From: Argopecten irradians
Lineage: Eukaryota; Mollusca; Bivalvia; Pectinida; Pectinidae
Direction: 5' to 3'
DNA length: 64,000 bases
NCBI RefSeq assembly: GCF_041381155.1
Contig: NC_091134.1
Span: forward strand, 67,746,469-67,810,468
A program made the position numbers and the translations under genes. Of this stretch, positions 1-64,000 are shown in pieces (position 1 is the first letter of the stretch; every line of letters begins with the position of its first letter). Under the pieces are notes generated by a model. That model was not told where the DNA came from and made no database searches. It was given only the letters and a program-made list of their open reading frames with translations.

Positions 1-640
1 CGGATTTTAGTTTCCGGACGATAACTTGAGAACACTTCAACAGAATTTATTCAAACTTCATACAATGTATTGGATTTGGAGTCAAAAGGTCACTGTTACT
101 GAAAATATTAGTTCCAAGACGATAATGTGAGAATTTAACACATTAGTGGAAATTGTTCAAACTTCATACAATGGTAACAAAGGAGATAACACAGTTTGGG
201 ATTGAATTTGGGGTCAAAAGGTCGACTACAAAGGTAAAAAAATATTAGTTTTCAGACGATAACTTGAGAACACATCAAACGAATTATTGGATTTTTTTTT
301 AATCAAACTTCACATAATTGTAGCATATGAGAAATACAGTGTGGAATTGAATATGGGGTCAAAATGTCAACTACAAAAGTCACTGTGACTAAAAACATTA
401 GTTTCCAGACGATGATGTAAGAATTTAACACATCAGTGAAATTTGTTAAAACTTCATACAATGGAAACAAAGGAGATAACACAGCTTGGGATTGAATTTG
501 GGGTCAAAGGTCTACTATAAAGGTCACTGTTTCTAAAAATAGATTATATCACAAATTAATTGAGTACACATCAACAAAATGTGTTCAAACTTCATACAAT
601 GATAGCATAAGTAAGCAATAATAATAACTTGCCGTAGATT
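1..640. repeat. Degenerate tandem interspersed repeat
   Basis: The phrases 'agacgataa(c/t)(t/g)tgagaa', 'caaacttcatacaatg' and 'gggattgaatttggggtca' recur in order about five times, near positions 16, 118, 254, 406 and 547. The copies alternate between two half-types ('acttgagaacac' and 'atgtgagaattt'), so the higher-order period is about 240-290 bp. The copies are diverged, and no open frame spans them. The repeat probably continues beyond the left edge of the window. The family is not identified with certainty; it resembles the internal repeats of non-autonomous mobile elements in bivalves. Confidence 0.65.
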
Positions 641-675
641 AGAATGTAGGTCATGACATGACAATAGCGTAATGT

Positions 676-962
676 CGGGGCGAAAAGACGAAAAGACGAA
701 AATTAAGGTTTGTTAATTTTCGTCTTTTCGGGGCGAAAAGACAAAAAGACGAAAATTAAGGTTTGTTAAATTTCGTCTTTTCGGGGCGAAAAGACGAGAT
801 TTTTGAAGGCGAAAAGACGAGAATCAAAGTTGCTAATTAGCGTGTATCACTTTCGTCTTTTCGTGTTTGACTTTTCGTCTTTTCGCGGCGAACAGACGAA
901 AAGACGAAATTTAAGGTTTCTTAATTCTCGTCTTTTCGGGGCGAAAAGACGAAAAGACTAAA
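676..962. repeat. Cluster of inverted 'cgaaaagacg' hairpins
   Basis: The motif cgaaaagacg and its complement cgtcttttcg alternate. The clearest unit has an 18-bp perfect stem at 689-706 and 713-730 around the six-base loop ggtttg; a second near-copy follows about 55 bp downstream, and further broken copies run to 962. This is palindromic, non-coding repeat DNA. Confidence 0.75.
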
Positions 963-3127
963 TGGCACAAATCAGCCACCGTACAACAGACATATTTTTC
1001 CAAGTTTGATTCAGCTAATATGACCAATAAGTACGTGATGTTATGAAAGAATTAAAAAAAATGTACTAGACCAATTCGTTTTACTTTTCATTAAAATAGC
1101 TGTAAGAGAAAAATATAGGTCCTTCAATACCAGCTTTTATATTAGCACCTTATAATTATGACACGTTTCATTATTTGATAACTTGTTGGAGGTAGATGCA
1201 TCATCAGTAAAAGTATGAAAGTTACAACCGCCGTCACAGCTCATTAATCCTACTACTGTTGATATCGTTGAATGTTGTTTTTTTTACATTAAAAAGTTCA
1301 AAAATATTTTCGACAAACTGCGGATTTTTTTCTTCTTAATATTAATAGTTCCATTGTTTATCAACAACATCGCCTTATGATAACCTACATATAGGGTGTT
1401 GGAATTGTACCTATTGGTCCCAGTGTATGGTCTTAAAAGGCAACTAATATTGGGATATTTTCTCTTTTTCCAACATTCAACCGTCTTTCTTATTTCAAAT
1501 GTTTCTAGTAAACTACCTCGCCTCTGGGGAAGGTTCTGAGTTCTGTTCCCTTGCCGAGAAACTCGACATTATCCTTTCATCACCATTGTGCATGGGTTTT
1601 CTCGTGTGTTTCAGTCAAAACTATTTTACCCCAAACAATCTTTTTAACAGATTATGGTTTACAATTTGTGTTTTAGTTCTTTATTGCTTATGTCTTATCC
1701 TCATCTTTTAGATGCAATTAAAACGTATCTTTTATTAAGTTCTTTTAGCTAATGCTTGATTTGTAAATTGGCCCTAAATAACCTTGACTGTCGATGGGCC
1801 GTTAAAATGAATAAAACAAACCGAGAAACACCATAGTCTATAAAAGTAATAGTTTCTACTCCTAATCAGCGCTCAGCATAAATGGAGTGAGACGACTGGT
1901 TTGTACGTTGTAAGTATAATGTGACATAGATGACGTGTTTCTGATGTCATGCTGCAGTGAGATATCACTATAAAAGATCAAAATGTTTACTATTACAATG
2001 AGGCACAACAGAACACAATATAGTCTCCTAGAACACACAGGAGACCTTTCTAGATCAACCCACCAACTAACCCATTTTGGGTAAGACATATCTGTTAATA
2101 TCAGAACACTGTACTGCTGATTGATTATGTATATGTCCTATTTCCATTAAATGTCATTTCAAGATCTCGGCAACGATGCGTTTGTTTTTGGAGGCTGCGA
2201 AAAAAATCTTCCTCATTTTAGTGCTATATGATACTAACTAAAAGATAATTGAGTACATCACACCTGGTCACTTTATGCTAAGATTGGCCAAACCAGACGT
2301 TTAACGCCCTTCCCTCTGAATGCTAAACATGAGCAGAAACTACAAAATAGACTATGGTGGATCACGGCCAAGGAACAACTCCCAAAGCAATCCTCACATG
2401 GACGAACTCAAGGCCAAAAGTGAAGAAGTGCCAAAGTAGACAAGCATGAGGTTGGAGAGGGGCAGTTCAAAAGAGAAAATTTAATACACCAAATTAAGTC
2501 GCCTTTTATAATCGGGGGTTACTATGTCACTCTCGGTACATATCTATAGTATGCACCCTCGACTATGTGAAAACTGAAGGCTCTGTGTGAGACAACAGCA
2601 CGTAAACATAGAAGGTTTATGAGTAATCTCCATCAAGGTTTTACTCCAAATACAGCGGTCGAACTACTTTTCTCCAAAACAGATTTCTTTTCATGTAAAG
2701 ATCTCCTAATCTATAATATTATTAAGGTACCACAAATAGCATCCTCGACACTCCAAGGATTATTATCACGTACTGTTGTTATAGCCACCCCTAGACTATC
2801 TCATAATAAAAATGAGGGCTCTGTATTTTGACATCAAATGAGCAGATAATTTGGTCCTTTGATGTACATCAAAAGAATAAAAAAAAGCACACTTCGTGGT
2901 TGATTGACAATGTTCAAAAGTAACCCGTGGAGTATCGAGGATGACAAATGGTAACTTATAGTTCTAGTGGACATTATGGCATGGTTATTTGGTACAAGAA
3001 ATGCTATCCAGATTATAGCTGTATTTCCCCGTGATACTATACAAGATACTTTATATATCGTCGGATGTGTTAACAATGAACATAAGCTTACTAGATACAA
3101 ACAAAGCAGCAAAAATATGTCAACAAA
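963..3127. other. Intergenic stretch, nothing recognised
   Basis: AT-rich DNA with short unconnected open frames only. I see no recognisable protein, RNA gene or clear repeat. The short open frames at 1499-1711 and 2619-2831 have no family resemblance that I can support. Confidence 0.5.
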
Positions 3128-4175
3128 CAGTGGCGTAGGAAGATGAAACGTCATGGGGGGGCAAAGGTCCTCAATATTTTGTAAACCCCCCCCCCCCCGC
3201 CACACCTACAGGAGGAGATTAATTCAACTCCCAAACCATATAATATATGCTTTATGTACATTTTTCATATATCACTAAATTTAATCCTTGTACACATTTA
3301 TAGACAGTGGGGTCGCTAAAAGGAAATTAACGAATACGCAAATTGGCCAAATTAGCGTGTGAGCGTCGAAGGCGCAAGATTTTGGTGTTTTATTAGGGGT
3401 CTGAGGGTGACCCCCGGGATGAGTTTTATGTATTTTGATGATTTTGCGATCGCCCGAAAGCACGAGAAATTTGGTGTTTGGGGGGTCCGGGGGTCTCCCC
3501 CGGAAAAAAATTACAATTTAGAATAGCTTAGATGAGTTTTTCGATGCATTTTGATGAATTTGCAAGCGCCCAAAGGCGCGAGAATTCGGTGTTAAGGGGG
3601 TCCGGGGGGTCTTCCCCTGGAAAAAAATTACGATTTAGAATGGCTACGATAAAGTTTAATGATTATAAAGCGTTCTTAACATGGTAATTTTTCGATTTAA
3701 AGCTACCTGCATTTAGAAATGATAATTGTGTCGTCATAACATTATGGAACCCTACTCGATCTGAATATACCGGCTTCACACCATCGGTACATTGTTGTGT
3801 AACAGAAAAAAAAATGAATTAATTGTCTCGCTAAGACATATAAACAAATTGATCTTTTAAGAGACATTTTTTAAATAGTACATAGAATCCCTTGATGGAC
3901 ATTTTTAGTCTAGTTTGTGTGTATTGAATTTTTACAATTTAAGGTTTGACATTATGTGCTTGAACCTTTTAGGAAATGCGCCGCGCAGCGGAAAATTTTC
4001 TAGAATGAAGTACGAAAAATGTGCAGGAGGACCCTTTTTTCTTTCAAATAAGCTTTTTTAGAAAATTTCAGTCGGCGAAAATGGGGGGGGGGGGGGGGCA
4101 AAAAGACATGTTTGCCCCCCCCCCCGTCCTGGGGAACGGGGGGGGGGGCAGTTGCCCCCGCTTCCTACGCCCCTG
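3128..4175. mobile_element. Non-autonomous DNA transposon, hAT-like ends
   Basis: The left end 'cagtggcgtaggaag' (3128-3142) and the right end 'cttcctacgcccctg' (4161-4175) form a 15-bp terminal inverted repeat with one mismatch. Ends of the form CAGNGGCG are typical of hAT superfamily elements (family knowledge). The five bases acaaa flank both ends, but I could not see a full 8-bp duplication, so the class is not proven. Inside are long G and C runs just within each end, and a roughly 125-bp tandem repeat at about 3400-3650 built on 'gggtccgggggtct' and 'ggaaaaaaattac'. No transposase is visible. Confidence 0.6.
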
Positions 4176-5439
4176 ACAAATATATCACAGCACATATAAT
4201 ATATAAACACGATTAAGCACTGCGGTACTATGTATCTGTAAAACATACTACTTATTGCAAATTGAAAATACATTAAAAATCGTATATAAATCACGATTCT
4301 TACAGTTCTTCTATAGCATAAATACAAGAACTCCTAAATGGATATTAAAACACCCATGGATGTAATATTTATATATTGCTAATATTGCATAAAACATAAA
4401 ATGACCAAAAAGAACTGTTTCTGGAGGTTGAATTAAGGAAGCTTTTTAATTAGGATTAAATACAGTAAAAATAAAAATGGTAATGAATTTAAAACACATA
4501 TGAGATAATAAGTATTCCATAGCTTATATGGAGTTAATATAAAATGTCAGTTTCCTGTCATAAAAAAAATCAATGTTTAGTCTTAGTATACCAAAGGACA
4601 GGTAAGTAAAGTTAAAGAACATATATATATTGCACTCACAGTTCGGGTCGTCCCACTTCCGCAGCAGCCTCCAACATTCTACATGGTGTTCTATCTTATG
4701 TAGCTATACTATATGCGGGATGCCTCGTACCTGAAGGACATTTACCATACCTGGTGGTGTTTAAACTTGGCTCATGCACTGTATCATCTTACCTGAAATT
4801 ATAGGAAAGGTGTTATTGGTGAGATTACACATGTAATTGGAGAAGTATTTTTGAAAATGTTTTAAAACTTCTCGCGTCAAAAATGTAATTCAAGTTTCAT
4901 CCTCTGGAAGGAAAATAGATTAAATTTAACAAACAGTTTTGTAAGGTTGCAGCAATGCTGTGAAATTGCCAAATAAGGGGACAATAATCAAAATGAAATA
5001 ATACAAAATTTTTATAAATTACAATTTTGGTTGCTTTTGGAAGAAATGTTCAATCCTGTCGAAAATTGCTAACTATTGGGAGGTTTTCTTACATAGATTT
5101 GAGATATGTTTGTCAAATTAAAAAGCTGATATATATGTAGACAAAATAGTTTCACACTATCTTCACAAATGATGTCTGTCCCTGCAATGGTGAAATTGTC
5201 ACGAGGTTTCTTCCATAAACATACTTGTATAACCTTGGATTTCTCTGGGTTAGCTTACATTCTATTCAAGCTACTTAATGAAATTTTAAATTACTGGCTT
5301 CTCTTCCTGAAACATCTTTTATCATCCTTACATAAATAACCCAGAGTATTATCATCGGTATTGTTATACAGATTTGCCTTCTAAATAATATCAAAAATGA
5401 GAGGCTCCAGGCTACATATTATCAGAGATTCGGATAGTA
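4176..5439. other. Intergenic stretch, nothing recognised
   Basis: AT-rich sequence without a supportable gene, RNA or repeat. The slightly less AT-rich part at about 4640-4800 could hide a short exon of a neighbouring gene, but no conserved peptide is evident. Confidence 0.4.
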
Positions 5440-5999
5440 TACTATCTCTTTGAAAAAGACTTGGCAACAAAAATAAAGACAAATTCCAAACTTTTCTGGA
5501 CTCCTGTAAAATCCAAAACTGATCAACGATTAACGTCATGGACAATCCTGATGGAGGGCCGACAACTGACCCTAGAGAAATTGCAAACGTCCGAAACAAC
5601 TTCTTTGCAAGCGTCTTTGTTAACGACAATTTGGCCAAATTACCTCCCTTTCCACGTAGACACCACCAGGAACAAATCGACACTATTGCTATAACAGAAG
5701 ACAAAGTCCACAGAGCAAAACTCCAAATAAATCCCAAAAAGTCACCTGGACCAGACAATTTACATCCGAAGTTTAAACACCCCTCCAGATATAATCTTCA
5801 AAAATCACTGAATCAAAGTAAAATACCAGATCATGAAGTATATAACCAACATGGCTTTAGATCAGGCAGATCGTGTCTCACTCAGCTCTTAGAATCTGTA
5901 TAGGGAGGGATGGATCAATGAATTGGACTCGGGACGCAATGTAGACATTATCTATTTGGACTTCAACAAGGCTTTTGACAAGGTGTCGCACAAACTACA

Positions 6000-8126
6000 T
6001 TTCATTTCAACAAATTTTATTGCAAATAATATGCAAATGGATTTGGCAACAGGCAAAGCCTATATTAGCCATCTCCAAACAAATCCGGTATAGTACAATT
6101 ATCAACAAAATATTTTAACATTTAACATTACATTATGAATGAATATTATTATTAGTGTATCTCCCCAACCTATCATAGTAGAAAAATCTAAAAAAATCTT
6201 TTAGTTTCAGATATATATTCTGATATGCATTGCAATAAATATGTATTTTTTTTCTTCATCACAATTGTCACAGCCATGCAGTAGAGTTTTTGTGTTAAAA
6301 TGCGAGTGGGGGATATTAGAGTTATGTATTTTGGTTCTGAGTGATGATCTTTGTTCATTAAATAAAGGACATATGAAAAGATAGTGTTCGGCTGTTTCAT
6401 TACCAAGGCCACAAGAACAAATTGGAGAATCTCTCAAATGATCGCGAAATAGGTCAGAATTTAGATTGCTAGAGGAATTTCTGAGCTGGCACAGAGTAAT
6501 ATTTATAATTCGAGAACCTTTGTTTATAAAGGTATTTGTTATATCAGGTTCCATTTTATTAATGTTAAAAAGGAGTGTTTTAAATTGTGCAACAGTATTA
6601 ACATTCGATAAGTCAAAGTTTAAAGCGAAAGAATTAAATTCTCTAAAGGTACTTGGAAAAAAAACTAGTATAGTAACTTGCAGTTCTGCACATAGGAATA
6701 TTAAAATATCTTGTCATCCTTAGTGGATATCTCTCATTTTCAGGCTGATATAAAAATGGTTGTACAATTTCAATCAAATGCTGTGGAGTAAATCCACGGA
6801 GTATCTTAAACATAAGAATAAGTTTGTGTTTTTGACGCCGATCAGAAAGAGATTCCCAAGCTAGTTCTTTATAAAGTGTATCATGGGAGGTACCTCTGCG
6901 CAATCCCGTTATAATCCTAGCGGCTTCTAGGTGGACAGACTCTAACAGAAGTTTACATTGTTCAGTACAGTTATCCCATAAAACATCAGCATATTCTAAA
7001 ATAGGTAAAATATAACTTTTATAAATGTTTAAAAGAGTTTTACGTGACACTCTTTTTTTTAATGTTTTTAAAATATTTATCCTTTTAAATGCTTTCTGGT
7101 ATACATAATCTATGTGGTGAGTCCATTTACAGTCGTCAGAAAGTAGAACTCCTAAATGTCTATGTGTGCTAGCTGTATGAACCGTGTTATTGTCAAAGTA
7201 TATATCGGGATGAATGACGTTTCGTTTCCTTGAAAATATTAATGATTCAGTTTTAGTGGGGTTAAACTTTATGTCCCATTTCAGAGCCCAGGTACTTATA
7301 TTCGAAAGATTTTGTGAAAGTGTATGGGCAGCATAGATTTGGTTATTATCAATTACTTCACTAATCGAAGTGTCATCTGCAAACAATTTGCAATCACTTG
7401 TAACAATATTAGTTATGTCGTTAATATATAATAGAAATAAAAAAGGGCCTAAGACAGATCCCTGAGGGACTCCAGCGTTAACAGTTTTAAATGTAGAGAA
7501 AATGCCTTCCAGTTAAAACACGTTGCTTCCTATCAGTAAGATAATTTCTAAACCACCCTAATAATTTCCCTTTAAAACCATAAGATTCTAATTTAAATAA
7601 TAGTCCATCATGCCACACTCTATCAAAGGCTTTACTTATATCACAGAAAACAGACCGGACTTCTTTTCCTTTGTCTAATGAGTTAGTGATATTATTGTAT
7701 ATCGAAAGAAGTTGGTTCACAGTTGAATCACCGGGAATGAAGCCGGACTGATGTTTGGTGATTACTTCACAGTCACGTAGGTAATTATAGAGATACTTAA
7801 AAATTACTTTTTCTATTATTTTACTGAAGCAAGAGGTGATAGAGATGGGACGTTAGTTGGAAATATCATTTACATCACTTTTCCCTTTGTATATGGCATT
7901 GATGTTAGCAGCTTTCCATGGCAAGGGAATACAATCGGTTTCCATAGTTTTATTGCAGAGAAGGGTAAGAGGAATAGAAATAGAGGGTGTCAATAGTTTT
8001 ATGAATTTTGGGACAATACCATCAGGTCCTGCAGGTTTCTTTTCATTAAGATTAGAAAGCTGATCTTTGATATCCTGTTCAGTAAATACAATATTGTCAA
8101 TCTTAAAAGGAACAAACTACTACTGT
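6000..8126 (-). mobile_element. 5'-truncated LINE B inserted into LINE A
   Basis: A reverse transcriptase on the - strand. Reading from 8100 downward: 'FTEQDIKDQLSNLNEK', 'KPAGPDGIVPKFIKLL', 'RPISITSCFSKIIEK', 'HQSGFIPGDSTVNQLLSIY', 'VFCDISKAFDRVWHDGLL', then a frameshift near 7490, 'GVPQGSVLGPFLFLLYIND' and 'LFADDTSISEV'. The thumb and C-terminal part lie at 7386-6207, the last portion frameshifted, and end in a cysteine-containing motif ('SPICSCGLGNETAEHYLFIC') typical of LINE C-termini. The insertion is bounded by the direct repeat acaaactaca at 5990-5999 and 8127-8136. LINE A protein homology resumes directly after the second copy. The endonuclease domain is absent, as expected for 5' truncation. 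Confidence 0.85.
6643..7386 (-). CDS. LINE B reverse transcriptase, palm-thumb fragment
   Basis: An open frame of 247 residues that starts at the FADD active-site motif ('MFADDTSISEV', the two aspartates being catalytic in RTs). It continues through the usual post-palm region: 'WALKWDIKFNPTKTESLIF', 'HLGVLLSDDCKWTHHIDYV' and 'ILPILEYADVLWDNC'. It is a fragment of the larger interrupted RT running from about 8100; the preceding palm A motif is in another frame at 7487-7720. It is not a stand-alone gene. The start methionine is internal to the domain and is only the first ATG after a frameshift. Confidence 0.8.
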   Translation of the reverse strand: MFADDTSISEVIDNNQIYAAHTLSQNLSNISTWALKWDIKFNPTKTESLIFSRKRNVIHPDIYFDNNTVHTASTHRHLGVLLSDDCKWTHHIDYVYQKAFKRINILKTLKKRVSRKTLLNIYKSYILPILEYADVLWDNCTEQCKLLLESVHLEAARIITGLRRGTSHDTLYKELAWESLSDRRQKHKLILMFKILRGFTPQHLIEIVQPFLYQPENERYPLRMTRYFNIPMCRTASYYTSFFSKYL

Positions 8127-9227
8127 ACAAACTACAATAATATGCGATAGGATGAATATTACTAGCCTGGTTTAGAGATTTTTTTTTGAGAACATGACAC
8201 AGAGTAAAGATTAATGGTTCAAGTAAGCTTGTCTGACCTCCTACCGGTGACTAGCGGGGTATCCCAGGGAAGTGTCCTCGGACCGACACTTTTTCTTGTC
8301 TATGTGAATGACATACCAGATATTATCAACTGTACCATCAAACTATTCGCAGATGATACAAAGCTGTCCAAAGGAATTCACTCAGACCTTGACAGACTTG
8401 TTCTACAAGATAACATCAATAAAATGTGTGAATGGAGAAAAACCTGGTTGATTAAGCTGAATACATCAAAATGTAAATATCTGGAAGTAGGCATCACTCT
8501 TGAAGGAAACCATCAATACCAGCTCTAACAGGACGGGACTACTCAGAGAAAGATCTGGGAGTGTATATAGACCAATCCCTCCAATTCTCAGTCCATGCTA
8601 CTAACCGAGCCAGCACTATTCAGAATATTTTCATATATGAGCCCTGAAAATATTGTGACTAATTAATTAAACCACTCATTAGACCACACCTGGAGTGTAC
8701 CACGCATGTTACATCTCCTATATTCCAGAAGGACAAATTCACCATCGAAAATGTTCAAAGAACAGCCACAAAAAGAATACTCGCTCTAAAAGATCTCTCG
8801 TTTGAAGAAAGATCAAAAAGACTTGGACTTCCAACTCTAGCTATCGCAGAATGAGAGCGGATACTATCCAAACATTCAAAATTTTGAACGGAATGGATAT
8901 ATCCTAGATGTTGACAAACTCTTCCAGGAAACGGGTCAAAGGAAAACAACGGGGCACTCTAGGAAGTTATTGAAAACCAACACCGACTACAAAGAACAGG
9001 GCACTTTTTCTGTAACAGAATTATCAATATTTGGAATTCGAATGCCTTGTCAGAAAAGACAGTCAGCGCTACATCTGTGAAATGCTTATAAACAAATCTA
9101 ATCAAGGCATGGCATCAGCACCCAGTTAATTCAAACCCTTGTTCGCATAGGAATAGTGACAATCAAAGTCGGAATTTATCTTGTAACATAATGTACGGAC
9201 TATGGACAAATATGTTACATCATTCTC

Positions 9228-11206
9228 TCCCAGCTAGCAGCAACACGTCGGACAGACGTTGGCCCAATGCATGACACTAGGTGGGCCCAACGTCAGATGA
9301 TGACATTGCACCGACGTATTTTTGTCCAACGGATCTACGTTGTCCAGATGTCGGATCCCGACGTTTTGATAACGTTGCCAGACATTGTTCCAACGTCATG
9401 TTGTAACTGCTTTCGACGTCTTTCCATCGTTAATCAGATATGTATAGACCTAATTTGTCATTGAAAATAATAACAAACACAGCAAAAAATGTTTTACTGC
9501 TTTTAATATATCACCACAACTTCATTCCCTGCTCGAGTCACTGTCTTGTCCCACAGAAATGCTTCTGTTATCCGCTTCTGCCACTGTAAATGGAAAGATA
9601 TTATTCAAAAGTACAATAATAATAATTACAACTTAGGAAAGTGTCATTTCTGTATGTACAACAGTTGTATGCGACCGCCATTTTGAGAGCCACATGATAA
9701 TCATAACCAAATAACGGTAAATATAACTGGAAAACATAAATGTATAGCAACACATAATTACATGTAAATATAAATGACATCTCCATTTTGGAATTCTGTA
9801 TATAAATAAACCTATGTGTCGATATAAAAAGTCGTGATTTTAAACTGAGTGTACTAAGGTACATGTATAATACATGGACCATGTTATATACATATGTATG
9901 TACGTTGATAAACCCACCCAGGTAAACTAGGTGGTTATAAAACATCTTTCTATAAACACCACCAAATATATTTATCAAATTACATTATATAGTATCCTAA
10001 AACATACAATTAGGTGTAATTACTATAAGGATATAGTGATTAAAACTGCTAAAATCAACATGCAAAAGTACTCACGATCGTCACAGATGAACACTGTGTC
10101 ACCTGTAGTCTTGTTCTGTCGGCAGGAAAGGAGAAGGTACGTTAAGACTCGAATATGGTCGCACATATTTTGCCATATAACAGTTGAATACATTTGCTAA
10201 CACTTAACATCCCGAAAATATCCCGCATGTGCCAAATATGTTCACTATGACGTCTTCAACATGCAATTTCCCGCCATTTTTCACAAAAATCCTTGAAAAA
10301 TCATACTTTTTGAGTGGTTTTCTCAAAAAATGAATGTGACCGCCTTCTGGAGCAGAAAGAGATTTTCACAGTTGTGTATCGTGTATTTACGCATGTCCAT
10401 GCAAAATATAAAGTTGCTCCAAGGTGGCGGCCAAATCCATTTCAAGTCTTTTCTAACCTAAAGATGATGAATTTCTAGCAAAATTTGGCGAGAAGAGGAA
10501 AACCATCAATTTGATGACGTCATAAGTGGAGCACATCGTGTACGATGGCAAGTATGGGAGTATCTATTGATGTGAAATTGATGTGGATCAGAGTTAATAT
10601 TTTTCGGCCTGAAAAATTAAGGCCAAATACTGGTCCTATCATATCTACTCCTTTAAATGTTGCTGTAGCCGCACCCACTATAAAACAATTGATAACGGAT
10701 CACCGCGCTCGCTGTACTATGGCGCTAAACTGACCCCCTCCCATGAGGATCCGATAACACTTTGGGAGTTAGGCCTAGCGGCATGTTGCCGTATGTCGTA
10801 TTGTGTATGTTTTGTACACAGGGGGTATCTGTGAAATATATACTAGTATATATGTATGTGTTGGAGATGTTAAATTAGGGTTAGTTACAGATTTAAAAGG
10901 TTTCTAAATTATAAAACATTAGAGATTTTCATAAAAGTTAATATCATATAGCCCGTAAAAAAGTGTTAAACGGTTATATTTCAAACGTTGCTCCATAGTC
11001 TCGGCAACGTTATTAGTGTTTCATCATTTGAAACTGACGTTAACAATTTTAAGTGGTTGAACCAACGTTGGCTAAACGTCGTGCATTTACTTTATCTTCA
11101 AGAGAAAAACGTCGACGTTTGTCCAACGTCGACGAAACGTAAGAAATCCGACTGCGACCTAGCCGACTGAAAATGACGTAGGACCAACGTAACTCTGCTA
11201 GCTGGG
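9228..11206. mobile_element. DNA element with ACGTT-rich inverted ends
   Basis: The left end reads 'cccagctagcagcaacac' and then several copies of caacgt/gacgtt to about 9420. The right end, read on the opposite strand, begins 'ccccagctagcagagttacg' and is followed by the same ACGT-rich repeats (about 10985-11206). The ends therefore form subterminal inverted repeats about 200 bp long, around 1.5 kb of AT-rich DNA with no recognisable transposase. The target-site duplication could not be defined. ACGTTGG-repeat termini are familiar from DNA transposons of marine invertebrates, but I do not assign a superfamily. Confidence 0.6.
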
Positions 11207-11394
11207 GATCTGGGGGATATGACTATATCCAACAATGCAAACGCACGGAATAAGAAGTGATAAGCATTCTTACAGTGTTTTTTTTTAATCACGAGATCTG
11301 TGAGTATACATTATATATATTCAATTTATCAATCAACCGGAAGTCAATTTCTATGTACGTGTTGTACGTTATACATTTGTAAGTGAAAGAACCA

Positions 11395-11482
11395 CCACAG
11401 GCGTTTGACTCTATAGACAGTTTCTCTCTCTATATATGTTTATTGTATATATATATAAAAAAAATCTAGAGTCAAACGCCTG
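11395..11482. mobile_element. Short MITE with 16-bp inverted repeat
   Basis: A perfect 16-bp inverted repeat, caggcgtttgactcta at 11398-11413 and its complement at 11467-11482, encloses an AT-rich centre. The 8-bp direct repeat aagaacca flanks it at 11387-11394 and 11483-11490. This supports transposition by an hAT-type enzyme (8-bp duplications). It lies about 0.55 kb upstream of the CSTF3 start codon. Confidence 0.75.
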
Positions 11483-11749
11483 AAGAACCATCAATACATC
11501 CAAAAAAGTAACACTTCACTTTCAACGATGTAATTTGAACGAATCTTGAGCGAATCAAATCTCTGATATTATTTCCATTGTAGTTTTATCATTTGACTTA
11601 AATAAGCAAGTTTCATTAATTGATTTTTTTTGTATGACTTGTACATGGCATATTTGCATTTTTCTGTTACAGTTCAGAATGTGTTCTTCATATCGATAAA
11701 CGTTAAACGTGTTTTTGAATCACATGTGTTGACTCATCAATTCATGTAT

Positions 11750-12041
11750 GCTTTTAGTAGCATGCATCCAAAACGGGTAATTTTATTTGTAGTTATCTCC
11801 CTTAGGTGCCGGCCTATTATTGACCAATCAGAAAAGCGAACAAAACACCAAGACGAAGCCATGTTTGCAAGCTGGAAGCGTGCTCTGTGAGATGTAGCCA
11901 CGAGTCGAAGACGACGTTTTCTGTTCATCCTTTTTTGTCACAATGGCGCGACTGTCATCTTACAATAAAACTGATAACACTGAAGGATAATTTTACTTGT
12001 ATATTCAATATCTACCTTTGTCTTTGTTGTAACGCGTAAAA
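11750..12041 (+). promoter_or_regulatory. CSTF3: Putative CSTF3 promoter and 5' UTR
   Basis: Upstream of the start codon lies an NF-Y-type CCAAT box in the context gaccaatcag (CCAAT at 11824-11828), in a slightly less AT-rich stretch with no obvious TATA box at a suitable spacing. The start site cannot be fixed from sequence. The position is typical for a housekeeping gene; the promoter role is inferred from location. Confidence 0.4.
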
Positions 12042-12089
12042 ATGGCACAACCAGGATCGACTCAAACCACTGGGGTTTTACCCCCCGAG
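12042..12089 (+). CDS. CSTF3: CSTF3 exon 1
   Basis: Encodes the 16-residue N-terminus '[16 protein letters not shown]', a short low-complexity leader before the first HAT repeat. The start codon has a favourable context (aaaatgg). The donor is gag|gtaaga and the intron is in phase 0. Confidence 0.85.
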
Positions 12090-15000
12090 GTAAGATTATT
12101 CGTGAACTTATGTCTGATTGTTTACATGTGTTGTAAAAGATTATATCCGAAATTATTGCAAATAGCATTAGATTATACCAATAGACTGCATGTTATGTTT
12201 TCTCTTGAACATCTGGCGGTCGGTGCCTTTGACTGCCGTTTGGCTAACATTGTTGGAGTAGGTCTAATAGAAGATATACTGTAAGAATACAGCGTATATC
12301 TAACTGAACAAATTGTCGTCCATAAACTTTATCTGTGGTTCTGCACCGTTGGCTATTAAAAAAAGCCACACACACACAAAAGGTCCAGCTGTAAACATCC
12401 TACGTTTAGCTACTCTGATATTGTTTAGTTTGGCGAAATTCACAAGAAATTTTAACTACATAAACTAATAGGCTAATAACTTAATGACAACACGTGAACT
12501 AATTTACTTTTGGAACTATTGCGTCCTTTTTATATATACAATGTAACAGGCATATTAAATTAGGAGATATATGTTGCATGCAACTTTAAGTGGGGACTGG
12601 GGGAAGGGGCTATTTTGAGTAGGCCTATTATTCAAAATTTAACCATATTGGGACCATCTAGACTAGCCAGTTGCTCTACGACTATATAGCTGGTCACCCA
12701 GATCCCGAACCGTTCCACTCTTTCTCTACTTTTTCAGTCTTAATCGGGTATCTCCTCGTTACGTACCATGCCACCAATGCTTGAGGTGCGTTTAGTCAGG
12801 GAACCATATTTAGTATGAGCAAAAACCTGCATGATGTGGCCAGAACATGCATGGTTTGAACCCAGGACCTTTGTAACACTAGGTGGTGTAGTACTGGTTA
12901 AGCTTCTTGCCTAGCCTGCCTGGAATGTGAAAAGGTCTTGGGTCACCTGTCGGATCACATGGGTTTTTCCGGGGCACTCTGGTTTCCTCCCACTTCAAGA
13001 CCCATTGCATGCTTTCGTCTGGGCCATCGAAAATGATTTTGTTATATAACTTGTTTTGCAATTTATGTGAAACAAAGTTATATTATTTTTTGAGATGCTC
13101 TAACATGTACCAATTAAAGTACCTGGTTGTGGGTGATCCACATAATCCAGAACCATTACTAACAAAAACAAATGTAAATATTGTTGTATTATGCTTCCTA
13201 ACTGGTGTAATATGCAATAATGTAATATTTATTAAACTATCAATTTTTAAACATTATTAATTATTAGCAATAATGTTTGGTAGCGGATACATGGATGCCA
13301 AAATAATGTGGATCGATCAGAACCCTTTGGAGTACAAGTCGTTCATTTCCTTATATAATGTGACTATCTCGGTACACTGGGAACCTATTAAACCCAGGTT
13401 TCTTCAAATGGACACTTGCAACTTTGACTCGGGGACTTCACCTCGCCAGACAAATCTTTGGTTCCATAGAAGAAAAGATACAAAACTTTAAAGGTTACCA
13501 TCTGCCATGGTTTAATTGAGACGATAGAATATGTTCTATTTGATAAAATGCTTCAAACTATTTAGAAATATTATTGAATTATGTAATATATTTTACAGCT
13601 TGGACCTGATGTTTAAAACTAGGAAATTCAGACTTAGTGGTGTGTCCCAAGTTCAGAAAGGTTCTGTGACTTACTGGTGCATGCTAAAAAAGAAACATGA
13701 GTTTGTTCTTGAGTTCATGTGAGAAAGTATAAGCATAGAAGCTACTGTTATATTGAGCCACTAGTGTATATTTAGCTTAAATTTATTTTTGCATTGTATA
13801 TATATATGTAGGGATACCTTTGTTTTGTTTGCCTTGAAACAGCAGGCTAATTGCTTGAGTTATCCCCCCTGATTTGCCTTGAAGTAGCAGGCTTATTGCT
13901 TGAGTTATCCCCCCTGATTCTCATTAATATCAGATGTTTTTAATGTAAAACTAACATATTTTGAGCATTGGTATTATGAGTCTGATTGATTCATTAAGAA
14001 ATTTATTATCAAAAGGTAATATTTAAAAGTTATAAAAATATGAATAATGAGTACAAATTACAGTTTGAAATTTGTACTGCTAACCTTACTAAAATTTTCC
14101 AATTGATGTGCATATTATGTGTACTACAATTAATTTGTCTTGTGTAAACTTTTAGCAACATGGATACATTCCTGACAAACTGAAGAAAGCCGAGAAACGG
14201 ATTGAGGCCCACCCTTACGATACAGAGGCATGGAGTGTTCTGATCAGGGATGCTCAGGTAGCTATTAGTTATGACAGTTATCAACTTGCAAGCACATTTT
14301 ATTCTAATGTGGTTCAATTATTGATAGGTCAAATTTTCAAATATTGATTTCACACTAAAATATTACCTGGTACTTTATTTCCATTTTGAGAACAGGTGAA
14401 TTTCGAAGATTTCATCACAATGCAATGTCATTTTCATAAATGCAAAACAAGTACAGAATATGATGTATAAATGAAACTAATATAAAGAATGAAAGCAAAT
14501 TGCTATTGTTTGGTAACTTTTTTGTAGATGAAGACAATAGAAGTAGCCAGACAGGTATATGAACGACTTGTAGCACAATTTGCCAACGCTGGGAAATACT
14601 GGAGGATATACATAGAACAGGAGGTTATATATCAATTTACTTGTAGTTACATTGTAGCAGTCTTTCCAAGTCGGCCAATTTTTCCCAAAATCTTAAAAGT
14701 TGGGACTCTTACAAAAAATCAAAAAGAAAATATATGTTTATATTATTAAATAAAGATAAAACATGAAAACAAGATAAAAAGCACCACTATAATTTTGTTT
14801 AGGACTAGAAAAGACTGCTGAAATATGTTTTAATCCTATTTTTGATTTAATTAATGCCTTTTCCAGAGGTATTTTATAAAAGAAATTTGTAATGTTGAGT
14901 TGTTGTGTATATGATGATGTGTCAAAGTGTCTGTAGAACTGCCACAGTAATAACTTTAGCGATATTTAAATAGATGTAGCATCATGTAGCTGTGATGTTA

Positions 15001-18000
15001 TTTCTGTTGTCATGGAGACATAAAATTTGAGAAACCCAGCAGAGTTGTCAGCCTTGTTTATCTTGTTCTGTTATTCCTCTGCGTTTTGTTGTTATTTTAT
15101 GAGTGGAATTTGCAGTAAGTATGTGTGTGTGAAAGTGGTAAAATTTCAACCTATATTACTTAACACATTTATTTCCTACAGCCTTACCAATCAAGTAATA
15201 TGTCAAATTTAAATTAATCATAGAAGTTAAAGCTTATCAATCATAAAAACTTGTGTATAATGCCAATTCATCTGGATTGTGGTGAAATGACTATGCCTCT
15301 ACCATATATAATGTGGAGTTTCCACTAAAACACAACTGAATCACCCTAAAATACCAGTTTTGGTATCTGAAATTCTTTCTAGCATGACTTACTAGTAACT
15401 ATCAATGATTAAGCACTATGTCTTGTCCTATCCAGTTACATCCCCTTTCACAGATACAGTTGATCCTTTACCTTACATTTATTTCATTAGATGAAGACTC
15501 CACGAAAGAAGTTATTGACTTGCATCTGTGCAAATTTTGTTATACTGGAATTGCCATGTCTGTCTGTCCGTCCAAGTTGTCAGCAAACCTGATCCCGATA
15601 ACTCGTCCTGAACTACTTCTTGATCAATTTCAATGAAACTTACGCAACTATACAGATGTTAGAGACCTGCATAAAAAGAAGCCTTATTTTTCCAAGATGT
15701 TTGGTTGCCATTGTACGTTGCTATACACAGGTTTTGTAAAATGACCAATAACTCATCGAATGTAATTAAAATGAACATAAACAAAATTTGTGTTTGGATA
15801 ATCATGAACAGATATTCGAAAACAATGTCATTTGGTTGCCATGTTCCCCAATGAGAGCTAGGCGGTATTAGATAGCCCTTGGTTTTATATTTACTGGTAT
15901 CTGGTTTGGTGGCCATCACTTTAAATTGTCCACCATCCTTCAATATCATATGTTTATATACCTAGTATAAAGTTACATGCTTTCACTTAGTTTGAAAATC
16001 TCAATTGTTTTTGAATGTGAATATACTCATTCACATTTTCTCTTAGTTTGTGCTTCATTCAATTTTTAACAACATAACAATACTAACATAAAAAAGAATT
16101 TCAGCCAGTACATTCATATTGTCTGAATATTGTTGTTTTATATTATGCGAAGAAAAAAAGGAATTACCCTAGAAACAAAGGAACAGTCACTGAGTCATTC
16201 AAGGATAAGTGTAATATCTGGTTCTTAAATCATGTAGAAATTTAAGTTTGATATAACTAAGGGAAAGTCACATAGGCAAGGTAGTTTAAAGATTCAAGTG
16301 GAATAGATATGAAAGGAAGTCTCAGGACGGCCAAAGACTCCAGGATATGGACATACATGTTGAAGTATGCAAAATTAAGGGCAAAGTCATAAATACCACA
16401 GAATCAAGGGCAAAGTGACATGATAGAATTATCACAGAATTAAGGGCAAGGTCACATGATAGAATTATCACAGAATTAAGGGTAAGGTCACATGATAGAA
16501 TTATCACAGAATTAAGGGCAAGGTCACATGATAGAATTATCACAGAATCCAGGGCAAGGTCACAGGATAGAATTTTCACATAATTAGGGTAAGGTCACAT
16601 TATAGAATTATCACAGAATTAGGGTAAGGTCACATTATAGAATTATAACAGAATTAGGGTAAGACCACATTATAGAATTATCACAGAATTAGGGTAAGGT
16701 CACATTATAGAATTATCACAGAATTAGGGTAAGGTCACATTATAGAATTATCACAGAATTAGGGTAAGGTCACATTATAGAATTATCACAGAATCCAGGG
16801 CAAGGTCACATGATAGAATTATCACAGAATCCAGGGCAAGGTCACATTATAGAATTATCACAGAATTAGGGTAAGGTCACATTATAGAATTATCACAGAA
16901 TTAGGGTAAGGTCACATTATAGAATTATCAGGGCTAAGGTCACATTATAGAATTATCACAGAATCCAGGGCAAGGTCACATTATAGAATTATCACAGAAT
17001 TAGGGTAAGGTCACATTATAGAATTATCACAGAATTAGGGTAAGGTCACATTATAGAATTATCACAGAATTAGGGTAAGGTCACATTATAGAATTATCAC
17101 AGAATCCAGGGCAAGGTCACATTATAGAATTATCACAGAATTAGGGTAAGGTCACATTATAGAATTATCACAGAATTAGGGTAAGGCCACATTATAGAAT
17201 TATCACAGAATTAGGGTAAGGTCACATTATAGAATTATCACAGAATTAGGGCAAGGTCACATTATAGAATTATCACAGAATTAGGGTAAGGTCACATTAT
17301 AGAATTATCACAGAATTAGGATAAGGTCACATTATAGAATTATAACAGAATTAGGGTAAGACCACATTATAGAATTATCATAGAATTAGGGTAAGGCCAC
17401 ATTATAGAATTATCACAGAATTAAGGGCAAGGTCACATGATAGAATTATCACAGAATTAGGGTAAGGCTACATTATAGAATTATCACAGAATTAAGGGTA
17501 AGGTCACATTATAGAATTATCACAGAATTAAGGGCAAGGTCACATGATAGAATTATCACAGAATTGGGGTAAGGCCACATTATAGAATTATCACAGAATT
17601 AGGGTAAGGTCACATTATAGAATTATCACAGAATTAAGGGCAAGGTCACATGATAGAATTATCACAGAATTAGGGTAAGGCCACATTACAGAATTATCAC
17701 AGAATTAAGGGCAAGGTCACATGATAGAATTATCACAGAATCCAGGGCAAGGTCACATTATAGAATTATCACAGAATTAGGATAAGGCCACATTATAGAA
17801 TTATCACAGAATTAGGGCAAGGTCACATGATAGAATTATCACAGAATCAAGGGCAAGGTCACAGAATTATCACAGAATCAAGGGCAAGTTTACATAAAGT
17901 GAATTCGCAGGTCCGAGGGGAGGGACATAAACATTATTACAGATAGAAGGGTTGGGTCATGTAGAAAAGGTCACTTTGCTAAAAAGTTTTAATTTTACAT

Positions 18001-21000
18001 TTTTAGCCCACCATCATCAGATGGTGGGCTATTCAAATCACATTTTGTTCGTGGTCCGTCGTCCTTCCGTCCGTTCGTCCGTCCGTCCGTTAACAATTCT
18101 TGTTATCACTATTTCTCAGAAAGTACTGAAGGGATCGTTCTCAAATTTCTTATGTAGGTTCCCCATGGGCCCTAGTTGTGTGTATTGCATTTTGGGACCG
18201 ATCGGTCAACAAGATGGCCACCAGGCAGCCATCTTGGATTTTGATAGTATAAGTTTGTTTATCACTATTTCTCTGAAAGTACGGAAGGGATCATTCTCAA
18301 ATTTCATCTGTAGGTTACCCTAGTGCCCTTGCTGTGCATATTGCATTTTGGGACGGATCGGTCGATAAGATGGCCGCCAGACCGCCATCTTGAATTTTAG
18401 TAGTTGAAGTTTGTTACAGCTATTTATAAGAAAGTATTGCAGTGATCTGTTTTAAAAGTTTGAAAAGTAGAGAAAAGATCCATCTGTCAGTTGTCAGACA
18501 TAGATCAATCTTAGGTGGGCGCCAAGATCCCTCTGGGATCTCTTGTTTTATGCACCGGACTACTAGTTTTGCTCATATACAGACAGAAGCACTACATCAA
18601 ACGAATTAGAATGGAGTTTGAGTGGATGAGAATGACACTAACAGTAATCTTTGTTTCAGCTTGTAACTTTAATGTTATTACTGTGGCAGTGTCAATTTTA
18701 TAGTTATAAACATTAATCAGGTACATGTGGTAAACTTCTCAATCCCTTTTAGAATTTACACTAAAGTTTATTCAAGAATAGTTATAGGAGTAAAGCTATC
18801 TTCTAATTGCATTTATAGTGTGCAATTATGTTTTGAACTATCTGAAATTCTTGAATAAACTTGCTAGTAAAAATATTTGAAAAGTCTTGTATTGGCAAAT
18901 GCTTGGTAAGTGTTGGGAAAAGAATTTTTTTTTAAGTTTGATGCACTATGCAGACATGATTATATGCTGTGAATGGCTACTTGTCAAAAGCAGTAATAAA
19001 TCGTATTATCTTATAAAAATGTTATTTATTTTTGACTTGTTGTTGTTGGATGTGTTCATTAGACATTTTGTTCAGTGTGATGATAATGACCAGCTTTGTT
19101 ATGACCTCTCGGACATGACGTGTACCGCCAACATCTACTAACCCTGTCTTATTTCATCTCAATAACATTATACTACTGACATATGACTGAATGTTAAAAA
19201 GCCAAACATGTATTATACTTTTTTTTTTTTTTTTACAGTACAAATATTTTATTCCCCCAGCTAAGTATGATGTGTATGTATATACACATCGGTAATTTGG
19301 TGAGAGCTGCTAGGGTTGAGGTGCCCTGGGGTCAACTCCCTGAACAATAATGTCCTCGCACAGGAGGGCTCTCGCACAGCATGCATCAATTCATCAATTT
19401 AAACAAAAAATATAATTTTTAGAGCCATTATAGTTAAAGGGAAAAAAGGAAAAACTTTTTAAGAAAATTACTTGTGTATTGAGTATTCTGTTCACATTAA
19501 GATGTGGAATTTAATTGTTTTGGGTGGAGTGAATAAAACATTTGTATATACAAACAAAATCTAGCACAAAAAGACACACACACAGATATATAAAGAATTA
19601 TAGACAATACACAAACAAAACAAAAAATATTCAAATCATACATATTTAAGTACTACAACATAAAAACATCATACAAACATAGATTGGCATATTTAGAAGA
19701 ACTATTCAAAAATATATTTCCAATTGATCCATATTTGATCAAATTTCTCAATACATCCATTTTTAATTGACAGCTTTTTTTCAACATCATATTTTGTTAA
19801 CAAAAACTCACTCAAACCTTGCATATTTATGTTTTGTTTTTTTCTTGATACAGAAAAAATATAAAACTTCATATAAAGAATAATAAAATAGAGAGGTATT
19901 GAAAAAAATTCAGTCTCACCAAACAGAATTGTTTCTAATTTAAATTCCACCACATTATTAGTTTTTTCATATATTTTTCTTTTCATACCTTGCCATATTT
20001 CAAAAGATTTTTGACAATACCAAAAAACATGTTCTATGGTTTCAACTTCTGTATTACAGATATTACATATATTATTTTCAGAAATATTTATAATTTTTAA
20101 GTAATTATTCAAAGGGAGTATACGGTGCTGTAATCTATACTGGAACCATTGTATTATGTATCTTTGGTAATTAGAAAAAGTATTTTATATTTGTTTTTCC
20201 AGTGTATGTTTCTAAAGACAGCTTGTTGCTTCCATTTCTGCTCTGATGTTATCAAACGTTTATTTTTTTCAATTAAACAAAGATACATGTCTTTACATCC
20301 CTTAATACTTTTAAATAAAATATGAATATGGCTAGGTATGAATGGTCTATCTAGTTTATTTAACATACTAAGGTTTAAATTTAGATTCTTACATATTTTC
20401 TTGATACAACTGCATATACTTTGATAAAGCAAAAAATATTCTGATTCTATACCGAATCTTTGTTTGAAATCATTAAAAGAAAGAAAATTATTCTCTTGGT
20501 CTAATAAATCACAAACATTTCGAACACCCTTATCAAACCATTTTTTGTTAAAAAAGGATATTATACTTTAACTTTTTAAAATGTATACATTATAAATCAC
20601 TGATAACGAAGCACAGCTCTGCAAAAACATTTTTAAATAACACCAGAAAGCAGAAAATAATTTTCGTTTAAACAGAATTCAAGTTAATTAAGTCTTCTGT
20701 TATTAATTATATTCACAAATATCTAAACAACTCTAAAAATTATGAAGATATGAATGCATTATTCTGTAGTCTCCTATCTCTTTAATACACACAAATAAAG
20801 GATTATTTGATACAAGATATGACTGGAAACATCTCAAACTTTGGGCTGAAAGGAATTTTTTTATAAAATAAATTATATCTACTACATTTCAAAGAACTTG
20901 TAATTAGTGGAAATGCCCTCAATAAATAATTATTACAGTGAGCAACCTATTATCTGTACATGAATTTAGCTAGGGATTGATGAAAGGTTATAATAATTAA

Positions 21001-24000
21001 TTCCTGGCACAAGCTATCCTGTTAGCTTGATAAACTATAGTTATTAGCTCAGCTGGTCCAAAGGACCAAGATGAGTTTTTGCCATACCCCGGCGTCTGTC
21101 AACAATTTCCAAAATCAATTTCTTGAAAACTACTGGACGTATTTTGACCAAATTTGACTAGTAGCATTGTTATGGGGGTGGTGACTTCAAACTGTTAAAA
21201 TGGTTAGGTTCATCCACCTGGGCATGTCAATATGGTCATATTGCTATAATCAACTTCTCTGAAAGTTAGAACGGGTATTGCTCATATTTATTTGTATTGT
21301 TCTCATATGACAGGGATTCAAAATTGTATACAAATGGTTGGGCTGACCACTGGGAGTCTTAGGGGTGAGGCCAAATGGGGTCAATTTGGTCATCTTAGCC
21401 ATGAATGACTTCTCTGAAAGTTAAAAATGGAAATCATATTTTGTATTATAGATTGGAGATTCAAGATAGTACAACTTGTTGAACTGATCCCCCAGGGCCT
21501 AAGATTCTGGGTCAATTTGACCAGATTTTTTCTCTGAATTACTGTGGGCTTGGGCCTCTTATCTTCAGAAGCAATATGTTTCATCTCAAATTTTGAGGAT
21601 TATTTTCAAGTGAACAATTGACTTTAGTGTTTATAATTAACTTAAATAGATTTTTAGCCCACCATCATCAGATGGTGGGCTATTCAAATCGCCCTGCGTC
21701 CGTTGTCCGTCGTCCGTCAGTAAACCATGCTTGTTATCACTATTTCTTAAAAACTGCTGCAGGGATTTTGTTCAAACTTCACATGGAGGGTCCCCTTGGT
21801 CCATATTTGTGCCATACAGATTTTGAGGCTAATCGGAAAAACAAGATGGCTGCCAGGCAGCTATCTTTGATTTTGGCAGTTGAAGTTTGTTATCGATATT
21901 TCTTGAGAACTACTGAAGGGATTTTGTTCAAGCTTCACATGGAGGTTACCCTTGGTCCCTAGTTGTGCCATACAGATTTTGAGGCTGATCGGAAAAACAA
22001 GATGGCCGCCTGACAGCCATCTTTGATTTTGGCAGTTGAAGTTTGTTATCGATATTTCTTGAGAACTACTGAAGGGATTTTGTTCAAAGTTCACATGGAG
22101 GTTACACTTGGTCCCTAGTTGTGCCATACAGATTTTGAGGCTGATCGGAAAAACAAGATGGCCTTCAAGCAGCCATCTTTGATTTTGGCAGTTGAAGTTT
22201 GTTATTGATATTTCTTGAGAACTACTGAAGGGATTTTGTTCAAACTTCACATGGAGGTTACCCTTGGTCCCTAGTTGTGCCATACAGATTTTGAGGCTGA
22301 TCGGAAAAACAAGATGGCCGCCAGACAGCCATCTTTGATTTTGGCAGTTGAAGTTTGTTATCGATATTTCTTGAGAACTACTGAAGGGATTTTGTTCAAA
22401 CTTCACATGGAGGTTACCCTTGGTCCCTAGTTGTGCCATACAGATTTTGAGGCTGATCGGAAAAACAAGATGGCCTCCAGGCGGCCATCTTGGATTTTGA
22501 TAGTTAAGGTTTGATATCCCCATTTCTCAAAAAGTGCTGAAGGGATCTTTCTCAAATTTCATATGTAGGTTCCCCTAGGGCCTTTGTTGTGCATATTGCA
22601 TTTTTGGACCAATCGGTGGACAAGATGGCCGTCAGGCCGCCATCTTGGATTTCGATAGTTAAAGTTTGTTATGGCTATATCTCAGATAGTACTGAAGGGA
22701 TCTGTCTCAAATTTCATATGTAGGTTTCCCTAGGGACCTAGTTGTGCATATTGCATTTTGGGATCGATCCGTCAACAAGATGGACGCCAGGCAGCCATCT
22801 TGGATTTTGTTATTCAAAGTTTGTTAATCGCTATTTCTCAGAAAGTACTGAATGGATCTGTCTCAAAATTCATATGTAGGTTCCCCTAGGGCCCTAGTTG
22901 TGCATATTGTGATTTGGGACCGATCGGTCAACAAAATTGCTGCCAGGCAGCCATCTTGGAATTTTATATTCAAAGTTTGTTATTGCTATTTCTCAGAAAG
23001 TATTGAATGGATTTTTCTCAAATTTCACATGTAGGTTCCCCTAGCGCCCTAGTTGTGCATATATTTGGGACCGATTGATCAACAAGATGGCCGCCAAGGA
23101 GTCATCTTGGATTTTGATAGTTGAAGTTTGTTACCGCTATTTCTCAAAAAGTACAGAAGCGATCTGTCTCAAATTTTATATGTAGTATGTTTGAAAAAGT
23201 TTAAAAAGTAGAGAAAAGATCCCTCTTTCCTTTGTCAGATATAGATCATTCATTGGTGGGCGCCAAGATCCCTCTGGGATCTCTTGTTGAAATCCCTGAC
23301 AAAATATCCTCACTGATAATTATAAAATGAATCATCTAACAACATCAATATAAAGTTGATATTGACTATCAATTTTACCACAAAAATGTTCATTTCACTA
23401 ACAAATGGTCATCATCTGAAGTAATGCTACACAAAACACAATCAGATTTATAAATTACTTTCCTTGCACTCCAGGCCAACAGGGGAAATCAGTTTTCTGC
23501 TCTGCTCTTGGGGTGAAATAATTCTGTTTTCTACACACACCATTAAACAATTTACATTTTTGACTTCTCCAAAACCGCTGCAGTAATTTCAATTAATTTT
23601 TGCACAGACCTTCTAAGGCATAAGGCCAATCAAAAGTGTGAAATATATTACCCCCACAACCCAGAGGGCTTTGGGAGGGACCAAAAGGGGTCAAATTGAC
23701 TAAAATTTCAAAAATCTTATTCTCAAAAAAAAACACATTTTTGAGCATTATTTGGTAATTTGTTATAGGAATTATTTGGTAATTTGTTATAGAATTATCC
23801 CTATGAAATGGCCATTGAATCCTATTTTCCATGACTGCCTCCCCCCCCCCCCCCCCAGCCATTGTTGCTGGGTTGGGTTAGGCCCAGATGATATAGATGA
23901 TATGTTGTTAGAAAATGATGACACAACCATCTTCTACGTCATGATGTTTTATTGTCTCTATACATGCGTAATCGAAGAAGCGTATAAACGTATAAACGTA

Positions 24001-27000
24001 GAAGCGTAGAGTCTGTAACAAGATAAAACAAGACTCATTAAGTACAAATTTCAATAATACATAGTAACATAACATTCATATTAATCATACATACATACAA
24101 GATCCCTGTGTAGCCTACAGTATATCAACATCAGATTCACAATATATATTTAAATATCAGAGTTAATCTATTTATAAACTCCAGAACAACTATTATAAAT
24201 TAGACTTTATACTAATAGATATAGCTTCTACTATCTATAATAAATACAAGGGGAGGCAATCTGTTCCCTCTACGATCTAAAATCAGAATTATCCCTATGA
24301 AATGGCCATTGAATCCTATTTTCCATGACTGCCCCCCCCCCCCCCCTTGGGGCCTAGGGGCGGGGCCAGGTGGTGTCAAATAGGCTAAAACTTCAAAGAT
24401 CTTCTTCTGAAATTCTGGAACTGGTAGAATCAAATATTCTTCATATATGGAAAGGTCTTAAGGTCCTTAGCAAAAATCGTGAATTATGTGACCCTGGGGT
24501 CTCAAGTTTCTCTCTGGGGTGGGGGTCAAGTTTACTATAGTTTATGTAGGAAAAACACATTTATGAACATTATTTGCTTAGTTTTCATTGGAAACTAGTC
24601 AAACTGGGTTAGAATTATTAACCTGAAATAGCATTTTAACGTCATATCTATATTGGTTCTGGCCGTCACCTAGGGGCCAAACGGGATCAAAATGGCCAAA
24701 ATTTCAAAAATCTTCTTTTGAATTCACAGATTTGATGGAACCAGATACTCTTCATAGATTGAAAGGTTTTAAGGCTCTTTACAAGAATTGTGAATTTCAT
24801 GGCCCTGGGATTTTGATTTTCTTCATAGATTAAAAAGTCAAATTTATAAAATCACTGACTGACTTCAAGGGCCAGATGGGCCAATATATATAGTGTTTAT
24901 ATGTCTTTGTTTCATTCTGTATCCGAACTCAGGTGACCGTTAAGGCCCATGGGCCTCTTGTTATCGTTTAGGTCTATTTAACTGCTGATTTGCTCAATTG
25001 AAGATACATGTCCCTGCACATTCCAAAATGAAAAATAAAGGTAAATGTTCAAATTCATCCTGTTGAAAGAATAAAGGCTTGGCCTGTAGCATCCTTTGGT
25101 GATTGGAAACAATTTTTTTAAAACTTTAGCTGTGTGCCTTATTTTATAGAAGTCAATGAAAGGGTTAAGGCCCAATAGGGGGTATAAAACCCAAATACTT
25201 GCAAATCTATCTGCTGAATGAAAGATATTGGTCTATATTAAGTTTAAGACTTAGCTAGCTAAAGGGAAACCAAATTGGTACAGTTATAGTCTGAGACTCT
25301 CATGTACAGGAGAACAGAGGCTGAATAGGGGAACTTAAACATATATATTGTTAAAATCTAACAGGATAATGAATAGAAAAATATTTGTTAAAGGGGAACA
25401 ACTGTTTTGTGTATTAGCGTTAGTTCAGGAAGGGTGTGACCCTGAATGAGGGAATCTGGGGAAAAACAGAGCAAAATGTATCAAACTTGGTTAGAAGTAT
25501 CAGTATGAGATAACAATTGAACATTAGGCCTAACTAAACCATAGTACTTTTTATGATAGAATCTAGTAGCTTATAGTTGATATAACAAGTCCTTCCTGAA
25601 ATCCAGGGACCATATATATAGTGAACTAAGGCCTCTTTGTCGCTATAAATATTGCTGGTACGAGTATACAAGTTGGTCGTACATGTGGTACTGCCAGGAT
25701 TGGGCTTGATTACATCAGAAAGCATACTGACTGTATTAATATTAAGGCTGTGCCATCTCGCCTGATAATGAAATCCCTAGATATTGGTGGGTTTATCGAG
25801 CCAGGTGAGTGATATAAACCCTATTGACCTCTTCTTATCATACATATAACACACCTGACTTTTTTATTACTCCCCAAACTTGGGGTGCTCTATCTCCTAT
25901 ATTTTTGACTTATCTCTATCTTATGCACTAATATATGTTGGGTGTATGGGTCCATTAGGTGAGGCGGTTTGTCACATACCAGAATCAGGTCATCACATCT
26001 GCAATATACCTTTTGGCTCAAATTAAGAAAAAAAATGTACAGACTCTTTCATTTCTATTAGACACTAAAGCACCATGCTTTTCATATGGGTCCATCTAGG
26101 ACAGGGGAAATAGCTTAATATTATTTAGTCATTAAATTTTCAAACTTGTTTTCTATACCATTTATAATTTACTAGAGCAATAGCAATGGGTTTCAATTTC
26201 ATATAAATAATACCTGTAGGTGCATTAGTATTTAACTAAAATTGCAATAATTAAGGTTATTATAGTGCACGATTGTTTCTCTCATTTTCAAATAGGAAAT
26301 AGTATAGTTTTAGGCCTATGTCAACATCGCTGGCATTTCATTCATGGTACATTGTTGGTACTTCAATAAATATTTTTCGAAATTGCAGTCTCCCAAGTCA
26401 CCTATTTAGTAAAAGTTCTTTGATGGTTAAAAATTTCATACCCCTTTTTCATCCATCTTCTGCTGTAAAGGTTTCTGGAGCTTTTCTCAGAACTTAACAG
26501 ACATTGTTGTTTGCATATGTAAAGGATTATTTTCGGGATCAAAAGTCCAAGATGGCAACCATCAACTAAAATTTCAAAAATCTTCGTGATCTCCACTCGT
26601 TAATGTGGTAGAATCAAATACTCATCATAGATTGAAAGGTCTCAAGGCCCTCTACAAAAATTGTGATTAATTTCATGCCCTTGGGGTCTCAGATTTTCTC
26701 TTGGGGAGGGGGTCAAATTTACTTCAGTTTATGTAGAAAAACACATTTATGAGCATTATTTGTTCAATTTTCGCAGGAAATTAGTCAAAACTTGATTAAA
26801 ATTATTAGTCTGAGATAGCATTTTAACATTAGTATATCCATATTGGTCCTTGCTGACCCTAAGTGGCCAAAGGGGAGGAACCAAATGGGTCAAAATTGCA
26901 AAAATTTCAAAGGTCTTCTTCACTCCCAGATGTGGTAGAATCAAATACTCAAGCTCAAGGCCCCTCTATGATAATTGTGAACTTCATGGTCCCAAGCTCA

Positions 27001-30000
27001 CTGATTTTCCCCCAGGGAGAGGATTAAATGTCCTATAGTTTATATTGGAAAAACACATTAATAAACATTATTTGTTCAATTTTCATGGGAAAGGAGTCCA
27101 ACTTGGTTAGAATTATTAGCATGGGATAGCATTTTAACATCATATCCATATATAGATTACGGTTGACCTTCAGGAGCCATAGGAGTGAGGCAAAAAGAGG
27201 TCAAAGTTACTGAAATTTCAAAAACCTTCTGAATTCACAGATGTAATGGAATCAAATACTTTTCTTTGATTAAAAGGTAAAATTGAATTTGAGACCAAAA
27301 ACTCTTGTATGGAGGGATTTCCCCAGGAAATTGTGAAAATCTAGATGTTTCTAAGTGGTCATTACTAAAATCAATAATTTCTCACAAAAAATGGATGGAA
27401 TAGTTTTTAATAGATTAGACTGAAGCTGGGGAATAGTTTTTAATAGATTAGACTGAAGCTGGGGTATTTCAGTCCTAACAATTCAATCGAGATCTGGGTT
27501 TGTCAACCAGCAGATATATTTATTTCATTAACAAGAGGCCCAGACGGCCTGTATCGCTCACCTGGTTTGTAATGCCAAGTAATGTTCTAAATACAGGTTC
27601 ATTGTTTCTTTTCTGAAGGAATTTTAATATTTACCTCTAATTGCCCTATTGGGCCCCGCCCCTCCTGCCCCCAGCGGGTCAGAGGCAAAATTTATACAAG
27701 TTCTGTTCCCTCTCCCCCAAGGATGTTTGTGGCCAAATTTGGTTACAATCCATGCAGAACTCTAGGACAAGTAGCGATTTATAGGAATTACCTCTATTTC
27801 CCCTATTGGGCCCTGTCCCTCTTGTCCCCAGGGGGTCAGAGCCAAAATTCATACAAGTTCTGTTCACCTTCCCCCAAGGATGTTTTTGACCAAATTTGGT
27901 TACAATCCATGCAGAACTCTAGGACAAGTAGCTATAGGGATTTATAGAATAACCTCTATTTCCCCTATAAGGCCCCGCCTATCCTGCCCCCGGGGGGTCA
28001 GGGCCAAAATTTATACATGTTCTGTTCCCCTTCCCCCAAGAAAGTTATTGGCCAAATTTGGTTACAATCCATGCAGAACGCTTGGACAAGAAGCGATTTA
28101 TAGGATTTACCTCTATTTCCCCTGTTGGGCCCCGTCCCTCTTGTCCCTGGCGGGGGTCAGAGCCAAAATTTATACAAGTTCTGTTCCCCTTCCCCCCAGG
28201 ATGTTTGTGGCCAAATTTGGTTACAATCCATGTAGAACTCTAGGACAAGTAGCCATTTATAGGATTTACCTCTATTTCCCCTATTGGGCCCTGCCCCTCT
28301 TGTCCCCGTGGGTTCAGAGCCAAAATTTATACAAGTTCTGTTCCCCTTCCCCAAGGATGTTTTTGACTAAATTTGGTTACAATTCATGCAGAACTCTAGG
28401 ACAAGTAGCTTTTTATAGAATTACCTCTATTTCCCTTATTGGGCCCCACCCCTCCTGCCCCTTTGGGGTCAGAGCCAAAATTTATACAAGTTCTGTTCCC
28501 CTTCCCCCAAGGATGTTATTGGCCAAATTTGGTTCCAATCCATGTAGAACTCTAGGACAAGTAGCGATTTATAGGATTTACCTCTATTTCCCCTATTGGG
28601 CCCTGCCCCTCCTGGCCCCAGGGGGTCAGAGCCAAAATTGATACAGGTTCTGTTCCCCCTCCCCCAAGGATGTTTGTGGCCAAATTTTGTTACAATCCAT
28701 GCAGGACTCTATGACTAGTAGCGATTTAAAGGAAATGTTGACGGACAGACGGATGGACGGACGGGCCAGGTGAGCTAAAAATATAGATATTTAAAATATC
28801 ACAATAGAGATATGACACAGATATGATAAAAATATAGATATTTTAAATCTCACAATAGAGATATGACACGGCTATCATAAAAATACAGACATTTTAAATC
28901 TCACAATAGAGATATGACACAGCTATAATAAAAATATAGACATTTAAAATCTCACAATAGAGTCATGACACAGATATAATAAAAACACAATAGAGATATG
29001 ACACAGATATAATAAAAATATAGATATTTAAAATATCACAATAGAGATATGACACAGATATAATAAAAATATAGATATTTAAAATCTCACAATAGAGATA
29101 TGACACAGATATAATAAAAATATAGATATTTAAAATCTCACAATAGAGATATGACACAGATATAATAAAAATATAGATATTTAAAATCTCACAATAGAGA
29201 TATGACACAGATATAAAAAAAATATAGACATTTTAAATCTCACAATAGAAATATGACACAGATATGTGATTCATGTACTATATCAAGGCATTCAATTTTC
29301 TATGGGCCTTGGAACAATGCTATAACACATGTTAACATAATTTCAAAAACAATGACATACCTGGTAGAACTGTTGAGCTCAATCAAACTAAAACGTAGGC
29401 GCTTGTTTATGACAGTAACAGCATGCCAATCAACATCAAGCAACACATTACTAAATTTTTAGCATCCAAACTTGAATTAAATGGCCCATAACTTTCACCA
29501 AACTTTGATGTGTGTCAGTGCCTGTGTGTCTGGATTAGAATGAAACTTTCATACAATGGAATATTTTATTAGGTGAATTCTCGCATAGAAAAACTTTCAC
29601 CCCTATAATCAGCTGGTGGTTCTTAAAGTGAATAGTCGGGCGAAGAAAACCAGTCTTAATGCGTTTATTGGCCTTCCAAAAGTTCTCACATATTAATACA
29701 ACTGTCAAGGTCTGCTTAGTTTCCCAGTTCTGACCATTAAAGTAAAGAAAAGTTGAAAGCATTGAAAGTGAGGCTGCGTGGAAATGTAACCACGGACATA
29801 GTGAGCCGGGAGGACGTTCTAGAATTCCCATACTTTAAATTAATTTCTTCATATGCAGACAGATTTTGACAAGAGATTTTATTTTTCCATTTCTTAAGAA
29901 ATTATACTGGATACATTCACACCATTTTTACCGACTTTAGCCATCCTTGCCCGACTGTTCTCTTTAATTTATTCTGTATTAAGAATACAAGATGGCCACC

Positions 30001-33000
30001 ATGGCTTCTGAATGGCTGACATAATATTCAGTTACAGCTTTTATGTCACAATTAAAGCTTAGTGAAAAGGCGGATGTATTTTGTAATATTGAACAGTCAT
30101 CAGACAAAAAGGATTGCTGCAAATAAGCCAAGACTTTTTTCATAGTCATATGGAGACATTGCCAGATTTGTTTTTTATATACATAAAGACACATATAGAT
30201 GATAATTTAAAATAGATGTAATTAATATTTACTATGACAGTAATAATACTGCCATTTATAGAGATCTTACTTGCAGGAATAAAATCTTAGAGTGTGGATA
30301 CAGTAAAACATGGATGTAACAAACCTCAGGGGACCAATGTTATCACTTTGTTATAAGCATAGTTTGTTATACATACATAAAGGAACCTTGACGAGGAATG
30401 AAAATTACCATGATAACCATTAATCTGTTGTAGACTTGTTTGTACAAAAATCTTTTACTGTATACTACTTGAATGAATTGAAACAAATAGGACAATTTTA
30501 CTGTTACAGTACATCATTATTCATCATACAGACATTATTTAATTCAGCACAATGACATCATCATCACAAAATAGCTGATTTGTCTGAAAAATTTATTATT
30601 GTTTTCATTGTTTGCAGTTGAAAGCCAAAAATTACGAAAGAGTTGAAAAGGTAAGAATACAAAAAAAATTTGAATTCTGATTAAAAAAATGAAATGTGTT
30701 TGATGAAATACATACAGTGTAGTTTGAAAACATTTGCTCATTGTACATTTGTAACATATATATTGTATACCGATGAGCATCAGATAAAGGTTATCAAAGG
30801 TCATAGAAAGGTCACAAAGGTATTTAAATAGTGAAAAGACACCAGGGAATGGCCAACATGTAGGTTAGCATTTGTTATTTTAGGCAGTCAAAAACAGGTT
30901 GGAATGATATACATTTATGGATATTAAAAGTAAAAGGAAGGTTTTAGACCAACAAGGAGATCAAACTGGTCAAGCTAAGATGATTTGAATATTTTTGTTA
31001 AAAAGAATGATGAATGAATAAAAACTAAGTGAAATGGTCCAGGAAAGGTCAATCACAGAATATAAGGTCACCAGAGTTTACAAAGGGAAATCACTGAAGA
31101 ATCAACGGTACTTTAGAGTACTATATATACTGCAAGTCACAGAAGTCAGCAGGGTATAGATAGCAAAGGCCAGTTGTATAGAGTTGAATGTCAATTAAAG
31201 ACCAACAGGGTCAAGCAAAGACCAACAGGGTCAAGCAATGACCAACAGGGTCAAGCAATGACCAACAGGGTCAAGCAAAGACCAACAGGGTCAAGCGAAT
31301 TCAGCAGTGTATAGATCAATTAAACGTTGTGGGAAAGGAAATTAATTTGTCTACAGGATGAAAATCTTGATGAAAATATGATGAAGGTTTAGGTCTCGCT
31401 GGATATTTCCATTACATTCACATTGAAGATGATATATTCTAACTTTGTAGCTGGATATTTCCATTACATTCACATTGAAGATGATATATTCTAACTTTGT
31501 AGCTGGATATTTCCATTACATTCACATTGAAGATGATATATTCTAACTTTGTAGCTGGATATTTCCATTACATTGAAGATGATATATTCTAACTTTGTAG
31601 CTGGATATTTCCATTACATTCACATTGAAGATGATATATTCTAACTTTGTAGCTGGATATTTCCATTACATTCACATTGAAGATGATATATTCTAACTTT
31701 GTAGCTGGATATTTCCATTCCATTCACATTGAAGATGATATATTCTAACTTTGTAGCTGGATATTTCCATTACATTCACATTGAAGATGATATATTCTAA
31801 CTTTGTAGCTGGATATTTCCATTACATTCACATTGAAGATGATATATTCTAACTTTGTAGCTGGATATTTCCATTCCATTCACATTGAAGATGATATATT
31901 CTAACTTTGTAGCTGGATATTTCCATTCCATTCACATTGAAGATGATATATTCTAACTTTGTAGCTGGATATTTCCATTCCATTCACATTGAAGATGATA
32001 TATTCTAACTTTGTAGCTGGATATTTCCATTACATTCACATTGAAGATGATATATTCTAACTTTGTAGCTGGATATTTCCATTCCATTCACATTGAAGAT
32101 GATATATTCTAACTTTGTAGCTGGATATTTCCATTCCATTCACATTGAAGATGATATATTCTAACTTTGTAGCTGGATATTTCCATTCCATTACATTGAA
32201 GATGATATATTCTAACTTTGTAGCTGGATATTTCCATTACATTCACATTGAAGATGATATATTCTAACTTTGTAGCTGGATATTTCCATTACATTCACAT
32301 TGAAGATGATATATTCTAACTTTGTAGCTGGATATTTCCATTCCATTCACATTGAAGATGATATATTCTAACTTTGTAGCTGGATATTTCCATTACATTC
32401 ACATTGAAGATGATATATTCTAACTTTGTAGCTGGATATTTCCATTACATTCACATTGAAGATGATATATTCTAACTTTGTAGCTGGATATTTCCATTAC
32501 ATTCACATTGAAGATGATATATTCTAACTTTGTAGCTGGATATTTCCATTACATTCACATTGAAGATGATATATTCTAACTTTGTAGCTGGATATTTCCA
32601 TTACATTCACATTGAAGATGATATATTCTAACTTTGTAGCTGGATATTTCCATTACATTCACATTGAAGATGATATATTCTAACTTTGTAGCTGGATATT
32701 TCCATTTCCATTCACATTGAAGATGATATATTCTAACTTTGTAGCTGGATATTTCCATTACATTCACATTGAAGATGATATATTCTAACTTTGTAGCTGG
32801 ATATTTCCATTCCATTCACATTGAAGATGATATATTCTAACTTTGTAGCTGGATATTTCCATTCCATTCACATTGAAGATGATATATTCTAACTTTGTAG
32901 CTGGATATTTCCATTACATTCACATTGAAGATGATATATTCTAACTTTGTAGCTGGATATTTCCATTACATTCACATTGAAGATGATATATTCTAACTTT

Positions 33001-36000
33001 GTAGCTGGATATTTCCATTACATTCACATTGAAGATGATATATTCTAACTTTGTAGCTGGATATTTCCATTCCATTCACATTGAAGATGATATATTCTAA
33101 CTTTGTAGCTGGATATTTCCATTCCATTCACATTGAAGATGATATATTCTAACTTTGTAGCTGGATATTTCCATTCCATTCACATTGAAGATGATATATT
33201 CTAACTTTGTAGCTGGATATTTCCATTCCATTCACATTGAAGATGATATATTCTAACTTTGTAGCTGGATATTTCCATTACATTCACATTGAAGATGATA
33301 TATTCTAACTTTGTAGCTGGATATTTCCATTCCATTCACATTGAAGATGATATATTCTAACTTTGTAGCTGGATATTTCCATTCCATTCACATTGAAGAT
33401 GATATATTCTAACTTTGTAGCTGGATATTTCCATTAATTCACATTGAAGATGATATATTCTAACTTTGTAGCTGGATATTTCCATTACATTCACATTGAA
33501 GATGATATATTCTAACTTTGTAGCTGGATATTTCCATTACATTCACATTGAAGATGATATATTCTAACTTTGTAGCTGGATATTTCCATTTCCATTCACA
33601 TTGAAGATGATATATTCTAACTTTGTAGCTGGATATTTCCATTACATTCACATTGAAGATGATATATTCTAACTTTGTAGCTGGATTTCCATTACATTCA
33701 CATTGAAGATGATATATTCTAACTTTGTAGCTGGATATTTCCATTACATTCACATTGAAGATGATATATTCTAACTTTGTAGCTGGATATTTCCATTACA
33801 TTCACATTGAAGATGATATATTCTAACTTTGTAGCTGGATTATTTCCATTACATTCACATTGAAGATGATATATTCTAACTTTGTAGCTGGATATTTCCA
33901 TTCCATTCACATTGAAGATGATATATTCTAACTTTGTAGCTGGATATTTCCATTACATTCACATTGAAGATGATATATTCTAACTTTGTAGCTGGATATT
34001 TCCATTCCATTCACATTGAAGATGATATATTCTAACTTTGTAGCTGGATATTTCCATTCCATTCACATTGAAGATGATATATTCTAACTTTGTAGCTGGA
34101 TATTTCCATTACATTCACATGAAGATGATATATTCTAACTTTGTAGCTGGATATTTCCATTCCATTCACATTGAAGATGATATATTCTAACTTTGTAGCT
34201 GGATATTTCCATTACATTCACATTGAAGATGATATATTCTAACTTTGTAGCTGGATATTTCCATTCCATTCACATTGAAGATGATATATTCTAACTTTGT
34301 AGCTGGATATTTCCATTACATTCACATTGAAGATGATATATTCTAACTTTGTAGCTGGATATTTCCATTACATTCACATTGAAGATGATATATTCTAACT
34401 TTGAGCTATATTTCTAACTTTGTAGCTGGATTCTATTTCCATTCCATTCACATTGAAGATGATATATTCTAACTTTGTAGCTGGATATTTCCATTACATT
34501 CACATTGAAGATGATATATTCTAACTTTGTAGCTGGATATTTCCATTACATTCACATTGAAGATGATATATTCTAACTTTGTAGCTGGATATTTCCATTA
34601 CATTCACATTGAAGATGATATATTCTAACTTTGTAGCTGGATATTTCCATTACATTCACATTGAAGATGATATATTCTAACTTTGTAGCTGGATATTTCC
34701 ATTACATTCACATTGAAGATGATATATTCTAACTTTGTAGCTGGATATTTCCATTACATTCACATTGAAGATGATATATTCTAACTTTGTAGCTGGATTA
34801 TTTCCATTCATTCACATTGAAGATGATATATTCTAACTTTGTAGCTGGATATTTCCATTACATTCACATTGAAGATGATATATTCTAACTTTGTAGCTGG
34901 ATATTTCCATTCACATTGAAGATGATATATTCTAACTTTGTAGCTGGATATTTTTCCATTCACATTGAAGATGATATATTCTAACTTTGTAGCTGGATAT
35001 TCCATTCACATTGAAGATGATATATTCTAACTTTGTAGCTGGATATTTCCATTATACATTTACAGTGATGTTTTCTATCTGTTACAGTTATTTCCATTTT
35101 CACATTGAAGATGATGTTATTCTATCTTTTACTGTGATATATTACAGTATTTGTCTTCACAGTTGTTTACAGTGATAACATTTGTTTCACCTATCTGTTA
35201 CAGTGATGTTTTGCCTATCTGTTGTTTCACACATGTTTCTATTATCTGTTATGTTCTGTATACAGTGATGATGCTGATGTTTACATTTTACAGTGATGTT
35301 TCTATCTGTTTGTTTTTACCTATCTTTTTGATATTCTACAGTGATGTCTTTACCATGTTTGAATCTGTTACACAGTGATGTTTATCAAGCCTTCTGAAAC
35401 AGTGATCTGTTACAGTGTGTTTGCCTATCTGTTACAGTGATCTTTATGTATTACAAGTGATTTTGTTATCTGTTACAGTGATGTTTGCCTATCTGTTACA
35501 GTGATGTTTGTCTTATCTGTTACAGTATGTTGTTGCCTCCAGTATTACAGTGATGTTACCATGTATCTGTGATGTTTTTACAGTGATGTTTGCACTATCT
35601 GTTACAGTGAGATGTTTGCTATACATGATTTTTACTAGATGATGATGGGTTACATCATGTCTTACAGTGATGTTTGCTATCTGTTACAGTGATGTTTACA
35701 GTTGATGTTTACCTATCTGTTACAGTGATGTTTACTATCTGTTACAGTGCATGTTTGTTATTATTTACAAGCATGATATTTATCTGTTACAGAATGTTTC
35801 CTATCTGTTACAGTGATGATGTTTGCCTATCTGTTACAGTGATGTTTCATCTGTTACAGTAATGATGTTTACCATTATCTGTTACAGTGATGCTTTCTAT
35901 CTGTTACAGTGATGTTTGCCTATCTGTTACAGTGATGTTTGCCTATCTGTTACAGTGATGTTTAACTATCTGTTACTGAGTTTGAAATACCTATCTGTTA

Positions 36001-39000
36001 CAGTGATGTTTACCTTTTAGCTATCAGTGATGTACCTATCTGTTACAGTGAGTCAGACTAGTATCTGTTACAGTGAGGTTTACCTATCTGTTACAGTGAT
36101 GTTTGACCTATCTGTTACAGTGATGTTTATCCTATCTATCTGTTACAGTGCTCTGTTACAGTTGGCTATCTGTTACTCGGATGTTTATACTATCTGTTAC
36201 AGTGTATGTTTGCCTATCTGTTACTGTTTACTATCTGTTACAGTGAGTTCTTTGTTACAGTGATGTTTGCCTGAGAGTGATGTTTACCTATCTGTTACAG
36301 TGATGTTTGCCTATCTGTTACAGTGATGAGAACTCTCTCTGTTACAGTGATCAGTTGATCCTCTGTTACAGTAACCAAGAGGTGAGTTTGAATACAGTGG
36401 CAGATCTGATGAGTTTACCTAATGTTTTATCAAATTTGCTCTATCTGTTACAGTTACTTTTCATTATTTTTTTTTCACCCTTTCTGTTACAGTTATGTTT
36501 TACCTATGTTACAGTATTTTGTGTATGACACATTATGATATATGTTTCATATATAGTGATTTTGCCTATCTGTTACTGTATTGTTTGACTACAGAGTTAC
36601 TGTTGATGTCATATGCCTATCTGTTACAGCGTTTCATCTGTTACAGGATGTTCTACCATCTGTGGACAGTGATGTTTCTAACCCAATGATAAACAGTGAT
36701 GTTTGCTCTGTGGTTGCCTACTGTGTTATGTTTTAAAACGTATCTGTTTACAGTGCTCCAAGAATGAAACACCTTTATTGAATTTACACTGATGTTTAAT
36801 TTTATGTCAATCTGTTACATTGATGATGTTTTGCTCATGGACTGTTACAGTGATTTGTCCAGTATCAGCTGTTACATGATGTAACATTGCCATGACATAT
36901 GTTTATATCTGTTACAGTGATGTTTCTCACTCTCTGTTATGTAGTGAAATGTTGGTGTCCTTATTAATTATTCTGTACATGTTACAATTTTGTGAAGTGA
37001 GGAAATAATACACTTTATCTGTCTATCTGTTACAGTGATGTTTGCCTATCTGTTACAGTGATGTTTGCCTATCTGTTACAGTGATGTTTACCTATCTGTT
37101 ACAGTGATGTTTGTCTATCTGTTACAGTGATGTTTACCTATCTGTTACAGTGATGTTTGTCTATCTGTTACAGTGATGTTTACACTATCTGTTACAGTGA
37201 TGTTTTACCTATCTGTTACAGTGATGTTTACCTATCTGATCTTTACAGTGATGTTTGCCTATCTGTTACAGTGATGATGTTTGCCTATCTGTTACAGTGA
37301 TGTTTTACCTATCTGTTACAGTGATGTTTTACCTATCTGTTGATGTTTGTCTATCTGTTACAGTGATGTTTACCTATCTGTTACAGTGATGTTTGCCTAT
37401 CTGTTACAGTGATGTTTACCTATCTGTTACAGTGATGTTTGCCTATCTGTTACAGTGATGTTTACCTATCTGTTACAGTGATGTTTACCTATCTGTTACA
37501 GTGATGTTTGTCTATCTGTTACAGTGATGTTTACCTATCTGTTACAGTGATGTTTACCTATCTGTTACAGTGATGTTTACCTATCTGTTACAGTGATGTT
37601 TGCCTATCTGTTACAGTGATGTTTACCTATCTGTTACAGTGATGTTTACCTATCTGTTACAGTGATGTTTGCCTATCTGTTACAGTGATGTTTACCTATC
37701 TGTTACAGTGATGTTTACCTATCTGTTACAGTGATGTTACAGTGATGTTTGCCTATCTGTTACAGTGATGTTTGTCTATCTGTTACAGTGATGTGATTTA
37801 AACCTATCTGTTACAGTGATGTTTGCCTATCTGTTACATGATGTTTACCTATCTGTTACAGTGATGTTTGCCTATCTGTTACAGTGATGTTTGCCTATCT
37901 GTTACAGTGATGTTTGCTATCTGTTACAGTGAGTTTACCTATCTGTTACAGTGATGTTTGCTCTATCTGTTACAGTGATGTTTGCCTATCTGTTACAGTG
38001 ATTGTTTTGTCTATCTGTTACAGTGATGTTTTAGCCTATCTGTTACAGTGATGTTTGCCTATCTGTTTACAGTGATGTTTACCTATCTGACAGTGATGTT
38101 TGCCTATCTGTTACAGTGATGTTTACCTATCTGTTACAGTGATGTTTGCCTATCTGTTACAGTGATGTTTGCCTATCTGTTACAGTGATGTTTGCCTATC
38201 TGTTACAGTGATGTTTGCCTATCTGTTACAGTGATGTTGATGTTCTATCTGTTACAGTGATGTTTGCCTATCTGTTACAGTGATGTTTGCTCTATCTGTT
38301 ACAGTGATGTTTACCTATCTGTTACAGTGATGTTTGTCTATCTGTTACAGTGATGTTTGCCTATCTGTTACAGTGATGTTTACCTATCTGTTACAGTGAT
38401 GGTTTTACCTATCTGTTACAGTGATGTTTACCTATCTGTTACAGTGATGTTTGCCTATCTGTTACAGTGATGTTTACCTATCTGTTACAGTGATGTTTGC
38501 CTATCTGTTACAGTGATGTTTACCTATCTGTTACAGTGATGTTTACCTATCTGTTACAGTGATGTTTGCCTATCTGTTACAGTGATGTTTGCCTATCTGT
38601 TACAGTGATGTTTACATATCTGTTACAGTGATGTTTACCTATCTGTTACAGTGATGTTTGCCTATCTGTTACAGTGATGTTTGCCTATCTGTTATGTTTG
38701 TCTATCTGTTAGTGATGTTTACCTATCTGTTACAGTGATGTTTGCCTATCTGTTACAGTGATGTTTGCCTATCTGTTACAGTGATGTTTGCCTATCTGTT
38801 ACAGTGATGTTTGCCTATCTGTTACAGTGATGTTTACCTATCTGTTACAGTGATGTTTGCCTATCTGTTACAGTGATGTTTGCCTATCTGTTACAGTGAT
38901 GTTTGCCTATTCTGTTACAGTGATGTTTGCCTATATGTTACTGTTTACCTATTTGTTACAGTGATGTTTACCTATCTGTTACAGTGAGTGTTGTTTTACC

Positions 39001-42000
39001 TATCTGTTACAGTGATGTTTGCCTATCTGTTACAGTGATGTTTGCCTATCTATCTGTTACAGTGATGTTTACCTATCTGTTACAGTGATGTTTGCCTATC
39101 TGTTACAGTGATGTTTGTCTATCTGTTACAGTGATGTTTGCCTATCTGTTACAGTGATGTTTGCCTATCTGTTACAGTGATGTTTGCCTATCTGTTACAG
39201 TGATGTTTGTCTATCTGTTACAGTGATGTTTGTCTATCTGTTACAGTGATGTTTGCCTATCTGTTACAGTGATGTTTGTCTATCTGTTACAGTGATGTTT
39301 ACCTATCTGTTACAGTGATGTTTACCTATCTGTTACAGTGATGTTTACCTATCTGTTACAGTGATGTTTGCCTATCTGTTACAGTGATGTTTGCCTATCT
39401 GTTACAGTGATGTTTGCCTATCTGTTACAGTGATGTTTACCTATCTGTTACAGTGATGTTTGTCTATCTGTTACAGTGATGTTTGCCTATCTATCTGTTA
39501 CAGTGATGTTTACCTATCTGTTACAGTGATGTTTGCCTATCTGTTACAGTGATGTTTGCCTATCTGTTACAGTGATGTTTTGCCTATCTGTTACAGTGAT
39601 GTTTGCCTATCTGTTACAGTGATGTTTTCTATCTGTTACAGTGATGTTTACCTATCTGTTACAGTGATGTTTTGCTATATCTGTTACAGTGATGTTTACC
39701 TATCTGTTACAGTGATGTTTACCTATCTGTTACAGTGATGTTTGCCTATCTGTTACAGTGATGTTTGCCTATCTGTTACAGTGATGTTTACCTATCTGTT
39801 ACAGTGATGTTTGCCTATCTGTTACAGTGATGTTTGCCTATCTGTTACAGTGATGTTTACCTATCTGTTACAGTGATGTTTACCTATCTGTTACAGTGAT
39901 GTTTGCCTATCTGTTACAGTGATGTTTACCTATCTGTTACAGTGATGTTTGTCTATCTGTTACAGTGATGTTTACCTATCTGTTACAGTGATGTTTACCT
40001 ATCTGTTACAGTGATGTTTACCTATCTGTTACAGTGATGTTTGCCTATCTATCTGTTACAGTGATGTTTGCCTATCTGTTACAGTGATGTTTACCTATCT
40101 GTTACAGTGATGTTTGCCTATCTGTTACAGTGATGTTTGCCTATCTGTTACAGTGATGTTTACCTATCTGTTACAGTGATGTTTACCTATCTGTTACAGT
40201 GATGTTTGCCTATCTGTTACAGTGATGTTTACCTATCTGTTACAGTGATGTTTACCTATCTGTTACAGTGATGTTTGCCTATCTGTTACAGTGATGTTTG
40301 CCTATCTGTTACAGTGATGTTTACCTATCTGTTACAGTGATGTTTGCCTATCTGTTACAGTGATGTTTACCTATCTGTTACAGTGATGTTTTACCTATCT
40401 GTTACAGTGATGTTTACCTATCTGTTACAGTGATGTTTCCTATCTGTTACAGTGATGTTTGCCTTATCTGTTACAGTGATGTTTGCCTATCTGTTACAGT
40501 GATGTTTGTTTACCTATCTGTTACAGTGATGTTTACCTATCTGTTACAGTGATGTTTGCCTATCTGTTACAGTGATGTTTGCCTATCTGTTACAGTGATG
40601 TTTGCCTATCTGTTACAGTGATGTTTGCCTATCTGTTACAGTGATGTTTACCTATCTGTTACAGTGATGTTTGCCTATCTGTTACAGTGATGTTTACCTA
40701 TCTGTTACAGTGATGTTTACCTATCTGTTACAGTGATGTTTGCCTATCTGTTACAGTGATGTTTGTCTATCTGTTACAGTGATGTTTGCCTATCTATCTG
40801 TTACAGTGATGTTTGCCTATCTGTTACAGTGATGTTTGCCTATCTGTTACAGTGATGTTTACCTATCTGTTACAGTGATGTTTGTCTATCTGTTACAGTG
40901 ATGTTTGCCTATCTGTTACAGTGATGTTTACCTATCTGTTACAGTGATGTTTACCTATCTGTTACAGTGATGTTTGCCTATCTGTTACAGTGATGTTTAC
41001 CTATCTGTTACAGTGATGTTTGCCTATCTGTTACAGTGATGTTTGCCTATCTGTTACAGTGATGTTTACCTATCTGTTACAGTGATGTTTACCTATCTGT
41101 TACAGTGATGTTTGCCTATCTGTTACAGTGATGTCTATTGTTACAGTGATGTTTACCTATCTGTTACAGTGATGTTTGCCTATCTGTTACAGTGATGTTT
41201 GCCTATCTGTTACAGTGATGTTTGCCTATCTGTTACAGTGATGTTTACCTATCTGTTACAGTGATGTTTGCCTATCTGTTACAGTGATGTTTGCCTATCT
41301 GTTACTGTGATGTTTCTATCTGTTACAGTGATGTTTGTCTATCTGTTACAGTGATGTTTGCCTATCTGTTACAGTGATGTTTGCCTATCTGTTACAGTGA
41401 TGTTTGCCTATCTGTTACAGTGATGTTTGCCTATCTGTTACAGTGATGTTTGCCTATCTGTTACAGTGATGTTTGCCTATCTGTTACAGTGATGTTTGTC
41501 TATCTGTTACAGTGATGTTTGCCTATCTGTTACAGTGATGTTTGCCTATCTGTTACAGTGATGTTTGCCTATCTGTTACAGTGATGTTTCCTATCTGTTA
41601 CAGTGATGTTTGCCTATCTGTTACAGTGATGTTTTACCTATCTGTTACAGTGATGTTTGCCTATCTGTTACAGTGATGTTTACCTATCTGTTACAGTGAT
41701 GTTTATTGTGATGTTTGTGTATCTGTTACAGTGATGTTTACCTATCTGTTACAGTGATGTTTACCTATCTGTTACAGTGATGTTTGCCTATCTGTTACAG
41801 TGATGTTTACCTATCTGTTACAGTGATGTTTGCCTATCTGTTACAGTGATGTTTGCCTATCTGTTACAGTGATGTTTGCCTATCTGTTACAGTGATGTTT
41901 ACCTATCTGTTACAGTGATGTTTACCTATCTGTTACAGTGATGTTTGTCTATCTGTTACAGTGATGTTTACCTATCTGTTACAGTGATGTTTGCCTATCT

Positions 42001-45000
42001 GTTACAGTGATGTTTGTCTATCTGTTACAGTGATGTTTGTCTATCTGTTACAGTGATGTTTGCCTATCTGTTACAGTGATGTTTACCTATCTGTTACAGT
42101 GATGTTTACCTATCTGTTACAGTGATGTTTGCCTATCTGTTACAGTGATGTTTGCCTATCTGTTACAGTGATGTTTACCTATCTGTTACAGTGATGTTTA
42201 CCTATCTGTTACAGTGATGTTTGCCTATCTATCTGTTACAGTGATGTTTGCCTATCTGTTACAGTGATGTTTGCCTATCTGTTACAGTGATGTTTACCTA
42301 TCTGTTACAGTGATGTTTACCTATCTGTTACAGTGATGTTTGCCTATCTGTTACAGTGATGTTTGCTTATCTGTTTACAGTGATGTTTCCTATCTGTTAC
42401 AGTGATGTTTACCTATCTGTTACAGTGATGTTTACCTATCTGTTACAGTGATGTTTACCTATCTGTTACAGTGATGTTTGTCTATCTGTTACAGTGATGT
42501 TTGCCTATCTGTTACAGTGATGTTTGCCTATCTGTTACAGTGATGTTTACCTATCTGTTACAGTGATGTTTGCCTATCTGTTACAGTGATGTTTACCTAT
42601 CTGTTACAGTGATGTTTGCCTATCTGTTACAGTGATGTTTACCTATCTGTTACAGTGATGTTTGCCTATCTGTTACAGTGATGTTTGTCTATCTGTTACA
42701 GTGATGTTTTTACCTATCTGTTACAGTGATGTTTACCTATCTGTTACAGTGATGTTTGCCTATCTGTTACAGTGATGTTTACCTATCTGTTACAGTGAAG
42801 TTTACCTATCTGTTACAGTGATGTTTGCTTATCTGTTACAGTGATGTTTGTCTATCTGTTACAGTGATGTTTTTATCTATATCTGTTACAGTGATGTTTG
42901 CCTATCTGTTACAGTGATGTTTGCCTATCTGTTACAGTGATGTTTACCTATCTGTTACAGTGATGTTTGCCTATCTGTTACAGTGATGTTTGTCTATCTG
43001 TTACAGTGATGTTTACCTATCTGTTACAGTGATGTTTGTCTATCTGTTACAGTGATGTTTGCCTATCTGTTACAGTGATGTTTGTCTATCTGTTACAGTG
43101 ATGTTTGCCTATCTGTTACAGTGATGTTTGCCTATCTGTTACAGTGATGTTTACCTTATCTGTTACAGTGATGTTTGCCTATCTGTTACAGTGATGTTTA
43201 CCTATCTGTTACAGTGATGTTTGCCTATCTGTTACAGTGATGTTTGTCTATCTGTTACAGTGATGTTTACCTATCTGTTACAGTGATGTTTACCTATCTG
43301 TTACAGTGATGTTTGTCTATCTGTTACAGTGATGTTTGTCTATCTGTTACAGTGATGTTTGCCTATCTGTTACAGTGATGTTTACCTATCTGTTACAGTG
43401 ATGTTTACTATCTGTTACAGTGATGTTTGCCTATCTGTTACAGTGATGTTTGCCTATCTGTTACAGTGATGTTTGCCTATCTGTTACAGTGATGTTTGCC
43501 TATCTGTTACAGTGATGTTTGCCTATCTGTGTTACAGTGATGTTTGCCTATCTGTTACAGTGATGTTTACCTATCTGTTACAGTGATGTTTCCTATCTGT
43601 TACAGTGAGTGATGTTTGCCTATCTGTTACAGTGATGTTTGTCTATCTGTTACAGTGATGTTTCCTATCTGTTACAGTGATGTTTGCCTATCTGTTACAG
43701 TGATGTTCCTATCTGTTACAGTGATGTTTACCTATCTGTTACAGTGATGTTTACCTATCTGTTACAGTGATGTTTGCCTTTCTGTTACAGTGATGTTTGC
43801 CTATCTATCTGTTACAGTGATGTTTACCTATCTGTTACAGTGATGTTTGCTATCTGTTACAGTGATGTTTGTCTATCTGTTACAGTGATGTTTGCCTATC
43901 TGTTACAGTGATGTTTGCCTATCTGTTACAGTGATGTTTACCTATCTGTTACAGTGATGTTTGTCTATCTGTTACAGTGATGTTTGTCTATCTGTTACAG
44001 TGATGTTTGCCTATCTGTTACAGTGATGTTTACCTATCTGTTACAGTGAAGTTTACCTATCTGTTACAGTGATGTTTGCTTATCTGTTACAGTGATGTTT
44101 ACCTATCTGTTACAGTGATGTTTACCTATCTGTTACAGTGATGTTTGCCTATCTGTTACAGTGATGTTTACAGTGATGTTTGTCTATCTGTTACAGTGAT
44201 GTTTACCTATCTGTTACAGTGATGTTTGCCTATCTGTTACAGTGATGTTTGCCTATCTGTTACAGTGATGTTTACCTATCTGTTACAGTGATGTTTACCT
44301 ATCTGTTACAGTGATGTTTGCCTATCTGTTACAGTGATGTTTACCTATCTGTTACAGTGATGTTTACCTATCTATCTGTTACAGTGATGTTTGTCTATCT
44401 GTTACAGTGATGTTTACCTATCTGTTACAGTGATGTTTGTCCTATCTGTTACAGTGATGTTTTATCTGTTACAGTGATGTTTGCTATCTGTTACAGTGAT
44501 GTTTACCTATCTGTTACAGTGATGTTTACCTATCTGTTACAGTGATGTTTACCTATCTGTTACAGTGATGTTTGTCCTATCTGTTACAGTGATGTTTACC
44601 TATCTGTTACAGTGATGTTTGTCTATCTGTTACAGTGATGTTTTACCTATCTGTTACAGTGATGTTTGTCTATCTGTTACAGTGATGTTTACCTATCTGT
44701 TACAGTGATGTTTGTCTATCTGTTACAGTGATGTTTGCCTATCTGTTACAGTGATGTTTGCCTATCTGTTACAGTGATGTTTCCTATCTGTTACAGTGAT
44801 GTTTGCCTATCTGTTACTGTTACAGTGATGTTTGCTATCTTTACAGTGATGTTTACCTATCTGTTACAGTGATGTTTACCTATCTGTTACAGTGATGTTT
44901 GCCTATCTGTTACAGTGATGTTTGTCTATCTGTTACAGTGATGTTTGCCTATCTGTTACAGTGATGTTTGCCTATCTGTTACAGTGATGTTTGCCTATCT

Positions 45001-48000
45001 GTTACAGTGATGTTTACCTATCTGTTACAGTGATGTTTGCCTATCTGTTACAGTGATGTTTACCTATCTGTTACAGTGATGTTTGCCTATCTGTTACAGT
45101 GATGTTTACCTATCTGTTACAGTGATGTTTGCCTATCTGTTACAGTGATGTTTGCCCTATCTGTTACAGTGATGTTTGCCTATCTGTTACAGTGATGTTT
45201 ACCTATCTGTTACAGTGATGTTTACCTATCTGTTACAGTGATGTTTGCCTATCTGTTACAGTGATGTTTACCTATCTGTTACAGTGATGTTTACCTATCT
45301 GTTACAGTGATGTTTGCCTATCTGTTACAGTGATGTTTGCCTATCTGTTACAGTGATGTTTACCTATCTGTTACAGTGATGTTTACCTATCTGTTACAGT
45401 GATGTTTGCCTATCTGTTACAGTGATGTTTGCCTATCTGTTACAGTGATGTTTGCCTATCTGTTACAGTGATGTTTACCTATCTGTTACAGTGATGTTTG
45501 CCTATCTGTTACAGTGATGTTTGCCTATCTGTTACAGTGATGTTTGCCTATCTGTTACAGTGATGTTTACCTATCTGTTACAGTGATGTTTGCCTATCTG
45601 TTACAGTGATGTTTACCTATCTGTTACAGTGATGTTTACCTATCTGTTACAGTGATGTTTGCCTATCTGTTACAGTGATGTTTGTCTATCTGTTACAGTG
45701 ATGTTTGCCTATCTGTTACAGTGATGTTTGCCTATCTGTTACAGTGATGTTTGCCTATCTGTTACAGTGATGTTTGCCTATCTGTTACAGTGATGTTTGC
45801 CTATCTGTTACAGTGATGTTTGCCTATCTGTTACAGTGATGTTTACCTATCTGTTACAGTGATGTTTGTCTATCTGTTACAGTGATGTTTGCCTATCTGT
45901 TACAGTGATGTTTGCCTATCTGTTACAGTGATGTTTACCTATCTGTTACAGTGATGTTTGCCTATCTGTTACAGTGATGTTTACCTATCTGTTACAGTGA
46001 TGTTTACCTATCTGTTACAGTGATGTTTGTCTATCTTTTACAGTGATGTTTGTCTATCTGTTACAGTGATGTTTGCCTATCTGTTACAGTGATGTTTACC
46101 TATCTGTTACAGTGATGTTTGTCTATCTGTTACAGTGATGTTTGCCTATCTGTTACAGTGATGTTTACCTATCTGTTACAGTGATGTTTGCCTATCTGTT
46201 ACAGTGATGTTTGCCTATCTGTTACAGTGATGTTTACCTATCTGTTACAGTGATGTTTGTCTATCTGTTACAGTGATGTTTACCTATCTGTTACAGTGAT
46301 GTTTGCCTATCTGTTACAGTGATGTTTACCTATCTGTTACAGTGATGTTTACCTATCTGTTACAGTGATGTTTGCCTATCTGTTACAGTGATGTTTACCT
46401 ATCTGTTACAGTGATGTTTACCTATCTGTTACAGTGATGTTTGCCTATCTGTTACAGTGATGTTTACCTATCTGTTACAGTGATGTTTACCTATCTGTTA
46501 CAGTGATGTTTGCCTATCTGTTACAGTGATGTTTGTCTATCTGTTACAGTGATGTTTACCTATCTGTTACAGTGATGTTTGCCTTTCTGTTACAGTGATG
46601 TTTGCCTATCTATCTGTTACAGTGATGTTTACCTATCTGTTACAGTGATGTTTGTCTATCTGTTACAGTGATGTTTGTCTATCTGTTACAGTGATGTTTA
46701 CCTATCTGTTACAGTGATGTTTGCTTATCTGTTACAGTGATGTTTGTCTATCTGTTACAGTGATGTTTGTCTATCTGTTACAGTGATGTTTGCTTATCTG
46801 TTACAGTGATGTTTACCTATCTGTTACAGTGAAGTTTACCTATCTGTTACAGTGATGTTTGCTTATCTGTTACAGTGATGTTTGCCTATCTGTTACAGTG
46901 ATGTTTACCTATCTGTTACAGTGATGTTTACCTATCTGTTACAGTGATGTTTGCCTATCTGTTACAGTGATGTTTACCTATCTGTTACAGTGATGTTTAC
47001 CTATCTGTTACAGTGATGTTTGCCTATCTGTTACAGTGATGTTTACCTATCTGTTACAGTGATGTTTACCTATCTGTTACAGTGATGTTTACCTATCTGT
47101 TACAGTGATGTTTACCTATCTGTTACAGTGATGTTTGCCTTATCTGTTACAGTGATGTTTTACCTATCTGTTACAGTGATGTTTACCTATCTGTTACAGT
47201 GATGTTTTGCTTATCTGTTACAGTGATGTTTGTCTATCTGTTACAGTGATGTTTGTCTATCTGTTACAGTGATGTTTGCCTATCTGTTACAGTGATGTTT
47301 ACCTATCTGTTACAGTGATGTTTGCCTATCTGTTACAGTGATGTTTACCTATCTGTTACAGTGATGTTTACCTATCTGTTACAGTGATTGCCTATCTGTT
47401 ACAGTGATGTTTACCTATCTGTTACAGTGATGTTTACCTATCTGTTACAGTGATGTTTGCCTATCTGTTACAGTGATGTTTACATATCTGTTACAGTGAT
47501 GTTTACCTATCTGTTACAGTGATGTTTGCCTATGAGCAGAGTTTATTGTGTCTTGGTCACCACCCTGACATCTGGTACGAGGCTGCATCTTACTTAGAGG
47601 AGTCGAGTAAAATCCTGACAGAGAAAGGGGTATGTACTGTGAAACCAGAAAATCATGTTCATGTTAGCTACATTTATCATTTTTTATAGGATATCAATTA
47701 TCATGTATAATTTTTAAAGCCGCTGATGGCTGAGTCAAGCAGCTTTATTAAGATAGGTGTTGGACCCATCTCCAGTTGATGTGTGCGCATCTACTGACTT
47801 TCAGTATCGAGAATTCGCCAGATAAGATAAACAAGTGATAGCCATATCACCAACCTGTTCATTTTATTATAATCATAACTTGATATTTTTGCAGTTCACA
47901 AATAGAAATGATTCGTGATGCAATTTTCTGTATTATAAGCGTGTTTCCCAGTGGGTATATGGCTTCAGACGATGACCTTGTTTTGGTCGCTGGCAGTAGC

Positions 48001-51000
48001 TTTGTTGTACGGTACACTTTCTGAAAATAAGACACATGCAGTGGGGTATTCAACACACATGGTTTCAATCTTCAAACTTATTATATCTGTATAACTGCTT
48101 AAGTGCAAGATTATACAAATGTGTATATATGCAAGGATGTATATCTCACTTATAAATCCTTGGTATAAACATATAAAAAACATATTAAGAAAATGTAATG
48201 TGTAATTGTAATTAATTACTTTTTGAATGTAATTGTAATTGTAATTAATTACATTTACAAAACTGAGTAATTGTAATTGTAATTGTAATTGAGATTTGAC
48301 CAAGTAATTGTAATCGTAATTAATTACATTGCAATGTAATTGACCCCAACCCATTGGTTTGTAGGTAACATCGGGGTATTCAACACACATGGTTTGTAGG
48401 TAACATCGGGGTATTCAACACACATGGTTTGTAGGTAACATCGGGGTATTCAACACACATGGTTTGTAGGTAACATCGGGGTATTCAACACACATGGTTT
48501 GTAGGTAACATTGGGGTATTCAACACACATGGTTTGTAGGTAACATCGGGGTATTCAACACACATGGTTTGTAGGTAACATCGGGGTATTCAACACACAT
48601 GGTTTGTAGGTAACATCGGGGTATTCAACACACATGGTTTGTAGGTAACATCGGGGTATCCAACACACGTGGTTTGTAGGTAACATCGGGGTATTCAACA
48701 CACGTGGTTTGTAGGTAACATCGGGGTATTCAACACACGTGGTTTGTAGGTAACATCGGGGTATTCAACACACGTGGTTTGTAGGTAACATCGGGGTATT
48801 CAACACACGTGGTTTGTAGGTAACATCGGGGTATTCAACACACATGGTTTGTAGGTAACATCAGGGTATTCAACACACATGGTTTGTAGGTAACATCGGG
48901 GTATTCAACACACATGGTTTGTAGGTAACATCGGGGTATTCAACACACATGGTTTGTAGGTAACATCGGGGTATTCAACACACGTGGTTTGTAGGTAACA
49001 TCGGGGTATTCAACACACGTGGTTTGTAGGTAACATCGGGGTCTCCAACACACATGGTTTGTAGGTAACATCGGGGTATCCAACACACATGGTTTGTAGG
49101 TAACATCGGGGTATCCAACACACATGGTTTGTAGGTAACATCGGGGTATTCAACACACGTGGTTTGTAGGTAACATCGGGGTATTCAACACACGTGGTTT
49201 GTAGGTAACATCGGGGTATTCAACACACATGGTTTGTAGGTAACATCGGGGTATTCAACACACATGGTTTGTAGGTAACATCGGGGTATTCAATACACAT
49301 GGTTTGTAGGTAACATCGGGGTATTCAACACACGTGGTTTGTAGGTAACATCGGGGTATTCAACACACGTGGTTTGTAGGTAACATCGGGGTATCCAACA
49401 CACGTGGTTTGTAGGTAACATCGGGGTATTCAACACACGTGGTTTGTAGGTAACATCGGGGTATTCAACACACATGGATTGTAGGTAACATCGGGGTATT
49501 CAACACACATGGTTTGTAGGTAACATCGGGGTATTCAACACACATGGTTTGTAGGTAACATCGGGGTATTCAACACACATGGTTTGTAGGTAACATCGGG
49601 GTATTCAACACACGTGGTTTGTAGGTAACATCGGGGTATTCAACACACGTGGTTTGTAGGTAACATCGGGGTATTCAACACACATGGTTTGTAGGTAACA
49701 TCGGGGTATTCAACACACATGGTTTGTAGGTAACATCGGGGTATTCAACACACGTGGTTTGTAGGTAACATCGGGGTATCCAACACACATGGTTTGTAGG
49801 TAACATCGGGGTATTCAACACACATGGTTTGTAGGTAACATCGGGGTATTCAACACACATGGTTTGTAGGTAACATCGGGGTATTCAATACACATGGTTT
49901 GTAGGTAACATTGGGGTATTCAACACACATGGTTTGTAGGTAACATCGGGGTATTCAACACACATGGTTTGTAGGTAACATCGGGGTATCCAACACATGT
50001 GGTTTGTAGGTAACATCGGGGTATTCAACACACGTGGTTTGTAGGTAACATCGGGGTATTCAACACACATGGATTGTAGGTAACATCGGGGTATTCAACA
50101 CACATGGTTTGTAGGTAACATCGGGGTATTCAACACACATGGTTTGTAGGTAACATCGGGGTATTCAACACACATGGTTTGTAGGTAACATCGGGGTATT
50201 CAACACACGTGGTTTGTAGGTAACATCGGGGTATTCAACACACGTGGTTTGTAGGTAACATCGGGGTATTCAACACACGTGGTTTGTAGGTAACATCGGG
50301 GTATTCACAACACACGTGGTTTGTAGGTAACATCGGGGTATTCAACACACATGGTTTGTAGGTAACATCGGGGTATTCAACACACATGGTTTGTAGGTAA
50401 CATCGGGGTATTCAACACACATGGTTTGTAGGTAACATCGGGGTATTCAACACACGTGGTTTGTAGGTAACATCGGGGTATTCAACACACGTGGTTTGTA
50501 GGTAACATCGGGGTATTCAACACACATGGTTTGTAGGTAACATCGGGGTATTCAACACACGTTGTTTGTAGGTAACATCGGGGTATTCAACACACATGGT
50601 TTGTAGGTAACATCGGGGTATTCAACACACGTTGTTTGTAGGTAACATCGGGGTATCCAACACACATGGTTTGTAGGTAACATCAGATCTGTAGGATAGA
50701 TTATTTTAAGATGAAGCAATTAAAATTTTGCAGCAGCATTTTATGTCATACTGACATAATTCTAATTTTAAATGTTACTGAACAGGCATTAATATGAACA
50801 CTTATTGATATATAGGACTTTAAAGACTTTGTCAAAGCTCCCTGAAAGGCAACATTAATTACTTCTGTCATCTTTTTCTAACAAAAAAACATCTGCAGTA
50901 CTGTAGATATGGTATGATTTGGCCCTTGTGTTAATTATATGTCTAACAGTAACTGTGGTCTTTCACAAAGTCTTATTGACTTATACCAACCGATTCATGA

Positions 51001-54000
51001 TAGACTTTTACCAACCAATTCATGATGGAATGGAGGCTGTGTGTTCACGAATTGTTATTATTGGACTTGCAGGATCAGAATGCTGGGAAGATGTTTGCTG
51101 ATGAGGCCGCTGCAGTATATGAGCGTGCCATCACAACACTCATGAAAAACAACATGTTGGTTTACTTTGCTTATGCTGATTTTGAGGAGGTAGGCATTTA
51201 ATGTGGCGTAATTTCAAATTTCATTTTGCTGATGTCAAATTTGATACTTTAATTTCTGTATGACTGTACTATGAACAATTAATAAAATAACAAAATCTCA
51301 TAAGCTATTGATGATTACTTGTATATTTTTTCAGAGTCGTATGAAATATGAAAAAGTCCACAGTATCTATAAAAGAAATTTGAGTGTACAAGATGTGGAT
51401 CCAACTTTGGTAAGATTTGGAGAATGCCCACAATTCAGTGGTTCAATACTAGAAAATACCCATTTACAAAATTTAGCATTGTACATGAATTAGCACTTCA
51501 TAGATTATGTGAAAAGTTATAAAATAAAACTCTTCCTGAAAATAGGTATGTTTATTAGTCCTCGTACTTTGTGCGCCATGTGTCGGTGAAACCCAGGTGG
51601 ACTATAGTGTTTGTTCCCATACACAGGTATGTGTCATATTGTGGTACTTTGTGAGCCATGTTTACACAGTAGTCATATTGTGGTACTTTGTGAGCCATGT
51701 TTACACAGTAGTCATATTGTGGTACTTTGTGAGCCATGTTTTACACAAGTAGTCATATTTGTGGTACTTTGTGAGCCATGTTTTACACAGTAGTCATATT
51801 GTGGTACTTCATGAGCCATGTTTACACAGTAGTCATATTGTGGTACTGATTGTGAGCCATGTTTACACAGTAGTCATATTGTGGTACTTTGTGAGCCATG
51901 TTTACACAGTAGTCATATTGTGGTACTTTGTGAGCCATGTTTACACAGTAGTCATATTGTACTTTGTGAGCATGTTTACACAGTAGTCATATTGTGGTAC
52001 TTTGTGAGCCATGTTTACACAGTAGTCATATTGTGGTACGTTTTGTGAGCCATGTTTACACAGTAGTCATATTGTGGTACTTTGTGAGCCATGTTTACAC
52101 AGTAGTCATATTGTGGTACTTCATGAGCCATGTTTACACAGTAGTCATATTGTGGTACTTTGTGAGCCATGTTTACACAGTAGTCATATTGTGGTACTTT
52201 GTGAGCCATGTTTACACAGTAGTCATATTGTGGTTACTTTGTGAGCCATGTTTACACAGTAGTCATATTGTGGTACTTCATGAGCCATGTTTACACAGTA
52301 GTCATATTGTGGTACTTTGTGAGCCATGTTTACACAGTAGTCATATTGTGGTACTTTGTGAGCCATGTTTACACAGTAGTCATATTGTGGTACTTCATGA
52401 GCCATGTTTACACAGTAGTCATATTGTGGTACTTTGTGAGCCATGTTTACACAGTAGTCATATTGTGGTACTTTGTGAGCCATGTTTACACAGTAGTCAT
52501 ATTGTGGTACTTTGTGAGCCATGTTTACACAGTAGTCATATTGTGGTACTTTGTGAGCCATGTTTACACAGTAGTCATATTGTGGTACTTTGAGTGACAT
52601 GTTTACACAGTAGTCATATTGTGGTACTTTGTGAGCCATGTTTACACAGTAGTCATATTGTGGTACTTCTTGAGCCATGTTTACACAGTAGTCATATTGT
52701 GGTACTTTGGAGCCATGTTTACACAGTAGTCATATTGTGGTACTTTGTGAGCCATGTTTACACAGTAGTCATATTGTGGTACTTTGTGAGCCATGTTTAC
52801 ACAGTAGTCATATTGTGGTACTTTGTGAGCCATGTTTACACATGGTAGTCATTTATTGTGGTACTTTCATGAGCCATGTTTACACAGTAGTCATATTGTG
52901 GTACTTTGTGAGCCATGTTTACACAGTAGTCATATTGTGGTACTTTGTGAGCCATGTTTACACAGTAGTCATATTGTGGTACTTTGTGAGCCATGTTTAC
53001 ACAGTAGTCATATTGTGGTACTTTGTGAGCCATGTTTACACAGTAGTCATATTGTGGTACTTCATGAGCCATGTTTACACAGTAGTCATATTGTGGTACT
53101 TTGTGAGCCATGTTTACACAGTAGTCATATTGTGGTACTTTGTGAGCCATGTTTACACAGTAGTCATATTGTGGTACTTTGTGAGCCATGTTTTACACAG
53201 TAGTCATATGCTACACGGTGGTACTTCATGAGCCATGTTTACACAGTAGTCATATTGTGGTACTTTGTGAGCCATGTTTACACAGTAGTCATATTGTGGT
53301 ACTTTGTGAGCCATGTTTACACAGTAGTCATATTGTGGTACTTTGTGAGCCATGTTTACACAGTAGTCATATTGTGGTACTTTGTGAGCCATGTTTACAC
53401 AGTAGTCATATTGTGGTACTTTGTGAGCCATGTTTACACAGTAGTCATATTGTGTACTTGGTAGCCATGTTTACACAGTAGTCATATTGTGGTACCATGT
53501 TTACACAGTAGTCATATTGTGGTACTTTGTGAGCCATGAGCCATGTTTACACAGTAGTCATATTGTGGTACTTTGTGAGCCATGTTTACACAGTAGTCAT
53601 ATTGTGGTACTTTGTGAGCCATGTTTACACAGTAGTCATATTGTGGTACTTTGTGAGCCATGTTTACACAGTAGTCATATTGTGGTACTTTGTGAGCCAT
53701 GTTTACACAGTAGTCATATTGTGGTACTTTGTGAGCCATGTTTACACAGTAGTCATATTGTGGTACTTTGTGAGCCATGTTTACACAGTAGTCATATTGT
53801 GGTACTTTGTGAGCCATGTTTACACAGTAGTCATATTGTGGTACTTTGTGAGCCATGTTTACACAGTAGTCATATTGTGGTACTTTGTGAGCCATGTTTA
53901 CACAGTAGTCATATTGTGGTACTTTGTGAGCCATGTTTACACAGTAGTCATATTGTGGTACTTTGTGAGCCATGTTTACACAGTAGTCATATTGTGGTAC

Positions 54001-57000
54001 TTTGTGAGCCATGTTTACACAGTAGTCATATTGTGGTACTTTGTGAGCCATGTTTACACAGTAGTCATATTGTGGTACTTTGTGAGCCATGTTTACACAG
54101 TAGTCATATTTGGTACTTCATGAGCCATGTTTACACAGTAGTCATATTGTGGTACTTTGTGAGCCATGTTTACACAGTAGTCATATTGTGGTACTTTGTG
54201 AGCCATGTTTACACAGTAGTCATATTGTGGTACTTCATGAGCCATGTTTACACAGTAGTCATATTGTGGTACTTTGTGAGCCATGTTTACACAGTAGTCA
54301 TATTGTGGTACTTTGTGAGCCATGTTTACACAGTAGTCATATTGTGGTACTTTGTGAGCCATGTTTACACAGTAGTCATATTGTGGTACTTTGTGAGCCA
54401 TGTTTACACAGTAGTCATATTGTGGTACTTTGTGAGCCATGTTTACACAGTAGTAGTCATATTGTGGTACTTTGTGAGCCATGTTTACACAGTAGTCATA
54501 TTGTGGTACTTTGTGAGCCATGTTTACACAGTAGTCATATTGTGGTACTTTGTGAGCCATGTTTACACAGTAGTCATATTGTGGTACTTCATGAGCCATG
54601 TTTACACAGTAGTCATATTGTGGTACTTTGTGAGCCATGTTTACACAGTAGTCATATTGTGGTACTTTGTGAGCCATGTTTACACAGTAGTCATATTGTG
54701 GTACTTTGTGAGCCATGTTTACACAGTAGTCATATTGTGGTACTTTGTGAGCCATGTTTACACAGTAGTCATATTGTGGTACTTTGTGAGCCATGTTTAC
54801 ACAGTAGTCATATTGTGGTACTTTGTGAGCCATGTTTACACAGTAGTCATATTGTGGTACTTTGTGAGCCATGTTTACACAGTAGTCATATTGTGGTACT
54901 TTGTGAGCCATGTTTACACAGTAGTCATATTGTGGTACTTTGTGAGCCATGTTTACACAGTAGTCATATTGTGGTACTTTGTGAGCCATGTTTTCACAGT
55001 AGTCATATTGTGGTACTTTGTGAGCCATGTTTACACAGTAGTCATATTGTGGTACTTTGTGAGCCATGTTTACACAGTAGTCATATTGTGGTACTTTGTG
55101 AGCCATGTTTACACAGTAGTCATATTGTGGTACTTTGTGAGCCATGTTTACAGGTGAGCCATGTTTACACAGTAGTCATATTGTGGTACTTTGTGAGCCA
55201 TGTTTACACAGTAGTCATATTGTGGTACTTTGTGAGCCATGTTTACACAGTAGTCATATTGTGGTACTTTGTGAGCCATGTTTACACAGTAGTCATATTG
55301 TGGTACTTTGTGAGCCATGTTTACACAGTAGTCATATTGTGGTACTTTGTGAGCCATGTTTACACAGTAGTCATATTGTGGTACTTTGTGAGCCATGTTT
55401 ACACAGTAGTCATATTGTGGTACTTTGTGAGCCATGTTTACACAGTAGTCATATTGTGGTACTTCATGAGCCATGTTTACACAGTAGTCATATTGTGGTA
55501 CTTTGTGAGCCATGTTTACACAGTAGTCATATTGTGGTACTTGTGAGCCATGTTTACACAGTAGTCATATTGTGGTACTTTGTGAGCCATGTTTACACAG
55601 TAGTCATATTGTGGTACTTTGAGCCATGTTTACACAGTAGTCATATTGTGGTACTTTGTGAGCCATGTTTACACAGTAGTCATATTGTGGTACTTTGTGA
55701 GCCATGTTTACACAGTAGTCATATTGTGGTACTTTGTGAGCCATGTTTACACAGTAGTCATATTGTGGTACTTTGTGAGCCATGTTTACACAGTAGTCAT
55801 ATTGTGGTACTTTGTGAGCCATGTTTACACAGTAGTCATATGTGGTACTTTGTGAGCATGTTTACACAGTGTATGAGTTACACAGTAGTCATATTGTGGT
55901 ACTTTGTGAGCCATGTTTACACAGTAGTCATATTGTGGTACTTTGTGAGCCATGTTTACACAGTATCATATTGTGGTACTTTGAGCCATGTTACACAGTA
56001 GTCATATTGTGGTACTTTGTGAGCCATGTTTACACAGTAGTCATATTGTGGTACTTTGTGAGCCATGTTTACACAGTAGTCATATTGTGGTACTTTGTGA
56101 GCCATGTTTACACAGTAGTCATATTGTGGTACTTTTGTGAGCCATGTTTACACAGTAGTCATATTGTGGTACTTTGTGAGCCATGTTTACACAGTAGTCA
56201 TATTGTGGTACTTTGTGAGCCATGTTTACACCATATGTTTACACAGTAGTCATATTGTGGTACTTTGTGAGCCATGTTTACACAGTAGTCATATTGTGGT
56301 ACTTTGTGAGCCATGTTTACACAGTAGTCATATTGTGGTACTTGTGAGCCATGTTTACACAGTAGTCATATTGTGGTACTTTGTGAGCCATGTTTACACA
56401 GTAGTCATATTGTGGTACTTTGTGAGCCATGTTTACACAGTAGTCATATTGTGGTACTTTGTGAGCCATGTTTACACAGTAGTCATATTGTGGTACTTAT
56501 GAGCCATGTTTACACAGTAGTCATATTGTGGTACTTTGTGAGCCATGTTTACACAGTAGTCATATTGTGGTACTTTGTGAGCCATGTTTACACAGTAGTC
56601 ATATTGTGGTACTTTGTGAGCCATGTTTACACAGTAGTCATATTGTGGTACTTTGTGAGCCATGTTTACACAGTAGTCATATTGTGGTACTTTGTGAGCC
56701 ATGTTTACACAGTAGTCATATTGTGGTACTTTGTGAGCCATGTTTACACAGTAGTCATATTGTGGTACTTTGTGAGCCATGTTTACACAGTAGTCATATT
56801 GTGGTACTTTGTTTTTGTGAGCCATGTTTACACAGTAGTCATATTGTGGTACTTTGTGAGCCATGTTTACACAGTAGTCATATTGTGGTACTTGAGCCAG
56901 TTTACACAGTAGTCATATTGTGGTACTTTGTGAGCCATGTTTACACAGTAGTCATATTGTGGTACTTTGTGAGCCATGTTTACACAGTAGTCATATTGTG

Positions 57001-60000
57001 GTACTTTGTGAGCCATGTTTACACAGTAGTCATATTGTGGTACTTTGTGAGCCATGTTTACACAGTAGTCATATTGTGGTACTTCATGAGCCATGTTTAG
57101 GTGAATTGGGTAAGTTAGTCATGTATTTAAGATTTGATTGTGATAACATGGCGAAATGGGTTTAGATAGAATTTCATATGATCCTGTGCTTGTATTAAGC
57201 CGCCTTACTTTTGTGTTGAAATGAAAGTAATATCCAACATCTATACATATATTTGACACAAAATAAAGTGCTTTAATGATCACTTTGCTTTGCCTTAGGA
57301 AAAAAATGTTGCCTTGAAGATTTTCGAGTTGGGGCTTAAGAAATATGGAGAATGTCCAGAGTACGTCCTGTGTTATATGGAGTTCATGTCTCATCTCAAT
57401 GGTAAGTCATGTGACAGTGTCCCAAGACATATGTATGGAGTTCATGTCTCATCTCAATGGTAAGTCATGTGACAGTGTTCCAAGACAGTGTACAATATCC
57501 AGGTTATGTCTTGTTTCAGATAAGTCTTCAAATTAACAAAAAAACATGTTTTCCAGATCCTTTTAGAAAAGTTTTGCTCCATGATGTTGAGATATGTAAA
57601 CTTTTCAAAGGTTTGTTATTCCCTTCTTCCTCCTTCAATATCTACAATAATGATCTTATGCTCTGGCCTCCCATGATACTTTATGGAATGAGAAAAAAAG
57701 AGATCAGATATCACAATAGCAGGTTATAATAGATATAACTGCCTTTTGTACCAAGTGTATTTTATCTTACAGAGGACAACAATACCAGAGTTCTGTATGA
57801 GAGAGTGCTGTCTTCTGGACAAATCCCACCACAAAAATCCATGTAAGTTATGATCTACACATGTAGAAGCTTTGTCTCACATCCGCTCTCATTGTGTCTT
57901 TCCTTGAGTCACACCTTATCCTGCCTGTGCTTTCTCTTTTTCCATAAACACTATGTGATGCTAGTAGACCTATGGTAAATACACTGGGGTTCTTAAATAA
58001 TCTCAAAGATGCAATGGGTCACTGAGATCCGTAGCTTGACCATATGACCTATGATGGGTTTCAATGGCACGTCCAGTGAAAATCTTACTGAACCTGTTTT
58101 GTTGTCTGCATCAACACTCAGGATATTAATTTGATTCATTGATTCCCTGTACTTATATAGATGGAGAAAACCTCAGGGAGACAAAATTGTCTTTGGTTTG
58201 ATCTACATTTTCCAACAATGATCTTGGCTTCTTAACTATCTGTTGATTTTAGGTTTAACATTTATCAGAATATAGCTGATTTATACGTTTAATGTATTAT
58301 ACCATATTATCTATATTATATCAAATTTCAGTGAAATTTGGAGTAGATTCCTGGCTTTTGAATCTGAAGTTGGAGATCTAGCATGTATTCAGAAGGTGGA
58401 AAAGAGAAGAGCTCAAGCCATTGAAAAGGTACAGAAATATATTAATCTAATGTACAAAGGCATAAATAAAGAAGGAATAATCAGCATTTCTGCTTCTAGG
58501 AATTTGGGGAACAAAATTATATTATCATAACACTACTTTGACCGGTTACTGAAGATCTTAAAATGATGAAGGTGAAGTGTGTTTTACAAGGCGAGAAATT
58601 TAATGTCTTAGTCTGTTATAGTATTTAAATGCTCTCTTCCAGCTACCCGTGTATACATATATTAATGATTTTGTTACAGGTGCAAGAATTTGAAGGAAAG
58701 GATACAGCTTTATTGATAGACCGATACAAGTACCTAGACCTATATCCCTGTACAACTAGTGAACTGAAGGCTGTCGGCTATTATGTGAGTTCACTTGTAA
58801 TTACACTATTCTGTCTTTTCACAAACGTTTTGGTAACAATCTGACAATAATTTGTGTGCGAAAATGATAGATGTTGGTTTATCCTAAAAACATGATGCGA
58901 TGTTAACATAAACATGAGATAACAATTGATATCTTAAGAGTAAATAACTGAGTATCATGTAAATACATGTACAGAATGTTGGAACTCCAATAGATATGCT
59001 AATTAGCTGTATCAGTGAATATAAAAGAAAATAATGCATGCATGTTGTTTTAATAAATCAGTGACCTTGTCTGTCATGTACTGAAAAGTTAAACAAAGAA
59101 TATTAAAAAAATGTTTAATAATATTTGAAAATTTAAAAACATACTTTTTTTTAGATCAACTAAAGTTTTAGACAGTAGATCAGTTTAGATTTCAGATGAT
59201 GTATGGATAGCATTGTCTCTGTCTAAATGAATGTTTGCCTTTGCTAGTCTGTCTAAAAAGTAATTTAGTGAATGTTTGCCTTTCATAGTCATCTAAAAAG
59301 TAATTTAGTGAATGTTTGCCTTTCATCGTCATCTAAAAAGTAATTTAGTTAATGTTTGCCTTTGATAGTCTATCTAAAAAGTAATTTAGTGAATGCTTAC
59401 CATTGCTAGTCTGTCAAAATTGTTTATGAATTGTTTGCCTTTGCTAGTCTGTCTAAAATGTTTATAAATTATTTGCCTTTGGTAGGACTTGGCTAAACAG
59501 CAGGTGGTACAGTTGCCCTCTAACAGTGTGACCAAGGTGGTAATGGAGGAGGAGGAGGGCAAGAAGGCTCCCGAATACCCCAAACCTGACGTGGAACAAA
59601 TGTTACCTTTCAAACCCAGAATAGTCATACGTAAGTCATATCGAACAGTTTTACCAATAGTAATTCTATTGTCTGTCTGTACAGCAAAATTTTGTACTAT
59701 ATTTGAGAATTTGTCGTAGATAGGTTTTTAATGAATATAATATTTTTGTACTGTTATACCATGTAAACATATTTATTTGTTGATAAGTTCCAAATAATAT
59801 AGGTATTTAGACTATTTACTGTCGATTTACATGCTGTATAAATGACTGAATATACAGGAAAATTTGAAATAAACAGCAGTGTATACACACATTGAAATTA
59901 AGATCAAATGTAAATAAATGAGCAGAGATTGATATATACTCGAAAAAGCTTTTATTTCAGCAACATAACAACTTTGATCCATTACTTTCAATGCCTAATT

Positions 60001-61355
60001 TCATTGCTCATATCTCATAATCGCATAGGCAATTATACAATGTGGGTAATTTCACAGGATAACAACAGATAGCATGCTGTACTATATGGAGTTAGTCGTG
60101 TTCCTTTAGACAAAGCCTTTCAGCATATTACCTATGATCTGTTGCAGCTAATGGATCTCACATCGTGGAGGGAGGTGTCTTCCCCCCACCTCCTGCAGCA
60201 GCCAACCTGATGACACAGCTCCCCCCACCAGAGTGTTTCCATGTAAGTGTTACCTGATACCAAGTAACAGTTATGGTCACGGGGAGGTAGCTAAGTTAAA
60301 AGTTACTATAAAATGATATGACTGAATGAGATTCATTCACTATAAGAATAATGGAATTGTACAAAAATAATTAAAAGTGGCCACTGATGCAACAGTACTG
60401 TAAAATGATACACAACATTATTGTACAAAAAAACAAAAACAAAAACAAACAAAAAAAACCCAGTAATACAAAGATGAATTAAAAACTTTTAATTGATTCA
60501 TGTTATAGTCAGATCAGAGTTATGTCCCTTTATAACCTTAAAACTTTTCCTTGTTTTCAGGGACCATTTATCGTTATGGATGCTTTTATAGAGCATATGA
60601 AGAAATTGGTATTACCCGATGGTAAGTGAAAACAACTTTCTCATAAAATCTCACGAAATGGTGCAAATGTGTCTGTTGGCAGCATCCACGCAGACATTTC
60701 TGTTGCTCTAACTGGAGATTGTACAATCCACTTCACACTTTACAAACCTTCTTTACCAAAATTGCTGGCTTGAGATTGGTTTTCTTGGTCAAAGGTTAAG
60801 TCATTGAATAAAGAATTCAATAAGTGCAATATTTCAAATTTCCTTTAGTCTATTGATCTCAGATTTCCTACAGATCATCCTTTGTCAGCTCCTTGTTTGG
60901 GATTTATTTTTTATGCCAGACGATCAAAAGTCCAGGTCATTGTTACTATAAAGTAAAAAAATAAATGAAAGATTTTGGTAGGTCAGCACTAGACAAGTCT
61001 CATGTTGACTAGCCAAAAATCTCACATGGGTAGAGATATCCCTATCTGTTTAACATGTAAGATTTGTTTGTCTGTTCTTTCTGTTTTCCACCATAAAATT
61101 AATGCTCTTGATTTCTGATGGTTGTATCTTCATGGTGACAACTGTACCTGAACCTTTTATTCTGCAGTACCTCTTCCACAAGAGAACGGTGTTGATGCCA
61201 AACCAGACACCGGTACACAGTTCTCCATAGACTTGGCTATGGGCAGAAAACGCAAGATCACCGAAGGTGAAGAAAGTGATGAAGAAACCAACGAAACTGC
61301 AGCCCCACCTATCCATGATATTTACAGAAGTCGACAACAGAAGCGTACGAGATGA
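12042..61355 (+). CDS. CSTF3: Cleavage stimulation factor subunit 3 (CstF-77), 15 exons found, middle exons missing
   Basis: CstF-77 is the scaffold of the nuclear cleavage stimulation factor. It dimerises through HAT (half-a-TPR) repeats and binds CstF-64 and CstF-50 during pre-mRNA 3'-end cleavage and polyadenylation. Its Drosophila orthologue is suppressor of forked. Fifteen exons join in phase to about 481 residues, against about 717 in human. Recognised blocks are '[19 protein letters not shown]', '[19 protein letters not shown]', '[11 protein letters not shown]', '[19 protein letters not shown]', 'YFAYADFEE', '[14 protein letters not shown]', '[15 protein letters not shown]', '[13 protein letters not shown]', '[14 protein letters not shown]', '[13 protein letters not shown]' and the terminal '[16 protein letters not shown]'. 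Missing are about 190 residues between 30650 and 47520, and about 48 residues between 51409 and 57299, both where arrays lie. Joining 30650 directly to 47520 gives an immediate TGA, so the assembled gene is not translatable in full as it stands. The start ATG has A at -3 and G at +4. Confidence 0.93.
12875..13010 (+). repeat. Probable tRNA-derived SINE fragment
   Basis: The sequence runs 'tggtgtagtactggttaagc' (A-box-like) and 'ggtcttgggtcacctg' (degenerate B-box region). It then continues 'gggtttttccggggcact' and 'ctggtttcctcccac', a body motif that I recognise as widespread in bivalve SINE-like repeats. No clear tail or target duplication is seen, so this is probably an old partial copy. 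Confidence 0.45.
13831..13919 (+). repeat. 45-bp tandem duplication
   Basis: Two adjacent copies begin 'gccttgaa(a/g)(c/t)agcaggct' at 13831 and 13876 and end 'ttatcccccctgatt', with three substitutions between them. They lie within intron 1. Confidence 0.85.
14156..14257 (+). CDS. CSTF3: CSTF3 exon 2 (first HAT repeat)
   Basis: Encodes 34 residues including '[20 protein letters not shown]' and '[12 protein letters not shown]'. These match the start of the CstF-77 HAT domain, with the conserved W in the A helix. The acceptor is tttag|caa and the donor is cag|gtagct; both introns are phase 0. Confidence 0.93.
14528..14623 (+). CDS. CSTF3: CSTF3 exon 3
   Basis: Encodes 32 residues: '[20 protein letters not shown]' followed by 'YWRIYIEQE', a canonical HAT motif close to the human sequence. 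The donor gag|gttata departs from the gtaagt consensus and looks weak. Read-through of this donor extends the frame to a stop at 14747-14749 (see the intron 3 polyadenylation signal). The intron is phase 0. Confidence 0.93.
14642..14805 (+). promoter_or_regulatory. CSTF3: Candidate intronic polyadenylation site in intron 3
   Basis: Two TGTA elements (14642-14645, 14653-14656; CFIm-type motif), then the in-frame stop taa at 14747-14749, an AATAAA hexamer at 14749-14754, and a T-rich segment ttttgttt at about 14792. Together they would form a polyadenylation unit just behind a weak donor. Vertebrate CSTF3 and Drosophila su(f) are known to autoregulate through intronic polyadenylation. The predicted short product would be about 123 residues: exons 1-3 plus 41 intron-encoded residues. 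Confidence 0.5.
15470..15960. repeat. Probable interspersed repeat
   Basis: Contains 'atgtctgtctgtccgtcc' followed by 'tcaatttcaatgaaactta', phrases that recur in mollusc interspersed repeats. There is no second copy in this window and the ends are not defined. Confidence 0.35.
16365..17895 (+). repeat. 35-bp satellite array in intron 3
   Basis: About 43 tandem copies of a 35-36-bp unit made of 'acagaattagggtaaggt' followed by 'cacattatagaattatc'. There are frequent variants: 'aattaagggcaaggtcac', 'aatccagggcaagg', and 'catgatag' for 'cattatag'. Variants cluster in short runs, as expected from local unequal exchange or slippage. The edge copies are the most diverged. No coding sense. Confidence 0.95.
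18005..18545 (+). mobile_element. Hairpin-family repeat, copy 1
   Basis: Begins with the perfect hairpin agcccaccatc-atca-gatggtgggct (18005-18030) and a pyrimidine-rich 'cgtccttccgtccg' stretch. It continues with two internal units containing 'aagatggcc(g/a)cca' and 'gccatcttg', and ends 'ggtgggcgccaagatccc' then 'tctgggatctcttg', which forms a second small hairpin. The same start and end recur at 21656-23286, and the end recurs at 63979. The two-hairpin organisation suggests a non-autonomous mobile element. The class (Helitron-like or MITE) is not determined. Confidence 0.7.
19211..20568 (-). mobile_element. 5'-truncated LINE (zf-RVT end) with target-site duplication
   Basis: A - strand LINE 3' part. 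A run of T at 19219-19234 is its poly(A) tail. Its coding end, 20432-19702, reads '[20 protein letters not shown]', then after one frameshift '[20 protein letters not shown]' and the zinc-binding-like motif '[20 protein letters not shown]', typical of the zf-RVT domain after the RT of many LINEs. The 10-bp direct repeat tattatactt flanks it at 19211-19220 and 20559-20568. The RT core itself is missing. Confidence 0.8.
19702..20112 (-). pseudogene. LINE C-terminal zf-RVT fragment
   Basis: A 136-residue open frame with '[18 protein letters not shown]' (C-x2-C...H...C), the zinc-ribbon-like end of LINE ORF2 proteins. It is part of the truncated insertion. Its upstream frame continues through 20112-20160 without a methionine, and a frameshift separates it from the 20154-20432 segment. 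It is not an independent gene. Confidence 0.75.
21044..21580 (+). repeat. Interspersed repeat with 'agctcagctggtcc' end
   Basis: Starts with 'ttagctcagctggtccaaag' and 'gaccaagatgag', where ctggtcc-aaa-ggacca forms a small hairpin. It continues with two internal units containing 'cttctctgaaagtt' about 160-170 bp apart, and ends near 'gcttgggcctctt'. I recognise this start as a common bivalve repeat. The boundaries are approximate. Confidence 0.5.
21656..23286 (+). mobile_element. Hairpin-family repeat, expanded copy 2
   Basis: Has the same 5' hairpin (21656-21681) and the same 3' end ('tgggcgccaagatccctct', to 23286) as copy 1. It contains about ten internal units of roughly 150 bp instead of two. 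Each unit reads 'gaagtttgtta', 'tttct(t/c)(g/a)agaa', 'ctgaagggat', 'cacatggagg' or 'catatgtagg', 'ggtccctagttgtg', 'aagatggcc' and 'agccatcttt'. The first six units are nearly identical (recent expansion) and the later ones are diverged. The 220-residue - strand open frame at 21861-22523 is a by-product of this repetition. Confidence 0.75.
23590..24962 (-). mobile_element. Interspersed element ending 'aacaagaggccca' (- strand)
   Basis: Read on the - strand it starts at 24962 with 'taacaagaggcccatggg' and 'ccttaacggtcacctgag', a terminus that I associate with bivalve non-autonomous elements. Units containing 'atcaaatactcttcat(a)', 'gaaaggt(c/t)tta' and 'gggg(c/t)caa' recur at intervals of about 300 bp. 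The segment 'gaattatccctatgaaatgg' followed by 'ccattgaatcc' occurs twice (23796, 24289), each copy followed by a C run. No protein is recognised. The left boundary is approximate. Confidence 0.5.
26400..27530. repeat. Degenerate 300-bp repeat units
   Basis: Three units carry 'gtagaatcaaatactc', 'aaaaacacatttatgagc', 'attatttgttcaattttc' and 'catatccatat', near 26600, 26930 and 27240. They belong to the same family as 24290-24960. At 27393-27462 a 34-bp unit with 'tttttaatagattagactg' occurs twice in tandem. Confidence 0.5.
27531..28782 (+). mobile_element. Element with inverted 'gctcacctgg' ends and seven 155-bp units
   Basis: The left end 'taacaagaggcccagacgg' and 'cctgtatcgctcacctgg', and the right end 'cggacgggccaggtgagct', place gctcacctgg in inverted orientation. 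Between them run about seven tandem units of roughly 155 bp with 'ttctgttccccttccccc', 'ccaaatttggttacaatcc', 'agaactctaggacaagtag' and 'tacctctatttcccc'. The 253-residue open frame at 27880-28641 has only this repeat content and is not a gene. Confidence 0.6.
28783..29267 (+). repeat. 51-bp tandem array
   Basis: About ten copies of a 51-bp AT-rich unit containing 'tctcacaatagagatatgac' followed by 'acagatataataaaaat'. One copy near 28980 is shortened. Because 51 is a multiple of three, an 81-residue - strand open frame with a 17-residue period appears at 28963-29208; it has no coding meaning. Confidence 0.9.
29623..29967. mobile_element. MITE with TTAA target duplication
   Basis: Left end ttaa-agtgaatagtcgggc (29623-29641) and right end gcccgactgttctct-ttaa (29949-29967). 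The 15-bp inverted repeats match at 13 positions and are bounded by TTAA on each side, the target preference of piggyBac- and Kolobok-type transposases. Total length is 345 bp. The 98-residue - strand open frame inside it is not a recognisable protein. Confidence 0.65.
30618..30650 (+). CDS. CSTF3: CSTF3 exon 4 (33 nt)
   Basis: A short exon encoding '[11 protein letters not shown]', which matches the human 'IKAKNYDKVEK' that follows the exon 3 sequence. The acceptor is tttgcag|ttg, the donor is aag|gtaaga, and both introns are phase 0. The residues expected next in CstF-77 are not found downstream in this window. Confidence 0.9.
31199..31299 (+). repeat. 20-bp x5 tandem repeat
   Basis: Five tandem copies of 'gaccaacagggtcaagcaa' plus one base. 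A diverged relative ('gaccaacaaggagatcaa') lies at about 30948, which may be the source sequence. Confidence 0.9.
31398..35055 (+). repeat. 52-bp satellite array
   Basis: About 70 tandem copies of a 52-bp unit composed of 'gctggatatttccattacat', 'tcacattgaagatgatatat' and 'tctaactttgta'. The main variation is 'ttacattc' against 'ttccattc'. The copies are highly homogeneous; indels appear near 34400 and increase after 34800. Each unit contains ctaac followed by tttgtag, which looks like a branch point and a 3' splice site. Short - strand open frames within it are artefacts. Confidence 0.97.
35056..47533 (+). repeat. 23-bp satellite built from a CSTF3 splice acceptor
   Basis: Roughly 500 tandem copies of a 23-bp unit: ctgttacag followed by tgatgtttgcctat. 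The last unit (47511-47533) is the genuine intron end and exon 5 start, whose codons M-F-A-Y are conserved in CstF-77 of other animals. Three main variants differ at two positions: tttgcc, tttacc and tttgtc. Occasional units have an extra ctat or a lost base. From 35056 to about 37015 the units are mixed with indels and unrelated fragments; from 37016 on they are clean. Confidence 0.97.
47520..47629 (+). CDS. CSTF3: CSTF3 exon 5
   Basis: Follows ctgttacag and starts tg-atg-ttt, completing a split GTG codon (phase 1 intron). It encodes '[20 protein letters not shown]' and '[16 protein letters not shown]', close to human CstF-77. Its first 14 nt are identical to the coding half of the 23-bp array unit directly upstream. 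The donor is ggg|gtatgt, phase 0. Confidence 0.95.
48196..48345. repeat. Degenerate 'gtaatt' simple repeat
   Basis: Runs of gtaattgtaattaattac in both orientations, ending 'tgtaattgaccccaaccc' just before the 35-bp array begins. This is low-complexity DNA. The ending resembles the end of a mobile element seen in other animals, but I cannot confirm that. Confidence 0.6.
48346..50690 (+). repeat. 35-bp satellite array in the intron after exon 5
   Basis: About 67 tandem copies of a 35-bp unit, 'ggtttgtaggtaacatcggg' followed by 'gtattcaacacacat'. Variants are cacgt for cacat and atccaac for attcaac. A single partial copy ('ggggtattcaacacacatgg') sits 0.3 kb upstream at about 48043 and may be the founder. 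The array is nearly indel-free. Confidence 0.96.
51073..51189 (+). CDS. CSTF3: CSTF3 exon 6
   Basis: Encodes 39 residues: '[20 protein letters not shown]' and '[19 protein letters not shown]', a HAT repeat in the C-terminal half of the HAT domain. The acceptor is ttgcag|gat and the donor is gag|gtaggc, both phase 0. Confidence 0.95.
51335..51409 (+). CDS. CSTF3: CSTF3 exon 7
   Basis: Encodes '[20 protein letters not shown]' then 'VDPTL', almost the human sequence. The acceptor is tttttcag|agt and the donor is ttg|gtaaga, phase 0. The about 48 residues expected next are not present before exon 8. Confidence 0.95.
51555..57098 (+). repeat. 39-bp satellite array
   Basis: About 140 tandem copies of a 39-bp unit, 'tagtcatattgtggtacttt' followed by 'gtgagccatgtttacacag'. 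The variant cttcatgag replaces ctttgtgag in some copies. A diverged copy ('tagtcctcgtactttgtgcg' and 'ccatgtgtc') at 51556-51585 may be the ancestor. Indel-rich patches lie at 51600-51990, 53440-53540 and 55840-56240. Because 39 is a multiple of three, and most frames lack stops, long open frames of up to 556 residues appear on both strands with 13-residue periods. These are not genes. Confidence 0.97.
57299..57401 (+). CDS. CSTF3: CSTF3 exon 8
   Basis: Encodes '[20 protein letters not shown]' and '[14 protein letters not shown]', the conserved HAT-C segment. The acceptor is gccttag|gaa. The donor is aatg|gtaagt, phase 1. A tandem copy of its last 26 nt together with the donor follows at once; see the 58-bp duplication. 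Confidence 0.95.
57376..57490 (+). repeat. 58-bp duplication carrying exon end and splice donor
   Basis: Two tandem copies, from 57376 and from 57434, of 'tatggagttcatgtctcatc', 'tcaatggtaagtcatgtg' and 'acagtgt(c/t)ccaagaca'. They reproduce the 3' end of exon 8 with its donor gtaagt (57402 and 57460). Confidence 0.93.
57773..57842 (+). CDS. CSTF3: CSTF3 exon 9
   Basis: Encodes '[20 protein letters not shown]' then 'QKSI' across its borders. The first E is split with exon 8 (phase 1), and the last I is split with exon 10 (at|t, phase 2). The acceptor is ttacag|ag and the donor is at|gtaagt. Confidence 0.93.
58332..58428 (+). CDS. CSTF3: CSTF3 exon 10
   Basis: Encodes '[20 protein letters not shown]' and '[12 protein letters not shown]', the last HAT repeats. 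The acceptor is atttcag|tga and the donor is aag|gtacag, phase 0. Confidence 0.94.
58680..58784 (+). CDS. CSTF3: CSTF3 exon 11
   Basis: Encodes '[20 protein letters not shown]' and '[15 protein letters not shown]', the end of the HAT domain. The human counterpart reads 'LYPCSASELKALGY'. The acceptor is gttacag|gtg and the donor is tat|gtgagt, phase 0. Confidence 0.94.
59230..59485 (+). repeat. 40-bp array that ends as the exon 12 splice acceptor
   Basis: Six copies and a partial seventh of a roughly 40-bp unit beginning (a)atgtttgcctttgctag, followed by tctgtctaaaaagtaattt. The last, partial copy (atttgcctttggtag) is the actual 3' splice site of exon 12. The third-from-last and later copies are more diverged. 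Confidence 0.85.
59486..59630 (+). CDS. CSTF3: CSTF3 exon 12
   Basis: Encodes the linker after the HAT domain: a stretch '[20 protein letters not shown]' and '[11 protein letters not shown]'. The EYPKPD..QM.PF.PR block is conserved with human. The acceptor is ttggtag|gac and the donor is atac|gtaagt, phase 1. Confidence 0.93.
60148..60242 (+). CDS. CSTF3: CSTF3 exon 13 (proline-rich, CstF-64-binding region)
   Basis: Encodes '[20 protein letters not shown]' and '[11 protein letters not shown]', matching the human proline-rich segment that contributes to binding the hinge of CstF-64. The acceptor is ttgcag|ct and the donor is cat|gtaagt. Confidence 0.93.
60561..60621 (+). CDS. CSTF3: CSTF3 exon 14
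   Basis: Encodes '[20 protein letters not shown]', matching the human block after 'CFQ'. The acceptor is ttttcag|gga and the donor is gatg|gtaagt, phase 1. Confidence 0.93.
61168..61355 (+). CDS. CSTF3: CSTF3 exon 15 and stop
   Basis: Encodes the C-terminus: a variable part with a basic patch and acidic run ('[18 protein letters not shown]'), then the conserved end '[17 protein letters not shown]' and TGA. The basic stretches may serve in nuclear import. The acceptor is ctgcag|ta. The - strand open frame at 61050-61337 is a shadow. Confidence 0.95.
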
Positions 61356-62900
61356 TCACCTATATTATTCATTGATCCATCTGTTATCATCCTACCATGG
61401 TATCTGTTCATTGTTGTGAAACCTCACAAGTGGTGCCACATCTCATCGTTTCATTTCACAATTATTCATATTGCTGTATATTTCTTGCTTTAGCTCGTCA
61501 TTGAATATCAAGGAGCAACTTATTTTATAGCTTTTGAATCTGAAAGTATTTTTGTTTGTCTTTTATTATCTTCTCTCAATATTCATGAAAATAAAAACAG
61601 AGACAGTGGCGGCTTTTCACTATGGTTTACCTATAAAAATCATATACAATGTTCATTTATAATTGTATTGTGTGGTGTGCTCAAATATTTGGGCAATGTA
61701 AGGAAGAAAAAAATTTGAAGATATTTCAGCTGTTGAATGTGTTTGAAATGTAAAATGATAGCAAGAAGTAGACAAGATTTAGCATAGAATGCTTTAAAGT
61801 GCAAATGGTGGTCACAGAATACAGTATTTTGTGCTTTCTATGGTGTCACAGAAAACGCTATTTTGTTCTTTAACATGAAGTGTCCATATTAACTTCCTTC
61901 AAAAGTTTCTCAATTTATATCGTGGGTAGAAATACCCGGTATTTGTGATGCTTTACATAATCTATAAAACAAAAAGTTCATGATGTTTACGTGTGTGCTT
62001 TCATAGCAACCACAACTAAAATTGTCAAACATATAATGAACGTTTTTAGGACATGTTGAATTACTAAACCTGCTCAAAACATGATAAGCATTATGATATG
62101 CATTTTGGTATCCCTAATGTGGAGTTGGTGTCTGGGAACATTTGTTATAATCTGTATGTGTTGTCAATGAAGGTGTACTCATTGTTTAAGACAATCATGT
62201 GATGATGGGTTTACTGTTATAAGGATCTTTTTTAACCTATCATTATTTATAATACTGAGTTTGATTAGCTCCTGTTATGTCATGTGATTATAAGAAAATG
62301 CACATTGGTTGTCAACATGATGTTAGCTTTCTACAATCCTGCAATGTCAAGCTGAGTATTTTACATGTGTACATATTAGTGAATGTTCAGATGCCAAGTT
62401 GGCCTGTTAATTGCTGCATCACTTTCATCCTTGTATATGTGAATGGATGTGGCACTTTTATCTTGGAACTATAGGATATTTTAAAAATTCACCATTTGCA
62501 TTTATTTCTGGTAATAAAACCGAAAACAACTTTATCACTTACTAAAAATTATGCTGTTATTTGTGTATGTGTATCTTGGTATACTGAATGTGTTATTGGC
62601 TAGCTATACACTATCATACCCACAACGCAGTTGAAGGCCATTTTGTAGAAATTCAATGCTTTACGTTAAATTTAAGTGAGAACTCCTGCCATGCCCCTAT
62701 TATACAGAAAACATTTGTATGCTAATACCTTTTTGATCTGAAGGTTACCGATTTACTTTGCGAGGCTTGTAGAATGCTGTTAGAACTATTGTACGCCTCT
62801 TTATCTGGAGCTAATTCATTGACATCTTGTTAAAATGACTTGTGTCTATCTCAAGGCATCTGAACAAAATAAAAATTATGGCAGTACAAGATTCTGTTTT
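61356..62900 (+). other. CSTF3: CSTF3 3' UTR with candidate poly(A) signals
   Basis: AATAAA hexamers occur at 61590-61595, 62513-62518 and 62868-62873. The last is followed within 50 nt by a T/GT-rich stretch ('gttttgtctgtaacc'), the best downstream element. The real end or ends need transcript data. No other gene is seen. Confidence 0.5.
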
Positions 62901-63054
62901 TTATTCATTCATTGTTTTGTCTGTAACCAATTTCCTTCTAACAAAGTAAATGTCAAAAAAGGCTTGGCACAAACGTTTTGTTTGAATCCACATGGTTACA
63001 TGATTAAGTGGACTCCGCTATGATTATTATTATAATCAACACTTTCGTGGCACT

Positions 63055-63979
63055 TTTTTTTAGCTTGTCCGTCGTCTGTCGGTAAATAATGCTTGTTACC
63101 GCTATTTCTTGAGAAGTACTCCACAGATATGTCTCAAATTTTACATGCATGGTTCCCTTGATTTTCAGACTGATCGGAAAAACAATTTGGCCACCAGGCA
63201 GCCATCTAGGATTTTGGCAGTTGATGTTTGTTACCGCTATTTCTCAGAAAGCACTGAAGGGATCGGTCTCAAATTTAATATGTAGGTTCCCCTAGGCCGA
63301 ATGACCGCTATCTTGGATTTTCGATGTTTGAAGTTTATTACCACTATTGTTCATAGTGTACTGAAGGGATCTGTCTCAAATTCAATGTAGTGCAGGTTCC
63401 CCTTGGGCCCTAGTTGTGCATATTGCATTTTGGGACTGATTGGTCAACAATATGACCGACCCGCCGCCATCTTGGATTTTAGTATTTGTTTTAGAGTTTG
63501 TTCCCGCTATTTCTGAGAATTACTGAATGCATTTGTCTGAAATTTCATATGTAGGTTCCCCTAGTACCCTTATAGTGCATATTGCATTTTGGGACCAATT
63601 GTGCACAAGATGATGGCCGACAGGCCGCCATCTTGGAATTTACTATTTGAAGTTTGTTACCTCTATTCTCAGAAAGTACAAAAGGGATCTGTCTCAAAGT
63701 TCTTATGCAGGTTCTACTTAGGCCCATGTTGTGCATATTGCATTTGCTATATGAAGTTTGTTACCGCCATTTCTCAGAAAGTACAGAAGGGATCTGTCTC
63801 AAATTTCTGAGAAATTACAGAATGAATCTGTCTGTAGGGAGACATCGGTCTTCAATATGGCTGACTGACCACCATCTTTGATTTTATAGTAAATTTTGAA
63901 ATGCAGAGAAAAGATAAATCTTTCGGATATCAGACAGATCTTTTTTTGGTGGGCGCCAAGATCCCTTTGGGATCTCTTG
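63055..63979 (+). mobile_element. Hairpin-family repeat, copy 3 (5' end degraded)
   Basis: Starts 'ttttagcttgtccgtcgtc' without the 5' hairpin. It contains about five diverged roughly 150-bp units with 'gtttgttaccgctatttctc', 'gaagggatctgtctcaaatt' and 'gccatcttgga', and ends 'ggtgggcgccaagatcc' and 'ctttgggatctcttg', like copies 1 and 2. It is older than copy 2, judging by its divergence. Confidence 0.7.
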
Positions 63980-64000
63980 GTTATAGCCCTTGAAAGTAAA

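Follow-up and report, generated by a model that had tools for sequence, protein, structure and literature searches.

A 23-bp tandem array in the analysed window, a 64,000-nucleotide stretch of Argopecten irradians DNA, ends inside a coding exon of CSTF3, and its unit reproduces the 3' splice-site border of that exon. Our preferred reading, which we consider likely, is that a young array was seeded from this border, that its last copy is the acceptor in use, that exon definition and the decay of mis-spliced transcripts allow it to persist, and that its assembled length is only an estimate. Such an array would have arisen at the edge of an exon, and its founder would still be there under protein constraint. 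If the length is real, hundreds of near-equal 3' splice sites stand in a natural gene, 456 of the 457 ending in a stop.

The composition of the unit could be read directly at the border. The authentic copy (47511..47533, plus strand), placed by the sequence and the exon chain, combines the final 9 nt of the intron (ctgttacag) with the first 14 nt of the exon, and the array enters the exon by these 14 bp, continuing base for base (TG ATG TTT GCC TAT GAG CAG). A sequence-only reading of this DNA had proposed both the 9 intronic plus 14 exonic bases and this genuine copy, beyond which the exon goes on as GAGCAG, and both were borne out. The 110-nt exon (47520..47629, plus strand, donor gtatgt) matched the protein P0205 exactly from V283 on and matched PDB CstF-77 with an E value of 5.2e-16. 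It had been called exon 5; it is at least the sixth, because residues 94-282 of P0205 must be encoded after the fourth exon seen (30618-30650), and the exons for these residues belong between 30618-30650 and 47520-47629.

CSTF3 as assembled spans 12042..61355 on the plus strand, with 15 exons seen. The earlier naming of the gene was upheld by matches of a mammalian CSTF3 query placed from 14165 to 61352, by the PDB CstF-77 match and by the P0205 exon chain. Conserved CstF-77 sequence is encoded, with 481 of the 718 residues of P0205 present, and the gene is incomplete, as the other 237 residues (94-282 and 384-431) have no exon in the window. P0205 (718 aa) showed 93% identity to a composite query over 98%; its source carried the label lgn, with 14 member sequences and 8 contigs, the longest of 3,886 bp. 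The nearest named rows were Mytilus californianus (80%), Solemya velum (78%, with Solemya segments present in the composite query) and Sinanodonta woodiana (77%), and P0205 is likely from a bivalve. Exon chains with AG and GT borders gave residues 1-93, 283-383 and 432-718 without mismatch; shorter donors also fitted at 30641 and at 51383, 51385 and 51394, and the longest were taken. Because the gene spans 49 kb here, the P0205 contigs are shorter than 4 kb and the exons match exactly, we infer that P0205 represents spliced mRNA of the source species or a very close one. P0205 residue 82 is followed by an intron of 16 kb (14624-30617). PMC3708835 describes for vertebrate CSTF3 an intron 3 of very large size that contains an autoregulatory polyadenylation site.

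A tandem-repeat finder (TRF) placed a period-23 array at 37023..47533 on the plus strand, with 456.2 copies, 92% matches and a score of 15150 (17715 at periods 46 and 69), and cyclic alignment of the same interval gave 456 full units plus a terminal CTAT over 10,511 bp, the last 14 bp of which are coding. The unit of this clean array is CTATCTGTTACAGTGATGTTTGC (23 bp); the exact 23-mer occurred 181 times in the window, and CTGTTACAG occurred 478 times, 438 of them within 37023-47533. The 456 units are head-to-tail copies of one unit, as in a minisatellite or satellite array, and the tandem arrangement is not a product of chance. The array had been given as 12 kb at 35056..47533, of which only 37023-47533 is clean. 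The repeat finder confirmed its presence; the roughly 500 consecutive 3' splice sites that had been proposed came down to 457 AGs, including the authentic one.

The clean array fitted the unit with 2.4% substitutions, 1.0% insertions and 0.8% deletions, and nearly all of the variation fell at unit positions 22-23, where the alanine codon of the exon has its first two bases. Outside these positions there were 21 substitutions; the indels of the array amounted to 103 inserted and 84 deleted bases (187 in total). Subtype counts at positions 22-23 across 457 rows gave GC in 204, AC in 176, GT in 55, AT in none and other bases in 22, which include the partial last row. The order of the GC, AC and GT subtypes along the array was no better than in shuffles, with no clustering, and no higher-order repeat was found in the array beyond shuffles (best lag agreement, 0.42; mean of shuffled maxima, 0.43). 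The longest exact internal repeat was 237 bp, and CTAT stands at each end (37023-37026 and 47530-47533). The array is real in the assembled sequence and unusual; its true length is uncertain.

Both gaps in the P0205 exon chain coincide with tandem arrays. A tblastn search with five molluscan proteins and P0205 did not exceed 26 bits, either for residues 94-282 (searched between 30653 and 47500) or for residues 384-431 (between 51409 and 57299), and the best rows in both intervals were translations of the arrays themselves. The first interval holds a 52-bp array (31398..35054, plus strand; TRF and exon mapping) besides the 23-bp array, and the space due to hold the exons for residues 94-282 is filled by the 52-bp array and the stretch on its right. 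The second holds a 39-bp array (51633..57099, plus strand; about 139 copies by TRF), at the place where the exon or exons for residues 384-431 are to be expected. A direct join of 30650 to 47520 reads AAG TGA, a stop. Because exons are missing and this join gives a stop, the existing mRNA cannot be produced from the locus as assembled. All letters of the window are A, C, G or T, with no N. The 39-bp array showed 0.6% substitutions against 2.2% indels, and the right end of the 52-bp array showed 3.9% indels. The indel excess there and in the 23-bp array is a sign of consensus error, unlike the 35-bp arrays at 48355-50684 (1.9% substitutions, 0.1% indels) and 16397-17863 (4.1% substitutions, 1.6% indels). 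Misassembly at long arrays is treated as a known problem in PMC6868369 and is the likely cause of the missing exons. Coding exons are lost from this sequence at array sites, which calls for caution, and since the assembly (less likely the allele) is broken, the copy number and the left edge of the 23-bp array are unreliable.

The left flank is disordered. The stretch 35056..36330 (plus strand) is degraded and 23-bp-like with some pieces of the 52-bp unit, as judged by 7-mer content and by its fit to the 23-bp unit (10.3% substitutions, 5.4% insertions, 7.8% deletions), and is probably a bad consensus at a misjoin. By 7-mer content, 36331..37022 (plus strand) consists for the most part of non-repeat, probably intronic sequence in which array fragments are scattered; unit 7-mers covered 39% of its bases, whereas the figure was 99% for the clean array and 1.0-5.4% for four control stretches. 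In the 1,967 bp of 35056-37022, 7-mers of the 23-bp unit covered 1,230 bases and 7-mers of the 52-bp unit another 74, which left 663 bases matching neither unit. An exon remnant with an ALITRR end, picked out by eye at 36320-36384, was not upheld by frame-tolerant alignments. The first comparison scored 32.7 on the plus strand, reached by none of 60 scrambled peptides, yet the minus strand gave 40.9 and an intron control 29.7; the second scored 21.4 on the plus and 29.2 on the minus strand, with other control stretches up to 33.0 and a scrambled maximum of 24.6 (n = 60). The 189 missing residues together scored 40.4 on the plus strand, 22.2 on the minus strand and 23.0-25.5 in three controls, and 20 scrambles reached 40.8. 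The fragment reads T-K-R where P0205 has ITRR, a poorer fit than the peptides first tried.

These defects raise the question of whether the array is mostly an assembly product, either a short real array that was inflated or array reads piled up beside a misjoin. The 237 residues without exons at arrays, the scrambled flank and the predominance of indel bases (187) over substitutions outside positions 22-23 (21), as residual long-read errors give, would all agree with such an origin. However, the array meets the exon at a clean right edge and in register, the single-copy exons show no error against P0205, and the three subtypes, the lack of internal copies longer than 237 bp and the lack of periodicity beyond shuffles are unlike duplicated assembly blocks, so that we regard this explanation as rather unlikely. 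A real deletion allele, in which the exons for residues 94-282 and 384-431 were lost by recombination between arrays while an intact allele makes the mRNA, seems improbable to a marked degree: it fits the coincidence of gaps with arrays and a window without N, but an essential gene would need to have lost exons in two separate events, and the 2-kb scrambled stretch resembles consensus error rather than a breakpoint.

Since P0205 joins ITRR directly to VMFAYEQ without an insert, its mRNA uses the last AG of the array. This last acceptor was the sole site seen in P0205, in a protein search to which mis-spliced mRNAs are invisible. When translation was followed from each array AG to the exon end, in the phase that the G of V283 dictates, 456 of the 457 led to a premature stop before that end, 382 of them after 8 codons, and the authentic one alone stayed open; the alternative sites are thus stop-coupled. 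With 65% pyrimidines and 21 nt free of AG, the authentic acceptor falls inside the range of the 13 other acceptors of the gene (55-75% pyrimidines; AG-free for 15 to more than 38 nt of the 40 nt examined). The GC unit has branch-point-like A's (nUnAy) at distances of 20 and 26 nt from the next AG downstream, and the AC unit that precedes the authentic acceptor has, as read from the sequence, a perfect yUnAy (TTTAC).

Under our preferred reading of a border-seeded array, each unit may be able to act as a minimal acceptor, with a branch-point-like A, a pyrimidine-rich stretch and a CAG, and the branch point in use would have to sit in the last one or two units. Exon definition, by pairing over the 110-nt exon with the downstream donor, would favour the last copy, and nonsense-mediated decay would remove mis-spliced transcripts, so that the array could be tolerated. 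Some points do not sit easily with this. Under the scanning rule as given in PMC1431707, the first AG past the branch point is taken and AGs closer than about 12-15 nt are bypassed, so that, with the branch point lying upstream of the array, the first AG would be picked; moreover, the GC unit has no perfect yUnAy, and the TTTAC of the AC unit is just 14 nt from the next AG.

The array might instead be functional, with hundreds of stop-coupled decoy acceptors leading to decay and setting CSTF3 output on top of the autoregulation known in vertebrates. We give this little credence. The coupling of 456 of the 457 AGs to stops is in line with it, as is the self-limitation of vertebrate CSTF3 by polyadenylation at a site within intron 3, described in PMC3708835, but the TGA after eight codons is in the unit itself, and stop-coupling therefore needs no selection. 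In its fullest form, about 450 sequence-equivalent 3' splice sites would compete, exon definition would pick the last, and the stop-coupled rest would act as a length-dependent brake on CSTF3, with array length tuning an mRNA 3'-end-processing factor; this is a conjecture that we would put forward with great reserve.

As to the origin of the array, the claim that the exon was the source and that its codons are conserved held up. The motif VMFAYEQ was found in 206 of 274 fetched proteins, with a close variant in 6 and neither in 62 (many of the proteins are vertebrate, isoforms overlap, and the 62 were taken as a group). If the two changes at positions 22-23 were independent, about 22 AT units would be expected, and none was observed; AC and GT thus each derive from GC, which is the exon's own sequence. 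Because VMFAYEQ is conserved and the variants radiate from an exon-identical GC, the exon is older than the array. Judging from the conserved residues, the GC-centred variant network and the CTAT at both ends, the seeding of the array from the CSTF3 exon border is well supported. The 23 bp across the border would have been duplicated in tandem and grown into a young satellite-like array, possibly starting by slippage or exchange between an intronic CTAT and the CTAT at exon bases 11-14; duplication between CTAT words 23 bp apart would leave the CTAT seen at both array ends. Arrays that grow by unequal exchange usually show local clustering of variants, and the unclustered subtypes count against this explanation. 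Comparison of unit translations with P0205 (15 comparisons) did not trace other arrays of the window to CSTF3 exons, 23-90 of 100 shuffled units being as good; this test is weak, as the 23-bp unit itself was not singled out, and the origin of that unit rests on its DNA continuity with the exon. It is hardly credible that a dispersed satellite arrived from elsewhere and replaced the start of the exon, even though oyster genomes contain many dispersed satellite-like arrays according to PMC7492417, because a foreign 14-mer happening to encode the conserved V-M-F-A-Y is very improbable and the exon sequence stands at the centre of the variant network. A scan of viral and prokaryote contigs, which are not the genomes that matter here, also gave no exact copy of the 23-mer.

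Intragenic minisatellites and VNTRs, such as the WDR7 intron repeat and the CEL and INS VNTRs, likewise repeat a unit of some tens of bp in tandem and arose within or close to a gene, whereas the CSTF3 unit contains a complete intron-exon border and its terminal copy is the authentic splice site. To our knowledge, studies of spliceosomal choice between equivalent 3' splice sites have mostly dealt with a few copies. NAGNAG tandem acceptors, and the post-branch-point AG competition presented in PMC1431707, also involve several AGs competing downstream of a branch point, but the CSTF3 array has 23-nt spacing, hundreds of copies and stop-coupling at all but one AG. The bivalve satellite-like arrays of PMC7492417, some of them Helentron-carried, are dispersed in the chromosomes and borne by mobile elements, in contrast to the CSTF3 unit, which matches a gene border and adjoins its source. 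CstF-77 autoregulation yields an unproductive RNA isoform of the same gene, but acts, in the account of PMC3708835, via polyadenylation in intron 3 and not via acceptor choice. A literature search found no title on an array of splice acceptors, which is weak evidence, as it covered titles only and most subscription journals were outside its scope.

A two-copy duplication with a period of 58 bp (57376..57487, plus strand) spans the 3' end and donor of another exon, 57299-57401. Its copies (57376-57429 and 57434-57487) differ by one mismatch, and the second donor is identical across the 15 bases compared. Use of the second donor would shift the frame to a stop; P0205 uses the first, so that the site giving the shorter exon is used, as at the array exon. 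Border duplications could not be established as a habit of the gene: 2 of 28 splice borders had a nearby copy, compared with 7 of 1000 control positions, and as one of the two is the array exon itself, the single other among 27 borders is not significant. At 48040-50684 lies a 35-bp array; intron sequence about 300 bp to its left (GGGGTATTCAACACACATGGTTT) is similar to the unit and is perhaps the seed of the array. Repeats of 156-157 bp, with at least two consensus sequences, occur at 18103-18436, 21731-23144, 27631-28734 and 63305-63745, a repeat length that presumably recalls the 160-bp satellites of bivalves.
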